Assembly (NCBI RefSeq): GCF_019649055.1
Contig: NW_026570426.1
Location: 1 to 64,000, forward strand
DNA: 64,000 nt
From: Paramacrobiotus metropolitanus
Lineage: Eukaryota > Tardigrada > Eutardigrada > Parachela > Macrobiotidae
Direction: 5' to 3'
Every line of letters begins with the position of its first letter. The first letter of the stretch is position 1. The notes beneath the pieces were generated by a model. That model was not told the origin of the DNA, did not search any database, and saw only the letters and a list, made by a program, of their open reading frames with translations. Made by a program: the position numbers and the translations under genes. This document shows, piece after piece, positions 1 through 64,000 of this stretch.

Positions 1-1
1 G

Positions 2-127
2 GAAACGTTCAAGGTCAGTAGGCGCGGTGAGCCTACTGATCGTCCGGAACCGAAACCACCGGATATAGAGGAGCAAGGTGCTCCGTTGCAGGCAGAACCG
101 CAGCGAGAAAGGAAGCTGCGAAAATAA
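2..127 (+). CDS. C-terminal tail of an ORF that starts outside the window
   Basis: An open frame runs from the window edge to a TAA at 125-127 and ends in a proline-, glutamate- and arginine-rich tail (ending RKLRK). It has the same A/G-rich codon style as the retroelement that follows, and its DNA already contains two perfect hairpins (arms 15-23/31-39 and 70-75/79-84). It could be the end of an upstream element ORF or of a neighbouring copy. No domain is recognisable. Confidence 0.4.
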   Translation, partial: ETFKVSRRGEPTDRPEPKPPDIEEQGAPLQAEPQRERKLRK

Positions 128-800
128 CGCAAAGATACGGAAAAGAAATCCGAAAGTTCGAGAAAGTATCGAAATCGAGCGAAGGGGCTCGTAAAGGTCA
201 AGAGAAGGGTATAAAAGATTGCCGCAAGGACGGAAGAATTGACCGAAAGGTCACCGCGAAAGTAACTGCGGGAAGTCAAAGTAACTTGACTAAGCCGGAA
301 TGACCGAAAGGTCACCGCAGAAAGTAACTGCAGGGGAACAGGGTTGACGGAAGGGCCTCAACTCTGCATCAGGACAGCAGAAAGTAACTGCAAATCAAGA
401 AAGTCACGAAATGTGACGCTGCAAGGACAACAGACCCAAAGGTCACCGCAGTAACTGCGGAAGGTCACGAAAGTAACGTGACGCTGCTGGGACAGCAGAC
501 CAAAGGTCACCGCGGAAAGCAACCGCGAGGAAGAGTGGCTTCTCTGCGAAAGACGCAAGCGGAAATCTCAAGCGAAGAGGATGATGAAACACATCACGCG
601 AGATTCGAAAGTTCGTCGAAAATACGTTTGAATTTGACGGAATGACCGTAACCGTACAACGAACGCATGAAGGCGGTCGGATAGACCGAAATTCCTTGAG
701 CAGATGGCAAAGTATTTCAAGCAAGAGCTGCCGAGGAAGATCACGGAAGGGCCGTGACTGCGCAAAGGGCGCAAGAGACCGAAAGGTCACCTCAAGCGAG
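15..800 (+). repeat. 5' hairpin field of the giant retroelement
   Basis: A run of short perfect inverted repeats with 3-7 nt loops. Examples (arms): 15-23/31-39; 70-75/79-84; GACC-GAAA-GGTC at 241-252, 302-313 and 777-788; CCGCAG/CTGCGG 446-451/455-460; GTCACG/CGTGAC 464-469/477-482; CTGCTG/CAGCAG 484-489/493-498; CGCGG/CCGCG 511-515/523-527; TCACGG/CCGTGA 741-746/752-757; TGCGC/GCGCA 759-763/769-773. Several share the loop AAAGTAA or AAAGCAA although their stems differ. No convincing protein-coding ORF lies here, so this may be a structured leader RNA. Confidence 0.7.
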
Positions 801-808
801 TTGAAGAA

Positions 809-1826
809 GTGAAAGGTCACGAGATTGCCAGTGCAGCAGACTCAAGAGTCACTGAAGAGAAAGGTCACGGTGAAGTCGCCGATGAACCGAAAGGTCAAGG
901 TAACTTGATTCTGCGAATGGCGCAGCAAACAGTGAAACAGAGCGAAGGGCACAGCAAGTCTCAGATGAATCTCTCGATGAGGCAAACACTCTACAACAGA
1001 AGAATGAGTGGCAAAAGTCGCTTACAGGCCGAATGGACGGCACGGTATGTGGAAACCAGTTCCTCCGCCACAAAGGTCACCGCAAGACGTGAGAATTTCA
1101 GAAAGCATTGGGAAGAAAGAAAGCAGATTGGCGGATGAGAAAGCATCTCGAGGAAATGGTAAAAGCTTCACAACCGAAAGTTCAAGAGTACTGGAAAGAG
1201 AACCAATGTGACGAAAATAACCGTCAGTTTCGAGAGCGGATTGAGAAGGGTGAATTACCGCCTCAGTATGGTGAGAAAGTACCTTTACAAAGGTCACTAA
1301 ATGGTGGATTTTTCATGTCAAGACCGGAAGGTCACCGGACTTAGCGCAAACTCCGCAGAAGGAGAAGTCGTATGACATGACAGAAGCAATCCGAATGACA
1401 ACGAAAGGTCACCGCCAAGAACTGACGGATTGTCATCTCAAATCGATCCAACTCGCACGAATAACGAAATTGCGAAGAAAATTACCGATTGGATGAAAGA
1501 AAACGACCATAAGATGGTTGTGTACGAAAGGTCACCAGAGAAGAAAGAGTGAAGATGACGAGATGACCTTTGCGGATGAAATTACGCAAGAGATAATGGC
1601 AAAGTTGCAAGAAAAGCCGTCCAAAGATGTGCGCAATGAAAGGTCACAATACAAAGTTATTGCGCAAGTGATAAAGGTCACGAGAACGCACAAGAAGGGT
1701 TTAACGTGCGAAGTGGCAAAGGTCACGGTAAAGAAAAACGCTGCGAAAGAGCAGCGAATATCTTACCGAAATCAAAAAGGATCGAAAAGTTCTCAGATGT
1801 GCGACCCGACGTACCGAAACGGATAG
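809..1826 (+). pseudogene. Degenerate gag-position region
   Basis: Short overlapping ORFs (809-1138, 1108-1344, 1518-1826) in different frames encode lysine/glutamate/glutamine-rich peptides with repeated KGH, KGQ and KVT, which are the three-frame translations of AAAGGTCA. The position, before the protease, is where gag should be, but I see no CCHC knuckle or capsid motif. It is probably a decayed or highly diverged gag; it could also be untranslated structured RNA. Confidence 0.3.
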
Positions 1827-1965
1827 ATCGTTGGAGCTCAAAGGTCTGATAGAGAGCAAGCATGCTGCACCAATACAGTCAAGTGTGGAATAAGAGTCTT
1901 GAAACTCGAAGATGGAAACTTACCGAAACGGATCGAAGCTTATACACATGAAGTCAAATTGGGAA

Positions 1966-2309
1966 TAAAAGGTCATGGCAATGCTTGACACTGGCGCGGA
2001 GACGTCTTTGATTTGTCAACAGTTCTGCAGAAAGGAATGGCCTCCAGACTGTCAGACTACCACCGAAAAGAAGGTGATGATCAAGGGATCAGTGGAACGT
2101 CAGGCTTTGAAGCACTACTACTGCAGCTCAGTGACCTTAAGAAGAAAACCAGTCAACACTCGTTCTACGTCAGACCAGCGTCAGACGACGTCCAAGTCCT
2201 ACTGGGATTCGACTTCCTCGCAAAGAAATTCGTCCTGATAGACGGACACGACGAGGAAGAAAAGAAACTGAAGCTGAAGACGATGAGCCAAATCATCCGC
2301 AAAAGTTAA
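1966..2309 (+). pseudogene. Retropepsin-like aspartic protease, frameshifted
   Basis: A frame containing MLDTGAETSLI (catalytic DTG, from about 1981) stays open to 2238. The second half of the fold, with LLGFDFLAKKFVLID (the retropepsin ILG-type motif), lies in the -1 frame (2013-2309). The frames meet around the AGAAAGG at about 2028-2034. As a homodimer, the enzyme would process the polyprotein. The break means it is not made as one chain without frameshifting or correction. Confidence 0.6.
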
Positions 2310-2339
2310 TGCAGGAAAGGTCACCGAACTTCAACCAAG

Positions 2340-2620
2340 AAATAATTCGGGGCAACGGCTATCCCAGTACCAGAGGCACAGGGATCGAAGGAAAATAAGC
2401 AAAATGAGAATGGTGAAAATCTAATCCCAGTACCAGAGGCACAGGGATTAGAAAATGCTGGAAAAAGCAAAGGTCACCGAAGTCTAAAGGAAATCAAAGG
2501 TCACCAACGATGAAACAAATCAAGATAATGCAAGCAGAAGCACTGATTGCAAAGAAACAGTCGCTAGTGCCAGGAATGGAGTGGTCAAGAGCTACTCCCA
2601 GTACCAGAGGCACTGGGCAC
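2340..2620 (+). repeat. Three hairpins with the common core AGTACCAGAGGCAC
   Basis: Three copies sit at about 2359-2386, 2423-2452 and 2592-2622. The core is constant and the flanking stem differs: ATCCC/GGGAT in copy 1, CTAATCCC/GGGATTAG (8 bp, perfect) in copy 2, CCCAGT/ACTGGG in copy 3. The change of pairing partners with preserved complementarity points to RNA (or cruciform) structure rather than plain sequence duplication. Confidence 0.65.
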
Positions 2621-2816
2621 GAGAATGGTTGGGCCCAGGACAGAGCCAGGACTGATGAACAGCGACGAAAGAGCACTATTCTCGGAAATACGAGATCAAG
2701 CCATAAAGCAACTGGATGCAAGGAAAACGGAGCATGGTGCTCAACACACTTTCGAACCACGTGACAAAGCAAGAGGGCGGATGAAAGGTCGAGACACGCG
2801 CCTGCGCAAAGAGGTA

Positions 2817-2853
2817 GCAGAGAGTAGCCGTCTTACTTCGAACCACGCTCTGC
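2817..2853 (+). repeat. GCAGAG...CTCTGC hairpin repeat, TTCGAACC family
   Basis: Member of a dispersed family of about 37-49 nt: arms near GCAGAGCG and CGCTCTGC and a constant internal segment ACTTTCGAACCA just before the 3' arm. Here the arms are GCAGAG/CTCTGC. Other copies: 6765-6805, 8356-8396, 8631-8679, 8737-8777, 14427-14467, and a weak one at about 2727-2764. TTCGAACC resembles a tRNA T-loop, which may be coincidental. Confidence 0.65.
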
Positions 2854-4636
2854 AGATGAAGAAATCGAAGTCATCGAAATATCATCAGATAACAGCGTAA
2901 TCGAAATCGAAAAAGATGACGAATGGACAGATACCGATTCCGGAGAAGCGGATAAGCGAGTTATCGTCCGTCTGAACCGAGACAACGGATGCCGGAAGGA
3001 ACAATCGCGTCATTTCCCGCAAACCAAGAGAATGGACTGCGGAAGAGAGCAACCTCTTGCCATCACGATTGGCACGACAGCGATGACCTTTCGATAGCGC
3101 GACCTCAAGAAAGATGTGCAAAATGCATGCAAGAAATGACACAAGATGACCTTTCGGAATGGCCGAAATGCAATGCAGCAATTGCGTCATAAAGACAAGA
3201 AGAAATAGAGATCGTCGATTATGAGAACACTTCCCATGCCGGAACTGTCAAAAGCAACTTACCTTTGGCAATGTTATCGAGAATGGTTATCGGTAGTTAA
3301 GAACTACATCATCTCAGAAGTGGCTCCATCATTGGCAGCAAGAAGCGGACAACTTCATTCCCGAAAAGGCGGATAAAAGCGACCCGTGGTATACAAACCC
3401 GATTACAAAGCTCGACGAAGCGACGAGCAATGGAAGAGAACAAATAGGAGCAAGCGAGTTGACTTATTTTGGGAATTCAGAGTTAATTATCTATGGAAAG
3501 GTCAAGGACGAGCAATCATTTTCCCAATTGGACTCGGCACAGTAGTGTACGAATTATTTGACCTTTAAGGCCTGCCTCAAAAGGAAGCTACGAGAATGGA
3601 ATAAACAATGGGGCAAAATCCTCGAAGAAGTACCGATATTCAGGAGAAATTCAGAATTAAAGGTCACGCGAAAAGACGCGAACTTGGATTATTTGGCTAT
3701 CCGAGAAAAAGAAGGTGACCTTTGCACCAGATCCAGATGGGTGGAGTATCCGAAGAGGCGGAGATACTTGGTGCATGTATGAGACGGTACCGAACAATGA
3801 CTGGACTACAGAAGAACTGATGGCAAATTGCGTCTTTATCGGCGATAAGAGACCGAAAGGTCATGGCACAAGCGCTGAAAAAAAACGCACGAAGAAAAGA
3901 ACAAAGATAACGGCACAAGCGCCGAAGAAACCAAAGAAAAGAACAAGAGGTCAGCACAAGTGCTGCTCAAGAAAACAGCACAGGCGCCGAAGAAGAGGAA
4001 CCAACGCACGGCGTATGAGTTGGCTCAGATGATCAAGGAACTGAACCAGGCGTTTGGGATAAGGAAAACGGAATCAGTAACAGAGGCAAAAGGCTCAAAT
4101 GTCGCCGCAGAGAAAGCAGCGTCGTTAGTGGCTTCACTACAAAGGTCACTCGGTAACGGTGAGGAAGGCCACCAACCGAGAAGAACGAAAGGTCACTAAA
4201 CGCGATGCTGGAAGAGGAGCCAGAAAGGTCAGTTCGAAAGTTGACGAAAGGTCACCTGAAACTGGCGAGGAAGGACCGCCAGTTGGAAAGCAAAAGGTCA
4301 CAGAATACCGCTCAAGCAGATGATAGCTCGGAAGACGATGAAAGGGATAGGTCACGAGCAAGGATTCGTGCAACACGAACAAATCCGAGGATAGCAGCAC
4401 GAAACGGACGAAAGTCAAGAAACGGACAAACCTCTGCCCGAAAACGAAAAGTGAAAAACTTAGCGCTTCAAGGATGAAAGCGATGACCTTTCAACAGAAA
4501 GTGAAGACGAAGGCGTCGATGAGCGACCAATCGAGAAAGAAGCAAAGGTCAAGAGCTTGAAGCTAACCACAGCAGCGAATCCGACTCGGAATTCTCGAGC
4601 ACGAGCGATAACTCGACCACTTCTGAAGATTCTGGA

Positions 4637-5953
4637 GTGAGTGACCTTTCAGATCAAGAAGATCTGCTGGACCTCGACGAAGACGATGAAAAGAACGAAC
4701 AACAAGAGAAAGAGATCATTGTTCGAAGAATTAAAGTGCAGAAAGCAAGAATCCCAGAAGGAGCGATCAAGGTTTACAGCGACCAACGAGTTAAGCTGAG
4801 ACCAAACCTTGGCACACGCGTAAAGGTCAAGATGGGCGTTCATGTGCCACGGAATCAGAAGCTGATGTATACAGCAATTCCTCAAAAGGATAATGAAGTC
4901 CAACCGAGAACGGGAGTCACGGACCATAACGGCACTCGATTCGAAATTATTATCGAAAACCGAAGCAAAAGCCGAAAGACCGTAAGGAAGGGCCAATTTC
5001 TCGGTTACGTAGAACATTACGAACACCTAGAGAATGTAAAGGTCAACTCGGCTACCGTCGTGAAAAACATACTTGAAGATCCTGAAGTGGACGCAAAGAC
5101 GAAAGAAGAATTGAATGACATCATTGAAAGATTAAAGTTGGGACCAGACCTAACTGAAGAACAGAAAAATGACGTGCGAAATGCATTTTGGGAGTTTTGG
5201 AAAGTTCTCCCCACGTCAAAGAAACCGTACGGCGATGTCAAAGGGGTAACGCACACTATTGACACAGCCGATGCCAAACCGGTTAAATGCAATCCAGCAA
5301 GAACAAGTTGGAAAGGTCGTGAATTCATCACAAAGCACATCGAAGAGATGCTACAGCAAGATGTCATTGAACCATCCGATGCGGAATGGAGTTTTCCGGT
5401 CGTACTCGCCGCAAAGAAGAATGGCGACGGAACTATGGGAACAAGATTCTGCGTCAATTACATTTTGCTGAACAAGCTGACGAAAAAGAACAACTATCCA
5501 CTGCCGAACCCAGATGAACTGCTTGACGCATGCGCGGGAAATAAATATTACGGCAAGATGGACTTGCAAAGTGGCTTCTGGCAGATCCCAATGGATCCAG
5601 CCTCGAAAGATAAGACGACTTTCGTCACGCAGGACGGAATGTTCCGTTTCAAAAGAATGCCTTTTGGAGTCTGCAATGGACCTGCGACCTTTCAACTCTG
5701 TATGGATAAAGTCTTGTCGAACGCAAAGAGAATGGGATGCGTTTTCGGCTACATTGATGACGTGATCTTCGCAGGGAAGACCTGGGAGATCTTCATGCAG
5801 AACTTAAGGAATGTCCTTCAAAGTCTGGTTGACGCAGGCTTCACAATTAAGCCGACGAAATGCGAATTTGGCATGCGCGAAATGGGATTCTTGGGGCATA
5901 TCCTAAGCGAGAATGGTATCAAAATGGATCCCGAAAAAAGTCATGGCAGTTAA
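4637..5953 (+). CDS. pol: Reverse transcriptase, Ty3/gypsy type
   Basis: Open frame of 438 codons; it is open upstream of the first possible (non-ATG) start, so this is an internal part of a polyprotein. Seen: an acidic leader (residues 1-40), an RT palm with FCVNYILLNKLT (motif A region), LQSGFWQIPM, TTFVTQDGMFRFKRMPFG, GPATFQ and the catalytic YIDDVIF, then LGHILSENGIKM. This matches the Ty3 group (RT followed by RNase H). The frame ends at 5953 after an A6 run (GAAAAAAG); skipping one A lets the thumb sequence VMAVNGQKKPTT continue. Function: copies element RNA into DNA inside virus-like particles. Confidence 0.9.
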   Translation: MSDLSDQEDLLDLDEDDEKNEQQEKEIIVRRIKVQKARIPEGAIKVYSDQRVKLRPNLGTRVKVKMGVHVPRNQKLMYTAIPQKDNEVQPRTGVTDHNGTRFEIIIENRSKSRKTVRKGQFLGYVEHYEHLENVKVNSATVVKNILEDPEVDAKTKEELNDIIERLKLGPDLTEEQKNDVRNAFWEFWKVLPTSKKPYGDVKGVTHTIDTADAKPVKCNPARTSWKGREFITKHIEEMLQQDVIEPSDAEWSFPVVLAAKKNGDGTMGTRFCVNYILLNKLTKKNNYPLPNPDELLDACAGNKYYGKMDLQSGFWQIPMDPASKDKTTFVTQDGMFRFKRMPFGVCNGPATFQLCMDKVLSNAKRMGCVFGYIDDVIFAGKTWEIFMQNLRNVLQSLVDAGFTIKPTKCEFGMREMGFLGHILSENGIKMDPEKSHGS

Positions 5954-6759
5954 CGGCCAAAAGAAACCGACAACTGAACGGCAGTTGAGGTCATTCCTCG
6001 GATTAGCGAACTATTACCGAAAGTTCATCCTTGGATACGCGCAAAAGACGGCGCATCTCTACGAATTGCTAAGACACGATAAGAACATCAAAAAGAGATT
6101 GGTCGGCAGTCCATGATCAAGAATTCAATGACCTTAAAGAAGCACTGTGCAAGGATCCAGTATTGAAGAAGTTCGATCCGACAAAGCCAACAGTGATCGA
6201 GTGTGACGCATCAAAGGAAGGGCTAGGTGCGATCTTGTCCCAAGATGGACATCCCATTGCATACGCAAGCCGCGTTTTGCATGGAGCGGAAAAGAATTAC
6301 GGAGTAACAGAATGGGAATGCCTGGCGGTAGTTTTCGCCGTCAGAAAGTTCAAGTCGTACATCGACTACTCCGAATTCACAGTGAGAACGGATCACAAAG
6401 CTTTGACGAACCTCTTAAGATCGGAGTCGAACAAATCATGTATGAATCCAAGATTGACAAGATGGGCATTGGCACTTCAAGGTCACCGATTCAAGATCGA
6501 ATACAAGCCGGGCAAATACTGCGACAACGCAGATGCCCTTTCAAGAGCGCCAATTGAAGGTCCTACTTGCAACGAAGAAGAGTATGATGAAATCCCAAAC
6601 TTCGAAGATTACAAGAACGAACTCAACAGAGAAGAACCTCCGATTGAAGTTTGGCAACTTTTCGTACAATTAGCCGAAGAAAGGGAAGAACGGCTGAAAG
6701 CCGACATGAGAAGGTTGTGTCGGAAGAAAAAGAAAGCGGAGACATGCGCTCGAGCATAA
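5941..6759 (+). pseudogene. pol: RT connection and RNase H domain, two frames
   Basis: RLRSFLGLANYYRKF-type connection is read from 5941 to a stop near 6116, then the frame changes and RNase H runs from about 6118 to 6759. Seen in RNase H: VIECDASKEGLGAILSQDG (catalytic D), the E of YGVTEWECLAVVFA, and the D of TDHKALTNLL and of DNADALSR. It removes the RNA strand during cDNA synthesis. The active-site acidic residues are all present; only the frame break around 6100-6117 (WSAVHDQEF begins in the new frame) damages it. Confidence 0.85.
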
Positions 6760-6764
6760 ATGAA

Positions 6765-6805
6765 GCAGAGCGTAGTCGTCGTCTTACTTTCGAACCCCGC
6801 TCTGC
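6765..6805 (+). repeat. GCAGAGCG...CGCTCTGC hairpin repeat
   Basis: Best copy of the family: perfect 8-bp arms GCAGAGCG and CGCTCTGC enclose the conserved ACTTTCGAACC segment. It lies across the end of the RNase H frame at 6759 and the start of the integrase region. Confidence 0.7.
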
Positions 6806-6883
6806 TACCAAGATAAAGGTCAACAGAGTGAGAAAAGAAGCTTCCGAACGAAAGATGGAAAGGTCACGAAATACGGTCAGAAA

Positions 6884-8102
6884 ATGGTAGACCAGAATGA
6901 CCTTCGCGAAGCAGAAATTCTCTCGAATACATTCGGAAGAGTGTCCCATCAGATTGCTGAGATTCTCAAAGAAAATCGAGAAAGGTCACAAGCCTCTTCC
7001 GAGATGCAAGGTCATCAAAGATTGGAACGAACTCAGCACGGCAGTAGTCCGCATCGTCAACCTCCAAGGAGACGAAGAAGAAGAAGATGATACGAATTTG
7101 CAGTTGCGGAATAAGCAGCTAAAAGATCCGCACTTGGCAATGATCATCGATGAATTGGAGCACCTGCAAGACGCAGACAAAAGGTCAAAGTTTGAGACGC
7201 ATTACCAGTTATGGAACGGCATACTGTATCGCGTCAAAGACCAGAAAGGAAGACTGGAAAGGACATATGTGGTACCGCTGCAAATGAGAAGGGCTATCAT
7301 CCATGCACTGCATGATGAAAAAGCAGCAGGTCACCTCGGCTTTGAAAAGACGCTGACAGCGATCCGGCTCAGATATTACTGGGACCGTATGAGTACGGAT
7401 GTCAAGAATTACATCCTCGCATGCCAAGGATGCCAGTTTATAAAGACGCCGAGAAAGTGTCCACCGGGAAAGCTCCAAGAGATCAAAGTCGGTCATCCAT
7501 TCTTCAGAGTCTACGCGGATCTGAAAGGACCTACTTCCAACAAATTATATCGCATATATTAGAAACATGCTGCAAAGGAATTCGCAAAATCTTTGTGAAG
7601 CACGTAATTCTGGTGCACGGGCGCCACATATTCTCCATACGGATCGCGGAAGGCATTTCACCGCAGAAGTGAAAAGTCACAACGTGTTCAAAATCAAACA
7701 ACACCATCACCTGAAGGTCAAGGACAGGTTGAAAGACAGATGCAGACCATCAGTGATGGATTGTCGCAATACCTGAAAGCGGGAAATGAAAGGAAGTTCA
7801 ACAAGTATCTTCCCTACGTCATATCGGCAATGAACCGTGCAGTACATGCAACGACGGGGTACTCAGCGTACTACATGCTTCACGGGAGAGAAATGACCAT
7901 GCCAGAAGACGTAGTGACGAAGACGAACGTTCCTGACGACTACGGTGCACCAGACAGATGGGTCGAAACCATGAAAAGGAACTTGACCTTTTCAGAAGAA
8001 GTGGCGAAGTGCAACATCAAAGATGCTTACGAAAAAGCACGCGGAAATCTACAACAAGAAGTCAGAGCCGCAATTCAAAGTCGGAGACCGAGTCTTAATT
8101 AG
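6884..8102 (+). pseudogene. pol: Integrase core, split over three frames
   Basis: Frame 1 (6897-7562) holds an HHCC zinc finger (HALHDEKAAGH ... CQGCQ) and the first catalytic Asp (VYADLKGP). Frame 2 (7567-7776) holds HTDRGRHFTAE with the second Asp. The third frame (to 8102) begins with GQVERQMQTISDGL, carrying the catalytic Glu, and continues with YLPYVISAMNRAVHATTGYS, typical of Ty3 integrases. All D-D-E residues can be seen but not in one frame. Integrase inserts the cDNA in the genome. Confidence 0.8.
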
Positions 8103-9129
8103 ACTCCCGAAAGATACAAAGCAAGGAAAGAAGGAAAACCAATCCGACTTCAAGAATAAATATGACAAAGTGTGGAAGATTCTCAGTTTTCCGAGACCGA
8201 ACGAAGTCGAGGTCATCGAGCAAGATGCGGTGAAAGAACCGGACCTACGAGTCGTTTCGGTGGATCGTCTGAAACCGTGGCATCCACCGTTACCGGTTCA
8301 GAAAGGTCAAGCTGAAAGGGCAGCTTGGGAGATAATTGAGAAAGGTCAAGATGAAGCAGAGCGTAGTCGTCAGCATACTTCCGAACCACGCTCTGTACCT
8401 GATTTGGCAGAAGAGCCAGAAGAGGCAGAAGAGCCAGAAGAGGCAGAAGAGCCAAAAGAGGCAGAAGAGCCAAAAGAGGCGGAAGAGCCAGTTAAGAAAA
8501 AGAGAGGACGACAGAAGAAAGAGATTAAAGACTTTGAGACGCCAGTCACGATGAAGCTTAATCAAGAAGCGGGGAACTTGACCACGATTGAGCAAAATGA
8601 AAGGTCACACCGAAATGAGGATAAAGAAAGCACAGAGCATGGATCTCAAGTGGCGCCTACTTTCGAACCACGCTCCGCTACTAACATTAGAGACGACCTT
8701 TCAAGAGCGAAAATGGTTGGGCCTGCTCGCAGAGTAGCAGAGCGTAAACCTCAAGACACTTTCGAACCATATTCTGCTACCAGCGCCAAAGATGACCTCT
8801 CAAGAGCGGAACAAATAAAAGCCGTCAAAGAAAAAGCCGACCAACTTGGCCAACGGATCGCGAACGAAATTGAGAAGCGAAAGGTCAAGAAAACGAAGAA
8901 AACTCCGAAGCCGACTCCAGAACAGATTCTGAGAGGAGAAGTCCAAGACGAAGACGAAGCCGACAAAGCATTACTTGATCGGATAACTAAAGGACGAAAA
9001 CGAATAAACCCGAAAATCAGGCTTATAGGAGTTTATGATATTAAGACTGGAAGTTGGGACGGCGTAAAGGTCATCAGAAATAAACCTGCTAATCGGAGTC
9101 ATTTTCGTTGTCGTAGTAGGTTTGTTTAA
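8023..9129 (+). CDS. Integrase C-terminal domain fused to a charged repeat tail
   Basis: Residues about 15-90 (FKVGDRVLIRLPKD ... VVSVDRLKPW) form the SH3-like C-terminal DNA-binding domain of Ty3 integrases, so this ORF continues pol after a +1 frame change near an A-run at 8035-8045. After residue 90 it becomes low-complexity: EEPEEA/KEA hexapeptides (8409-8490), KKKRGRQKK, two TFEPRSAT...DDLSRA modules encoded by the hairpin repeats, and a lysine-rich coiled stretch. It ends in a stop at 9127-9129. The tail has no recognisable domain; it may be a linker to the downstream polyprotein. Confidence 0.7.
   Translation: MLTKKHAEIYNKKSEPQFKVGDRVLIRLPKDTKQGKKENQSDFKNKYDKVWKILSFPRPNEVEVIEQDAVKEPDLRVVSVDRLKPWHPPLPVQKGQAERAAWEIIEKGQDEAERSRQHTSEPRSVPDLAEEPEEAEEPEEAEEPKEAEEPKEAEEPVKKKRGRQKKEIKDFETPVTMKLNQEAGNLTTIEQNERSHRNEDKESTEHGSQVAPTFEPRSATNIRDDLSRAKMVGPARRVAERKPQDTFEPYSATSAKDDLSRAEQIKAVKEKADQLGQRIANEIEKRKVKKTKKTPKPTPEQILRGEVQDEDEADKALLDRITKGRKRINPKIRLIGVYDIKTGSWDGVKVIRNKPANRSHFRCRSRFV
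8356..8396 (+). repeat. GCAGAGCG hairpin repeat inside an ORF
   Basis: Same family; arms GCAGAGCG/CGCTCTGT (end pair is a G-U wobble), core ACTTCCGAACCA. In the local reading frame it encodes AERSRQHTSEPRS, close to the peptides encoded by the copies at 6765, 8631 and 8737. Confidence 0.65.
8409..8490 (+). repeat. 18-bp tandem repeat encoding EEPEEA/EEPKEA
   Basis: About four and a half copies of an 18-nt unit (GAAGAGCCAGAAGAGGCA and variants with AAAGAGG) in frame. Confidence 0.8.
8631..8679 (+). repeat. Hairpin repeat, diverged copy
   Basis: Longer copy (about 49 nt) with the core ACTTTCGAACCACGCTC conserved but weaker arms. Read in frame it gives TFEPRSAT. Confidence 0.5.
8737..8777 (+). 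repeat. Hairpin repeat
   Basis: Arms GCAGAG/TTCTGC (one G-U pair), core ACTTTCGAACCA. In frame it encodes TFEPYSAT followed by DDLSRA, the same pairing of peptides as after the 8631 copy. Confidence 0.55.
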
Positions 9130-9669
9130 CGATAAGCTGAAAAATGGAAGGTCAAGGCGGCAGAAGTTATTGGAATCCGGAACGCCGTCATCGATGAGCG
9201 GAACGATTCAGGACCCGGACTTATATGACGATTCAATGAATACGGAAGGAACGTACGAAGGGGGATACGACCCGTCTACTACGTATCAACAATCCGACGT
9301 GGGAATGAGTTCGAACACGTGGGGACTTACGGCACGCAGGTCGGGCCCCAAGGGCAAATGATGCCAAATCAGATGATGCCAAACCAGATGATGCCAAACC
9401 AGATGATGCCAAATCAGATGATGCCGAATCAAGGAATGATGGGACAGAACTTCCCATTCCAGCAATTCCCACAGATGTATGGCCAAAATATGCCCATGAT
9501 GAATCAAGGTCAACCGATGCAAGGTCAGTTCGGATATGGCGGAATGGCCCCATTTCCGAACCAGATGCAAGGATTCCCTAATCAGATGCAGGGATTTAAC
9601 CCTCAGCAAGGCCAAAGGCCAATTTCGGACACCAAAACCGTCAAAAGGTCATCGTTTCCCGGGAGATAG
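9122..9669 (+). CDS. Met/Gln/Asn-rich repeat protein (MMPNQ repeats), two frames
   Basis: An acidic, Tyr/Ser/Thr-rich leader (frame 2, 9122-9361) runs into a second frame (9319-9669) with five perfect MMPNQ pentapeptides (DNA 9358-9432), followed by GQ, PNQMQG and FPNQMQGF repeats. Low-complexity, Q/N/M/G-rich sequence of this kind is prion-like and often drives condensation, which would suit a particle or RNP scaffold; that role is inference. At 9640-9650 (AAAAGGTCATCG) the frame changes again and the downstream ORF reads KGHRFPGDRQNTPRRGG. I do not recognise the family. Confidence 0.5.
9358..9432 (+). repeat. 15-bp tandem repeat (MMPNQ x5)
   Basis: Five contiguous copies of ATGATGCCAAAYCAG, the last slightly diverged (ATGATGCCGAATCAA). 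Confidence 0.9.
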
Positions 9670-10768
9670 ACAGAACACACCGCGAAGGGGCGGTCAGCCG
9701 TTTACTCCGAGGGCGTCGACGAGTGGCCAGGGAACGAGAATGGAGATCCCATCACTTACACCAGTCCGAATCCACTCGCCAAGATCGACTGGAAGTATCC
9801 CGTGGGCAGTGTTAAATGCACCCAGATTCAACGACCCGATCACAGAAACGGATCCGCAGTACAACATTGTAATGGATCCAAAGGTCACCCTCACAGAGGA
9901 AGAAAAGAAGGCTGTGGCGGAGTTTAATGAAAAATGCCGCGAGTTCGTCCAGCTGCATAACGATATCAACGATAATCAAGATCAGTACAGGACAGCTCGA
10001 AGAACTCACAAGATAACCAGGGGAACCCACCTCCACATGAAACTGGATAAACATGAGGCGGAAGAGTTGAGAAAAGAAAGAGGTGTTGAAATCAGAACAC
10101 TGAAGAACAGTAATCCAGTGTTGCGCAACAGGGAATGGCCAAGCGCAGTAAAGACGATACTGATCTTCATGAACCTTATTCCCCGGAACCAAAAGAAGAA
10201 GAACAGGAGAGGAGTCAAAACTCCGGCCGAGGAAAGCCCCACTAAGGAAGAGCATACGGCCAAGCGAACGAGGAATGACCCGTTTCAGCCTCCGAGTGAC
10301 CCGTTGGTAACTCGAGAGAGAGAACTGTTGAGAGAAAGGGATAAACTCGACAGAGAAATCATGGAATTGAGGTCTCGTACGGCATCGGCAGTACAATCAG
10401 GATCATCGCGTACCAGCCCGGCGAGAGAAACTAAACCGAAACTGAAATATGAAAAAGGTCAACTCCCGGTGGAGGAAGGTCACACCGGTCAGACAGAAAA
10501 ACCTAAAGGTCATTCTGGCGCGAGCACGCGAAGGGGCGCAGCTCGAGAAACGAAATGTAGATCGCACACCAGAGTTTTCCGGCTTAAAGATAAAACGGAA
10601 GGAGTAGTCAGTGTATTTCTGGTCCATAGAGACACTGATCAACCAATTCCATCAATGGGGGAAGGAGCTGACCAAGCCGCATACCAGCTGATGTGCAGAG
10701 AAGCCAGCGATGCCGCAGAAGCAGCGATTGGTGAACTCATAAGTCAGAACGGAATAACCCGACCATGA
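9536..10768 (+). CDS. Unknown element protein, ending in the first copy of a triplicated domain
   Basis: 410 codons; the meaningful part probably begins near 9640, where it takes over from the MMPNQ frame. Middle: IPWAVLNAPRFNDP, then a helical charged region (LTEEEKKAVAEFNEKCREFV) and a basic stretch KKKNRRG. The C-terminal 70 residues (from CRSHTRVFRL) match, in pattern, two later segments of the next ORF. The stop is a tandem TGA TAG (10766-10771), after which the same frame stays open into the next ORF and completes the domain. No known family recognised. Confidence 0.55.
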   Translation: MAEWPHFRTRCKDSLIRCRDLTLSKAKGQFRTPKPSKGHRFPGDRQNTPRRGGQPFTPRASTSGQGTRMEIPSLTPVRIHSPRSTGSIPWAVLNAPRFNDPITETDPQYNIVMDPKVTLTEEEKKAVAEFNEKCREFVQLHNDINDNQDQYRTARRTHKITRGTHLHMKLDKHEAEELRKERGVEIRTLKNSNPVLRNREWPSAVKTILIFMNLIPRNQKKKNRRGVKTPAEESPTKEEHTAKRTRNDPFQPPSDPLVTRERELLRERDKLDREIMELRSRTASAVQSGSSRTSPARETKPKLKYEKGQLPVEEGHTGQTEKPKGHSGASTRRGAARETKCRSHTRVFRLKDKTEGVVSVFLVHRDTDQPIPSMGEGADQAAYQLMCREASDAAEAAIGELISQNGITRP

Positions 10769-11820
10769 TAGGGAGAATCCTTAGAGTTTGCTGCGAGATA
10801 TCGCGTTCAAAGAAAAGCAAACATCATGGTTACGATTGATGCGAAGGGCAAGATGGAGAGACAACTTTATAACCCGCAAGGCGAAAAGATTGATATGCTC
10901 TCGCATGGAGCATATCCGGCGTCAGGTGCGAAGGGGCACGAGGCGGAAGAAGCAGGAGAATGGGAAGAAGATGTAGAAGATGAAGAAAACCCGCCATACA
11001 GAGAGACGGTGTGCAGATGTCTAAAGGTCAACTATCACATGGCGGACGGAGATGAGGGATACGTCCACGGTTTTGTCATTGACCCGACGACCTATATGCC
11101 GATCCCGACAGCAGGAACGAATGCGACTCCTCAAGAAATTGAATGGCAAACACAGAAGTCGTATAGTGACCTTAATAAGATTCTCAATCTCCTGCCAGAG
11201 GACCAGCGGAATGACACTGCCGCGAATATACAGGCAGTGATGAGTATCCTCAGGCACAGGGCTGAAGAGGACCGAGCCTATTTGGTAATCTTTTGGAAAG
11301 ATGACGAAGGAAAGTGGAAATCACTCTTCGACTCCAAGGGCAAAGGGCTCTATTTTCCGGAAAACTTCCAATTTAATCCGACGGCGGAAGAGCACATTAA
11401 ATATTACTCTGGTGAACCGCCGGCCCAAGCCGAAGCCATGGAGACTCAAGAAGAAATCGATAGGGGATCACCGTGTCGACGCATCGACTATAAATTCATG
11501 AATCAAGAAGGAAGAGAAGGGATCCTCAGAATCGAAGTGGTCGATCCTCAGACGGGACAAATGGTGTCAAACGCAGGCTTCACTCCAGAAGAGGAAGAAG
11601 AGGAAACATCAAAACTCATGCAAGAGGTGGAGCAAGTACTGCAGGTCCTGCCGCAAGAGGAAGAGCGAGAAGAATTTGAAGCCATAACAGAAGTATTGGT
11701 TAACGTCATGATGCCAAGAGCACGCCAGGATGGGGCATACATGCGCTTGACCCTTTCCACGGAGAAGTGTACAAGCAACTTTACACTTCGAGAGGCGAGA
11801 CGCTGACTAGATTGTCGGGG
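10556..11820 (+). repeat. Three diverged tandem copies of an approximately 120-aa domain
   Basis: Copies at about 10556-10915, 11012-11370 and 11474-11820. Each begins CR, has a strand ending in an F/V-x-x-D region (FVIDPTTYMPIPTAG; VVDPQTGQMVSNAG; LVHRDTDQPIPSMG), then an acidic helix (LNKILNLLPEDQ; VEQVLQVLPQEEE) and a last strand pair (WKSLFDSKGK; YKQLYTSRGE; ERQLYNPQGE). Copy 1 crosses the TGA TAG; copy 3 crosses a frame change near 11757. This shows the three ORFs derive from one coding unit. Confidence 0.6.
10826..11806 (+). CDS. Unknown element protein with triplicated domain, copies 1 (end) to 3
   Basis: 326 codons from the first ATG after the tandem stop. It is in the same frame as the preceding ORF and its start (MVTIDAKGKMERQLYNPQGE) is the end of domain copy 1, so the ATG is probably not a true start. 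Copy 2 is complete (residues about 62-185) and copy 3 occupies residues about 215-310, its last strand read in the following frame (VYKQLYTSRGE). Acidic linkers separate copies. No membrane segment or catalytic motif is visible; a structural role is possible but unproven. Confidence 0.6.
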   Translation: MVTIDAKGKMERQLYNPQGEKIDMLSHGAYPASGAKGHEAEEAGEWEEDVEDEENPPYRETVCRCLKVNYHMADGDEGYVHGFVIDPTTYMPIPTAGTNATPQEIEWQTQKSYSDLNKILNLLPEDQRNDTAANIQAVMSILRHRAEEDRAYLVIFWKDDEGKWKSLFDSKGKGLYFPENFQFNPTAEEHIKYYSGEPPAQAEAMETQEEIDRGSPCRRIDYKFMNQEGREGILRIEVVDPQTGQMVSNAGFTPEEEEEETSKLMQEVEQVLQVLPQEEEREEFEAITEVLVNVMMPRARQDGAYMRLTLSTEKCTSNFTLREARR

Positions 11821-13704
11821 GCGAAAAAGGTCAAGAAACCGGCTGAGAAGGGTCAGCCTGAGCAAATTAAAGCTGAAGAGAAAGGTCATCAAGAGAAGAA
11901 AGAAACGAAGGGTCAAAGGACTAAGGACAGATCGCGAGAACGAGAGGTCAAGAAAGAAGAACAGTTGACTCCCGTAAGAAGCGCCGAACGGGTCAAGGCG
12001 ATAATTACAGGAGAAGTCTCACCGCATTCATGCGCTGACCCTAAATGCGAAAGATGCCGGAAGGAGGCAAAAGAAAAGAAGGAGGAAAAGGAAAAGAAAG
12101 CGGAAAAGGAGAAGAAAATGAAGCCACCAAAAAGTACGGCACGAGAAGGCAGCGCCGGAAATACGTTTGTCAAACAGCCTAAATTACTGGGGGTTATGAC
12201 AAAGAAAAGAGAGAAACCGGAGTCGGACTCTGAACCAGAACAGCTGTCTATCGATGCTAAAGCAAGTTCATCGCAAGCTGAAACCGAAGACGAGACGGAC
12301 AAAGGTCAATCACGCAAGGTGATGGAGGAAGCGATGACGATGCAGCCGGTCTATGCGTCGACGATGAAAGAACGCAAGGACAAGGCTGATAAAGAGAAGA
12401 AGAAAAGGGATACTTCGGTGGAGTCGGCGAAATCCGAAATTAGCATTGCATCATCAAAGTCATCGTCGAAACAGACAAAGAAAGGTCAGAAGGACACAAG
12501 AAAGTCTGACCCCAGTTTAGCAGACTATATGGATGCTCAGAAGAAACCAAAGGTGACTGCAAAGAACAGCCTCATCGGAAGGGTCGATGCAGCTGACATC
12601 CTGAACTGGAAACCTGTCGAAGGGGACAGCGAACTGGACTATACAGACGATGAATATGACGATCGCTTCTTTGTCTGCGAAATGAATGACGAAATAACGA
12701 TTGAAGAAATTGACGAAATCCTCATCGGAGCGACAGCAGATTGGGGGAAAGCGACAAGATCAGTTACGTCAAAGTTCAGGAAGGACGTGAAAAATTATTG
12801 CGCCGAGACCAATAAGAGACTGCCAGAGAGCAAGTATAACGCCGTCCTGGAATACGCAAGGAGCACGGGAAAAGTTCTCCAGAAACACCCGAAATACGGC
12901 AACAAAGCGAAGCTGTATATTACAGGAAACAATAACGAAAGGAAGTTGGCGACCGCGAACGCGGATATCCGAGAACGGATCGAACGCGCCATCATCGGAA
13001 TGTGCAGCCCGATGGGTACGACGAAACACCGTATGGCCCAGTTTATCAATGGAGTCTGGAGCAAAGAGAAGGGAAATGCTTCAGATATTGAAAGGTCACT
13101 CGGAAGACCATTGAAACAGATGGTCGAGGAAAAGAAGCTCCACACAACGAATCCCCATAAAGGCGTGACAATCAGATACAGCTCCATAAACGCTGTACCA
13201 GAAGAATTGAGAGAGTACAAGACAGAAGAAACAAGTGAAGATACCACCAAGATAGTGGACCCGAGACTCGATGCGGAAAGGCCCATTTTGAGTCAGATCA
13301 AGCTAGATAGCGGTCAACCAGCAACCTCATCGAAGAAAGCAAAAGAAGGACAAGAAGAAGAAGCGATGGTCGTCGAAGAAAAGGTCATTGAGGAAAAAGA
13401 GACAGAAACGGTAGAGAAGGGTATACCGACACTGCATGCACCAAAATCAGCTGAGGAGGCGATCGCCCTCGTGGGACCTCCGAAACCAATGTCAGTCCCG
13501 GAAGCACTAGCGGCAGTAAGAAGCCAAAGGGCAAGCGGTGGATCCAGCTCGGTAACAGATGTTCAGAAGATCCATCGAGCAACAACAACACTGACACCGC
13601 TGAGAGTTGCGCACGAAAAGGCGACGCAAGGCAAAGAAGACGCGAAAGGTCAAGCCGCTCAGGACACAACGAAAGGTCACCAAACTTCAGCTTCAGGGGA
13701 GTAA
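11767..13704 (+). CDS. Lysine/glutamate-rich element protein with a winged-helix-like domain
   Basis: 645 codons, the longest ORF in the window. Residues 1-20 finish domain copy 3. Residues about 20-290 are highly charged (KKE, KGQ, KGH), with a CADPKCERC cluster near residue 82 that could bind zinc. Residues about 320-480 are globular: a run ending ATANADIRERIERAIIGMC then helices and KKLHTTNPHKGVTIRYSS look like a winged helix with its wing. The C-terminal 150 residues are low-complexity. The stop is TAA within TAAGGTCAC, where the element-wide motif would read AAA (Lys-Gly-His). The frame is open beyond it into the next ORF. Probable nucleic-acid-binding structural protein; inference only. 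Confidence 0.6.
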   Translation: MYKQLYTSRGETLTRLSGAKKVKKPAEKGQPEQIKAEEKGHQEKKETKGQRTKDRSREREVKKEEQLTPVRSAERVKAIITGEVSPHSCADPKCERCRKEAKEKKEEKEKKAEKEKKMKPPKSTAREGSAGNTFVKQPKLLGVMTKKREKPESDSEPEQLSIDAKASSSQAETEDETDKGQSRKVMEEAMTMQPVYASTMKERKDKADKEKKKRDTSVESAKSEISIASSKSSSKQTKKGQKDTRKSDPSLADYMDAQKKPKVTAKNSLIGRVDAADILNWKPVEGDSELDYTDDEYDDRFFVCEMNDEITIEEIDEILIGATADWGKATRSVTSKFRKDVKNYCAETNKRLPESKYNAVLEYARSTGKVLQKHPKYGNKAKLYITGNNNERKLATANADIRERIERAIIGMCSPMGTTKHRMAQFINGVWSKEKGNASDIERSLGRPLKQMVEEKKLHTTNPHKGVTIRYSSINAVPEELREYKTEETSEDTTKIVDPRLDAERPILSQIKLDSGQPATSSKKAKEGQEEEAMVVEEKVIEEKETETVEKGIPTLHAPKSAEEAIALVGPPKPMSVPEALAAVRSQRASGGSSSVTDVQKIHRATTTLTPLRVAHEKATQGKEDAKGQAAQDTTKGHQTSASGE

Positions 13705-14355
13705 GGTCACCCGAGCTCGAGTCAAGGCAATCCGGCTCCGTCATCAGTACCGCAACCACCGAAAGAGGTGCCACAACCTTCACCAAAAGTAGAAAAAGAA
13801 CAACCTTTCGAATTATTGGAAGAGGATATCGTCGACGGCAAACCAAGTTATATGATTGGTGATGACCTTTCTGAAACCAACGTCCCGTGGATGATGATTT
13901 GCGCTGCGATTGGTGCAGTTCCGTCAAGAGAAATGGATAAGACGGAAATCGCTAAAGCAGTTAGCGACGCCGGAATCACCAGGACACAAGTCAATAAAAT
14001 CATGAAAAGGGCATACAAGGAAGGGAAAATCGGTGTGAAATACACAAATACGAATATGCCGATTCATTACATCCCTCCGGTTGAAGATCAACGAAAGCAG
14101 AGGCCGAAGCCAGGTCCCCAAGCGTGGAAAGATGCCCTGACCAAAGATGCTCTGCAGAATATCGGTGGAACCAATGGGGTTACGCAAGAAGATGTGTCCA
14201 ATTATATGGCGGTCCAATACGACTCTGGTCAGGAAAACATGAACGGAGATCGATTCAAAATCCAGAACGCACTGGATAGCCTGGTCAAAGACGGAACTCT
14301 CAGAACATGGAAGAGGAATGGAATCGACCGTTATGACTGGATCGCAAAGGCATAA
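13705..14355 (+). CDS. Two winged-helix domains (Z-alpha-like and linker-histone-like)
   Basis: Open frame in phase with the preceding ORF, from just after its TAA to 14355. A proline-rich linker leads to winged helix 1 (about 13867-14085): helix 1, REMDKTEIAKAVSDAG, recognition helix TRTQVNKIMKRAYKEGKI and a wing with MPIHYIPP. The helix-3 Asn and the KEGKI turn fit Z-alpha domains in spacing, but the key Tyr is Lys and the wing Trp is His. Winged helix 2 (about 14122-14350) has NGVTQEDVSNYM, DRFKIQNALDSLVKDGTL and a basic wing, closely resembling H15/linker-histone domains. A role in packing or recognising nucleic acid is likely; Z-form binding is speculative. Confidence 0.6.
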   Translation, partial: GHPSSSQGNPAPSSVPQPPKEVPQPSPKVEKEQPFELLEEDIVDGKPSYMIGDDLSETNVPWMMICAAIGAVPSREMDKTEIAKAVSDAGITRTQVNKIMKRAYKEGKIGVKYTNTNMPIHYIPPVEDQRKQRPKPGPQAWKDALTKDALQNIGGTNGVTQEDVSNYMAVQYDSGQENMNGDRFKIQNALDSLVKDGTLRTWKRNGIDRYDWIAKA

Positions 14356-14426
14356 AGAAAGAATAAGTGTGGGAGGAAGGTCCACCACACAAGATGAAGA
14401 AACAGAATCAGAAAAGACAGAAAGGA

Positions 14427-14467
14427 GCAGACCGTAGTTCTCAGATTACTTTCGAACCACACTCTGC
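14427..14467 (+). repeat. Hairpin repeat in an inter-ORF gap
   Basis: Arms GCAGA/TCTGC and the core ACTTTCGAACCAC. This copy lies outside any long ORF, so the family is kept in both coding and non-coding parts of the element. Confidence 0.55.
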
Positions 14468-14480
14468 AAGAAGAGTTGAA

Positions 14481-14647
14481 TTAGCGAATGGGCTAAAGTA
14501 CTTAGCGAATGGGCTAAGATGAGAAAGGTCACATAGACAGTTGAAAAGGGTTTAGTCAAAGAAGGATGGCAAAGGTCATCGTGAAAGAGCAGCGAAAAGT
14601 CTCAGCTCAGCACTGAATAGCCTAGTTATCATAGGCGTAAACTAGGC
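14481..14647 (+). repeat. Inter-ORF hairpins
   Basis: TTAGCGAATGGGCTAA occurs twice in tandem (14481-14516), each a small hairpin TTAGC/GCTAA. At 14620-14647 GCCTAGTT and AACTAGGC form perfect 8-bp arms. The stretch 14356-14700 has no ORF. Confidence 0.6.
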
Positions 14648-14714
14648 GTTGAGAAGGGTTAACGTAAAGGCCATAGCATTATATTGTTTGAGATTGCAGG
14701 TTGAAAAGGTCAAA

Positions 14715-15302
14715 ATGGCTGAACGGAGCCAACCTAACCAGAATGCGGCGAAAAAGGGCCAAAGACCAGCAATAAAGAAGGTGACCGGAGATCCTCTGAC
14801 GAATTACAATGAGGACTGCCCAGATTGCAAGCGGAATAACATCCTGTCGAACGAACGATTCCCATGCTGGCTTTGTGTGGTCGCAGTACCAAACCAAGCA
14901 GTGGTAGTACCAGAAGAGGCGAGAAGGGGTAACCTCGATGTGTTCCGACATTTGGTTACGGGAGACACATGGAAGAAACTGTCACCGGAAGATCGGATGA
15001 TTCTGGAAGATAAATACCGAATGTGGGTCGGGCGCAGACCGGGATGGGATATCACCCTGGAACCGCCGAGAACGCCGGAAGCAGACGCTTTCAGAAAGAA
15101 GTTTGAAGAAGATACAATGAGAATGGTACAAGAAAAGCGCGAAGCAGAGAGAAAGCGCTTAGAAGAGAAGGAGAAAGCTGCGGCAGAGAAGGGTTTAGCC
15201 GAAGCAGCTAAAAGGTCACGCACCTATCCCAATGGCAATACTGAAGAAACAAGACGAGGGAGAAGCAGCGGTGATCAGACAGTCACTGATACAGCAAATT
15301 GA
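14715..15302 (+). CDS. CxxC zinc-ribbon-like element protein
   Basis: The frame opens at 14649 with a non-ATG start; I prefer ATG 14715 (MAERSQPNQ). Two CxxC pairs (CPDC at residues 35-38, CWLC at 51-54) are spaced like a zinc ribbon, a common nucleic-acid or protein-binding fold. A Trp/Arg-rich core follows (WKKLSPEDRMILEDKY, MWVGRRPGWD) and then a long charged helix (about residues 125-175). From 15199 a second frame opens; at 15210-15219 (AAAAGGTCACG) reading can pass into it as KGHAPIPMAILKK. Family unknown; could be a nucleocapsid-type protein placed after pol. Confidence 0.5.
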   Translation: MAERSQPNQNAAKKGQRPAIKKVTGDPLTNYNEDCPDCKRNNILSNERFPCWLCVVAVPNQAVVVPEEARRGNLDVFRHLVTGDTWKKLSPEDRMILEDKYRMWVGRRPGWDITLEPPRTPEADAFRKKFEEDTMRMVQEKREAERKRLEEKEKAAAEKGLAEAAKRSRTYPNGNTEETRRGRSSGDQTVTDTAN

Positions 15303-16308
15303 CACCATCCTGCAAGATCCACTCGCCGTGTCGAAAGAAGAATACAAGATATTCTTGGACGAAAAGGTCAGCCTAACGAAAGGAAATAGGCCGTCTCAGG
15401 TCATCAAGATTGCGATTGAGGAACGAATCGACAGGATGCGAAACTTCCGAAAACGAGAGAAAGATGTCGTCGAGGCCCTCCGAAACTTCAAGAAAGAGGA
15501 GTTTAGACGCCCAAAATCACCTCAGAGAGATAATCGATCTCGCGGCTATGAAAGGTCATCAGACCGCTCCCGAGAAAGGTCGTGGGAAAAGAGTCGCGAT
15601 GACAGATACAGCGGATATGCAAGAGATACGCGTACGTCGGAACAAAAGAGAAGAGACGAAGAACGTATCCGACGAGAAAGAGAGCAGCGGGAGAAGCGCC
15701 GCAGAGAAGAAGCAGAAGAAAAGCGATTGACGGAAGAATACAGGAAGATCAATGAGACCTGTAACAGGCAGCAGGAGAAGGAACGGGCTGCTACGGATGT
15801 GCAAAACCGTGAAAGGGATTCACAGAGTCGAGAAGGACGAAGTGAAGCCTCGAGCAAATCTTCGAAGAGCCCGTACGATCCGCAGTGGGTACAAGACAAT
15901 TTGAACATGGAGGATTACGAGTTCGGAGACAAAGCATACAACAGTAGCAAAAGGTCATCCAGCTCGGAAAGTCACCGCACACCCAAGAGCCCACGCAGAT
16001 TGAGGTCAATGGTCCATTCCGTTTGTTCAACGTTTAAACCAGTCGAAAAACAACCGGAAAAGCAAGCGGACGAGGTCATGGAATGCAGCCCGTCATCCTC
16101 GAATGTCATTGAAGTTCACGGAGACGAGGATATGCGACCGTCAAGACGAAACATCATTTTCGATCTTGAGCATCAGCTTACAAGCGCGGAGATGGCGAGT
16201 AATGCACCGCCAGAATCAGATTCAGAGAAGGGCGACCAGAAAGGTCAAGCAAAGGTCACCGCTCCGAGGAGACATTCCTCCAAACCATCGAGCTGGTATA
16301 TGAAATGA
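15232..16308 (+). CDS. RS/RE-rich basic element protein
   Basis: 358 codons, probably entered by frame change from the preceding ORF near 15211. Residues 1-85 are helical (SLIQQIDTILQDP; EERIDRMRNFRKRE). Residues 85-210 are arginine-serine and arginine-glutamate repeats (SSDRSRERSWEKSRDD; KRRDEERIRRERE), as in RNA-binding splicing-type proteins. The rest is Ser/Pro-rich. Stop TGA at 16306-16308 overlaps an ATG as ATGA. Likely RNA binding; unknown family. Confidence 0.5.
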   Translation: MAILKKQDEGEAAVIRQSLIQQIDTILQDPLAVSKEEYKIFLDEKVSLTKGNRPSQVIKIAIEERIDRMRNFRKREKDVVEALRNFKKEEFRRPKSPQRDNRSRGYERSSDRSRERSWEKSRDDRYSGYARDTRTSEQKRRDEERIRREREQREKRRREEAEEKRLTEEYRKINETCNRQQEKERAATDVQNRERDSQSREGRSEASSKSSKSPYDPQWVQDNLNMEDYEFGDKAYNSSKRSSSSESHRTPKSPRRLRSMVHSVCSTFKPVEKQPEKQADEVMECSPSSSNVIEVHGDEDMRPSRRNIIFDLEHQLTSAEMASNAPPESDSEKGDQKGQAKVTAPRRHSSKPSSWYMK

Positions 16309-17417
16309 ATGATATCATGGAGCAGACGAACGAGATTTGCCGTTCGGTGGGCATCGCGCCGGATAATAAAGAAGAATTCGACAAAGTTTATTGGCTTCTC
16401 ATGAACTTGCGCCAGGTCATCAACGACTCGGGATACGCGAAGGAATACGAGTATGGCCAATGGGAAGACCTCATCATTACGCAAGAATCGGCGAATCTTC
16501 ATTATTTCCCAACGAGAGAATGTGGCCTTGTCAGTTTGATCGACCTGAGTCTCTTGGAAACACCATTGGACACTCCCGATCCAACAGGAATGACGCAGTT
16601 CCAATACAGAGACATCAAGGAAAGACGACTCCACGTAGCACAATTTGTGCTGCGACATGTGAACCCGGCGTTGAGACTCCTCGCAGGAAGGGCTGCGTTA
16701 GGATTGTTGGTCAAACCAGATTCTCCGCCCGATCATCGCGCCACGATTCAGAAGATTTTTGCAGCAAGGCTCGGCCATTACGAATCGCATCACCAGCTGC
16801 GAAAGAGCGCCCAAAGAGGTATAGAGATACCGCCAGCACTGACCGCGCAAGTTATAAAGCTGGGAATGCCTGTTAAGAACTTTAACTCCTCGGAAACGGC
16901 CAGGAGGCAGCTGAAAGACGTCCAGAGAGCAATGAATTTCGATGAAAGTCTGAGACGTCAGGCGAAGATGCACGCACACCGATGTGCAGAGCGAATCAGG
17001 ATTACGATGGGAACAAGATTCATCCAGCCATCCGACTTCGTCTATGATTTCATCCAAGAAATCAGCGTAAATAGAGGCAGCTACCGTCCAGAGCTCGCGA
17101 GACAGCCGCAGGAAAATGAAATGAAACGAAGAGGACGAAGAAACCAACAGCTGCATTTGGACTATGTCGAATTGTGCAAGAGGTCACGGGATAATCCATA
17201 CGATGAAGGATTAAAAGCGCGAATGGTTGACGCTCGAGATCATCTGATCCGTATTCAGCGCAGACGTGACCGAAATCGGCACAGTGGTGCTAGCAGCCGG
17301 AGCGAAGGAGACGAGCTGCAAGAGAGGGGAATGGAACCTCGAGATCGAACGTCTGATCAGAATGAAAAACAAAGACGTTTCGATCGGAACCGCGACGATG
17401 GTTCAAATGATCAGTGA
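16305..17417 (+). CDS. Helical basic element protein, unknown family
   Basis: 370 codons from an ATG that overlaps the preceding stop (ATGA). The frame is open upstream to about 16251 (KGHRSEETFLQTIELVYEMND) and that extension looks natural, so the junction is more likely a -1 frame change at GCAAAGGTCA than reinitiation. Predominantly helical with conserved-looking aromatic and arginine residues (FVLRHVNPALRLLAGRAALG; HRCAERIRITMGTRF) and an arginine-rich C-terminal tail. No domain recognised. It is the last ORF of the element. Confidence 0.55.
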   Translation: MNDIMEQTNEICRSVGIAPDNKEEFDKVYWLLMNLRQVINDSGYAKEYEYGQWEDLIITQESANLHYFPTRECGLVSLIDLSLLETPLDTPDPTGMTQFQYRDIKERRLHVAQFVLRHVNPALRLLAGRAALGLLVKPDSPPDHRATIQKIFAARLGHYESHHQLRKSAQRGIEIPPALTAQVIKLGMPVKNFNSSETARRQLKDVQRAMNFDESLRRQAKMHAHRCAERIRITMGTRFIQPSDFVYDFIQEISVNRGSYRPELARQPQENEMKRRGRRNQQLHLDYVELCKRSRDNPYDEGLKARMVDARDHLIRIQRRRDRNRHSGASSRSEGDELQERGMEPRDRTSDQNEKQRRFDRNRDDGSNDQ

Positions 17418-17419
17418 TG

Positions 17420-17860
17420 ACCTTTAGGGCATCGCTGATGTGCTAGTTACGGCCATCAGTCGGCAGCACGAGAATGGTAACGAAGGTACAGTATTAGGGC
17501 GAAGGAGACATAACGTATTGAATTGTCATACCGTTTGTGTATTGTTGTTTGCAGAACTTTGTTGCAGGGGATCAATGTGATCTTTAATATGGGGAGTTAC
17601 GGAGGTCATCCGGCCCTCGAAGCAGGAAGAGTAACGGCGTTAACCGGCCTTCCTCATTACATTTAAACGTCACTTCTAGAGTGTAGTTGCGGCCTACCTA
17701 GTCGGCACACTCTTAAGGAATGTCAGAAGCCGCAAGGGTGAAAAAGAGAAAGAGTTCAAGAAAATAGGGGTAAAAACTTTCAGATGTTGAGGTTACGGCG
17801 ACAACCGGCCTCAGAAGAGAGGAGTTACGGCGTTAACCGGCCCTCGAACCTGGTAAGGAA
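17420..17860 (+). repeat. 3' array of six GTTACGG...CCGGC hairpins with different outer stems
   Basis: Copies at about 17438-17470, 17594-17621, 17625-17656, 17679-17711, 17786-17812 and 17819-17848. Each has an inner CGG/CCG (or CGG/GTCGG) pairing with a short loop, wrapped by an outer stem that differs between copies but stays complementary: GTGCT/AGCAC, GAG/CTC, GGAAG/CTTCC, GAGTGT/ACACTC, TGAGG/CCTCA, GAG/CTC. No ORF overlaps the array. It is placed like a 3' UTR. Confidence 0.75.
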
Positions 17861-18420
17861 AAGAAGAAAGGTGCGCGTCAATTGGCACTAAAAGAAAGGA
17901 AAGGATGTGCGACAGAAGAAAATGGTTGAAAAAGATGGATGACCTTTACAAGGGAGGCAAGCAGAATTGCTTGAAAGCCAAAAATCGGCTAAGTTCCTCC
18001 ATGACCTTTAATATGGAACTTACGAAGGGAAAATGGATGACCTTTTGGGATCGTCACTGCCCAATTGAATCGCACATCAGAAAAAGAAAGGATGACCTTT
18101 GAGAACTTCACTGCTCAAGAGAGTCATCGAGAAAAAAGAGAATGACCTTACCAGGGAGGAAGCATTAAGCTTGTCTTTCAAGACGTCCCTCCATGTCCAA
18201 GAGGAAGAATCTCATTTGACAGAAGTCGTACTTTGATACGCAATTATTCCAAAGATGAAGAAGCAGTATTCAGAAGTCGTACTTGATACGCACCTATTCC
18301 TAAAGCGGATCTCTCATTGTGATGAAAAAGATTGCTCAATAGAGCGGAATGGACCAAAGTGGATTACGGTTGACAGGACCCAGTGACCTTTACGAGTCGG
18401 AGGATCCTAGTCGTTTTGAT
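17861..18420 (+). other. 3' tail of the giant element with reversed AAAGGTCA motifs and a direct repeat
   Basis: Contains at least five TGACCTTT (the reverse of AAAGGTCA) and a near-identical 30-bp direct repeat CAGAAGTCGTACTTTGATAC... at about 18220 and 18270. There is a short ORF (17905-18102) without recognisable features. Composition shifts to host-like AT-rich DNA after about 18,420. No LTR is seen. Confidence 0.5.
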
Positions 18421-18982
18421 AATGAATTCTGTTGATATTTTTTTACTGTTTTTACTTTTGTTTCGAGATCTCTTTATTCACACATGTAATTGGAATTTGT
18501 GATGTTAAAAGGAGATAAAATCTCGATGTTCTTTTATGCGCACAGACGAGCCGTCAAGAATCCCAAGGAATTGGACGTGGATTTTGCTTCGACGGAGCTC
18601 AGCCTCCCTCCCAGAGGCATGTGAGCGCAGGCGTACATGCGTACACCCTCGCTTTGGCAGTCTGTTGTGTTTTGTTGCACGCCCGCCTACGTGCGGCGAA
18701 AGCATGGTGTTCTGCGCGCACCCGCATCATGTGGCGGCTACGTGCGCATTTTTCACGCTTGCTGCAGTCAGCAATGCGGAGTTGTCCACGAGGAAATTCT
18801 ATCGAATTTAGTCTGGTCTATAAAGTTCTAGCAATCACGCCGTTTCTCGCTTTCCATAGCGTAGGCGCTGTATAGCATTGCCAGATCTGTTTGGCAGGCA
18901 GAATTCCGTCAATTCTGTTCCTGCGCGTGAACCTTCATCAGGTCCACGCTCATAGGTGGAAGACACCGAGTTTTGTCCCTTA
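18421..18982. other. Spacer
   Basis: Poly-T-rich then GC-mixed sequence. Short ORFs on both strands (18505-18811) show no recognisable domain. I see no supported feature. Confidence 0.4.
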
Positions 18983-19718
18983 CAGTGAAACCTCTCTTAA
19001 AATACACTTCTTTATTAAATACACTTCTTTATAACATACAACCTGTACGGAACTGGATTAGCTCGCATGCTATAACACAGGGGGGACTCTCTCTATAGCA
19101 TTCACCTCTTTATAAGAGTTACATACACCTTTCGCGGAACCGAATGTAGTTTTACCGGTGCAGAGAACCTCCGCATATCATTCAGATCCGGTTGAATACA
19201 ATTACGCACAGTTAACCGGATGCAATTTAATTTAGTTATACAATCGTCGGCAGTAGCGAGCAACGTTACTGCTTATGCAAAGAGCAGAGTTGGGGAGCCT
19301 CACCCATTGCCGTGCACGTTCTGGAGCGCTATACTTATTCTGAAAGTTCAAGCGGTATTCCGTTTGTTGGTACACTTTAAGACATCTTGGCTCGTGAGAA
19401 TGTTGAAAAGAAGTTATCTAAAGCAGCCAGCAAGACTCAAGTCACTCTTGATCGTTTTTTCGAAAAGTAATGATTGTGACCTTATCAATTGAACGGAACG
19501 GAACGGAATTATGAGCACTGCATTTGTTTTCTACTTGGTACTGTGTACAGGAAGTGTTGCTACCAGCTTTAAGTAATAAAATACTGCTCGGCTGCCGCCT
19601 CCGCCCCCCTAAAATATAACCGGTGCCCCTGGGGGCAGTTTCCCTTTATAAAATACACCCCGATATAAAATACGAAACCCACGGAACCGTGCCTGTATTT
19701 TATAGAGAGGTTTTACTG
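18983..19718 (+). mobile_element. pogo/Tigger-type non-autonomous DNA transposon
   Basis: Flanked by TA on both sides (18981-18982 and 19719-19720). Terminal inverted repeats start CAGTGAAACCTCTCTTAAAA on the left and, reversed, CAGTAAAACCTCTCTATAAA on the right. Inside, 19417-19470 encodes SKAASKTQVTLDRFFEK followed by a stop, the C-terminal tail of a pogo-family transposase including its PCNA-binding-like QxxLDxFF. The rest of the transposase is missing. Confidence 0.8.
19417..19470 (+). pseudogene. Remnant transposase C-terminus with PIP-box-like motif
   Basis: Only the last 17 codons and stop survive (QVTLDRFF near the end). In pogo/Tigger transposases the C-terminus commonly carries such a motif; interaction with PCNA is inferred from family knowledge. 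Confidence 0.65.
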
Positions 19719-19720
19719 TA

Positions 19721-20838
19721 TATACCACATAAACATAAGCATAAACATAAGGCTTTTTCGCACTAGCATAAACAAAAAAACATAAAGCTGCGCTGCATAA
19801 ACATAAAGCCGGAGTGCATGAAGTATGAAACGCATAAACAAAACCGGATACTAAACATAAGTTCGCTTCGATTCAACCGACGACATAAGAAAATCCGAGT
19901 GGAAAAATACGGCACATGTGGTACAGTTGTAGTTTCATAACTATACAGCATATTTTAAAGTAGTTGAATCTGTGTACATTTCCGGGCGAACCAATATAAG
20001 CATGTCTTTTCGATTTCGAACTCTGCCTAATGCCACATACGGCTAACGAACGGTCGTTGTTTCCACATTAATATGGCATTTCATTGCCAAACAGGGTGTT
20101 GTATGGAACAACGTATAAATCGGTGATCTTTGTACATGAACGGGTTAATCCTTTTGGATAACCGTATTTGTATCTGCAGATGTAAAGAATTTCACCTCAA
20201 AGAATTATGAATATATGATTGTTCCGTGTAAAAAATGTAAAAAAAATAGTGACGCTAGTTCAGTGCGCGTAGTCCAGCTCTGTACCGGCGCGTGTGCACA
20301 AAGCGAACGTCCGCGTTTTTCGTGCGTACACCATGGGAACAGCATTAGCATCGGCTAATTTAGATGAAATGTTCTGTACTCGTATAATTAGGCCGATTAT
20401 TTCTGTTGTTGGCTGAGGCTTATATTAGTACACGCTGAAATATACATATTCAACCACTTTAAAGTCCAAAATGAGTTGTTACTGCGATAAATTTACAACT
20501 GCTACAAGGAGTTGTTACTGCGATAAATTTCGGACAGAATAAAAAGAAACAAATTAACAGATTTTCTCTGATTGAGTTTCTCCGAAATTGAAGAGTTCGT
20601 TAAAAAAACTTAGTTACAGTACATTACAATTCCTGAAAAAATCCAAAAATGGATCACAGGAAATGCGAAGGCGAAGCCGACGTAATTTTTCGTAACTATA
20701 ATCATTATGTTATTTCTGTTTCTTATCTTTATGTTTATGCGGGGCATACTTTATGCGTCTCGGCTTTATGTTTATGCAGCACAGCTTTATTTTTATGTTG
20801 ATGCGAGGAAGCCTTATGTTTATGTTTATGTGGTATAT
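19721..20838. mobile_element. TA-flanked element with about 130-bp imperfect inverted ends (ACATAAACATAA repeats)
   Basis: The left end TATACCACATAAACATAA is mirrored by TTATGTTTATGTGGTATA at the right. The inverted similarity continues for roughly 130 bp (19721-19850 versus 20705-20838), built of CATAAACATAA-like units and a GCTGCGCTGCATAAAC segment. The 850-bp centre has no ORF of note. It sits directly against the pogo element. Non-autonomous Tc1/mariner-like MITE or fold-back element. Confidence 0.6.
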
Positions 20839-21950
20839 ACCTAACCCATAATCCCGCCCACAGTACTCCAAACGCATGCAGCACAGTGCGCTGTACGACT
20901 CTGCTAAAATATCCGGTTGTCGTACAAGCGCACTTGCCACATGCGTACGGATATCTGGGTATGGGGTTACGGTATGCGTCTTTTTAGTCCTAAGCTGTAT
21001 AATTATTACGTGCACGTAATGATACTAACGATTCTGGATGTTTTCAATGTTTACAGTTCAATAATTTTAATTAGCGTAAATTTGCGCAGGCTCACTGTCA
21101 TCCTGTACTGGCTGACTAGCCGAATAAAGCGAGTGGAATTAATCAGACCAAGATTTATTAATTACGCAGTGACAAACGTGCGAGGAAGCAGAGGTCAAAT
21201 TCGGCAAGCATGGAGACCCTGACAACTGGCAAGCGATAAAGCCTGGCAGATGCCAGCAGCAAGATGGCGGTAGATACAGCCAGGTGCGGATGCTGTTACA
21301 GTACTTGTAAGTTGTTGCTTATGCCGAACAGCTTGAAAGAGGAGGTCAGGACAAAATCAATCATACCACTCACTGTCATTTAAATTAATATTAGTGTATA
21401 AAGGTACTGGAATTAATGGTGTGGAAACGCATATCCAAAACATTGGTGGGAAAGACAAATGTATTGAACAAGAATAAATGCGAAAACTTAACCTATATTT
21501 TGATGGTGGTCACCTCAACAAAAGGCATTCATTTGCCGTGTACTTCGATATTTCTTTACAACCGGCCATGTGCAGTATGCACTATGCACTAATCACTATG
21601 TACTTTTAACGGAAATGATATTATGGTTTCTTTTATTAAATGATATTCTTGTATTACATTTTCCAATATGAATCGCTTGTAAAGTAAACATTACCCGTAA
21701 AAAATTAACTTTTCAACAACCAACCACTCTGATTTTTTGTATTTTCTATTCCTCTGTCTCTCTCTCTCATTCAGTAGAGCAACTAGATTTAGCAAAAAAG
21801 CTGCTTTCGGAATAAAATCAAAATTTACTTCAATTGTACATGTTATTTCAACAGCGATCAGCAGTTATTCATGCAAGACGCCATAAGGAAGTCGGCGACC
21901 GGTTTTTGAAATGTAAAGTAAGAGTGACCGGTTGTTGAGAAATTGCGATG
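20839..21950. other. AT-rich spacer
   Basis: No supported gene. Short ORFs only (for example 20917-21222), no domains, no clear repeats. Confidence 0.4.
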
Positions 21951-21959
21951 TATCCCTCG

Positions 21960-24480
21960 ATGTAATGGAACCTTGTAGGTTTGTTTATTGTTTGTTTATT
22001 GTACGACAGGCAGGTAACCCATTAAAAGGCTAGGATCGAGATCTAGCCTGGGAATTTAAACCTGGCTAAATAACAGGAATCATAATGAAATTAGAGCAAA
22101 AGCCACAAAACAAGACAAGTACTAAGAAAAGAAGGGCATCAATTAATAGTAACATGCTTCAGTGCATTACGAAAAACAGCAAGCGAACTGCTATTAAGAA
22201 TGTCGCTTCCGGCCTCGGTTAGCTGGCTCATAACGTTGTTCAGCCTCCACGCCAACGTGGACTTCCCCGTCCTTGTCCTTCCCTGTCCTTCGATGAAGGT
22301 CCTGTTTCCGCTTCGAAGGCTGTACGGTTTGGAATCGTGTTTTACGACGATCATTTCGGTGAGGTAACGGGGCACTTGGAACTTCTCCGGGTGCAGAATT
22401 TTGTAAAGCCAAGTTGCTTCCTGGTGTTTCCATGGCTTAAACAGTGGCGTTATCTCGTATTGCTTCATCAGGTCGGTGGTGGACACTTCGGCATAGTTGG
22501 CAATAGCTCGAATGGCTTTTCTTTGCGCGACAGCCAGCGGCTCCAGCGTGGACACAGCTCCACACAGCGGAGCAACGGTCCAGATGAGACTGGACAAATG
22601 CGTGATAAAGTCCAACGCGTTGGGGCACCGGTAGCCCGCTCTTCACACTGTTTATGAGGGCGACTCCATGATAAGCACTTTTTTGAACCTTTTTAATTTG
22701 GTCGGTCCATTTCAAATGCTCGTCAATTATCACCCCCAAGTGCTGACTTTTCCGGTTCAAGCTTATGCTCATTCAAATCAACCGACACGATGCCTTTGTC
22801 CCGACTGTACGCTGAAGTGATCATGAGCAGCTTAGACTTCTTTTCATTGACAACCAAGCGGTTCAGTTCAAACCACTCACAAATTATTGGAAGCACAGCG
22901 GTTATTTTGTCTGCTGCACCTGACTTCGTGTCTGCTATCGCATAGCAGATCGTGTCATCAGCGAAACTTTCTAACCGGACATCAGGACAACGTAAATTAA
23001 TTTTCAACAATTCGTTCAGGTAAATGATAAAAAGTAATGGACCGAGAATGGAACCCTGTGGCACACCTGCGTACACACGTTCCCATAAAGACATCCGTTC
23101 ACCAATTCGCACCCGTTGCATTCTGCCAATGAGATACGAGTGTAACCATTCAAGTGCATCATTGTTGAAACCAAGATCGCGCAGTTTTATTAATAACAAA
23201 TTATGACACACTGAAGGAAAAGCACTTTTTAGATCAAGAAAAACACAAGCCACCGCCTTTTTGTTGTCAACAGCCTTTTTCCATGTTTCCGTCACTTTAA
23301 GAAGCAACGTTTCACACGAATGACCGTTTCGAAACCCAGACTGGCATTCAGATAGAATGTCGTGACTTTTCAAAAATTTAAAAATTTGCGACTGTGCAAC
23401 TTTTTCAAACACTTTCGACAGATTACACAATAAGGATATCGGCCGCACTTGATCTACCGATTTTGGCTGACCGCACTTCGGCAGGGCGATTACTTCAGCT
23501 TTTTTGAAAATGTCCGGAAATATTTTTTTGATAAAACACTGATTGATCAGGTGAGTCATAGGCTCCACCAGCAGTGGATAAATTTCCTGCAAGAGTTTAT
23601 GCGGGATACCGTTAGGCCCGGCGCATTTTTTCCTGCTGAGAATGTTCGTAAACGCTTCCGCAACTGTCACAGCAGTTACCTGTTCAAACGCAAACAACAG
23701 AGACTCGCTGGCAGCTGGTATCGCCGCCGGCGGGTGGGGGCTTCCGTGTTCTCCCATCTGGGCGAAGTGTTTATTCAATTCATTAGGTTCAAAGCCCACA
23801 ACAACATTCGGTTTACTTCGATTCAGCATCCGGTTTAATTCCCGCCAAACTGCAGCACCGTTTTTGGAGTTCTGCTCAAAGTAACGTCTTTTGGCTTCTT
23901 TGATTTTAAGAGTTACTTCGCGCTTTAAATGTTTAAATTGTCGATTATTACTTTCGTAATCGGAAGTATTTTTCGACAGTTTTTTACGTTTGTACGCGAG
24001 ATCTTTTTCTTTTAGAAGCCTTTTGATGTCACCTGTTACCCAAGGAGCAGTTTTCTGAGGAACGCGTTTAGAACGTAATGGAAAACACGAATCAACAATT
24101 TCGAACAAACCGCAAACAAAGTTCGTTACTTCCGAATCTACGTCTGTAGTCGACGTAATTGACGTATTTCTTGGTAAATTCAAAAACCTTGCCCTTAAAC
24201 TGATCGATATGCGCCGCTTTCCAGTCTCGAAAATTCGCAGTGCGATGCTGCGGTTTCTTACATGGATAAGCTGCAACAGTTTTACATACACGGTGGTCAG
24301 AAATATCAGTGTCTGCTGGAAGACACGGCAAATATAAGCTGGCTGGTCTGCATAGAATGTGGTCAATCTTCGACTGGGATACGTTCAGGATATTATCGGG
24401 TTTCTTAAAGTACTGCGCTACTCGAGTGTACCCGATTACATTATCTGCGAGCGAAAAATCTTCAATAGGTGTTTCTAGTT
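21960..24480 (-). mobile_element. 5'-truncated CR1/L2-like LINE
   Basis: On the minus strand: end of an apurinic-type endonuclease (DTDISDHRV at about 24310), then RT, a C-terminal region, and a 3' end of AATAAACAAAC-type short repeats at about 21975-22000. The element stops abruptly near 24,480 inside the endonuclease, as expected from incomplete target-primed reverse transcription. A related 3' end lies at 44765-44850. Confidence 0.8.
22139..24366 (-). pseudogene. LINE ORF2 endonuclease/reverse transcriptase, frameshifted
   Basis: Main frame 22723-24366 (about 500 meaningful residues) with RT motifs: VRPISLLCNLSKVFEK, QSGFRNGHSCETLLL, VFLDLKSAFPSV, YAGVPQGSILGPLLF and the catalytic FADD (SFADDTICYAI). 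The endonuclease end is in another frame (24092-24331). The C-terminal part continues in two further frames (22437-22772: HLGVIIDEHLKW; 22139-22615 to the stop). At least three frame breaks make it inactive. The motif set fits the CR1/L2/Jockey branch rather than L1. Confidence 0.85.
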
Positions 24481-24530
24481 ATTAAAAGTTCCATGCCTTG
24501 TTTGTCTAAAGTGGGATTTTAACGGCCAAG

Positions 24531-24655
24531 GTCAAAAAGAGGAAGGAATAAATAATTGAAGGAATGTTTTTGTTCAAAAAGAGGAAGGAATAAATAAAGG
24601 AAGGAATTATTTTTGGTCAAAACGAGGAAGGAATAATTGAAGGAAGGAATGTTTT
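24531..24655 (+). repeat. Three tandem copies of a 42-bp AAGAGGAAGGAAT unit
   Basis: Units begin GTCAAAAAGAGGAAGGAAT, GTTCAAAAAGAGGAAGGAAT and GGTCAAAACGAGGAAGGAAT. A similar array in opposite orientation is at 26865-26925. Confidence 0.7.
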
Positions 24656-25436
24656 TTTGTGAAAAACATGAAAAAATGTCGATGGTCAAAAAAGGAAGGA
24701 AATCTTTGTGTGGCGAAAAACTCAAACGTGGTTCATAGGAAGCAGAAATGGCATTACGGTTTTTGAAAATATATTTTTGGGATAGCGAAGAACACTGAAT
24801 GCAGGATTGCACCCATTGCAGGCTGTATTTTTCAGAAATACATACTCTGTAAATTCTGTCTCTAATTTCTAAATGCTGCCGGGACTGGGACTACTGCACG
24901 GTTTTCGAAAGCATGTATTCGCGTATAAGCGCATTTGAGCGCCGCGTTTTACAGTGTAAAAAGCGGTATTAACTATAAAGCAGCGTTGTATATCCAGGCT
25001 CCGTACATTACAATAGTAATTAACAATGATGTTAACAATGTCACTAACTAGTAAAGTAATAATTATAGTATTGTACTCCTATGGTAATTAGTAATTCTAG
25101 CGTCATATATTGAGTGTTATTAAATGTTTATGATGCGTTCCACTCAAGCTGGTTAAGATAACTTCTATAATTATGATTGCTCATTAACAAGATGGTCGCA
25201 GCGTTTCGTAGCAGTTGCATGTGTTTATGTATCTGACCAAGTTTCTACGACGTACTACCATGCTTCACACGATAGGTGTAAGAGAATTACTAGTTAGTTA
25301 GTTAACTAATTAATTAGTATCAAGATTTTGGCTAATTAACTGATGAACGGTATACCTAATAAATTAAACTAATCTGTTAGCTTACTAAATAAATACTCGT
25401 ATTGAAATTGGACCAGTAAAGTTTTACGTTAAAAAC

Positions 25437-26145
25437 TAGGGTGGCACTATAGCCACCCCAGACCCGCACCCTTTTTTAATTATTAAATTTCTTTTTTAGA
25501 CACATTGTTTTTTATAGGCACCCCTCAAGTACTGTAAGTGAATTTTTGCACAAAGTACTTATACGACGATACAAGCTGGTAAAAGTACTCGACACGTTAG
25601 ATGCCTCTAAAATCTCTATGCCTTGGAAATCCATACAACGTCAAATGGCCACAGATATATTATACTCATGAGGCGATCTCCGTTACCGACGTCGCAAACA
25701 TTCGAAACAAAGCGGAAACTATCGAACGTAGAGGGAGAACCGAAGAAATGTTAAATCCAGTTTTATCTTAAACTAAATTAGCGGAAAAGATCCTAACATT
25801 TTCGTTGATATGATTGCTTCCGACGCGGGAAAGGTCACGAACATCACGTTAATTGTAGCAAAAAGTCGTAAGAATCACGACCGAGTAAGTCGTTGGTATA
25901 CGGTCAACGTCATCTGAAGCAGAAAGCATATGTAAAATTCATGAATTGGTGTACTCTGTAGAATCAAAATGAAAATACCACGCGTTGTCCTAAATAAATT
26001 AAAAATTTCAAAAATAAAAAAACGGGTGCCTATAAAAAACAGGGTTAGGGTGTCTCTGTTTAATTAACAGCAGAAAAGGGTGGCTTTAAAAAGCAGGGTG
26101 AGAAAGGGGTGGCTATAAAAAAACGGGGGAAAGGGGGTGGCTACA
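25437..26145. repeat. GGGTGGC.ATA inverted repeat segments
   Basis: GGGTGGCTATAAAAAA-type units (GGTGCCTATAAAAAACAGGG, GGGTGGCTTTAAAAAGCAGG) occur three times at 26025-26140 and, inverted, at 25437-25535. A related block is at 60905-61035. Probably ends of another non-autonomous transposon family. Confidence 0.4.
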
Positions 26146-27409
26146 GTGATTTCCTAAAAACTAAGTTGAAAATGTACCGATCCTGCACTTTAAAGTTTAA
26201 CGATTAAACGGTAAAGAGCAGTAATCTTTGGCGCTTTCTTTCCAGATAGCCCGCTTGAAGCAAATATGTGATGCACAATGGTGTGCAACTATTTAGTATT
26301 TCACGACGTTCAAAGTTCAGTTTTTTTCTGCATACTTCCCATATACATTCGGATACAGGCGCCACATCTGTACATGTTTTAACAATGAGCCGAGCTATTG
26401 CACGTAAATGCGGAATGGCAGCATCAACTTAAAGGAGGATATCGTTTTTTGAATGTGGGGCTGCCCGGTCAGACGTCAAAGGCAGCCGCCTCCAATGTTA
26501 TTCTTTGACCAAAAGGCTGATACAGGCTCTGCATGATTCGGCACATCAAAGCGCATTACCGCACTGTACTCCGTATTTATGTTGCCTAAATATTGTTTTT
26601 CCTGTTATTTTTTCTCACGATATTCTTAGCACATTAGGGTAAGTACGCTGGTAATTACTTTTGCTCGAAAAATATGTTTAGCTGTATCGCTTACCGCATT
26701 ACGTACTTCATTTACTATGTTTTAAAACGTACAGACCATCAAGTCTAATTCCAAATCTTTTGACAAATTTTCTTAGCGCATCGCCGCATTTTCCTCTTGT
26801 TCTGGACAATCGGAATCTCCGGCCTTTGTGACCGCAAAAATTTCCTTTTTTTTTACCACCGAAATTTCCTTCCTCTTTTTGACCAAAAAACATTCCTTCA
26901 TTTATTTATTTTTCCCTCTTTTTGACCTTGGCCATTTTAACCGCGAAGCGACCCTGTTTTCACTGCTCTGATAGCGGTCGCTGGTGAAAGCGTTATGACA
27001 GTGGTGTGCTCTTGTGCCCATGATCGATCCCATGTGTTGATTTATCACTAAACGACTGCTAACGAAGCAAAGTTAATGTACAGCAAAATTACTGTACCTA
27101 ATTCACGTGTTATGGTTGTATTATCAATTTATCACTATCAGTACCAAATTCATCATACTCAAATTTTGTCAGTGTCATGGAGTATAATGATTTTATCGCC
27201 AACCAACTGGAAAGCGAAGGAATTGCCACGAAATTTGTAAGTGTTTTTGCTCCTCCTCGTGGAGACAGTTTGCGCGGATCGGAATATTAAGGAAGACACC
27301 GAAAAAATCCTCCGACCAGAAATTTGACCGACCAATGTTTTCGTACGATAATGGGTCCATAACCGTCCATTAAATGTACTACTGATTCTATTTTGTTAAA
27401 GTTAGTAAT

Positions 27410-27575
27410 CTCTCTAAGATGCTAGTGAGTTGTGACTTATCGTTACCGAAATTCGATGAACTGTCTCGGAATTGCGACAGCTGGTCTTGAACGTTTTGTC
27501 TACAACCTCGTGCAGGTTACTCCTGATTGTTGTCAATGTTAAACCCATTAAACAAACAAACAAACAAACAATGGT
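27410..27575 (+). repeat. LINE 3'-end-like fragment with (CAAA)n tail
   Basis: A short segment ending GTTAAACCCATTAAACAAAC followed by five CAAA units. This resembles the short-repeat tail of CR1/L2-type LINEs. The flanking stretch 26943-27885 has no supported gene. Confidence 0.4.
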
Positions 27576-27885
27576 ATGGCAACGAGAGATACAACAATCG
27601 TTGCGACCACGCCCATAATAAAAGGGAAGTAAAAACCCATTACGAACCGCGACGCAATGCCTTGCAAAGGGCTCCGTGACAAAACCATTCCGCATTAAAA
27701 TACAGACAAACAAACAGAATTTTTATGAGAAATAAAATCAGCCATAAAATTAGGGACGAATTCACCATAGACCCATAGTAAAACTAGATTAACCAAAATT
27801 TGCTAAAATAAATAGCGAGAGCCAGAAAAATGCTCAGCATCCGATTGATAAGAAGCGGCAAGACGCAAGCTCACACCGATGTGAG

Positions 27886-30800
27886 TAGCTATACACTGGG
27901 GTCCGTTATCCGTCCCATGACAACCGGAACGTTGGCAGTTTCGTTCCAAAGGACAAAGAAGAATGGCCGGTCAGCGACAAAGGATCCGCCCCAGTTTAAA
28001 GCGGGGGAAAAGTTATACAGTGGCAGTGGAGGCTTCTCTCCGAGCTCATTTATCTCTACAAATAAACAGGCATTAAGAATACGCTGTTCTTTCGACGCAA
28101 AAGCTGAATCAGTAGCAACGAGTCCACCACTGCAGGTGGCTAATTCAAACACAATAAAGCCCATTAAATTATCCGTTAACTAGATCTTGCTGTCTAATCT
28201 ATCTTTATCGACAAAACTTTTATCCGGCGAATTTTTGGAATGACTCTGCCGACAGACATTGTTGCTGCAGGACTGTTTTTTGGATAACTGCTCATGTGCT
28301 GACGACATTGCAACCTGAGAAAAATAAGAGCAACGCTTTGAAACATAATCGGCTGGAAAATATTGAGAGAAATCTAAGAAACCCAAGACCGAACTAATAC
28401 TTAGGCTATCGATCAAAGAAATGGTTTTGGCAAATTTCGGTTGACAATTTCGCCGAAAAAATAATTGTTGATTACTGTCACGTCTTCACAAAGTCATTTA
28501 TTCACTTAGCTCTTCACAGTCATACTGGCAGCTTATTACGCTGCTGCTGTTATGTTGCTATGTCACATCATCACACCTTCCCCAGTGTGTGAAGCACACT
28601 AAAGAAAATGCACGATAACTGAAACATAAAAATTCCAGAATTAACACTGAATTAATCAGAAAACAAATCCAAAATACTCGTATCATGGGTATCTTTCACT
28701 GCTTCCTTCTTTTTCCGTTTCTTCTCCCGCTTCATTTGGCTGCGAGTCTTAATCTGTCCAGTGATCAAGGACGTTTCCATTTCCGTCGCGGGTACACATC
28801 CAACTGGCGCGTGATCACCGTTCAGCTGTTCATAACTGGCCCCGTCCGTGTTACCGCCGTCGCTGACTGCCACCACGTGTTGCTGAACGTCGCAGTCTTC
28901 TGCCATTTCGATCGCCGCAAGTTCTTCCACGTTCCGGTTCTGCTCCGGCTGATATCGCCGATGCTCCACCGGTCTCCAGTATCGCGGAGTCACTGCTGTG
29001 CTCCTTCGTGCCATTTCGTCCACCTTCGTGTGCAAGGCAGCCAATTCGCCTAGCACAGTATCCAGGACCGCATCTCCGTCCTTGCTGCATCTCCAGGGGC
29101 GGCTGCTCGCTCGCCTGGTGTAACTAGGCTGATGTTTAACCATACAGTCAAAATCACTATCCACATTAACCTGTAGCACATCGAACTCTTCTTCTATCAG
29201 ATTGGTGCGCCGTGCACCATCCCTTTGCTGCTCTTTCTCCTTTGGATCGGCGCGACAGGCCCTGGCAATGTGGCCTAACTTACCACAATTGCCGCACCGC
29301 AATTCTTTTGCCCAGCATTCGGCCTTGCGGTGGTCGCGCTCTCCGCATCCGTAACATCCGCCATTGTATGGCCACCGTGTCGCCTGGCTTCCGCCTTCAT
29401 GGTCTCTCTCGGCACTGCCGCTTCTGCCGCGGCGGTTGTCGCTTTGACCTTCTCGCCCTTTCGGCCTCTCACCACGGCCACCGGGTCCATGACCTTTATC
29501 CGGGCCACGCCCATCGCGGACTCTCGCCACATCCACCGTCTCCGTGGTCTTCTTTGTCTCTCGGGCGAGCTCGTACAGCTCGCAAATCTCCAAGCACTCC
29601 TCCAACTTGGTGCGTGTCTTTGACATCAGGTGCAGCCTGGTGTTTTCGTTCACCAGTCCATTGGTGAATGCAGCCATCATGTTCTGCTCCAGGACTGTCG
29701 CAGGGAACCCAACCACAGTCGCCTTCCGGCGCAGTCTATTGGAGAACTCCAGGAGCGTCTCCCCAGGTTCCTGCTTTATCCTAAAGTACAACGCCCACTC
29801 CGTCTCCTTCAGCGTTTTCTTCACAAACGCTTGCTCCAGTTTATCTGCCAGCTGGCCAGCGGTGAAATCGTCCGGACTGCCAGGCAGGCACATGGAAATA
29901 AGGATCTCCAGCGCCTCCACGCCTAAGGCGTCCAGCAACACCGCTTTTTGCTCGGCCAGGTCCGTGACCTTGTGCAGTGCTACATAATTTTTGTAGCGAT
30001 ACTGCCAAGACCGCCAGGTCATTGCGGCTGGCTCAAATCTCATCAGTCCACCAGTGTCCTCCTTTCTTCCTCCCGACAGCATGGCTGTACCACTTCCCGA
30101 AGGCATAACCACGCTGTTCGTAAACACTTTATCACTCTTAAACGGCAATGAGCTCGATTCCTCACGCCAGATTGTCACGTCTTCACAAAGTCATTTATTC
30201 ACTTAGCTCTTCACAGTCATACTGGCAGCTTATTACGCTGCTGCTGTTATGTTGCTATGTCACATCATCACAATTACTGACAGTAATTTGTCGGTCAGCA
30301 AGTAGCGTGAATCATCAGCACTTCGGCTATCACTGTCGCGAGCTTAACGAAGGGTATAGAGGTTGGCGGAAGGAATATTCATCCAGAAACCAATAGAACA
30401 CCAAATGCAAAAACAGTAAATATTCAATGAATAGAACAGAAAAATCAATAACAAATGACTAATTAACAATAAAGTGTAAATAGGTATTAAATAAATTCAT
30501 AACATGGATTCAAATGAGAAAAAAACACTGCGTAGTACAGGCCCGTCCCTGTACTATGTCCAAATGACTTTACTACCGGATACACGGTTCCACTTTCGGC
30601 CGGCTCACGGTTCCGTTCGGTCAGTCCAGGTCAGGTAAGTTGATCCGGTCGGCTTAGTCTGGTCGGCTCGAATCCGGTTCGGCTCAGGTCGGGTCCCGGG
30701 TAAGGTCGGCTCCGGTTCGGTCAGAGGTCGACCTATTGGGTCAACGCACTGTCGCGAAAGATCCAGGGTCCAACGCGGAAACGGGTAAATTCCGCAAATT

Positions 30801-33216
30801 CTTCAGCAGGGAAAGGTCACGTTCTGGGGAAATTTGGGCAGGAGTTTGGGGCATCGGTACGCTCGTGACCCTGCAAACACATAAATACGCTGCTCCGGCG
30901 GGGATAATCCACTGCTCCGTCCGGGAAAGGTCGCCGTCCCAGGAAATACGGGCAGTGCTGTGGTGGGGGGGAATTCTTCGGCGTGGTGCTGGTGGTCGAT
31001 CCGGCCGTAGGGATCGGAGTTGGTGCTGCTGGTCGCGGTGTATCCGTTCTGGTTTCCCGCTGAATCCAGGCCGCGTTCGCCATCGGCATCGCAGGAGACG
31101 ATTCTCGCTCCGCGGCATCATCTCCATTGCCTTCTGGTGGAGGCATCCAACGCGTTCCGCATCGGGGTGCATTCTGCACGGCAGGTGGCTTATCCCGGGG
31201 GGCTACGGATGGAGCTCCATACCGGGGGTTGCATCGGCAGCGATCTGGTCCACAGCTCAGAGGTGGCCCGTGAGCGGGGCAAGCGCGCTGTGGGAACACG
31301 ATCGTCACCGTGATCTGCTACCATGTTACGTGGGGCCTTATGGGCGCCCACGTACCTTCGACGGCGAACCAGCGGCGAACCCGGATTGAGGCTTTAATGC
31401 CGAAATCTAACTTGCGCACCGTGGCGAAGCAAACACCAGACTAATGAGATCGGATCCTACAGCCAGCGCAGCTGTGCTGTAGATCCGTCAAAACTTTACA
31501 GAAATGTGCGGAGTGGAAATCCCCAGAAACAGCGAGACACAACATCGAATGGCCAATCATGAAGGCGGAGCTATCGGCCTTCACACTGCTCCTCTTCAAA
31601 TTTTGTATGAAAACGTACCCTGCCACGCAGACCGTTTTTATATCGAACCAGGTTTCCATCCGTTATTTCTAATTTCAAAATTTTTTTATATAACTTTTTG
31701 AAATCCGATCTAAAATTGCAGAAACGTTGTGCAAATCTATTTTGGTGTAAAAACGATATTTATGCTAATGCGCGTTGCCGTGCGAAATTCGGAAGAGAAC
31801 GTAATCGAGATCGATCGTCCGTCCGTATCAAGACTATTTGTAAAGAGTTGTAATATTTCTAATATAAATCCAAAAAAATATTTGTTGTAAGACCAGCAGG
31901 GGAAAACTTGTGTAATGGTCCTTATGGCTGAATAATTCGCTGATGCATACGGCGGAATCGAGCAATCGAGAGTATCAAAGTACTGCATGTAAATAACAAT
32001 GAATGATGTAGTATATGGTTACGTACTAAGGAATAAATCTACACTTACCGAGAGAAATCCCTTGTTTGAACTCATCGATTTTGCATGCCGCATTGCTCTC
32101 AAACATGCGGCGGTAAGCTGATTCGGACTCTTCGAACAGTTGCTGCAGACCGATATCCGTGGCGCAAGATTTCAAGTCAACACCGCATCGGATACGAAAT
32201 TTCGGCAAAAATAATTGGAGTTGATACGGAAGTCTCCATACACACTTCTGCCGCCAAGCCAACAAATTGCCGATGGTCATTTTTTCCTGCAGCTTCTCAG
32301 TTCCCCCGGAATTCCAGTACGGCAAGATGATCATGACACTGAATTTTCTCCCCGCTAAATCCAAAATAACCACCTGCGGATTATCGTCCTCACACTCAAA
32401 CACATTGAAATTGCGCGTCGTTAGCAACTCATGATGCATGAAGTCCACGCTTTTCTCCACGTTGTTCGGGCAATGAAAAATTCTTGACTTCGTTAGTAAT
32501 GGATTGAAGGGCATCTCCCAGCGCGGCGATATTTGTTCTATATTCAATAAAATCATTCCCGTATCGCGTGGCACTTCTGTGTGGTAGTTTCTCAAGCTTC
32601 CGTCCGTTTTCTCGGTAACGAATCGATCCATTACGAATGCAGCTGCGTCGGGAGACATTCGGAACGGAGTTCGGACAAAACTAATGTCCACTGCCGTCGC
32701 TAAATAAGGCAACACCGGAAAGCGCGAATCATTATCATAAAACACCGCATTTACACAGTTCAGCGCCGCTTCCAAGTTCACCACCTTCAGAGAACTGGCA
32801 ACGGCATCGTAATTTGTTCCGTCGGGACACAGAAACTGCGTCAGCGCCGCGTGAAGATTCCCGTCTGTCCCGGGCAGGATAGCCGCTAAGGCCGTTTTCA
32901 TCCCATGTGGGCTGAACGCCGTGTTTTCATCCGGATTCGAAGAACTCTGTAATACCGAGTGGAACACATCCATCGCCAATGCGTTTTCGGGTGTCACACT
33001 AAAGTCGGTGGTGAACGGGTCGGGCGCTTGTAGGTCTCCAAACTTATAAACGCGCTTTTCCTCCTTCCGATGGTTGCGCAACGAGTGGGAACCATGCGAT
33101 GACTTTTGTGACCGACAACACCAAAAATTTTCAAAACTGCGCCGAAATTCGCGCCATTCCGATGAAAGCGTCTTCTTATTCAGGCGTTTCAAAGCGGATT
33201 TACTGTTGAAGTCCAT
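27886..33216 (-). CDS. Serpin, probably non-inhibitory
   Basis: Two coding exons: 33216-32049 (starts MDFNSKSAL) and 28139-27886. Donor CTCG|GTAAGT at 32048; acceptor GAATTAG| at 28140; both in phase 1, so the joined protein is 473 aa. Serpin signs: ENALAMDVFHSVL and AFSPHGMKTAL in the N-terminal part, and the C-terminal signature VADRPFFFVLWNETANVPVVMGRITDP. The hinge/reactive loop reads VEINELGEKPPLPLYNF instead of the E-E-G-T-E-A-A-A-A-T type, so insertion of the loop into sheet A, and hence protease inhibition, looks unlikely. No signal peptide; a 70-residue basic N-terminal extension is present. The 3.9-kb intron contains a gag-only LTR element and a GC-rich element remnant. Confidence 0.85.
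28476..28575 (-). repeat. 3' LTR (100 bp)
   Basis: Identical to the copy at 30173-30272; TG...CA ends; preceded on the + strand by the target duplicate ATTAC. Confidence 0.9.
28652..30106 (-). CDS. gag: Gag polyprotein with two CCHC zinc knuckles
   Basis: 484 aa from ATG 30106 (MPSGSGTAMLSGG); the frame extends upstream into the LTR without an ATG. N-terminal capsid-like helical region (WRSWQYRYKNYVALHK, KLEQAFVKKTLKETEWALYF, PGETLLEFSNRLRRKA) of the type found in retrotransposon gag domains. Then a basic Arg/Gly linker and two knuckles CYGCGERDHRKAEC and CGNCGKLGHIARAC (CX2CX4HX4C). The C-terminal 180 residues are unassigned and end with a lysine-rich stretch. It would form particles and package element RNA. 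The ORF is intact. Confidence 0.9.
   Translation of the reverse strand: MPSGSGTAMLSGGRKEDTGGLMRFEPAAMTWRSWQYRYKNYVALHKVTDLAEQKAVLLDALGVEALEILISMCLPGSPDDFTAGQLADKLEQAFVKKTLKETEWALYFRIKQEPGETLLEFSNRLRRKATVVGFPATVLEQNMMAAFTNGLVNENTRLHLMSKTRTKLEECLEICELYELARETKKTTETVDVARVRDGRGPDKGHGPGGRGERPKGREGQSDNRRGRSGSAERDHEGGSQATRWPYNGGCYGCGERDHRKAECWAKELRCGNCGKLGHIARACRADPKEKEQQRDGARRTNLIEEEFDVLQVNVDSDFDCMVKHQPSYTRRASSRPWRCSKDGDAVLDTVLGELAALHTKVDEMARRSTAVTPRYWRPVEHRRYQPEQNRNVEELAAIEMAEDCDVQQHVVAVSDGGNTDGASYEQLNGDHAPVGCVPATEMETSLITGQIKTRSQMKREKKRKKKEAVKDTHDTSILDLFSD
30173..30272 (-). repeat. 5' LTR (100 bp)
   Basis: Identical to the copy at 28476-28575; followed on the + strand by ATTAC (30273-30277). Just inside, on the minus strand, TGGCGTGAGGAATCGAG is a possible primer-binding site, but I could not match it to a particular tRNA. 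Confidence 0.9.
30560..31440 (-). mobile_element. GC-rich LTR-element remnant (possible)
   Basis: A GC-rich island unlike its surroundings. On the minus strand TGGTAGCAGATCACGG at about 31310-31325 looks like an LTR-element primer-binding site next to an ACA end. Below it lie overlapping Pro/Arg-rich ORFs (30741-31308) with CP-x-F repeats and no intact motif. 30590-30730 is rich in GGTCGGCTC repeats. Could be the 5' end of a dead element within the serpin intron; no second LTR was found. Confidence 0.3.
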
Positions 33217-34731
33217 TGTACGGATAGTCCAACGAAATAAAAACGCAGGAGAATATTTCGAAATACAGAATTTGATCGCGCAGGCTTGTTGTCCTTGTAA
33301 TCAGCAACAAATAGCATTAGCTGACAAGTACTCACCTGTTTTGTCGGCTAGACAGTACGGTTTCGAGTACAAGTATAATTATAATATCAAGCTTATTAAG
33401 AAAGATGCGGCATAATACTTTGCAAGACAGTATTGATTGTAGATTTTCAGAGAAGCACACAACAAAAAATAAACTAGTGAAGCGCAGATCAATAACAGTT
33501 CACTGTTATTGGTTTTGAACTGTTATTGGTTTATGCACTGCAAGCAGTTCCAAACTGCATGCTAGTGCCGCATACGGTTTGCTAAAGCCACTCACCGATC
33601 AATAACAACGTGCTTCCACTGCCGGCGCCGGGTGATTACTCCATGACTGTATAGTACTCGTATTTCTTATAATTATACTCGTACATATACTCGTCGTATT
33701 ATGCTCGTACATATCGTACTATTAGCAAACTTCAGTGCTTATTAAAAGCAGTCTTGCTCACGGTATGTCAGTCCGAGTACTCGTATGCAACTCACAGTCA
33801 CCGCAGTATGCCGCAGTCCCAGTGCCTTCGGATATGCTATGATTCATAGCTAACGTTATAGCGTTACAACGATGATGACGAAATCACTACACATGCCACT
33901 TCTGTTGATGGTGGCTTAATTTTGCGTAGCCTAGCTTCTGTCATCGTACGTCAGCTGTTTCTTACCCAACGGGTTTTTCTGTACGGCTAAACTTAAGAAA
34001 AATTATAATCAATATAGAATTTTATGAAATTAATGATACGATCGCAGTACAATGGGTGGCCGGTACATATTACATAGCCCTCGTAAACACTTGATTACGG
34101 CCTACAAGATCGGCGCATTTTTTCCTCGTTTAAGCGCTGAGAGGGGAGTTAGATTACGACAAAATTCTTTTTACCCGTGTGTCATAATGATCGCTCCAAC
34201 CGCCCATAAGGGCGAACACATTGCCCCTGCATAGACATTTTTATCTGACATAGAGTCTCTGACTGAAGAATTGCCCATATTTCTGGATTTCTACAACAAG
34301 GCGATGAACAGGCCGGCCGGCATTGCGCCCATCGCGATTCCGAGGCGGGACGATGCCGAGTTCTCTGTATCATCCCGACCAGTACTGCCAAATACAAAAC
34401 TCGAAACTGCCGATTCCCGTTATTTCACTTAGAAACAATGATTGCGCAAAGAACGCACTACACAAATCTCCAATAAAAAAAGGTAAAAAAGCAGTACGGT
34501 GCAATCGTTTTCCAATAAAAAAATTTTAAAATACTGCTTTTGATTTTCATGAATTGAAATTTTTTTTATGTGGGTGGGCGTTTCGGGATGCGATAACTGA
34601 TAGCGCAGGTGAATGTTGCTTGTGTAAAATCGTGTAGCAAAGTGCTTCCAGTGCGACAAAAAATGAAGACAATTTCCGTTGAAATGACTGTTTGCAGGAT
34701 TTGGTTGTTAACGACTTGCACACAACTCGCG
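33217..34731. other. Spacer upstream of the serpin
   Basis: AT-rich. Contains a perfect hairpin CAATAACAGT-TC-ACTGTTATTG (about 33491-33512) and a cluster of TACTCGTA words (33653-33720). No supported gene. Confidence 0.4.
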
Positions 34732-35908
34732 CTACTCGTACTTGATTGCTGACGGATTGTAACCGTTTCGGGCCAACCGCACTCCGTCGTCGTATTCCAC
34801 AAAGTGCACCGTAATCTTGTTTTGCTGGGCGATGCTGGCGGAAATGCCATCGAAAAGGGCGTGATTTTTGGCGGTACCAGGTGTCCCCAATCCACCGGCA
34901 CCGGTATCACCGTCTCTTTATCGGCACCGGCGTACACGATGATGTCCCTATAGCTGTTCTTCTGGGCATTGAACACCTTGGCGGGTTCTCCGGTGTCGGC
35001 AGAATTTCCTGCTAAACATGCGCGTCAAATAACCTGCATTAAATCATTTATTACTCGAGTCTGGAAGGCTAGTGGTGGGCATGGTGTGTCATCCGTCAGC
35101 AAATGCAATCGTCTTCCATCCCCTTTTTTTGCACAAAATTAACCTGAGATCTCGCAACCTTAGGCACAGACACAGTTTAGCGTCAGTAAAATCGCAATTT
35201 CGATGCTTTCTCAGCTTAATGTATCGCTTCACTTTTAATCACGGTGTTACATGTTTTCTTGATGTTTGAACTGTCTATAGATCCTGATAAGGAGTGATTC
35301 CTTGTATCTGTAGACATTAAAATTTAAGCAATTAAACCTAAACCTAGACCTAAATAAAATGTCGCCATTAGGTTGTGCTCCTTCCAGCGTGGTGTGACAT
35401 CTATATTGACTGCGTCGTAAGCGCTCTTCGGCTTAGCCACGATGAGATAGCTCTACAAGAGGTAATAACATGTAATAACCGTTCCGTAACAAGAAGACAG
35501 GTGCGGCTGCTTTTTTCGCTTCTTTTTTATCTGAAACGGCGGATAACTCGGATTCTTAAAATGTATTGGCATGTTGAATTCAGAGTCGTTCGCAAAAGCT
35601 CCCAGCGTCTGAACCATTTGAAGATATAAAAAACGTTCATTCTTTAAAAAAGAAGGTATAAACAGCTACATTAGAAAGCCGGTAGCCCATTAGAATTACG
35701 GCCATATTGCGGTATTGTTGCCTTATTGTTGGAGTTGGCGTTTGCCAGCCACGGATTGGCAGTTATTGGGAATACGGTAAATAGCCTGACAAACAGTGGA
35801 ATTATAGTCTTGGTAAACCTGGATCACGCCGCTGCTCGGCTGCAGCAGTGTGGTCAGACTAAATACACACAGAAAGCACTGAATGACCGATGAAGCCATC
35901 GTATCCAT
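34732..35908 (-). CDS. Small secreted protein, two exons (tentative)
   Basis: Exon 1: 35908-35776, MDTMASSVIQCFLCVFSL with a signal peptide, then VIQVYQDYNSTV. A donor (C|GTATTC) at 35775 and an acceptor (TTTAG|CAGG) at 35011 agree in phase. Exon 2: 35011-34732, containing YRDIIVYAGADKETVIPVPVDWG and, after a one-base shift at a GGGG run (about 34880), GISASIAQQNKITVHF and VEYDDGVRLARNGY to a stop. QVYQDYNSTV and VHFVEYDDGV look like related beta strands. Alternative: exon 1 is a complete 61-aa peptide precursor (35908-35723) ending in an amidation-type GKR. Unknown family. Confidence 0.3.
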
Positions 35909-36256
35909 CCTTGGACAGAAGCCTAATAAGTTAAAAATCAATCACGGACCAGCGGCGATGTGCTTGACTGTTCGGTCTGCTTAATAATTGTTAAAAGCAC
36001 TAACTGACAAGCAAAAACCGTTTACTTATGCAGTACGCATGTACTACTTTTTCTCTTTCACTTCTGCAAAAAACACTGTTGTTATTTACTGCCATGTAAA
36101 AGTGCCGGTATTACTGAGCACCGAAAAAAGCAACAAACGTATACCCACAGGCGCATTGTTCTCTGACCGTCTGATTCAATGCTTCCTACAATATTCATAC
36201 TCTGCTAACAAAAAGAATAATTTCATACATACTACTATTTTGCGCCGGTGCTTCTG

Positions 36257-36283
36257 ATTGGTCAAAAGCAAGTTGCTTTTGAC
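36257..36283. repeat. 13-bp-arm palindrome
   Basis: TGGTCAAAAGCAA and TTGCTTTTGACCA separated by one base: a near-perfect cruciform or hairpin in an otherwise unremarkable AT-rich spacer between two minus-strand genes. Confidence 0.7.
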
Positions 36284-36623
36284 CATTAGGAGAATTCGCA
36301 AACGGTGCACAGATAACGGCAATTAATTTCCCATACGGCGGGAGAAGCTTTTGCCTTGATTAACTATTAAAGCAAATTGAGTCATTCGCCGCAAAGATTA
36401 CAAACCCAAAGGCTGTGTAAAGCAAGCTGAAAAACAGGGCCAAGAGGCAAAGGTCAACCGACCAGCCAAATCGGTTGCGTGTTTAAAAGAGGCTTTCTTG
36501 CATTTTACACGTGGTTCCGGCTAATAAAAATTTTTTAACCTGCACCAAACATGCGGTGCTAACAGCATCACACAGAGGACTGATTCGTGCGAGTTTGCGT
36601 TACGTTTATCCTGCCGCGAATTG

Positions 36624-39600
36624 TTAAACGCTGAACGTCTTGATTTTCAGAGTTATGGGCGAACGACACACTGGACAGTCGTTTAGTTGTTGTGAGCAGC
36701 GCTCACAAGCCACCACATGTCCACACGGAGCAAAAGCCATGATCTTCGGCAGCTCCATACAGATGCGGCAGTTGTTGGAATCGGGTGTTTCGGCGGTGCG
36801 CACTGTAACAAAAATTTTGCCCATGTATTAGTTTGTGTAGCATATCAAAAATAAATGCTTAAACCGCGTGACGGACGCGAGTTCATCGCCACCACTGCAG
36901 AAGTAGGGAGGCTACTGGCCCTGCATGGACCCGTCTTGGCACCCACAGACGATTCAACGAAAAGTTCCCCAGTCTTTTAGTTCTGACAGAAAGCATTAGC
37001 ACGACACATGGTGGGATGGTTAATTTTGTTGTTGCTCCACATTTTGTTAATTTTGTTGTTGCTCCACACTCCACATTTATGCACTCGCTCAATCGGCAAA
37101 CCATACTTACTGAGTTCCATGGCATCCTGTAAACGGTTGGTTGAGCTGTACGCCAGCACTAAGGCTACATTGATGGAGACGTCGGCATGATGTTCTCCGG
37201 CGTTCTCCAGAAATCGTATCAACAAATCCCATGCGGCTGGAAAACAACTGGCTCTTTACAGTGCGTCATACTAACCCCTTAGCTTAGGCATTGTTGCTAT
37301 TATCACCCAGATAGGCGCATACGCGGCAAGGGGCGGGGGATATCTTTATTAAATACGGGTAGATTTCGAAGCGTATTACGTTCCTACGTGTTATTACGTT
37401 GCGTGAGGCAGGAGAACTTACAAAAAGAAGGGTTCGGAGCGCACGCGAGAGCATACCAGCAGATAGTAATCGAAACGTCCGGCCTCCAGAAAGTAGTGCA
37501 ATGAGTCGGCAATCTGATCCTCCAACAGGCAGCGCTCGCCCGCAAGAAACAACAACTCTGGATCGCCGCTTTTATCAGCCACTTCCCGGATGAACTCCCT
37601 GCTGATGTTTTTGTTTACTGAGAACACCTAAAAATTAAATGTTGTATATTTCTACTTCTACCCTAGTTCATAATTCTATGCATCTGTAATAGCCTACACC
37701 GTACGCTGAAGGATGTGCATAAAAAAATAGCAGAATAAATTGTAGGCGCGCTCACAGACTCTGTACTCTAAAACAGTAATCATCATATTATTATTTTCAG
37801 TTAGAAAGGCAGCCGAAACTGAATTTAAAGCAGTGCCGAGCGCGCCACGTTTCATGATAATAATAGTTATCACAACAACGTCGGGCTCACTTGCGCTAAT
37901 TCCTTCCAGCAGCCGGCTTGAAGACAAATGTCTTTAGCCATTTCCAACAGTCCGATATGAGCCAGCGCCGGCACCACGACTAGGGGATTGTACGCGTAGA
38001 GCTGCTGCCCAAATACTTGTAGAATCTCCCCTTCGGTCATTGTATCGCGGAATGCTAAGATGCAGCGCAGAGAGTACAGTTCCAGAAGCCTTAAAACATT
38101 GCAAAAACGATTGGTTTACTGACATGGTCACTGGTTATTGAAATGCCGCATATTTACTTTCTCTGTTGTACAGTCCACAAGTCAACCTGCAGTAATTGCT
38201 GAATGAGGTTTTGTGTTTCTTGTTGCAGATCCGGCGTTTTCCTGGCCATTACGTGAACTAGCAGGGTTAACTGGTGGAAAATATCACTCGGCCACGGCGC
38301 TGTTTGCGGGTTAGTGCGGCCAGTGTTCAGCACCGGCACGGCGTCTATGGCTTCCAGCAGGCGCCAACGATTATCATTAGTCGGGCACAGAGCGTCCTCC
38401 CAGAGCCCTTCGCTGCGCTGCTTTAGTAAGTAGCACAGCTGACGCGCAAATTGCTGTGCTTTGCTAGATACCTGCAACGGGCAACCAGTGCTGGGAATAG
38501 TTTCTGTCTGTCCAAATTCTTGATGGTCAAGCATGTAGTAAACTCAATCAGGCTGCACAAGTACTAAGTTCTACGCTGCTCTCGGTACCCTGATAAAGTC
38601 TTCGCGGCGATTGTGTGCTTCGTAAATCAGCAGAGCGCTGTCGAAATCCCCACAGCTCTCGCGTTCCATGCAAACATGCTTGACAAGCTCCGGGCTGCAG
38701 TTCCTGAAAAAAAAAGCGGATTTCAACCGTTCGTAATGTTGCAAATGTAAAGCTGGAGGTGCCGCATTTCTCACGCCGAAACGGAAAATGGCGGCTACCT
38801 TAACAACGACAGAAGTTTATCAGGTGTGCCTTCCTCCACGTAATAATGGGCAAGATCGAGGCAAACTGCTTCGTCCTTGACGCCATTAGTAACCAGATAT
38901 TCCAGAAAGTTCATCAGCGCAGGCGTTCTACAATAGATATAAATTTATTGAAAATATCGTTACTACGTTATTGTACCGGGATGGGTTGTAAACTGACGTG
39001 CCGGTTTCTTCCATCAAGGTATACAGCTTCCAGAATATCGCACAAATGCAGTTGTAGCATGGTCGGTGGAATATGCAGGTGGAACATGGCATCAAATGCC
39101 ACGAAGTCGTCGTTGTCGTCAAAGAGCTCCATCAGTGTCAATAGAAGTTGCTTTCTCCGTTCCTGCCACGAAATTTCTGTGAATATGTGCCAGCATATGC
39201 AAGCACGTACTCACGAAATTAAATAATTTATGCGCAGCCTTATATGCACATGCACGTTATTATTATTCCCAGCCCATAAGCAAGCCCATCATTTCTAGCG
39301 CATTGCACAAGTTAACCAGGTGCTGTCTGAACCTTTACGGTACTCTCGTAACTACGGACAAAGCTTGTACAGTGTGAAACTGAACCTTTACTTGTGGTGG
39401 AAAACGCTCTAGTAAGGATCCCAGGTATACAGGAATTCTGTTGGCGATGCGATGGAACACCAATCGCAGGAGCTGGTCGTATTTGGTGCCAACATCCTCC
39501 AAGAGTGTGATGAACTGACCGGACAAACAACTTTGTACACAAAGAAAATCTAGCACGGATTCCGGGTCGCTCATTTCGCTCTGCGCGATTAATTCTCGGG

Positions 39601-40526
39601 CTTCTTCTAGTTGACCGGCGCAGACGGCCCCTGGAAAAAGTGCTTAACGGGTTTTTTACATGTAATTAATAAAGATTTGCACGGCGGTATGCACAGTGCG
39701 TTTGTTGGCAGCATTTTTCATTTTACCTGAATATATTCACACCAGTCGTCTGTGGATCTCCAGTTTGGATGTGCTTTATAAAACTCAGTCAGGAAATCTG
39801 CATTCAAGTTTTGGTTAAAGTTTTTGGCCGATGAAAGACTTCTTTTATTTTTTTAAACCGAGATTCTAGTTTAAGCAAAGTGCTCACACAGAAAATACCT
39901 TCCATGTCCGTCGAAAAAGATTGGTTTTGATCAGTTCTGCTCTGTTGCCATTCCTGGTATGCCATAAATTTCCGCACGCTCTGCGTTTTCGAGATGACGA
40001 TTTCATAGAACTCTTTAGATTCCACAGCATCGGCAAAATTCAAGCCGACCATGTGGTTGTCGGCTTCGAACATGTGGAACACCGTCTGACAACGGCGATA
40101 ATCCATCTCAAGGTAGATTTCGTGTTCGAACAGCAGGCAAAACCTCTAGAAAAGGTAGAGCTTCTTGTTGGCAACCCGCCAAGTTGCGCTTGGTTCATTT
40201 AATGACTTGTATTTCACCTCGATATCGTAGACTTGAATTAAGAACGTCTTCTGTGCGTGGTTCTGGACAAAGCAGGCCGCCCCGCATCCGGCTATCCGCC
40301 ACTGGTCGGGCTGGGAATTGTCCGTAACCAGCCACTGCACCACGGCTGTCGATAAGCTCTGCAAATGAGGATCGGGATAACTAATTCTGCCACAGTACGC
40401 CGATTTTACAACATGCAAATCGAGGAGTACCTCGCAGCGCGGAGGAAGCAACCCTATCACAATGTCATTCTCCAGATCACTGAGCAGTCGCGAGCGCCGG
40501 CTCTTCTCCTGCAACGGAGAGGGCAT
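36624..40526 (-). pseudogene. WH1 domain - alpha-solenoid - RING finger locus (frame breaks; gene or recent pseudogene)
   Basis: Exons (minus): 40526-40431, 40358-40218, 40145-39899, 39797-39727, 39630-about 39240, 39176-38977, 38927-38799, 38703-38589, 38542-38158, 38089-37891, 37627-37422, 37236-37111, 36802-36624. The first three join in phase to a WASP-type WH1 domain (DLENDIVIGLL, STAVVQWL, CGAACFVQNHAQKTFLIQVY, GLNFADAVESKEFYEIV). Middle exons are helical repeats (GQLEEARELI; VCLDLAHYYVEEGTPDKLL; FDSALLIYEAHN; EDQIADSLHYFLEAGRFDYY). The last exon is an IAP/MIB-type RING (CRICMELPK...CGHVVACERC...CPVC). Joins 4-5, 5-6, 6-7, 8-9 and 11-12 do not keep phase and exon 5 has an in-frame TAA. 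A possible AATAAA lies after exon 11. It may be two genes, one gene with missed exons or base errors, or a pseudogene. Confidence 0.5.
39899..40526 (-). CDS. WASP-type WH1/EVH1 domain (first three exons of the locus)
   Basis: Exons 40526-40431, 40358-40218 and 40145-39899, with introns of 72 bp each; phases 0, 0, and 1 at the end. The protein starts MPSPLQEKSRRSRLL and covers a full WH1: the N-terminal strand (CESLSTAVVQWLV), the aromatic groove region and the C-terminal helix (KEFYEIVISKTQ). In WASP/N-WASP this domain binds WIP-type proline peptides. No GTPase-binding, proline-rich or VCA segments follow; instead the next in-phase exon (39797-39727) reads DFLTEFYKAHPNW and leads into helical repeats. 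Confidence 0.75.
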
Positions 40527-41242
40527 GGCTACTGCAAATCACTTTCTTTACGGTAAATAAATACAGATATATGATGATACTCCGTAGACGACGGCGTGTA
40601 CATAACGTGTGAGTGAAAATCGGAACGTGCTTTTACATAAGGGTAATCTGACACAAGAAGACACAGCGTGAGTAGATAATAGCATCATTTTTAGTCACTT
40701 AAGTTGATAAGATAACGGAAAGCATTGCCGTTGTGGCGTTTCCGGTTTCTGAGATAGACTGATTACAATTATTATTGTTAACGCCCTTACGTGGCCTTTG
40801 TTACACAATTGCACAATATCGTACGGTCAGTTGTTAACGAATATTTCCATGTGTGAGAAACTATTACAGTAATATTGGCGGAAAATAAACCGAATTAGTT
40901 TGATGATCCAACATCAGGTTGTATGCGAAACGCAACGTCATTATAAGTTGAGTTCGACAGCAAGCGTCAACAGAAGCAGGCGATCACTCACACAGCAACT
41001 AAAGCGTGGCGCAATGAAGATTATGCGTCAACTCTTAAAAACGACAGAATTTCTTGCCAGTAATATATTTTATTTTACGGATATCTAGCGACAGGAATGA
41101 GCTAACTGAGGCAACCTTTTAAAGTTAATAAAAAAATTTCCATAACAGCAGGATCAGCAGAAATACAGGCACGTGCAAGCACGTGAAACTCAATGCAGGA
41201 TAATGACCTTTTCCGGGATAGATCGTGCGGCCAATGTACGTT

Positions 41243-42694
41243 TCACGAGGTTTCACCAGTTTTATTGAAGGTTCGACTATCCAGATCCACCTCCATTTTG
41301 CCCAGCAGCGCCCGTACTCCTTGTCGACAGTCCTTGCTCATTGCTAAGAACATAATCTAAACACAGCGAAAATTAACATTAATCTGAATCACTAGCACCC
41401 ATATAGCCCAGGACCTGTATGTGAGTACTACGTTAAAATTTATTTGCAATTTACCGGTGTGGATAATTGGCCAGTGTGAATGAGGGTGCGGAAATATAGC
41501 GGCACGGTGGGATTCTGGTGTGCGGCCTGTCCATAGAACCACAACGCCATTGGGTAGGTTAAGAAGGCGATGCAGTGCACTACTGCCACGCTGAAGAGGA
41601 TCTGCGCCAATCGGATGCGTCGCTGGTGCGTGTCGCGTTCCTGTCCGGTCAGCGGCGCTCCCGGCTTCTCGCTGGGAACCAAGGGCAGGCGGACGGCGCG
41701 GGTGCGCATCTTATTGCGCCACATCTTGAGGAACATGAGCATGTAGGCCAGCGCCGTGATGGACAGCGGGACGTACACGCCGAAGATCTGCTCCAGCAGG
41801 AAGCCGGTGTTCTTCAGCGCGCGACACTGCTTCAGCGGGTACATGGCCGCGGTGGTGTTCTTGCCGGCGTAAAAGTACAGGTGGCATGAGAAGCCGATCA
41901 TCCAAACGAGAGCGATCTGTAAATTGACAAAAACTCTTATATTTTATAACTGTACAGTACCTTGTTAAGAAACTTAATAATAAATTATTTCAAGCACGTT
42001 AAAAATTGCAATGTAAATATCCGGTAAATAATTTTCTAATAATTGGTTTTGTATTGCAGTACGCCCACGGCCCACCCACTCAAAGGTCATGATGGAGGCA
42101 TCAGTTGCAAAGGCGCAAGAATATACTGTGCAGAATAGTCGATAAACGCTTCAAGATTTAATTTCTTCTATCTAAATTATGGTTGTAACCTATATTTTTT
42201 AAGTTAATAGAAAAAGAATTACGATCAGTGTTATTTACCTGTACCAGCTGCACCCGTCCGGACGACCACTTCTGATACTGCTGCGGACTGGTGGCGAAGA
42301 TGGCCAGAAAGCGGTTGAGCCCTAGCATACACAGCCCCCACGTGCTGGCAGTCACCGTGGACATAAAAACGAAATTGTGATGCAGACAGAACGTTTCGTT
42401 GAAGAAGTAGGAACGACCATTGGTCTCGGCAACGTAGACGCCGAGGCAGGCCGCCGGCAGATGGAAGCCGAGCAGCATGGACTCGGTGATGGTCTGGTTG
42501 ATGATGAGCCAACGCGAGGCGCGGAATAACTTGGGCTGCTGCAGGATGACGGCCAGAAAGAGGAGGAACGTGCCCGTGCCGATGGCGCAGATTATCAGAG
42601 TCACACTGAGAAAGATCTCAAAGTCCACGCGGTAGATGGGGAAGAGGGAGGTTGGGGGCGGCAAAAAGGAGGCATTAGTGTTGTTCATAATCAT
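41243..42694 (-). CDS. Divergent rhodopsin-like 7TM receptor
   Basis: Exons 42694-42239, 41916-41455 and 41356-41243, all in phase 0; 343 aa. N-terminus MIMNNTNASF with N-glycosylation sites. Seven hydrophobic helices can be placed: IFLSVTLIICAIGTGTFLLF (1), WLIINQTITESMLLGF (2), FVFMSTVTASTWGLCMLGLN (3), IALVWMIGFSCHLYF (4), FGVYVPLSITALAYMLMFL (5), LAQILFSVAVVHCIAFLTYP (6), TGQLSTPIMFLAM (7). The DRY position reads LNR, and the NPxxY region reads STPIMFL. A cytoplasmic tail follows (SKDCRQGVRALLGK, helix 8 type). Ligand unknown; family A-like by layout but diverged, as in lineage-expanded chemosensory or peptide receptors. Confidence 0.8.
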
Positions 42695-44549
42695 TACTAT
42701 AAGAAGTCTCCAAGGCAGAGCAAGAACTGGCGCAGTAGCTGCAAAGACTGTGACTGCTGTTAGCAGCAAAAGTCTTCTTCACATACTAAGCAAAATAATT
42801 TTTACGGCAATTATATAAAATATGAAAGTTCCTTTCACCGCCGAAAGGTCACGACCGTCGCTGAAAATTCCGTGAAAGCCTGTTTACTGCGCCAATGCCA
42901 TAAGGCCACCTGTGTCCTAGCAGACTGCAGCGGAGAATAACAAGGTCAACAACAGCGCGACGGTGAAATATATCTGACGAAGAATAATCCTCGCGGCGAT
43001 TATTAACATAATGCCGCTGATGTAGCCGAAAGACGAATTACGCATTAAAACCGATTGAACGGTTCCTTCCTACTGTCCCTTCAATGACATCAGTCTTTCT
43101 GAGATGTGACAATATCGGAAAACAGGAGCGTCACGGGACGGCTAGCTATGGGGAAACTGGGTCTGGATTTCATCGTGGGCAGGTGTCTTAAAGGTCATGC
43201 ACGTGATTTATCTATCAGATTGATCGGCCGGAAATGTCACTTTCCGGTCACTGAAAAGTGAAGCTTATGCTGGTAGCTCGGCGTGAGAAACCAAAAATAG
43301 CTAGTGATTAATACTCGTATGTGCTTGTTATGGCACATTATACTTTATAGTGCCTAATATATAGCGCGCAAAAACTTCCGTTCCGTCTTTTAAATCAATG
43401 GTAATATTAAAGTTTGAAACATCACGCTTAAAATTAAGTTGTCTCGGAGCAACCACAATTTCAATTAAAACCAACCAAAGCAACCATGCATGTAGCGCAC
43501 TGAAAATCTGAAATAAATGGAAATTGGTATAAATATATTCTTCGGCACACACGACTCGTGAGTCGTGACGCCACACACCGATCTTCATCCATCCATTGCC
43601 GGACAACGTACAGCAAAAAAGCGCTGTTCGGTTTTTACTGACTTTCTTCCCGCTTTTAAATGTCAATTCTCTGTGAAGCATATTAGCCTTCTAAACGCCT
43701 TACTGGTTCCTGTAGTGCAACATAGTATCACGCTGATTCTCAATAATATTTATAATATTTATAATATTTTAAAGTTTTTTAATATTGAATCTTCGGGGGA
43801 ATGACAATATCCCGACTAGGCTGCCAACTGCCAGTCTGGCACGGGCTTTTAAAACTGGCAAACAGCAAATGTACAGCTAGTTAAAAATATTATTATCGTA
43901 TTATTGTGATTAAGCTCCATGCTTCTTAATTGATTAACTTTAATTAAAATTACTATCGATTATGATAAAATCCTCGCGCACCCTCCCCGGGGAGGGAGCA
44001 TCTAGCTGGACGTTGGAGCAGCGTGCCGTAGCGGTCTGTCTTGCGTTGAGTGACCGCAGTGACCAGTGCGCTGCACCTGCCTATTCCGCACAAGAGAGCA
44101 GACCGAGACCGAAGCGCAGCGCAGACCAAGCCGGATTTGGCATTGTCAGCGGCTATTTTTATCAGTCTGCCTGCACCCTTCACCGGCCGCGTCGTCACTC
44201 TGTCTGCGGCCGTGTCATACAGCACACAGTGAACACACACAGCCGCTGCACTTGTGCCTTCTCTCGCTTCTACAACCAGAACGGTGCACGTGCTTCGGCA
44301 TTCTGATCAACTGCATTCTGAAGGCGATAAGAAGCCACAGCGCAACGGCGGTTCCACAAAATTAACCACATTTGCAATATTGCTCGAGTAACGCTTCTCC
44401 ATTGCAACGCTGGATTAACTGCACGTTTTTCCATTGGATTTCTTCTGGGTCAACAGTCGCGAGTAGCGGGAACGATGGCGGATTAAGTGTATATTTCTGT
44501 CGTGGGCGCATCTGAATCATCGGATCACTGGTTGACGCGGCTGGGTAAA
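42695..44549. other. Spacer
   Basis: AT-rich. A minus-strand ORF at 43328-43681 contains a hydrophobic helix and an acceptor-like CATTTATTTCAG near 43510 but no recognisable domain. No other supported feature. Confidence 0.35.
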
Positions 44550-47500
44550 ATGCCAGGAGTTCCCCGCGGGAATCTCCAGACAACGGCCGCCACGGGACGC
44601 TATCCCTGCTGTAATCTGGCCCGTGCGTTGGCGCTGGTGTATGTCGTCACCGCGGTGTTGTTTGTCGCGCAAGTTACAGGTATTTAACATTTCTACGATT
44701 TTGCAATGGTGAAAATTTACTTGTACACCGTTTAAATTTTTCGCATTAATTTATTTTAATTTAATTTGCAATCAGAGCAGGTAACCCATTCCCGGCTCGG
44801 TTGACAATCTAGCATGGGATTTTAAACCTGGCTGAACTGAACAACAGAGTTAAAGTACCTCAAGTCCTAGAATTACAGTATTATTCTCATTAAAATTAGA
44901 AAAAAATACTTTAACTTAATGTTATACTAAAAAGCATTACTAAAAAATTAGCGTATCTTAATTTCGTAAATAAAAAAATAAAAACCTATGAAGTTCACAA
45001 ATACTGTTGTTCTAATAATATACAGTACATATACGAGTACTCGTATATCGCTTGTAAATTGTACAGAAACTGCAGAAAATTTTATAATTTCGCTTTTTTC
45101 AAAAAGTACGTTATTGGGAATTTACTTACTACTTTTCTGTTAGTCAGTAGCATTGACAATGTGCAAGAGAATTTGTGGTGACATTAGTCTGCATTTTTTG
45201 CCAGCAAATGGCTAAGTTTAAACCGTTTGACATGATAATGGGCAAGCTTTAAAGTGCAGATAAAAATTTATCAGCGACATAAATCACATGAAGCATCTGT
45301 AACGGTAAACAGGAAGTTGGATAGCGTGTCACGTTCAAAGGCATTTAAAAGAGAATTACTCGTGCCAGGGCAGCGAAAATGCACTGCATGTTCCCTGGAT
45401 TGCAAACAATACGTCAGCCGCTGATCCATAACGTAGCACATATAGAAATCAATCCCGAATTATTTTTTAAATATCTCAAAATTATTAATTGTTCTGTAGA
45501 ATAATAAAACTAATTTTTGTCTTTATATTATTTGCGTTGGTGTATATTTTTATTTCTTTTGGGAAAGCATAGTGCCAATAATGCCATAGAGCTGCTATGA
45601 AAACATAGAAAATACTGTTGTAAGAGAAGGTTGCGAAGGAAGACTAAATAATGCTGATTTTGTGGGGTTTTTGTGTGTGCAGCGTTGTGCAGTTGGGAAG
45701 AGTGCCGGGAGCTGGAGGAGAACGGGCCGATTGACGAGGCCGACCTGTGGCTGGACAACGCGGCCGTCGCGCTGGAGCTCTGCCAGGCGCTGGACAGCCA
45801 CGCCAACTGTCTCAAGGGCTCCGCCAGAAAATGCCGCGGTAAGCTGGGGAAGCATTGCGTGTCCTACCCCATTAATTCTTATATTTGCAAGGCGTCTGTT
45901 TTACCAACGCATTATTTTATTAAAAAAATGAACATTATAAAAAAAAGCTGAACATTAATGTGCTGAATGAACACACACACATAACTTTTTAGCATCAACT
46001 TTTTTCGGCAAACAAATGCCGGATTCAGCTTTTTCGTCACCGAATTACTTTTAGTAGCACTTCCCTAATTAGAGTCGTTCTAGTGTGTCCAGTGGCACGC
46101 GTCATCTTCACCTCATTTAAAAAAATCACACCGTACTTTGCGGTTGCTTTATTCGGCTGGCTGTTTCGAAAACGGCTCGGTTTACATACTTAGCAGATTC
46201 ATTAATCGGGCGGCACACAGAACAAGCTGGCAAAAATACGACTATTTTCCGGTACGTTTCGAAATATAATAATTTCTACCAAAATTCACGCAGCTAATAA
46301 AATTGTTGTTAAAAAAACGTTGTGGCTTTTTATGTGAAATTTTGAAGAGTGTTTTTGCCTGCCTTTTTTATGAGTGTTTCGAGGCTTGAGGATTGAGTCT
46401 AGTTTCGAGGATTGAGTATGTTCGTAGAAAATGTCAAAAGTTATGAGAATCATTGGCATCATACACACCACGAATAACAAGATAAAAAGCAGATTTTGGA
46501 GAGAAGGAAAAAGGGGCAGAAAGGGAGAGAGAGAAAGCAGTAAAAGCCATAAAAGCGGCGCTGATGCGGCGTGAACCGGTTTCCCAGGGCGAAGAGAAAG
46601 AGAGGGACAATAACGCTGCCCGACGGCCGATTGCCGGCAAACAATTACACAGGTGTGAAATGTCCCTCGTCTCTCTCTCGCCCGGCGCGCTCTATCACCA
46701 TGCAATGCATGCATCGCAGCGATATCCTTTCTTTCTATCGGAGCGCCGTGTATCGCGCTAATTAATCACAATTAATTCATTAGATCTCCGTGTTGATTCG
46801 GCCGCACGGGATATTTGTTCCCGCAGCGATGGCGGAAAATAATTTATTTGTTCCTGCGAATGTTTGCACATCCATTGACAGGTTACGGCTATTCAACGCC
46901 CCGTCGCGTAATGCGCGGTTCAGGGTAAACATTTGCGCGGAAACCGCGCTATTGATGCCGGTTAGAAAATAGAGCACATTCCGCTGTCAAAAGCGAGATT
47001 AATGGAATTTAATTCAGGGCAGTGCGGAGCACGCTGGAATGCTGTTGAAGAAACAAAAGATTTTTGGCGTCTTTATGGGTCATTTGAAAGCGGTTAGGGG
47101 TGTTTGTTCTTAAGCAGGGAAAATATGTTTTCCATGCATTACGATCGGATTAATAAATATTGGAACGTTTTGTATTGGTTCTCGGTCAAACCTGAGATTT
47201 ATTAGCAATTTGCTCTTTTGTTGATTTTCTTTGTAGATCACCTGACACTTATTCTTTGAATTCCACTTAAAATAATTGTTAGGTTTTAATTCATAACAGC
47301 CCAAAGTTAATAATAATAATTTATTGGTTTAAGGAATCACACTAAATATTCCTTCGTAAAATATTTTTGCCCGTTTGTTAGATGTGGTTTTCATGCTAAT
47401 CCGGGTGTGAGTATACCGGAAATCGCAGTTTGTTTAATTTGGAAAACGCGTTTCCGTCGTCGCTGCAACTTCTGCAATTATAATAATTTAGCAAAAATAC

Positions 47501-50500
47501 TACAGTAATTAATATTGGATGATTCGGATTTTAACTTTATTGATAGGCCAATTAAGATTATTGGAAATATTTAACCAGTGAATAAAGCTTTAATAACCGT
47601 ACATTAACTGAGCACTACAACAAAATTCATCACAACAACACTTCCTCTCTGCTGTCCTTCCTCGTTGTATTTGGATAGATAACCGCTGTCTAAAAAACTC
47701 TGTTGCCCGCCACTTTCTCTAAAAAAACTCTCTAAAGAGTTCTATTTTAATTTTTTTATTTAGGAAATCTCCACTATTATTCGTACGTGAAGGGCTTGTC
47801 GCGGGTGATGGAGCGGAAGAACTGCTCGGCGCTGCTGGCCGCCGATGCCGACTCGCCCCTGTCCCCCTCTAACCAGGAGCGGGCGGTCGGCCTGCGAGCG
47901 GAGACCACAACGCCGCCCATCGCCATCCCCGCCTTCCACGGCTGCCACACCATGAATTTGCTGGATAACGTGGCCTACTGCGCGCTCTTCGGAGATCCCC
48001 ATTTAGTCACCAACGAAGGCCGCTTTCAGACGTGCCGGATTTACGGAGCGTACCCGCTCATTGAAAACCGGCATCTAGCAAGTATGAACCAAAATAATTC
48101 GAAATAAAAAAACATGAACTAATTTCGTCTCCAGCTGACCGGAAAATCATTTCGATTTTCGCCATCAGTACTCCTTTAATTTAAAAATTTGAAGCACTAA
48201 ATGGAAAAAACTTTTTAGATTATTTTCCTGGCAGGGATGAAGAGGTTACTTACTTTACCAGTGAAATGAAAATAACAGTAAACCTGCGTAATATTGTATG
48301 ATTTTAAAAGTTGAAAATGAAGAAATTCAGGTTAACCGCTAGTAGCCACTAGCCAGTACCAACTCGGCAACTCGTACAAAAAATCCACAAAATGGCTTCC
48401 CTTATTAAAAAGTACTAGTACATTATTGACTAAAATTTAGGAAAACGGAATAAAATAATCCGTTCACAGTAAATAAAAAATTGTTTACTTGGAAAACGAT
48501 CCAAAAATTATTTGAAATAAACTGTTAGTTATTTGAATTATGCACTTATTTGAAAAAAGCTGTTGACAGGAAAAATCTAAGAACTGACATAAATGATTCG
48601 CAAAGAATAATTTACAAAAATTACTTGGCAAAACATATCTTTCACAAGTCAATTTCGCCAAAATTAATTGACCGTAAATTCTGCAAAACTTTTTTTTCAA
48701 AAATTAATCTTTCAAGAAAATTAATTTACAATAAACTGACCGGTGTGTTGCGCGTTGCAGTCCAAGTGAGCAGCCAGCCGGTGGGCCGGTCCTCCTCCCT
48801 CAGCCCGGTGACCTCCATCTCGCGCATCACCATCATCATCAAGGCCTCCGAGTGCTCGGAGGAGCGCAAGACCTACGAGGCCAGCGTGGCCTCATTGCCG
48901 TCCTTCTTCACGGACGCCACCTCCGACAGCGACTCCAGCAAGATCCTGCCGCACGTGCCCGACCACCACGTGGAGCTGCGCGTCCTCCACCTCAAGACCA
49001 TCATCTTCATCCGCCGGGTGGGCGACTACTTGTCCGTGGCGGTGCGGCTGCCGGCGTCGCTGCTGACCGAGGAGTCGGCGGTGCCGTACCAGCTGTGCTC
49101 GGGGGGGTGTCCCTTCGGGGAGGAGCTGCAGCGGGGCCGGGCACTGGGTGGGCAGCCGCTAAGGGCTGTGCAGGAAGCTGAAGAGGTAATTGTTATACCC
49201 ATGGCTAAGCGCTGACATAAACGTCCATCTATAGATCCATAAATCGCTACGTCTTTCTTTCGAGACAATTAACGCCTAATTTGAGATTAATGTTTTGCAG
49301 TGATTAAAAATTTCACAAAAATAATTTTGAATGTTAATGCGCCATAAGTGGTTCGGAAAAATGTTCGAGTAGTCTGAGATTCAAAAACATTTGTGAAATT
49401 TGATACTGTGACATTGTAGAAAATCTTATGAAGATCAACAACAGTAGGACGTTGGCTATTTTTTGATTTTCTGAATTTAAAGTACAGTACTGAAGAAATT
49501 AAATGCTTATTTGAAGCGAAATTATAGTTAATTATAATTATGCTTTTAATTTGTTTTGTCATTGATCAGTTTTTATGTACACATGTAATGGCGTACTTAT
49601 GTTAAGCACTATCTCCATGTTATTTGGGAAATTCTGTATTTGATTGTATTTACTGAGCGAGGCTTGCTTCCTACATATTTCCAATAAACAATAAATATAT
49701 CGATTTTAGTTTTTATTAAAATTTTATGTCTTCTTTGGAAAGATCTTCCTAATCAACAGACATTTGATTATACTAAAAGCAAGCCGGCACAGGGCCCTTA
49801 CAGTATTTTACCAATTTGTTTATTGTTTTCAAAAGTTTTTTGCTGAATTTCCGAACTGCCATGCGATCCATAAAATATGAGATATTTGTACATAACAAAC
49901 TACTCGTATTTGTAGATAAGTAGATAACAGACTACCGTGTATCAAACTACAAAGTGTTAAGCGAAAATTTATCGATTTATCAGTATTTCCATTAAACTAT
50001 CAAATTTACGAGTTGCCAAAATACCATGATCGTTAAAATGTTTTAAAAGTATGAACTGAACTTCGGGTTTGAAACAAGCGAAACACGGTTTATATTTTTA
50101 TTCATGGAAAGCTGTTTATTTGAGCTCGGTACTCGCTCGCTGACAGTCGCTGTCATATACCGCTTATTTGAAGGTCTATCGCAAATCTGCAAATTAAGCG
50201 TGTGTTATGCGCCGTGCGCAGTTTTTTGAGAGAATAACTTTTAAGTGGCCAATCAGCATGGTCAGACATTTAGTAACTTATTTTTGTACAACATTTTTAT
50301 GCACTTTCAGTCATGCCCATATAGCGGCCAAAAAGGTCAAATTAAATCTCACCATAATAAAAATTATCAATTATCGGGAGTTCGGTACCTGTATATTTTA
50401 AGGTCGCTGTAATTGTATTGCATAGAATGACGATATATTACAAATTTACAATTTGAAGATAAAAATCAGTTAAACACATTTATCAGTAATGTTTTATTTA

Positions 50501-50980
50501 TTTATTTAAATGGTATTTTAGTACCTGTGCAGACTATACAAAAATAATAAAATTACCAATTTCATTGTAATGAGAGCCTAAGAAACATAATATTTTGTAG
50601 CAATAGTGTCTGGTTAGAATTGTGAAATTTTTGGATATTGTACTAACTTTCCTGACGAATTGCGTTAGGTGTGCCGGATGCAAAATATGAGCGGGCCGTT
50701 CCTGGAGGCCTGCCTATTCGACATGGCGGTGACGGGGGACGTGAACAGCGTCATCAGCGCCAAGGAGGCGCAGGCCGACTGGGAGCGCCTGGCGCCGGTG
50801 GACAGCCGGACGCCCGGGGGCGGGGGCGGGGGTAGCAGCGCCGGCTGGGCCAGCGACGACGCCGCGGTCGCCGGCCGCGCGCTGGCCGCCCTCAATGACG
50901 CCGGGACGCTGCACGCCACGGGCTGGCGGCTCCTTCTTGTCCTACTCTTCACCAAACTATTCACCCGCGACAGGCGATAG
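44550..50980 (+). CDS. RGM: Repulsive guidance molecule (RGM/hemojuvelin family)
   Basis: Five exons, all joins in phase: 44550-44679, 45683-45838, 47764-48081, 48761-49185, 50669-50980; 446 aa. Start ATG 44550 (MPGVPRGNL), followed by a hydrophobic signal/anchor (ALALVYVVTAVLFVAQV). The N-terminal RGM domain has paired cysteines (LCSWEECRELEENG; ELCQALDSHANCLKG). The von Willebrand D-like part has CALFGDPHLVTNEGRFQTCR with the GDPH self-cleavage site, then YGAYPLIENRHLAIQV and SRITIIIKASEC. The C-terminus ends with a hydrophobic segment (WRLLLVLLFTKLF), as expected for a GPI signal though followed by RDRR. RGMs are cell-surface BMP co-receptors and neogenin ligands, acting in axon guidance and body patterning. 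A Gly-rich insert (TPGGGGGGSS) precedes the tail. Confidence 0.93.
44765..44850 (-). repeat. LINE 3'-end fragment in RGM intron 1
   Basis: Shares AGGTAACCCATT, CTAGC.TGGGA and TTTAAACCTGGCT with the 3' end of the LINE at 22010-22075, in the same orientation. Confidence 0.6.
46120..47763. other. RGM intron 2 interior
   Basis: Contains a purine-rich stretch (46495-46550) and AT-rich DNA; overlapping ORFs on both strands near 46.5 and 46.9 kb show no domain. No supported feature. Confidence 0.4.
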
Positions 50981-51926
50981 TGCGGGCTTTTCTGTACAAA
51001 ACACTAATGGAGATTTTTATTTTTTGTTCCTTGTTGACGTCGTTCTACTGGGTATGGAAATTGGCGGAATATTTCTGTTGAGAGATCTGTTGGCGGTTTA
51101 TGCGTACAGATAGTACATTGGGGGCTATTAGAAAACAGTATTAAAAATCATTTTACTTTCAAGACAAAAAGTACAATATGTTGATAGCCATATAAAATAA
51201 ATCAAGGGAAAATTAACGCAGTTATCAAATCACAGTAATTTATTGATTGTTATTGTACTCAACTGACATATGTTAGAAAACCGGCGGGAAATCATTTTGG
51301 CTTTTAAACAACGATACGAACTCCGTTGATTCCCAAGTACATTGTAGCGTGAGAAATTAATTTATATCATTTGAGTCAATTTCGAAGTACTGAATTTTGC
51401 AGTAGCTAGTCTAAAAAGAAAGAATGTTTTTTTGATGACGATACAAATTGGTGAATTTTTTTTCGAGTAGCAAAGCCCGTAAATGGGCATTTCAAAGGAG
51501 AAAATTAGTGAGCTAAATCACTGATATGATTTAAAGGTTTTTAATTATCGATTTTTATTTGATTTTTTTATTTAGATTTATGACGCTGCCAACTTTACTC
51601 AAAGTCAAAGATAATAAAGTAATATCATTTAAAGAATTTCTTGACTGCGTAGTACTGTTTAAAAGCAGTATTAAATTCGCGTTTTAATATCTTTCAAGCG
51701 CCGACACAATATCCTTTGATTCCCTTAAATTGTGGGAAAAGGACCGCGCATTCACCATCCGGCAGTTTTGAAAATTTTTTCGTATAAAAAGATAGAAGCG
51801 TTTAGAATCAGTGCAGAATCAAAATAGTGATTTGCCGGTATACGCGCCGTTCACATTCATTTTTCGAGCAATTCGCATCGACAGATCAGTTGTTACACAC
51901 TTCTCTGCGGTTTCGTACATGGCAGT
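50981..51926. other. Spacer between RGM and chitinase
   Basis: AT-rich, no ORF with recognisable features. The 3' UTRs of both convergent genes presumably lie here. Confidence 0.4.
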
Positions 51927-53210
51927 CTAGTTATAGCATCCGTTCTCAAGGGGCGCTTCCCCGGGCACAAACAGCGCCAGGATCTTGACGTACATCTTAT
52001 AGCGGTTATGCGGCTGCTCGTTCCAGCTGCCGTTGCACTCCAGTCCTCCGTTAATGGCCTTGACGGTGGCGCCGAACTTCCCCTCGGCTACGCCCGGCTG
52101 GCCGTGCACCCGCGACGCCCAGAACCAGAAGGCGGTGTCCCAGGCGATCTGGTCGTTCTTGGCCACCTGCTCGGGATTGCGCGCCAACCGGTCATCCCCG
52201 TACAGCGCCATGGACGCGTCCTTGTAGTTGTACACATGGCTCAACATAATATACCCGCGTCCGTGGAAGTTCTTGCCGGGATACGCCGGGTCCGTCGACA
52301 CGATGGGCACGTACTCCTCCTTGGCGCGCAGCCCGTCCGACTCGTGGAGGATGTTGGCCAGGAACATGGCCAGCTCGCGTTTCGTGGTGATCTTGCCGTT
52401 GAAGGCGCGTTTGTTGATGTTCTCGTACTGCTCGTCCGAGGGCGCGGGGTAGCCGTTGGCGGTCACTGCCTGCCGGAACTGCTCCTTGGTGATCAGGTAG
52501 CCGGCGGAGGTGCCGCTGGAGGGGGCTTTGGTGGTGGCGGCCGGGGCAGGTTTTCTTGGGGTGGTGGTGGGTTTGGGTGGGGCGGTGGTCTTGCCGCCCG
52601 CAGGGGCGCCACCGGAGCCTTTCACGCAGAAGCCGAAGGCGTTAGCGCGTAAATCACATGTCAAGCCGGTGCTGCAGCACGGGATGTTGTTTGAGCAGCC
52701 TTCGCCTTCGGTCTGGCACGCGCGGACCACCGCGATCTGCAGTTACAGTAAAGTACTTTCACTACTTGTACTCGTAACAATTTAAGTGGTACATAATAAG
52801 AATGATTCTTATATTTTTTACAATTGTAATTACAAAAAATCTCTGGCCCATTTTATTAAAGCGCTCAATGTAAAAAAAATCAATGTAAAGATTAAGCGCT
52901 TCATTTCGTTAAAATAACAAAGTTATAATTAAATTAAAATGAGCGAATATATGTAAATACACAAACAATTCAGCATCAGTTGATGAACACTGCAAAAAAC
53001 ACAAATACAGATAGCAGCGTCTTCTGAAATTAGGCTACGTGTTGCATCGCTCATTTACGTTTTTCGAGTAAAATGGTTTTCGGTAAATCTCAGTCGATAA
53101 TTTTATGTATCCGCAATCGCCTATGAGCGTTAGTATCGGCTTTTGATAATAATAGCAAAAAGCAAACTAACCAAACATCCGGCCAGGATAGAATACGATA
53201 AGATACCCAT
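51927..53210 (-). CDS. Secreted GH19 chitinase with an N-terminal cystine-knot-like domain
   Basis: Exon 1 53210-53172 (MGILSYSILAGCL), donor TTG|GTTAGT; exon 2 52736-51927; phase 0; 282 aa. The signal peptide runs across the junction (ending IAVVRA). A compact Cys domain follows: C-x6-C-x5-CC-x4-C-x9-C, the spacing of inhibitor-cystine-knot peptides rather than hevein. Then a Pro/Thr/Lys linker (TTAPPKPTTTPRKPAP) and a GH19 catalytic domain: MFLANILHESDGLRAKEE with the general-acid Glu, NFHGRGYIMLSHVYNYKDAS, and IAWDTAFWFWASRVHG. GH19 enzymes hydrolyse chitin by inversion. Likely roles are cuticle turnover, feeding or defence. GH19 is uncommon in animals relative to GH18. Confidence 0.92.
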
Positions 53211-54296
53211 GTTGCGCTGTATGTATCCGAACCGGGAATAACTGGATAAAGTATTTCGAACGCCTATTCCGAATGGTCGACTGACGAAACGCCGCAGTCT
53301 CATCGTTTTGCTTATGTATCAAGTGTCTGGTCGGTCGTTCACGCCAGACAGGCTCGACGACCACAAACGCTGCATTGGCGGTTTTCCCACTGACAACTTT
53401 CCCATTTCAACACGTTCTTCATTCAAAAAGTGTTGAATATTCAAAATCAATGTAGCCACTTGCTTAACGAGTACCCTGTTTTGGGTATGCACTTGGGAAA
53501 TGCTGGGCATGCGGTCTTACTTGACGGTCACGCGTTTGCATCGGCGAATATCTTCTGAAGAAGTCATTAGGTTTTGGCAAAACGGTGACTGTAGCCAGAC
53601 TGCCCATCCAGATGACTCACGTAACCACGCCCTTATTTAGAGTCGAAAAACACTATATATAAAAATAAAACTAGTAAATCAGCTGGCGCATGTGCAGAAT
53701 CGCAACCAATAACGATCGGTTTTGACAGACAGAAACAGAAACCTAAAACTGTGCACGTCATTTACCACAACGGCGTGATTCACTAGACTGGATATAAGGC
53801 ATACGAGTACAGAGTACACTATACAGACTGTACATAAAATAATTTATGAAGAACTCATGGGTCGATATAATATTGTGGGCACTACAAAAAAATTAAATAG
53901 AATTAGCGGTGCTAATTCCGGTTAAGACAGCGGAGAAGGATGAAAGGCGGATTGGAGAGATGTGGTTGGGTGCTGGTGGGGCGCTTGGGCAGGGGTCAGT
54001 TGTAGCACTGTATGTTATGTATGTAGTTGTGCGATTGATGTAGCTGTGTGCTGTGTCTGAAAGTTAGTCTGTGGTTGGTCGAATTGTGTTTGGGAATTTC
54101 TTCCCACCCACCCTCCCTTTTCCTTATGGAAGGGGGGTTGTTTTGGAAGTGTGTACTTAATGGATCCGCTGTGACGGTTACCTTTTGTGGAGATGACCTA
54201 TTGGATCCGCTGCGTCGGTTACATATGTCATCGATACTACGCGCTAACCCCCAAACTACCATTAAAGTCATTGCTGAGGTGTTCGCGGAGTCTGTC
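53211..54296. other. Spacer
   Basis: No supported gene. Short ORFs at 53167-53510 lack features. Composition becomes GT-rich near 53,950-54,110. Confidence 0.4.
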
Positions 54297-54300
54297 TTAA

Positions 54301-54968
54301 GGGAAGTGGCCCGGTACATGGTACCAAATTCGTGTACATGCACGAAATCTTTCACTTTCGCGCACTCCCAAATCCTTTTTTCTCTTGTTTTATGACAATC
54401 TGTAGTCAAATGATTTGTATACACAGGCCTGAAAACCGTTTGCGCGCGCAACATCCGGTTCGCGAATTATGGCTGTTAGAAAATTCCAAAAAGTTTAAAT
54501 GCATTCAGGTGTACCAAAAATCTCATTATGGACCGATCTCTTTCAGATTTTGCACGTAAATGCACATAGCCACGAAGAACGTTTTTACACCGATCCACTG
54601 TTCTAGCATGTTCTTCAAATTTTAAAATGAATTTCAAAAATTTTAAAATTTGAAAAAAATCGTGGAAGTTTGGATCGGTGTAAAAACGATCTTCATGGCC
54701 ATGTGCATTTACATGCAAAATTTGAAGGAGATCGGTCCATAATGAGACTTTTGGTACACCTGAAAGCATTTAAACTTTTGGGAATTTTCTTACAGCCATA
54801 ACTCCCGAACCGGATGTATCGCGCACAAACGGTTTTCACACCAGTGTATACAAATGATCTGGCTACAGAATGCCACAAAACGAAACAAAAATGTGTTTGG
54901 GAGTGCGCGAGAATGAAAGTTTGCGTGCATGTACACGAATTTGGGTACCATGTACCGGGCCACTTCCC
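54301..54968. mobile_element. Fold-back MITE, copy 1 (TTAA target)
   Basis: The two halves are inverted copies of each other over about 300 bp each: ends GGGAAGTGGCCCGG and CCGGGCCACTTCCC, then TACCAAATTCGTGTACATGC, GCGCACTCCCAAA, ATGATTTGTATACAC, CATAATGAGA and GATCGGTGTAAAAACG all appear mirrored. Flanked on both sides by TTAA (54297-54300, 54969-54972). A central AT-rich spacer separates the arms. No ORF of its own. TTAA duplication is the rule for piggyBac-type elements. Confidence 0.8.
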
Positions 54969-54972
54969 TTAA

Positions 54973-56653
54973 TGCATTGTTATTGTAATATGGAATACCA
55001 AGCTTATTACTGACTTGTCAGTGATTTTTATCCCATACGGTCGGGGTCACGGCAATTCGCTACTCTGCCATTTTCCAGTTTATCAGCTGTCTCGATTAGG
55101 CGTATACTGTATCAGTATCTTTCCGTTCTCTTGTCACAGCTTTCCCGGTTCCCATAACCGTCGCTACCGTTGAGCTGTCACAACGATCCTTCGGAGGCGG
55201 AACATGATCGGTAATTGTGATGGTGTTTTTTGAGACAGTCGCTTGCTCGTTTCAGCGGCTCGTACCGTTACTAGAAGAAGAAAAAGGAGAGACTGCGGCA
55301 GCGAAAAGTCGGTGTAACTCATTTTTTCGTTTGATTTTCGATGATTAAGAAACCGGGAAATCAGACAGTCGCAGCGACGTCAGTTGAAATGGCCTGTGCT
55401 GTCAATCGACGTACTGTGTTTGACAAACTTCCATGGTTACCGGTGACCTTTGAGAGATGTCTAATTAATACTCCGCTTTCGGCTGGGGAAGGGTTAGAAA
55501 AGCGGCGGGATGTTTCCGAAGCGTTAGTTCATACAGCGGTTTTCGAGAGCGTTCCGCTGTACGCGATGAGTGAATGGGCGATGGACTATAGCTGGACAAC
55601 CGAAAGACCGTACGGGTTGTTTCTTGGGTTATTTTCAGGTTTCCTAGTTTTTCTTACGTTTCCTTAGCCGCCGCCTTCGTGACGGTTGACGTAGCGCGGT
55701 CGGCATTGTGTCTGTCGCCAAAGTGTTTGTCGACGTCCGACAAATTGTCGGTGAGACGAAATTGACATAATATTAACAATTACTGCACGTACAGATCTGT
55801 ACGTTATACCATACTTTTCATTTCACCATACGTCTTCACCACACCATACGACGAGCACAGTCTAAATGCAATCCTATTATACGGTAGGTGTTGTTGAAAA
55901 GAAGCCGTTAATTGAAAAGTTTCATGGGAATTTTGACAAGCATAATGCTACGACAATTGATGGTCGCCAGAAACAACGACTATAACAGAAACACAATGTC
56001 ATGACAGTTTCTATCGCATGGTGTGATCGGTAGCCTCGGCCCAGGCCCTGGCTCTGGCTCTACAAAAAAGTTGCTACATTAAGTTATCAAGGGACACACA
56101 CAAACTGTATGAAAGGCAAACGAAAGCCAGCGACATTCGCTCCTTCCAGTGTCTATGGGTGTCAAACGCTTATGTCGGGGTTATTTCCGTAACCTAGCCG
56201 CCGTTCCATCCCCAGCGCAGAGTCGGCTTTTTCACAGCGGTCCCATTTCCTGGTGAAAAAAATGTTTGTAGATAAAAATGATGTTGATCACGTCATTTAC
56301 GAATTGGTCACTACTTGCAAATACTGAAAAAGAACAGGCTTTATAATGTTCTCTCTGCAATCTCTAAAAAAACTGTATGCTCCTAAAATTAAAAAAAAAA
56401 CAACTTTATATTTCAAGACAGTAGCGCCTTGACGTCATGCATTACTTTAGTGACGTCACTACCTCTTCGGTGCTACAAAATTACAGATCCATCTTGATGC
56501 TTTGATACTCTATAACCTTGCAAAAATTGAATGATAAAAGTGCGTGAAAACGTGGAGATGCTGAAAATCATGTTATAGCTCTCCTTTACAAAGCGCGTCG
56601 TTCAGTAACATCACTACGTCTTTGTCCAAAAAATAAAAACGTTGTACGAAAAT
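54973..56653. other. Spacer with one unassigned ORF
   Basis: ORF 55341-55667 (+, 108 aa, MIKKPGNQTVAATSVEMACA) ends in a hydrophobic stretch (GLFLGLFSGFLVFLTFP) but matches no family I recognise; it may be chance or a gene fragment. The remainder is AT-rich with no features. Confidence 0.3.
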
Positions 56654-56965
56654 TCAATTAGTGCCGATTCTACGAATGGTGGTTTGCGAAGGAACAAATG
56701 GAAGGGCAGCGAGCGAAATGTACCGGCAGGTAGCGTACTGAGCGCTCACTGTAAAACTTTACAAATTGGCTCATAATTAATTCAGTGTCTCGTATACCAA
56801 TAAGTACGCGTATGTTGTCGTACCTGGTAATGGCCCGCCCAGAGGAGAGCTGGGCTGATGGCAGCGTTTGCGATGGTAGCGTTTTGCACTGTGTAGCTTT
56901 TTGCAAGTGCCGGTGAAAAGAATAGTCATGAAATACAATACTACAGCAAGCGCGGGAATCCTCAT
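56654..56965 (-). CDS. Putative small secreted cysteine-containing peptide
   Basis: Exon 1 56965-56824 (MRIPALAVVLYFMTILFTGT), donor CCAG|GTACGA; exon 2 56748-56654, acceptor TTTTACAG|; phases agree, giving 78 aa. A strong signal peptide, then dibasic-rich sequence (CKKLHSAKRYHRKRCHQ) with three cysteines in the mature part. The RKR and KR sites could be convertase sites of a peptide precursor. Neither exon has a database-recognisable domain to my eye, so the gene is tentative. Confidence 0.35.
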
Positions 56966-58744
56966 CTCGTTGATTGTGTTATAGCTGCAAATGCAAGTTA
57001 AGCTTTGTCGGAAGAGATGTTGCAACTCGCAGTAGCAGTTGGATACATCAACTTATGTACTGGTGCTTCGAGTTAATGTGTTATTATAAAGCTGCAAGCC
57101 AACGCTTAATGATTAATCATATTGCTTTGGCAACTTCAACGCGATCATTCAGCGAGGGACTGCAGGAAGTCGCACACTGGCCATGGTGTTACATAATGCA
57201 CACGCGGCAACGGAGTGACAATTTGCTGGCCAACCACATTACGTAGATAACGCTAGAGGCATGGCCTTGGCATACATAGTTCTGGTTGCCGTGCAAAGAA
57301 ATGTACGAGCGGGAAGTAAAGAAAGTGCCCACCGATACTTTCCGGCTAATTTAGTGAAAGTGCTACTCAACGATTAGGTTTCCTTAATTCCATTTAGCGA
57401 AATAAAATATAACCGAGGGGCGCGTTACTGATTACTGGCGTAATTGTCCCTATAATAATTTGCGGCTAAATGCAATAATTATTGTGTTTGCCACAAATAA
57501 GCTGGACCAATGCAAAGCGCTTCTGGTAATCTGGAAATTTTAGTCATAGTACTGTTAGTGTTCTATCGGAATTATTAACAGCAGAAATTTGGGAGCTTTG
57601 GGTTAATTCTTTCGAAGTTTAGAAATGCATTCATAACCGTTGGATTACTCGTAAATATGAAATCATTGTCAAAATTGATGAGCGAACACAAAATCAATCT
57701 AACAGCCACAAAAGAAGCATTGCATTAGGCTCAAAATTCAGTTATGAAGATTTCAGCGAACGAAATCTGTGACACACTCTTAAGAAAATCGATCTTTGAA
57801 CCTTAACAAACGTAAAATAACTGCACAGCAATGGTGCATCACATATCTGCATCGAGCGGGCAATTTTGGAAGCGCAAAAACGTGCGACACTTTGTTTACG
57901 GTGTTCTTTCATTCCAGTCTGTAACTTTACCTTGCAGTTTGCACCTTACTGATGCCTATATATGTGTTGCCTACTGAATTCAATGCTTCAAATTAATAAA
58001 AAAATTTCCTGTAATTAACACTTAATTTAAAACAGCTTATTAACGCTACCAGTTGCAAGTTAATAAACGCCAGCCGGTCAGCGAATTAATCACTATTTTG
58101 TACACCATTTATCCTCAAAATTTTTAATTTTGATGAACCCGTTATTCATTAATTAATTTTAATTAGACATTTTAACACGTCGAGGGTAACTTATAAGTTA
58201 TGTTATAGACTTATTCGCCCTACGCGCACTTTCTGGTTTACGCTACCAGAATGTGTTTGGATGGGCAATTAACACTAATTATAATGTTATTAATTAGTTA
58301 TTAACATTGTGCACATAGCAGTGTACACGTTACCCGATAGGCGTTAGCAGTACTTATTAATGGATAATTATTGAGGTGTACGATTACGGCATATCGCAGT
58401 GAAATGTAAGCATTAAAATGTGTGCACATGAGTTTGCATGAGAAATATCCAAATTGCCGACTTTGACGCTCGAATAAGCTACTCTCGAGTAGCTTTTTCT
58501 AGAGCAACATTTGTGAATATTTGGGGCGTGGATACAAACGTGCAAAAGACACATCATCGCACTGATCGCAGTATGGACCAGTTACCAGCGCTTATCTTAT
58601 GTCGTGCCATACCCAGCTTTTGCAGAATTATCACAATTGCCAGAATTTACTAAATTTCCGGTCTATTTTGAACCAGACTATTATAAATTTAACAAGCTGT
58701 GGAAACTGGCAGTCGAATTAAAGAGACATTTCATTTAAAATCAG
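56966..58744. other. AT-rich spacer
   Basis: No ORF with features; many TTAATTAA-type words. Nothing supported. Confidence 0.45.
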
Positions 58745-60240
58745 CCGAGGCTGGTGCTGTTCCCAAGATGGTTGCCGCGTTTCCACGTTCGATTCGATGC
58801 TGAACCGCTGCCGCAGATATTCTGTTGCAAGTATCTCACCTCTCTCTTGACGAATCATCTTGCCCACTTTACGGATTAGCTGCGATGCTCCCGGTCCGAT
58901 GGCCGTAACGTCTCAACGGCCACCGCACGGAACAGATAGTCCTGCGTGATGTTCTGATACTTGCCGATTTTCTTCCATTCGGCTTGTGCCGCTGCTGCGT
59001 CGGCTTGCGTGGATGATGCTGCGATATGTGATGGGGCAATCGTTCACAGACATTTCACATCTCATGTCAACATTTTGCCGCGTTCCTATGACACCCAGCT
59101 TACTCCGTCAGGACGTTTACCGCTGGTTTGTGATATACGCAAAAGGCTCAATCGAGTTCAGTTTCAATGGTGGCAGCGAAGGTCGATTAAGCGTGGCGTT
59201 TAGGGAAGTGATATCAAATTCGTGTACACGCGCGAAATCTTTCGCTTTCGCGCACTCCCAAACCCAGTTTTCTCTGGTTTGATGACATTTCGTAGCCAAA
59301 TGATTTGTTTACACGAGCGTGTAACCGTTTTTGCGCGCAAAATCGGGTTCGAGAGTTATGGCTGACAGAAAATTCCAAAAAGTTCAAATGCATTCTGGTG
59401 TACCAAAAGTCTCATTATGGACCGATCTCTTTCAGATTTTGCACATAACTGCAAATAACTACGACGAACGTTTTTACGCTGATCCACTGTTCTAGCATGT
59501 TCTTCGAATTTTAAAATGAATTTCAGAATTTCAAAATTGATTTTAATATTCGAAAAAAATCACGAAAGCCTGGATCGGTGTAAAAATGATCTTCATGGCC
59601 ATGTGCATTTACATGCAAAATTTTAAGGAGATCGTTCCATAATGAGACTTTTGGTACACAGCAATGCATTTAAACGTTTTGTAATTTCTAACCGCCATAA
59701 CTATAGAACCGGATGTTGCGCGCACAAACGGTTCTCACACCAGTGTATACAAATCATCTGGCTACAGAATATGTCATATAACAAGAGAAAAAAGGCTTTG
59801 GGGGTGCGCGAAAGTGAAAGATTGCACGTACACAAATTTGGTACCATACCGGGCCACTTCCCTTAAGCTGCTGTGTCTTGACTTCCGGCTCCGGCATTTC
59901 CTACAGCTCAAGCCATGGTAGCCTCGTGCGTCCACCTTTTCACTGCAAATGCATCGGTGCGAAGTGACGATTGGTGTTCCTAGACGCAGGGCGCAGGCCA
60001 GCAGAAATTGTTAATGCTGAGAAGTTTAGAAGATTTCCCAGTGATGCAGCTGGTAGTGCATCCAGCCATGCTCCGTTGTCCTTGGTGTTAACACCTAAAA
60101 GCCGTGCTTGGCTAAAAATGTCAGACCTGCCCATTTCAGAAAGCATCTTCACGGAAGTTTAGATGACCGGTTCATCCCAAATTTTCGGGCTTCCACAGCT
60201 GAAAGATCAACTTCTGTCAAACGCTGCCACTCAGGCTCAG
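58745..60240 (-). pseudogene. Dead C-terminal part of an RT-type transposon polyprotein, split by a MITE
   Basis: Minus strand, upstream to downstream: KIWDEPVI and SQARLLGVNTKDNGAWLDA (60.2-59.97 kb), then VDARGYHGLSC and SRHSSLN (to 59,866), the MITE (59862-59203), then KRPDGVSWV, TIAPSHIAASS, KYQNITQDYLFRAVAVETL (58.9-59.1 kb) and RKVGKMIRQERGE...YLRQRFSIE (58.75-58.87 kb). This order is that of a long C-terminal region seen next to reverse transcriptases in many invertebrate mobile elements. In-frame stops (Trp codons turned TAG/TGA) and frameshifts show it is dead. No RT domain is left in this window. Confidence 0.65.
59203..59862. mobile_element. Fold-back MITE, copy 2
   Basis: Same family and same layout as the element at 54301-54968 (ends GGGAAGTG/CACTTCCC, 660 bp, mirrored halves). 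The right flank is TTAA (59863-59866); the left flank reads TTTA. It interrupts the dead polyprotein between the SRHSSLN codons, which dates the insertion after that element arrived. Confidence 0.8.
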
Positions 60241-61408
60241 CGTTGCCGCAGTACATTTCCGGGTCGAAGTCGGTAATTTTGGTACATTGTACGTTATTTC
60301 TTAATAATCGCGGATAAAGCGGGTACACACAACGCTGCAGATACGTTATGTAATGGTACGTTATGCAATAGTTCTCTTAGTCGCACATACAGGAAACAAC
60401 GGTACACGTAAAACACTTTTAGGAAATCAACTGGTTCGTACACACGCAGAGTGTGCGTGCACGAGTGTAAACAGTAGTCGCGTGTTTAATACTCGTAAAT
60501 CACAGGTCGTTGCTTAAGCGCCAGAGATTATGGCAGCGCGGAAGTTCGATCGGTGAACGAGGAACAAACGTTGGTGAAATGATTACATAATTTTTCTCGT
60601 GGCTAAATAGTCATCATAGATAGGAAAATGAACTTACGGAAGATCAATCATCAATAGTTCAATGGAACTTACGGAAGATCAACAATGTCGGAAAATACTG
60701 CCAGTCTGCAGCTGTTGAACCAACGGTCGACTACTTCGTAGTCGCGCGAAGAGCCATCTGAAAGGGCCGAAAATATGGATGCGTTTTATACGAGTACCGT
60801 TATTAAAAAGTGTTAGACACACTGGGAGGACCTTGCTGGCGTGAATATTCTTTAGTGCAGAGAAATTTTTCAGCATTAGAAAAAAAAATTTATGAAAACA
60901 CAAATTTAAAATGGGTGCCCATAAAAACCGGCATCAGGGTGGGTTCAGTTAAATAAAAAACAAAAGGTTACCTATAATTAACGGGGTACGTAAAAAGGTG
61001 GCTATATAAAACCGGATTAAATAGGGTTTGCCAGAGTCAATTTATTCGTTTCCTAATATTAAATAAAACACTACCCTTACGTCGAATATACCAGCTAAAC
61101 ATAATGACTACGAGCAATACCGTAATTAACAAATTTTTTGAACATTTTTTTATTTTTTAAACAGTATTTTTCTGAGGAGTCAACATGTTTCAAACAATTG
61201 CGTATTCTGTTTTTTTTTCAATCGTTTTCCCATCCACATTACGAAATACCATTTCCCAACAATTATATTGATTCCCATTACCAATACCATCACGATTACC
61301 AATACTAATTCCCATTACCAATTCCCAAAACCCATTCCCAGGGTTTATTAATACCCCGCAGCCAAATCCCTGAGTAACCAAGCCCGCCCAATACCGCAGT
61401 TATAACAC
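60241..61408. other. Spacer with element fragments
   Basis: 60905-61035 contains GGGTGCCCATAAAAACCGG and related units resembling the block at 26,025-26,140. 61,215-61,345 has CCCATTACCAAT-type short repeats. No gene supported. Confidence 0.4.
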
Positions 61409-61704
61409 CGCAGAAGGCATGATCAGCCAGCAGCAGTCATGCATTCTGAGAACAGTGAACAAATTATCTAAATTTGCTCCCGATAAAGCTGCTCGCTGAA
61501 CGGAGCCGCGGTTCAACCCTGGATTTCTATACTGATCCGCTGGCGGCTTGACGGTTTCACAGCTCAGTGTTGCGACGGGAAGAGTAAGAGCTTGCACGAT
61601 GCCGCTGAGGATGCAAATTTGCACTGGCAGAGATGCTTCGTATACCATCCGTGCCACGGTCATGATCATAGGCAGTCCTAGGGAATTTGCCAGTATGTGT
61701 TTAG
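61409..61704 (-). CDS. Possible exon of a second gustatory-receptor-like gene
   Basis: Between an acceptor-like TTCTCAG| at 61705 and a donor-like TCTGCG|GTGTTA at 61408, an open frame reads KHILANSLGLPMIMTVARMV, LPVQICILSGIVQALTLPVA, then a charged loop and LDNLFTVLRMHDCCWLIM. Two hydrophobic helices plus a loop with a conserved-looking H-x-x-C are like Gr proteins. No partner exons were found, so it may be a fragment of a divergent pair with the + strand receptor. Confidence 0.25.
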
Positions 61705-61917
61705 CTGAGAACTCAGGGGACCATCGGTGACGATTCTCCCCCTCATAGCTGCACGGTGTGTTGACATAGTTCTTCATACGCATGGAAAGCGGAAAATCCA
61801 GGACCCGAAGTTTCTAGTCTCTTCCGGTTAACATTAATGCCAGTAATATTACGCGCTTCAACTAGGCCGTGTACATTAAGAAATTGGTGACCTTTCGGAG
61901 TGGAACGCAGAAGAGCC

Positions 61918-63794
61918 ATGAAGTGCGGGAAGGTTCTGGAAATACTGCTAAGCCTTTGCTGTGGTGTGCCTCCGCTAACAAGCAAACATTCAGCATGGGT
62001 ACTGTACCCTTTGGCCATTTCTGTTTTTCTGAATATGCGCGGGCTGGCGCTTTTGGAGGACGCATGGCGCTCGGCAAAGGTAAAATCAACGCTCGAATTT
62101 GGGAGCTGCGTCTTCAAAAGCCTGATCTCGATCCAGGCATGGTTTCTACACTTTCTGATTGTCAAGGAACTGCTTACGAAAAAGGATATTGTGGACCGAT
62201 TTCACGCTGTTGTCTGCAGTCATAATCCCCGGCTGAGAAGCGTCTGGTTATATATCGGATCCGGTGTGAGTTTCCTAGCTGTTTTCGCCTTTTCCGTGAC
62301 AGAGCTAAGCTTGATACTTACGGATCGTGAGCAGCCGTTCCAGCCGGAGCAGATAATCCCCTGCCTGCTTCTGCCAAACTCTACCATGAACTGCACAGAA
62401 AAGGAAGAGCTGGCGATTCTGATGATTTTTAATACGTACCAATATTTCCTGACAAATACAATCCCTATCTCCTGTAGCGTGTTAGTGGTCCTCATGGGAA
62501 TCGGCTTTCGTAAAATTACCACCGATTTGGAACGCATGTGCGAAGCCATCTTCGCAAACCAACCGCTGCCCAACAACCACCCAGGTCTGATAGATCGCTT
62601 CCAATTCCGATGCCAAATGGAGTTTGCAAGAATCGCTACCAGAATATATAAGTGGTTTATGATCTTTACTGCAAGCTATTCCGCCACAGCAACACTCGGG
62701 CTCCTGCTCCGATACTTTGAAGGACAGCATCTGGCAGCTTACGATTTCACTTTCCCGACGGCGCTAGTAACAACGCACGTCATTTTGCTTGGCGCAGTTA
62801 CATTCTGCCACTGGCAGGTGACCTTTAACCATAATCATATTACTGGTTCTCCTGTAAAGCTGTATAGCTGTGTCTAAGTCTGTACAAACTGTTTGTTCTT
62901 GCAGCTCATACAAATTAAGAATCGGCCCAGAGAACTGGCAACTGCACAACGCTTCGTATCTTGCGCGGAGGTCCGGCAGTTGTGCGACCAGTTCCTTGAT
63001 TACCTAACCAACGATGATGTGGTTGCGGACATCGCCGGGCAATTAGCGTTCATTAGTTGGGAATCCACCCTCACGGTACGCGGAGCGAAGCAGTGGCTTC
63101 GGCAACTCATTTATGTTGATTTATATTTCAAACACTATACCGCTGTGCAAGATGCGCAACCACCCACGGTCTGCTGTTCATTCATTTAACTTTAACTGAA
63201 CGTTGAAGACCCTTCAAGGGTGGCCGTTAAGACAAGCGTGCAAGGGACTGTTCCAATGGCTGAACCTGCATACGTGTGTTATCGAAGCGGCTAATTTGCT
63301 AGTCGTACGTAATACGAGTTCGCTACACATTCCCTTCCAGTGAATTCTAGCTGACACACAATTTTAAACAAGTGCAGCCAGTGTGCTTTCAAGCGGCTAT
63401 TTTGTGCTCTTGCGAACATCCACGCTCATAGGACCAGGGTAGTGGAAGTTGTACTGCATTGTACAGCAGCAGGACATAGTTTTATAACGGCGTGGCAGCG
63501 TACTTAAAACTGTACGTCTAGACCAACATCTATAAAATAATAGTTGTTAACAGCTTACGGCACCACGCTGCAAGTGAAACTCCTTTTGCCGTGACAAGTT
63601 GAAACAACTGCAATTTTGGTCTGCTTTCGTTCTTCTAGAGTCTGGCTTCTGGCGCGGCCTATCTTATTTTGATACTGCAGAGCAAGGATGATGATGTAAG
63701 CACTGCCGAAATCAAGATGATGCTGCTTAACATCTCGGTGAATGTGATGGAGCTGATGGGCAAAGTTTGCCTTCCAAATGCCAAACCGGTATGA
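61918..63794 (+). CDS. Gustatory-receptor-like 7TM protein
   Basis: Exons 61918-62817, 62905-63075, 63639-63794, all phase 0; 408 aa, the usual length of arthropod Grs. Start MKCGKVLEILL. Helices include WVLYPLAISVFLNM, SVWLYIGSGVSFLAVFAFSV, YFLTNTIPISCSVLVVLMGI, WFMIFTASYSATATLGLLL and FPTALVTTHVILLGAVTF. Near the end, GQLAFISWESTLT joins SLASGAAYLILILQSKDD, which corresponds to the last helix with the family signature TYxxxxxQF, here AYLILILQS. The tail after it (DDVSTAEIKMMLLN) is longer than usual. N-glycosylation sites sit in the loop LLPNSTMNCTEKE. Family members are ligand-gated channels with an inverted topology; the ligand is unknown. Confidence 0.8.
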
Positions 63795-64000
63795 TTTATG
63801 ATCTAGCACTAATTGTCTTCAATTTTCAAAAAATCAAGCTATGTATTGTACTTTTAATAGCATTTTCCTTTAACAAATAAGTTTTTTAATAATGGTACAG
63901 GCTGTACCGTTGTATACCGTACAGCAAAGGAAACTTGTTGCGGCCGTTAATCCTTCGCATTCTGCTACACAGTGCAACCCAAGGGTACACGAGCAGAATT
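63795..64000. other. Right edge spacer
   Basis: AT-rich, no feature seen. Confidence 0.4.

Follow-up and report, generated by a model that had tools for sequence, protein, structure and literature searches.

How is a retroelement genome of 25 kb kept transcribed and exported in one piece? This open question is raised by a locus of the tardigrade Paramacrobiotus metropolitanus, at which a Ty3-type integrase is followed by nine kilobases of coding sequence. An earlier note on this DNA read these nine kilobases as at least eight further, unrecognised coding blocks of a largely undescribed class of giant retroelement. Two unknown proteins, at least one of them strongly constrained, together with a dense, selected octamer now make the 25-kb question testable.

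Results

A giant Ty3-type element with short LTRs

The window (the whole stretch analysed, 64,000 nucleotides from the start of contig NW_026570426.1) begins with the 3' three quarters of one giant Ty3-type LTR retroelement copy. This copy is defective, with Pol and two further ORFs, F and G, all in broken frames on the + strand. The contig start falls within the frameshift site, which leaves the 5' LTR, the leader and Gag outside the contig; window base 1 is aligned to position 6090 of L061rc, whose heptamer stands at 6089 in the right phase, and copy C103 carries the same heptamer, GGGAAAC, in the same phase. The features are as follows:

1..6, + strand: final six nucleotides of GGGAAAC, the slippery heptamer at which the -1 Gag/Pro frameshift is placed (from the sequence)
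1..9129, + strand: Pro-Pol region in broken frames (open frames, Pfam)
about 1969-2309, + strand: protease (by eye)
4523-5953, + strand: RT (Pfam)
6073-6759, + strand: RNase H (Pfam)
6891-7562, + strand: integrase zinc-binding domain, Integrase_H2C2 (Pfam)
about 7608-8102, + strand: remainder of integrase (open frame)
to 9129, + strand: Pol tail (open frame)
9144..14355, + strand: ORF F in broken frames, with a Met/Gln-rich N-terminus, tandem repeats of ~150 aa and a linker-histone-like C-terminus
14715..17417, + strand: ORF G in broken frames, with two CxxC pairs and an RS-rich middle
16305-17414, + strand: conserved C-terminal region of ORF G
17418..18619, + strand: 3' non-coding region with seven TGACCTT in a single orientation
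17418, 17940, 18002, 18038, 18093, 18143 and 18384, + strand: positions of these TGACCTT
18620..18954, + strand: 3' LTR of 335 bp, starting TGTGAGCG and ending CGCTCATA
1..18400, both strands: 77 dispersed AAAGGTCA octamers, or 93 sites if AAGGTCA is counted (against the dinucleotide-model expectation)

The element continues past 17417 with the 3' non-coding region and then the 335-bp LTR, and several of the TGACCTT columns in this region are kept in both subfamilies. No polypurine tract was recognised by eye upstream of the 3' LTR, and the protease piece 1989-2306 and the integrase piece 7608-8099 of the window were left unmatched by Pfam.

The P. metropolitanus genome contains roughly 100 copies, complete or fragmentary, with lengths of up to 25,000 nt. 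LTR-bounded copies were sought, and paired LTRs spanning 18.6-25.0 kb were found in four contigs (among 40 listed of 140 candidates). Copy C414 shows a CTAG target duplication. Immediately 3' of the 5' LTR, C414 carries the primer-site-like TGGTAGCAAGAG, and C103, in which the LTR boundary is not delimited, carries the similarly primer-site-like TGGTAGCAGAGC; the candidate primer is initiator tRNA-Met. Pfam matched aspartyl protease, RVT_1, RT_RNaseH, Integrase_H2C2 and rve in C414, and the Pol proteins that match the RT best carry these Pfam domains too. Paired LTRs with a short target duplication and the domain order RT-RNase H-integrase, with the protease upstream, were thus both found, and the family is of the Ty3 type. 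The Gag of other copies shows by eye a coiled coil, a CCHC knuckle and RGG/GGQ repeats; the CX2CX4HX4C pattern was read by eye in C414 and C103, Pfam gave no match to it, and NCBIfam matches were seen in C103 Gag only, every one under the cut-off.

Two long ORFs follow Pol

Long + strand open frames do run downstream of the integrase to 17417, but instead of at least eight separate blocks they represent the Pol tail and fragments of two ORFs, F and G. In C97 and C103, the two copies in which intact frames were read, each ORF is one ATG-to-stop frame, encoding 1750 and 1630 aa for F and 912 and 913 aa for G, respectively. F starts 23 nt (C97) and 62 nt (C103) after the aligned Pol tail stops; in C414, too, this tail adjoins F. 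F lies upstream of G at 96 of 107 loci (the other 11 G loci have no upstream F match), and this order is a strong argument against a separate downstream element. As far as tested, the earlier note was right that the extra, non-envelope coding belongs to one giant Ty3-type element, which ends in the LTR at 18620-18954.

Eight of the nine window blocks scanned gave no Pfam match above the cut-off; the block at 13705-14352 matched Linker_histone with 25.7 bits (cut-off 22.4). Pfam placed one linker-histone domain in the F of C97, just below the cut-off, and none in that of C103, and F of different subfamilies is only 30% identical. The repeats, Cys pairs and RS stretches noted previously were all seen again, while the winged-helix likeness held only in part. 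The last of the nine blocks, the C-terminus of G, has at least 113 genomic matches and a dN/dS of 0.04-0.07 (8 of 11 pairs estimable; three saturated pairs were dropped); therefore, its coding is not due to chance, and the G C-terminal region is under purifying selection.

Hydropathy gave no membrane segment, in agreement with the earlier note, the highest 19-residue Kyte-Doolittle value being 1.47 among 16 sequences and 1.27 among the nine window blocks; by this measure no errantivirus-like envelope was seen. The protein searches made returned no relatives of F or G outside P. metropolitanus, and a PDB sequence search with F and G of C97 returned no match. Structure predictions of the G C-terminus and the winged-helix-like block were of too low confidence (pLDDT 42 and 43, respectively).

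A dense octamer through most of the element

The octamer AAAGGTCA is a feature absent from the earlier note. It occurs 77 times in 18.4 kb, compared with 1.0 expected under a dinucleotide model, and the seven-mer AAGGTCA 93 times, compared with 2.9 expected. Most octamer sites fall in coding DNA. Seven ORF stretches together hold 108 seven-mers, whereas the means of their synonymous shuffles add up to 15.5, and none of 500 shuffles reached the observed count in any of the seven; the synonymous shuffling thus rules out the protein sequence as the cause. The coding sites occupy all three frames in six of the seven stretches.

The octamer is kept above the seven-mer background in five copy pairs, in both directions each. 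Retention is partial (18/43, 9/43) and owes part to shared ancestry. Many octamers of one copy carry at least two substitutions in a distant copy, and some align to a gap or indel in the partner sequence; one distant copy, L037, has 7 sites only, compared with 13-15 in four kin.

Octamer pairs number 4034 genome-wide versus 32 for the reversed control, and the site density is 4.1 per kb in the element versus 0.27 in the flank. In flanking DNA, AAAGGTCA is the commonest among 840 octamers of the same composition. Genome-wide, elements counted in, the octamer is only 2.7 times as frequent as the reversed control, thus heavy use by the host is not proven. Evidence of host-wide enrichment from a random sample was set aside, and only the flank result is retained: in the sample the octamer at first ranked 1, which was then traced to one tandem repeat, as of two random 7-kb host stretches one (L078) had 0 sites and the other (L079) had 8, all within that repeat. 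An octamer excess as a general trait of integrase-bearing elements here was not seen: eight other integrase loci held 3 octamers in 26 kb (rank 104/840).

The orientation of the sites differs along the element. In C414, the leader has TGACCTT at six of seven sites (6/6 at 1259-1633) and the 3' region at 7/7, whereas the coding sites are mostly AAGGTCA. The leader array of C103 has TGACCTT at all ten sites and is partly near-regular, with a spacing of 29-30 bp, as by tandem duplication.

Discussion

Other giant Ty3 elements that carry additional domains or ORFs, Burro and Ogre, are already known (PMC6431247); thus, "largely undescribed class" was too strong. What seems new is this family, its ORFs F and G, and the motif. 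The planarian Burro is also a gypsy-type LTR element, its internal region can reach 25 kb and offers ample additional coding capacity, and an env-like region between its gag and pol was found by HHpred (PMC6431247). Its extra domains sit mainly in a giant ORF1, whereas the tardigrade extras form two ORFs after Pol; the Burro domains listed there (MATH, BIR, ankyrin and BCL2) had no Pfam match in the tardigrade ORFs scanned, and the tardigrade LTR, unlike that of Burro, is just 335 bp (PMC6431247). The plant Ogre elements are likewise 16-25 kb long and have one or two additional ORFs whose function is unknown, but their size comes mostly from LTRs of 1.9-6.5 kb, whereas the tardigrade element combines 335-bp LTRs with a large internal region (PMC6431247).

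The element octamer is exactly the NBRE, the monomer site of NR4A (PMC10419244). The host encodes fitting proteins: the four best PDB matches of the DNA-binding domain exon at L083 are all NR4A (32 regions read of 63 matches), and FTZ-F1 and ERR are likewise encoded in the genome. We consider it somewhat probable that a host nuclear receptor binds the proviral octamers and that F and G have nuclear roles, functions that we infer. A host receptor binding AAGGTCA as a monomer, for which NR4A/HR38 would be the best fit and ERR or FTZ-F1 possible, may be recruited by AAAGGTCA over coding and non-coding DNA, and its binding may keep the provirus open and active in transcription over 25 kb. The octamer array in the 5' leader could work in the manner of the Su(Hw) sites in Drosophila gypsy: both are clusters of binding sites in the 5' UTR, twelve in gypsy and ten (C103) or seven (C414) here, but the gypsy sites are zinc-finger sites, and the tardigrade ones are of nuclear-receptor type and extend through the coding region (PMC2493044). 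F, with its tandem repeats and, in one subfamily, a linker-histone-like domain, may be an accessory protein of the nucleus that binds DNA or chromatin. G, with its Cys pairs and RS-rich middle, may be a nuclear protein handling the very long unspliced genomic RNA; a possible model is CERV of Caenorhabditis elegans Cer1, an extra nuclear protein on which the export of genomic RNA depends, although CERV is made from a spliced mRNA and G is known as a genomic ORF (PMC10309623).

A receptor site every ~240 bp in coding DNA is atypical of an enhancer and counts against this receptor binding. So does the ability of NR4A to silence, as NR4A2 with CoREST is reported to silence HIV (PMC9295971). A more tentative, rather doubtful step further is that one address word across the provirus lets a nuclear binder, either a host NR4A-type receptor or F, mark the whole provirus and shield it from silencing. 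If true, an animal retroelement would have an anti-silencing system that is sequence-specific and extends over its whole body.

VANDALs are not regarded as retroelements. In the Arabidopsis VANDAL/VANC system, nevertheless, a short motif has likewise accumulated within the transposon's own DNA, a 9-base motif bound by VANC21 (PMC5735166), and the tardigrade motif is concentrated in its element as in VANC-type systems. An element protein, most likely F, might bind its own AAAGGTCA and lift or prevent silencing, or coat the DNA; this we find unlikely. The linker-histone-like domain in F of the window subfamily and the density of 4.1 versus 0.27 octamers per kb are consistent with it, but binding is demonstrated for VANC and is only a candidate role for F or G (PMC5735166). 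Moreover, the octamer is constant across subfamilies in which F is only 30% identical, whereas VANC motifs differ between related families; VANC21 signals are stronger in non-coding DNA, whereas the tardigrade motif fills coding DNA (PMC5735166). It is also, unlike the VANC motif, a known host receptor site, and tops its composition class in the flank.

Compared with binding of DNA by a host receptor, a role in RNA is improbable. Sense AAAGGUCA and antisense-oriented UGACCUUU could pair mutually or recruit an RNA protein and so help to package or export the long genome, and the orientation pattern of C414 and the uniform leader of C103 point this way. However, the composition of the coding DNA alone favours the + orientation (shuffle means), and the leader array is explicable by tandem duplication; pairing alone would permit joint drift of both octamers, yet both subfamilies have retained an identical word, and the window has no Rfam match.

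It is still less probable that the excess is a passive by-product of expanding repeats or biased mutation, without any binder. The near-regular part of the C103 leader array and the gaps or indels opposite some octamers would suit such an origin; against it stand the use of all three frames, the octamers at least two substitutions away in a distant copy, the retention above the seven-mer background and the lack of a comparable excess at the eight other integrase loci.

That F and G are captured host genes (perhaps captured long ago by an ancestor) or a second mobile element inserted alongside is very improbable, since the 11 G loci without upstream F and some host-like gene names are outweighed by the Pol-F adjacency in the copies examined, the F-G order, the LTR downstream of G and searches that found no relatives in other species. 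The host-like NCBI names on some element ORFs are trichohyalin-like, caldesmon-like and RNA-binding protein 25-like; such misleading names in public tardigrade annotation matter for studies of this stress-tolerance model.

The element and its copies

The 169.8-Mb genome of the eutardigrade Paramacrobiotus metropolitanus contains a real new family of giant Ty3-type LTR retroelements, and the body of the element carries an unusual, selected DNA motif throughout. No account of this element or of any octamer-studded retroelement was found among the matches listed in the open-licence PMC literature; giant Ty3-type elements already described include Burro and Ogre (PMC6431247). Contig C206 opens with the 64 kb of the window, and a broken copy lies at the window's start. 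The plus strand is A-rich across the first 18 kb (AT skew 0.21 to 0.41 per 2 kb), where RT, RNase H and the integrase zinc-binding domain were recognised by Pfam in broken plus-strand frames; a protease piece and the rest of integrase were assigned by eye, with no Pfam match to either in the window. Because the contig starts within the Gag/Pro overlap, this copy is without Gag, leader and 5′ LTR.

The LTR was searched with window 18430-18990 as DNA query, the best 40 of 140 candidates being scored. The 40 matches listed form two sets: 3′-end copies, which match from about query base 1, and others, which match only about 191-525, as would be expected of 5′ LTRs. Both kinds occur on one strand in at least four contigs, among which the interior was read in C414 alone.

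LTR of the window copy and paired-LTR spans in other contigs
Window 18620-18954: LTR of the window copy, 335 bp
C414: paired-LTR span, 25.0 kb
C3: paired-LTR span, 21.9 kb
C9: paired-LTR span, 18.8 kb
C143: paired-LTR span, 18.6 kb

The C414 insertion has the target duplication CTAG and looks young from its sequence, since the 335-base alignment of its two LTRs contains no substitutions and one gap. A primer-site-like sequence, TGGTAGCAAGAG, stands immediately 3′ of the C414 LTR, and another, TGGTAGCAGAGC, is found in C103, where the LTR boundaries are not delimited; both presumably fit initiator tRNA-Met.

Gag of the C103 copy consists of frames of 894 and 374 aa, in which a long coiled coil, a capsid-like stretch, a CCHC knuckle and RGG/GGQ repeats were seen by eye, none of them recognised by the Pfam scan. 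Gag is followed by Pro in the -1 frame; both copies read, C414 and C103, have a correctly phased GGGAAAC. The order of C414 Pol is RVT_1, RT_RNaseH, Integrase_H2C2 and rve (Pfam), with the protease in the preceding frame. Among 120 matches listed, its closest relatives are four P. metropolitanus proteins (82, 80, 47 and 43% identity), and the next is a pseudoscorpion protein (37%).

ORFs F and G

Two long ORFs follow Pol. F measures 1750 aa in C97 and 1630 aa in C103, starting 23 and 62 nt, respectively, beyond the point where the aligned Pol tail ends; in C414 its frame opens 14 nt past the close of the Pol frame. G lies 3′ of F and measures 912 and 913 aa (C97, C103). With the best 111 of 481 G candidates and the best 150 of 191 F candidates scored, a same-strand F match lies at most 6 kb upstream in 96 of 107 merged G loci (median gap 2035 bp), and the other 11 have no such match.

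F of C97 contains three tandem repeats of about 150 aa (inter-repeat blastp E 1e-8 to 1e-11, in a seven-sequence database and without composition correction), and F of C103 contains two, the third being missing from the alignment. The Pfam family Linker_histone scores 25.7 bits in the window block, above the cut-off, and 21.7 in C97 F, slightly below it, and is absent from C103 F in the Pfam scan; we read two more stretches as putatively winged-helix-like. G has two CxxC pairs, 17-20 RS/SR dipeptides and a conserved C-terminus, whose 113 listed genome matches fall at 62-100% (29) and 39-47% identity (84). Eight of 11 pairs give a dN/dS of 0.04-0.07 for this C-terminus, the other three being saturated, and selection on the octamer may slightly depress dS there; the single estimable pair for F gives dN 0.23 and dS 2.0.

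Among 5.8 billion proteins, at least nine relatives of G and at least one of F were found, all from P. metropolitanus, in a search that scored only the candidates with most shared words and that distant relatives could escape. A PDB sequence search gave no match for either protein, and two AlphaFold models were of too poor quality for use. For the export of its genomic RNA, Cer1 encodes CERV (PMC10309623). Drosophila MDG1-group elements are described as using a transmembrane sORF2 (PMC11952523); by hydropathy, neither F nor G is like it. The element's G ORFs appear among the NCBI gene models as P0001-P0009, in some cases under the names trichohyalin-like, caldesmon-like or RNA-binding protein 25-like; P0002 is G fused with F.

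The repeated octamer

AAAGGTCA is the commonest 8-mer of window 1-18400 (77 observed, 1.0 expected) and of both C414 stretches tested. The seven-mer AAGGTCA takes first or second place among seven-mers at each of the five 3′ loci read from the 42% subfamily (7 to 15 copies per 4 kb); eight other integrase loci have 0 or 1 each. Site density per kb is 4.1 in the element, 0.27 in the flank and 0 in the LTR, and reaches 7.5 and 5.1 in the leaders of C103 and C414. The ten C103 leader sites share a single orientation, five of them spaced 29-30 bp; the same orientation is taken in C414 by six of seven leader sites and all seven 3′ sites, the coding sites being mostly reversed.

Under synonymous shuffling of seven ORF stretches, 108 seven-mers were observed against a summed mean of 15.5, the observed count was reached by none of 500 shuffles in any stretch, and in six of these stretches each of the three reading frames contains sites. 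In each of the five copy pairs, read in both directions, octamers are retained above the seven-mer background, for example 9/27 versus 1.6% at 55% identity and 13/14 versus 16% at 75% identity; the least clear cases are 11/20 versus 24% and 23/31 versus 45%.

Known elements offer partial parallels: the 5′ untranslated region of gypsy contains twelve Su(Hw) repeats (PMC2493044), and VANC proteins bind a short motif that has built up within the transposons encoding them, with a stronger signal outside coding sequence (PMC5735166). NR4A receptors bind as monomers to the NBRE, which is AAAGGTCA (PMC10419244). The host has 63 zf-C4 matches, of which 32 regions were read; the four best PDB matches of one exon (L083) are all NR4A, with NGFI-B at the top, and FTZ-F1 and ERR are likewise encoded. 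We therefore favour a conserved host receptor as the candidate binder over the element's own F, which diverges strongly (30% identity) between subfamilies with a common octamer. Such a receptor would act on the provirus through the octamer. The bound receptor could also repress the provirus; NR4A2 is reported to silence HIV (PMC9295971).

Octamers and other features outside the element

Genome-wide, with element and host pooled, there are 4034 octamer pairs at a spacing of 16-45 bp versus 32 for the reversed pattern, and 42,562 single octamers versus 15,522. Across the flank (18991-64000) the octamer is the most frequent among 840 octamers of the same composition (12 versus a mean of 1.5); two random host stretches did not confirm an excess of this type beyond one tandem repeat. 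That repeat, of about 81 bp (L079:5369-5609, contig C4 near 2.005 Mb), holds AAAGGTCA and TGACCTTT in both orientations and has no blastn similarity to element pieces. TACGAGTA is likewise in excess in the flank (16 versus 0.8 expected). The flank also contains the following:

22723-24384, minus strand: RT ORF (RVT_1, E 5e-29), at a guess probably of a non-LTR element
28655-30190, minus strand: Gag-like ORF with weak PNMA and zinc-knuckle matches
32029-33300, minus strand: serpin ORF (E 1e-41)
51930-52742, minus strand: class I chitinase (GH19) ORF
19733-20831 and 24521-26936: two inverted-repeat sets, whose arms are separated by about 1 kb and 2.3 kb and which may be small DNA transposons
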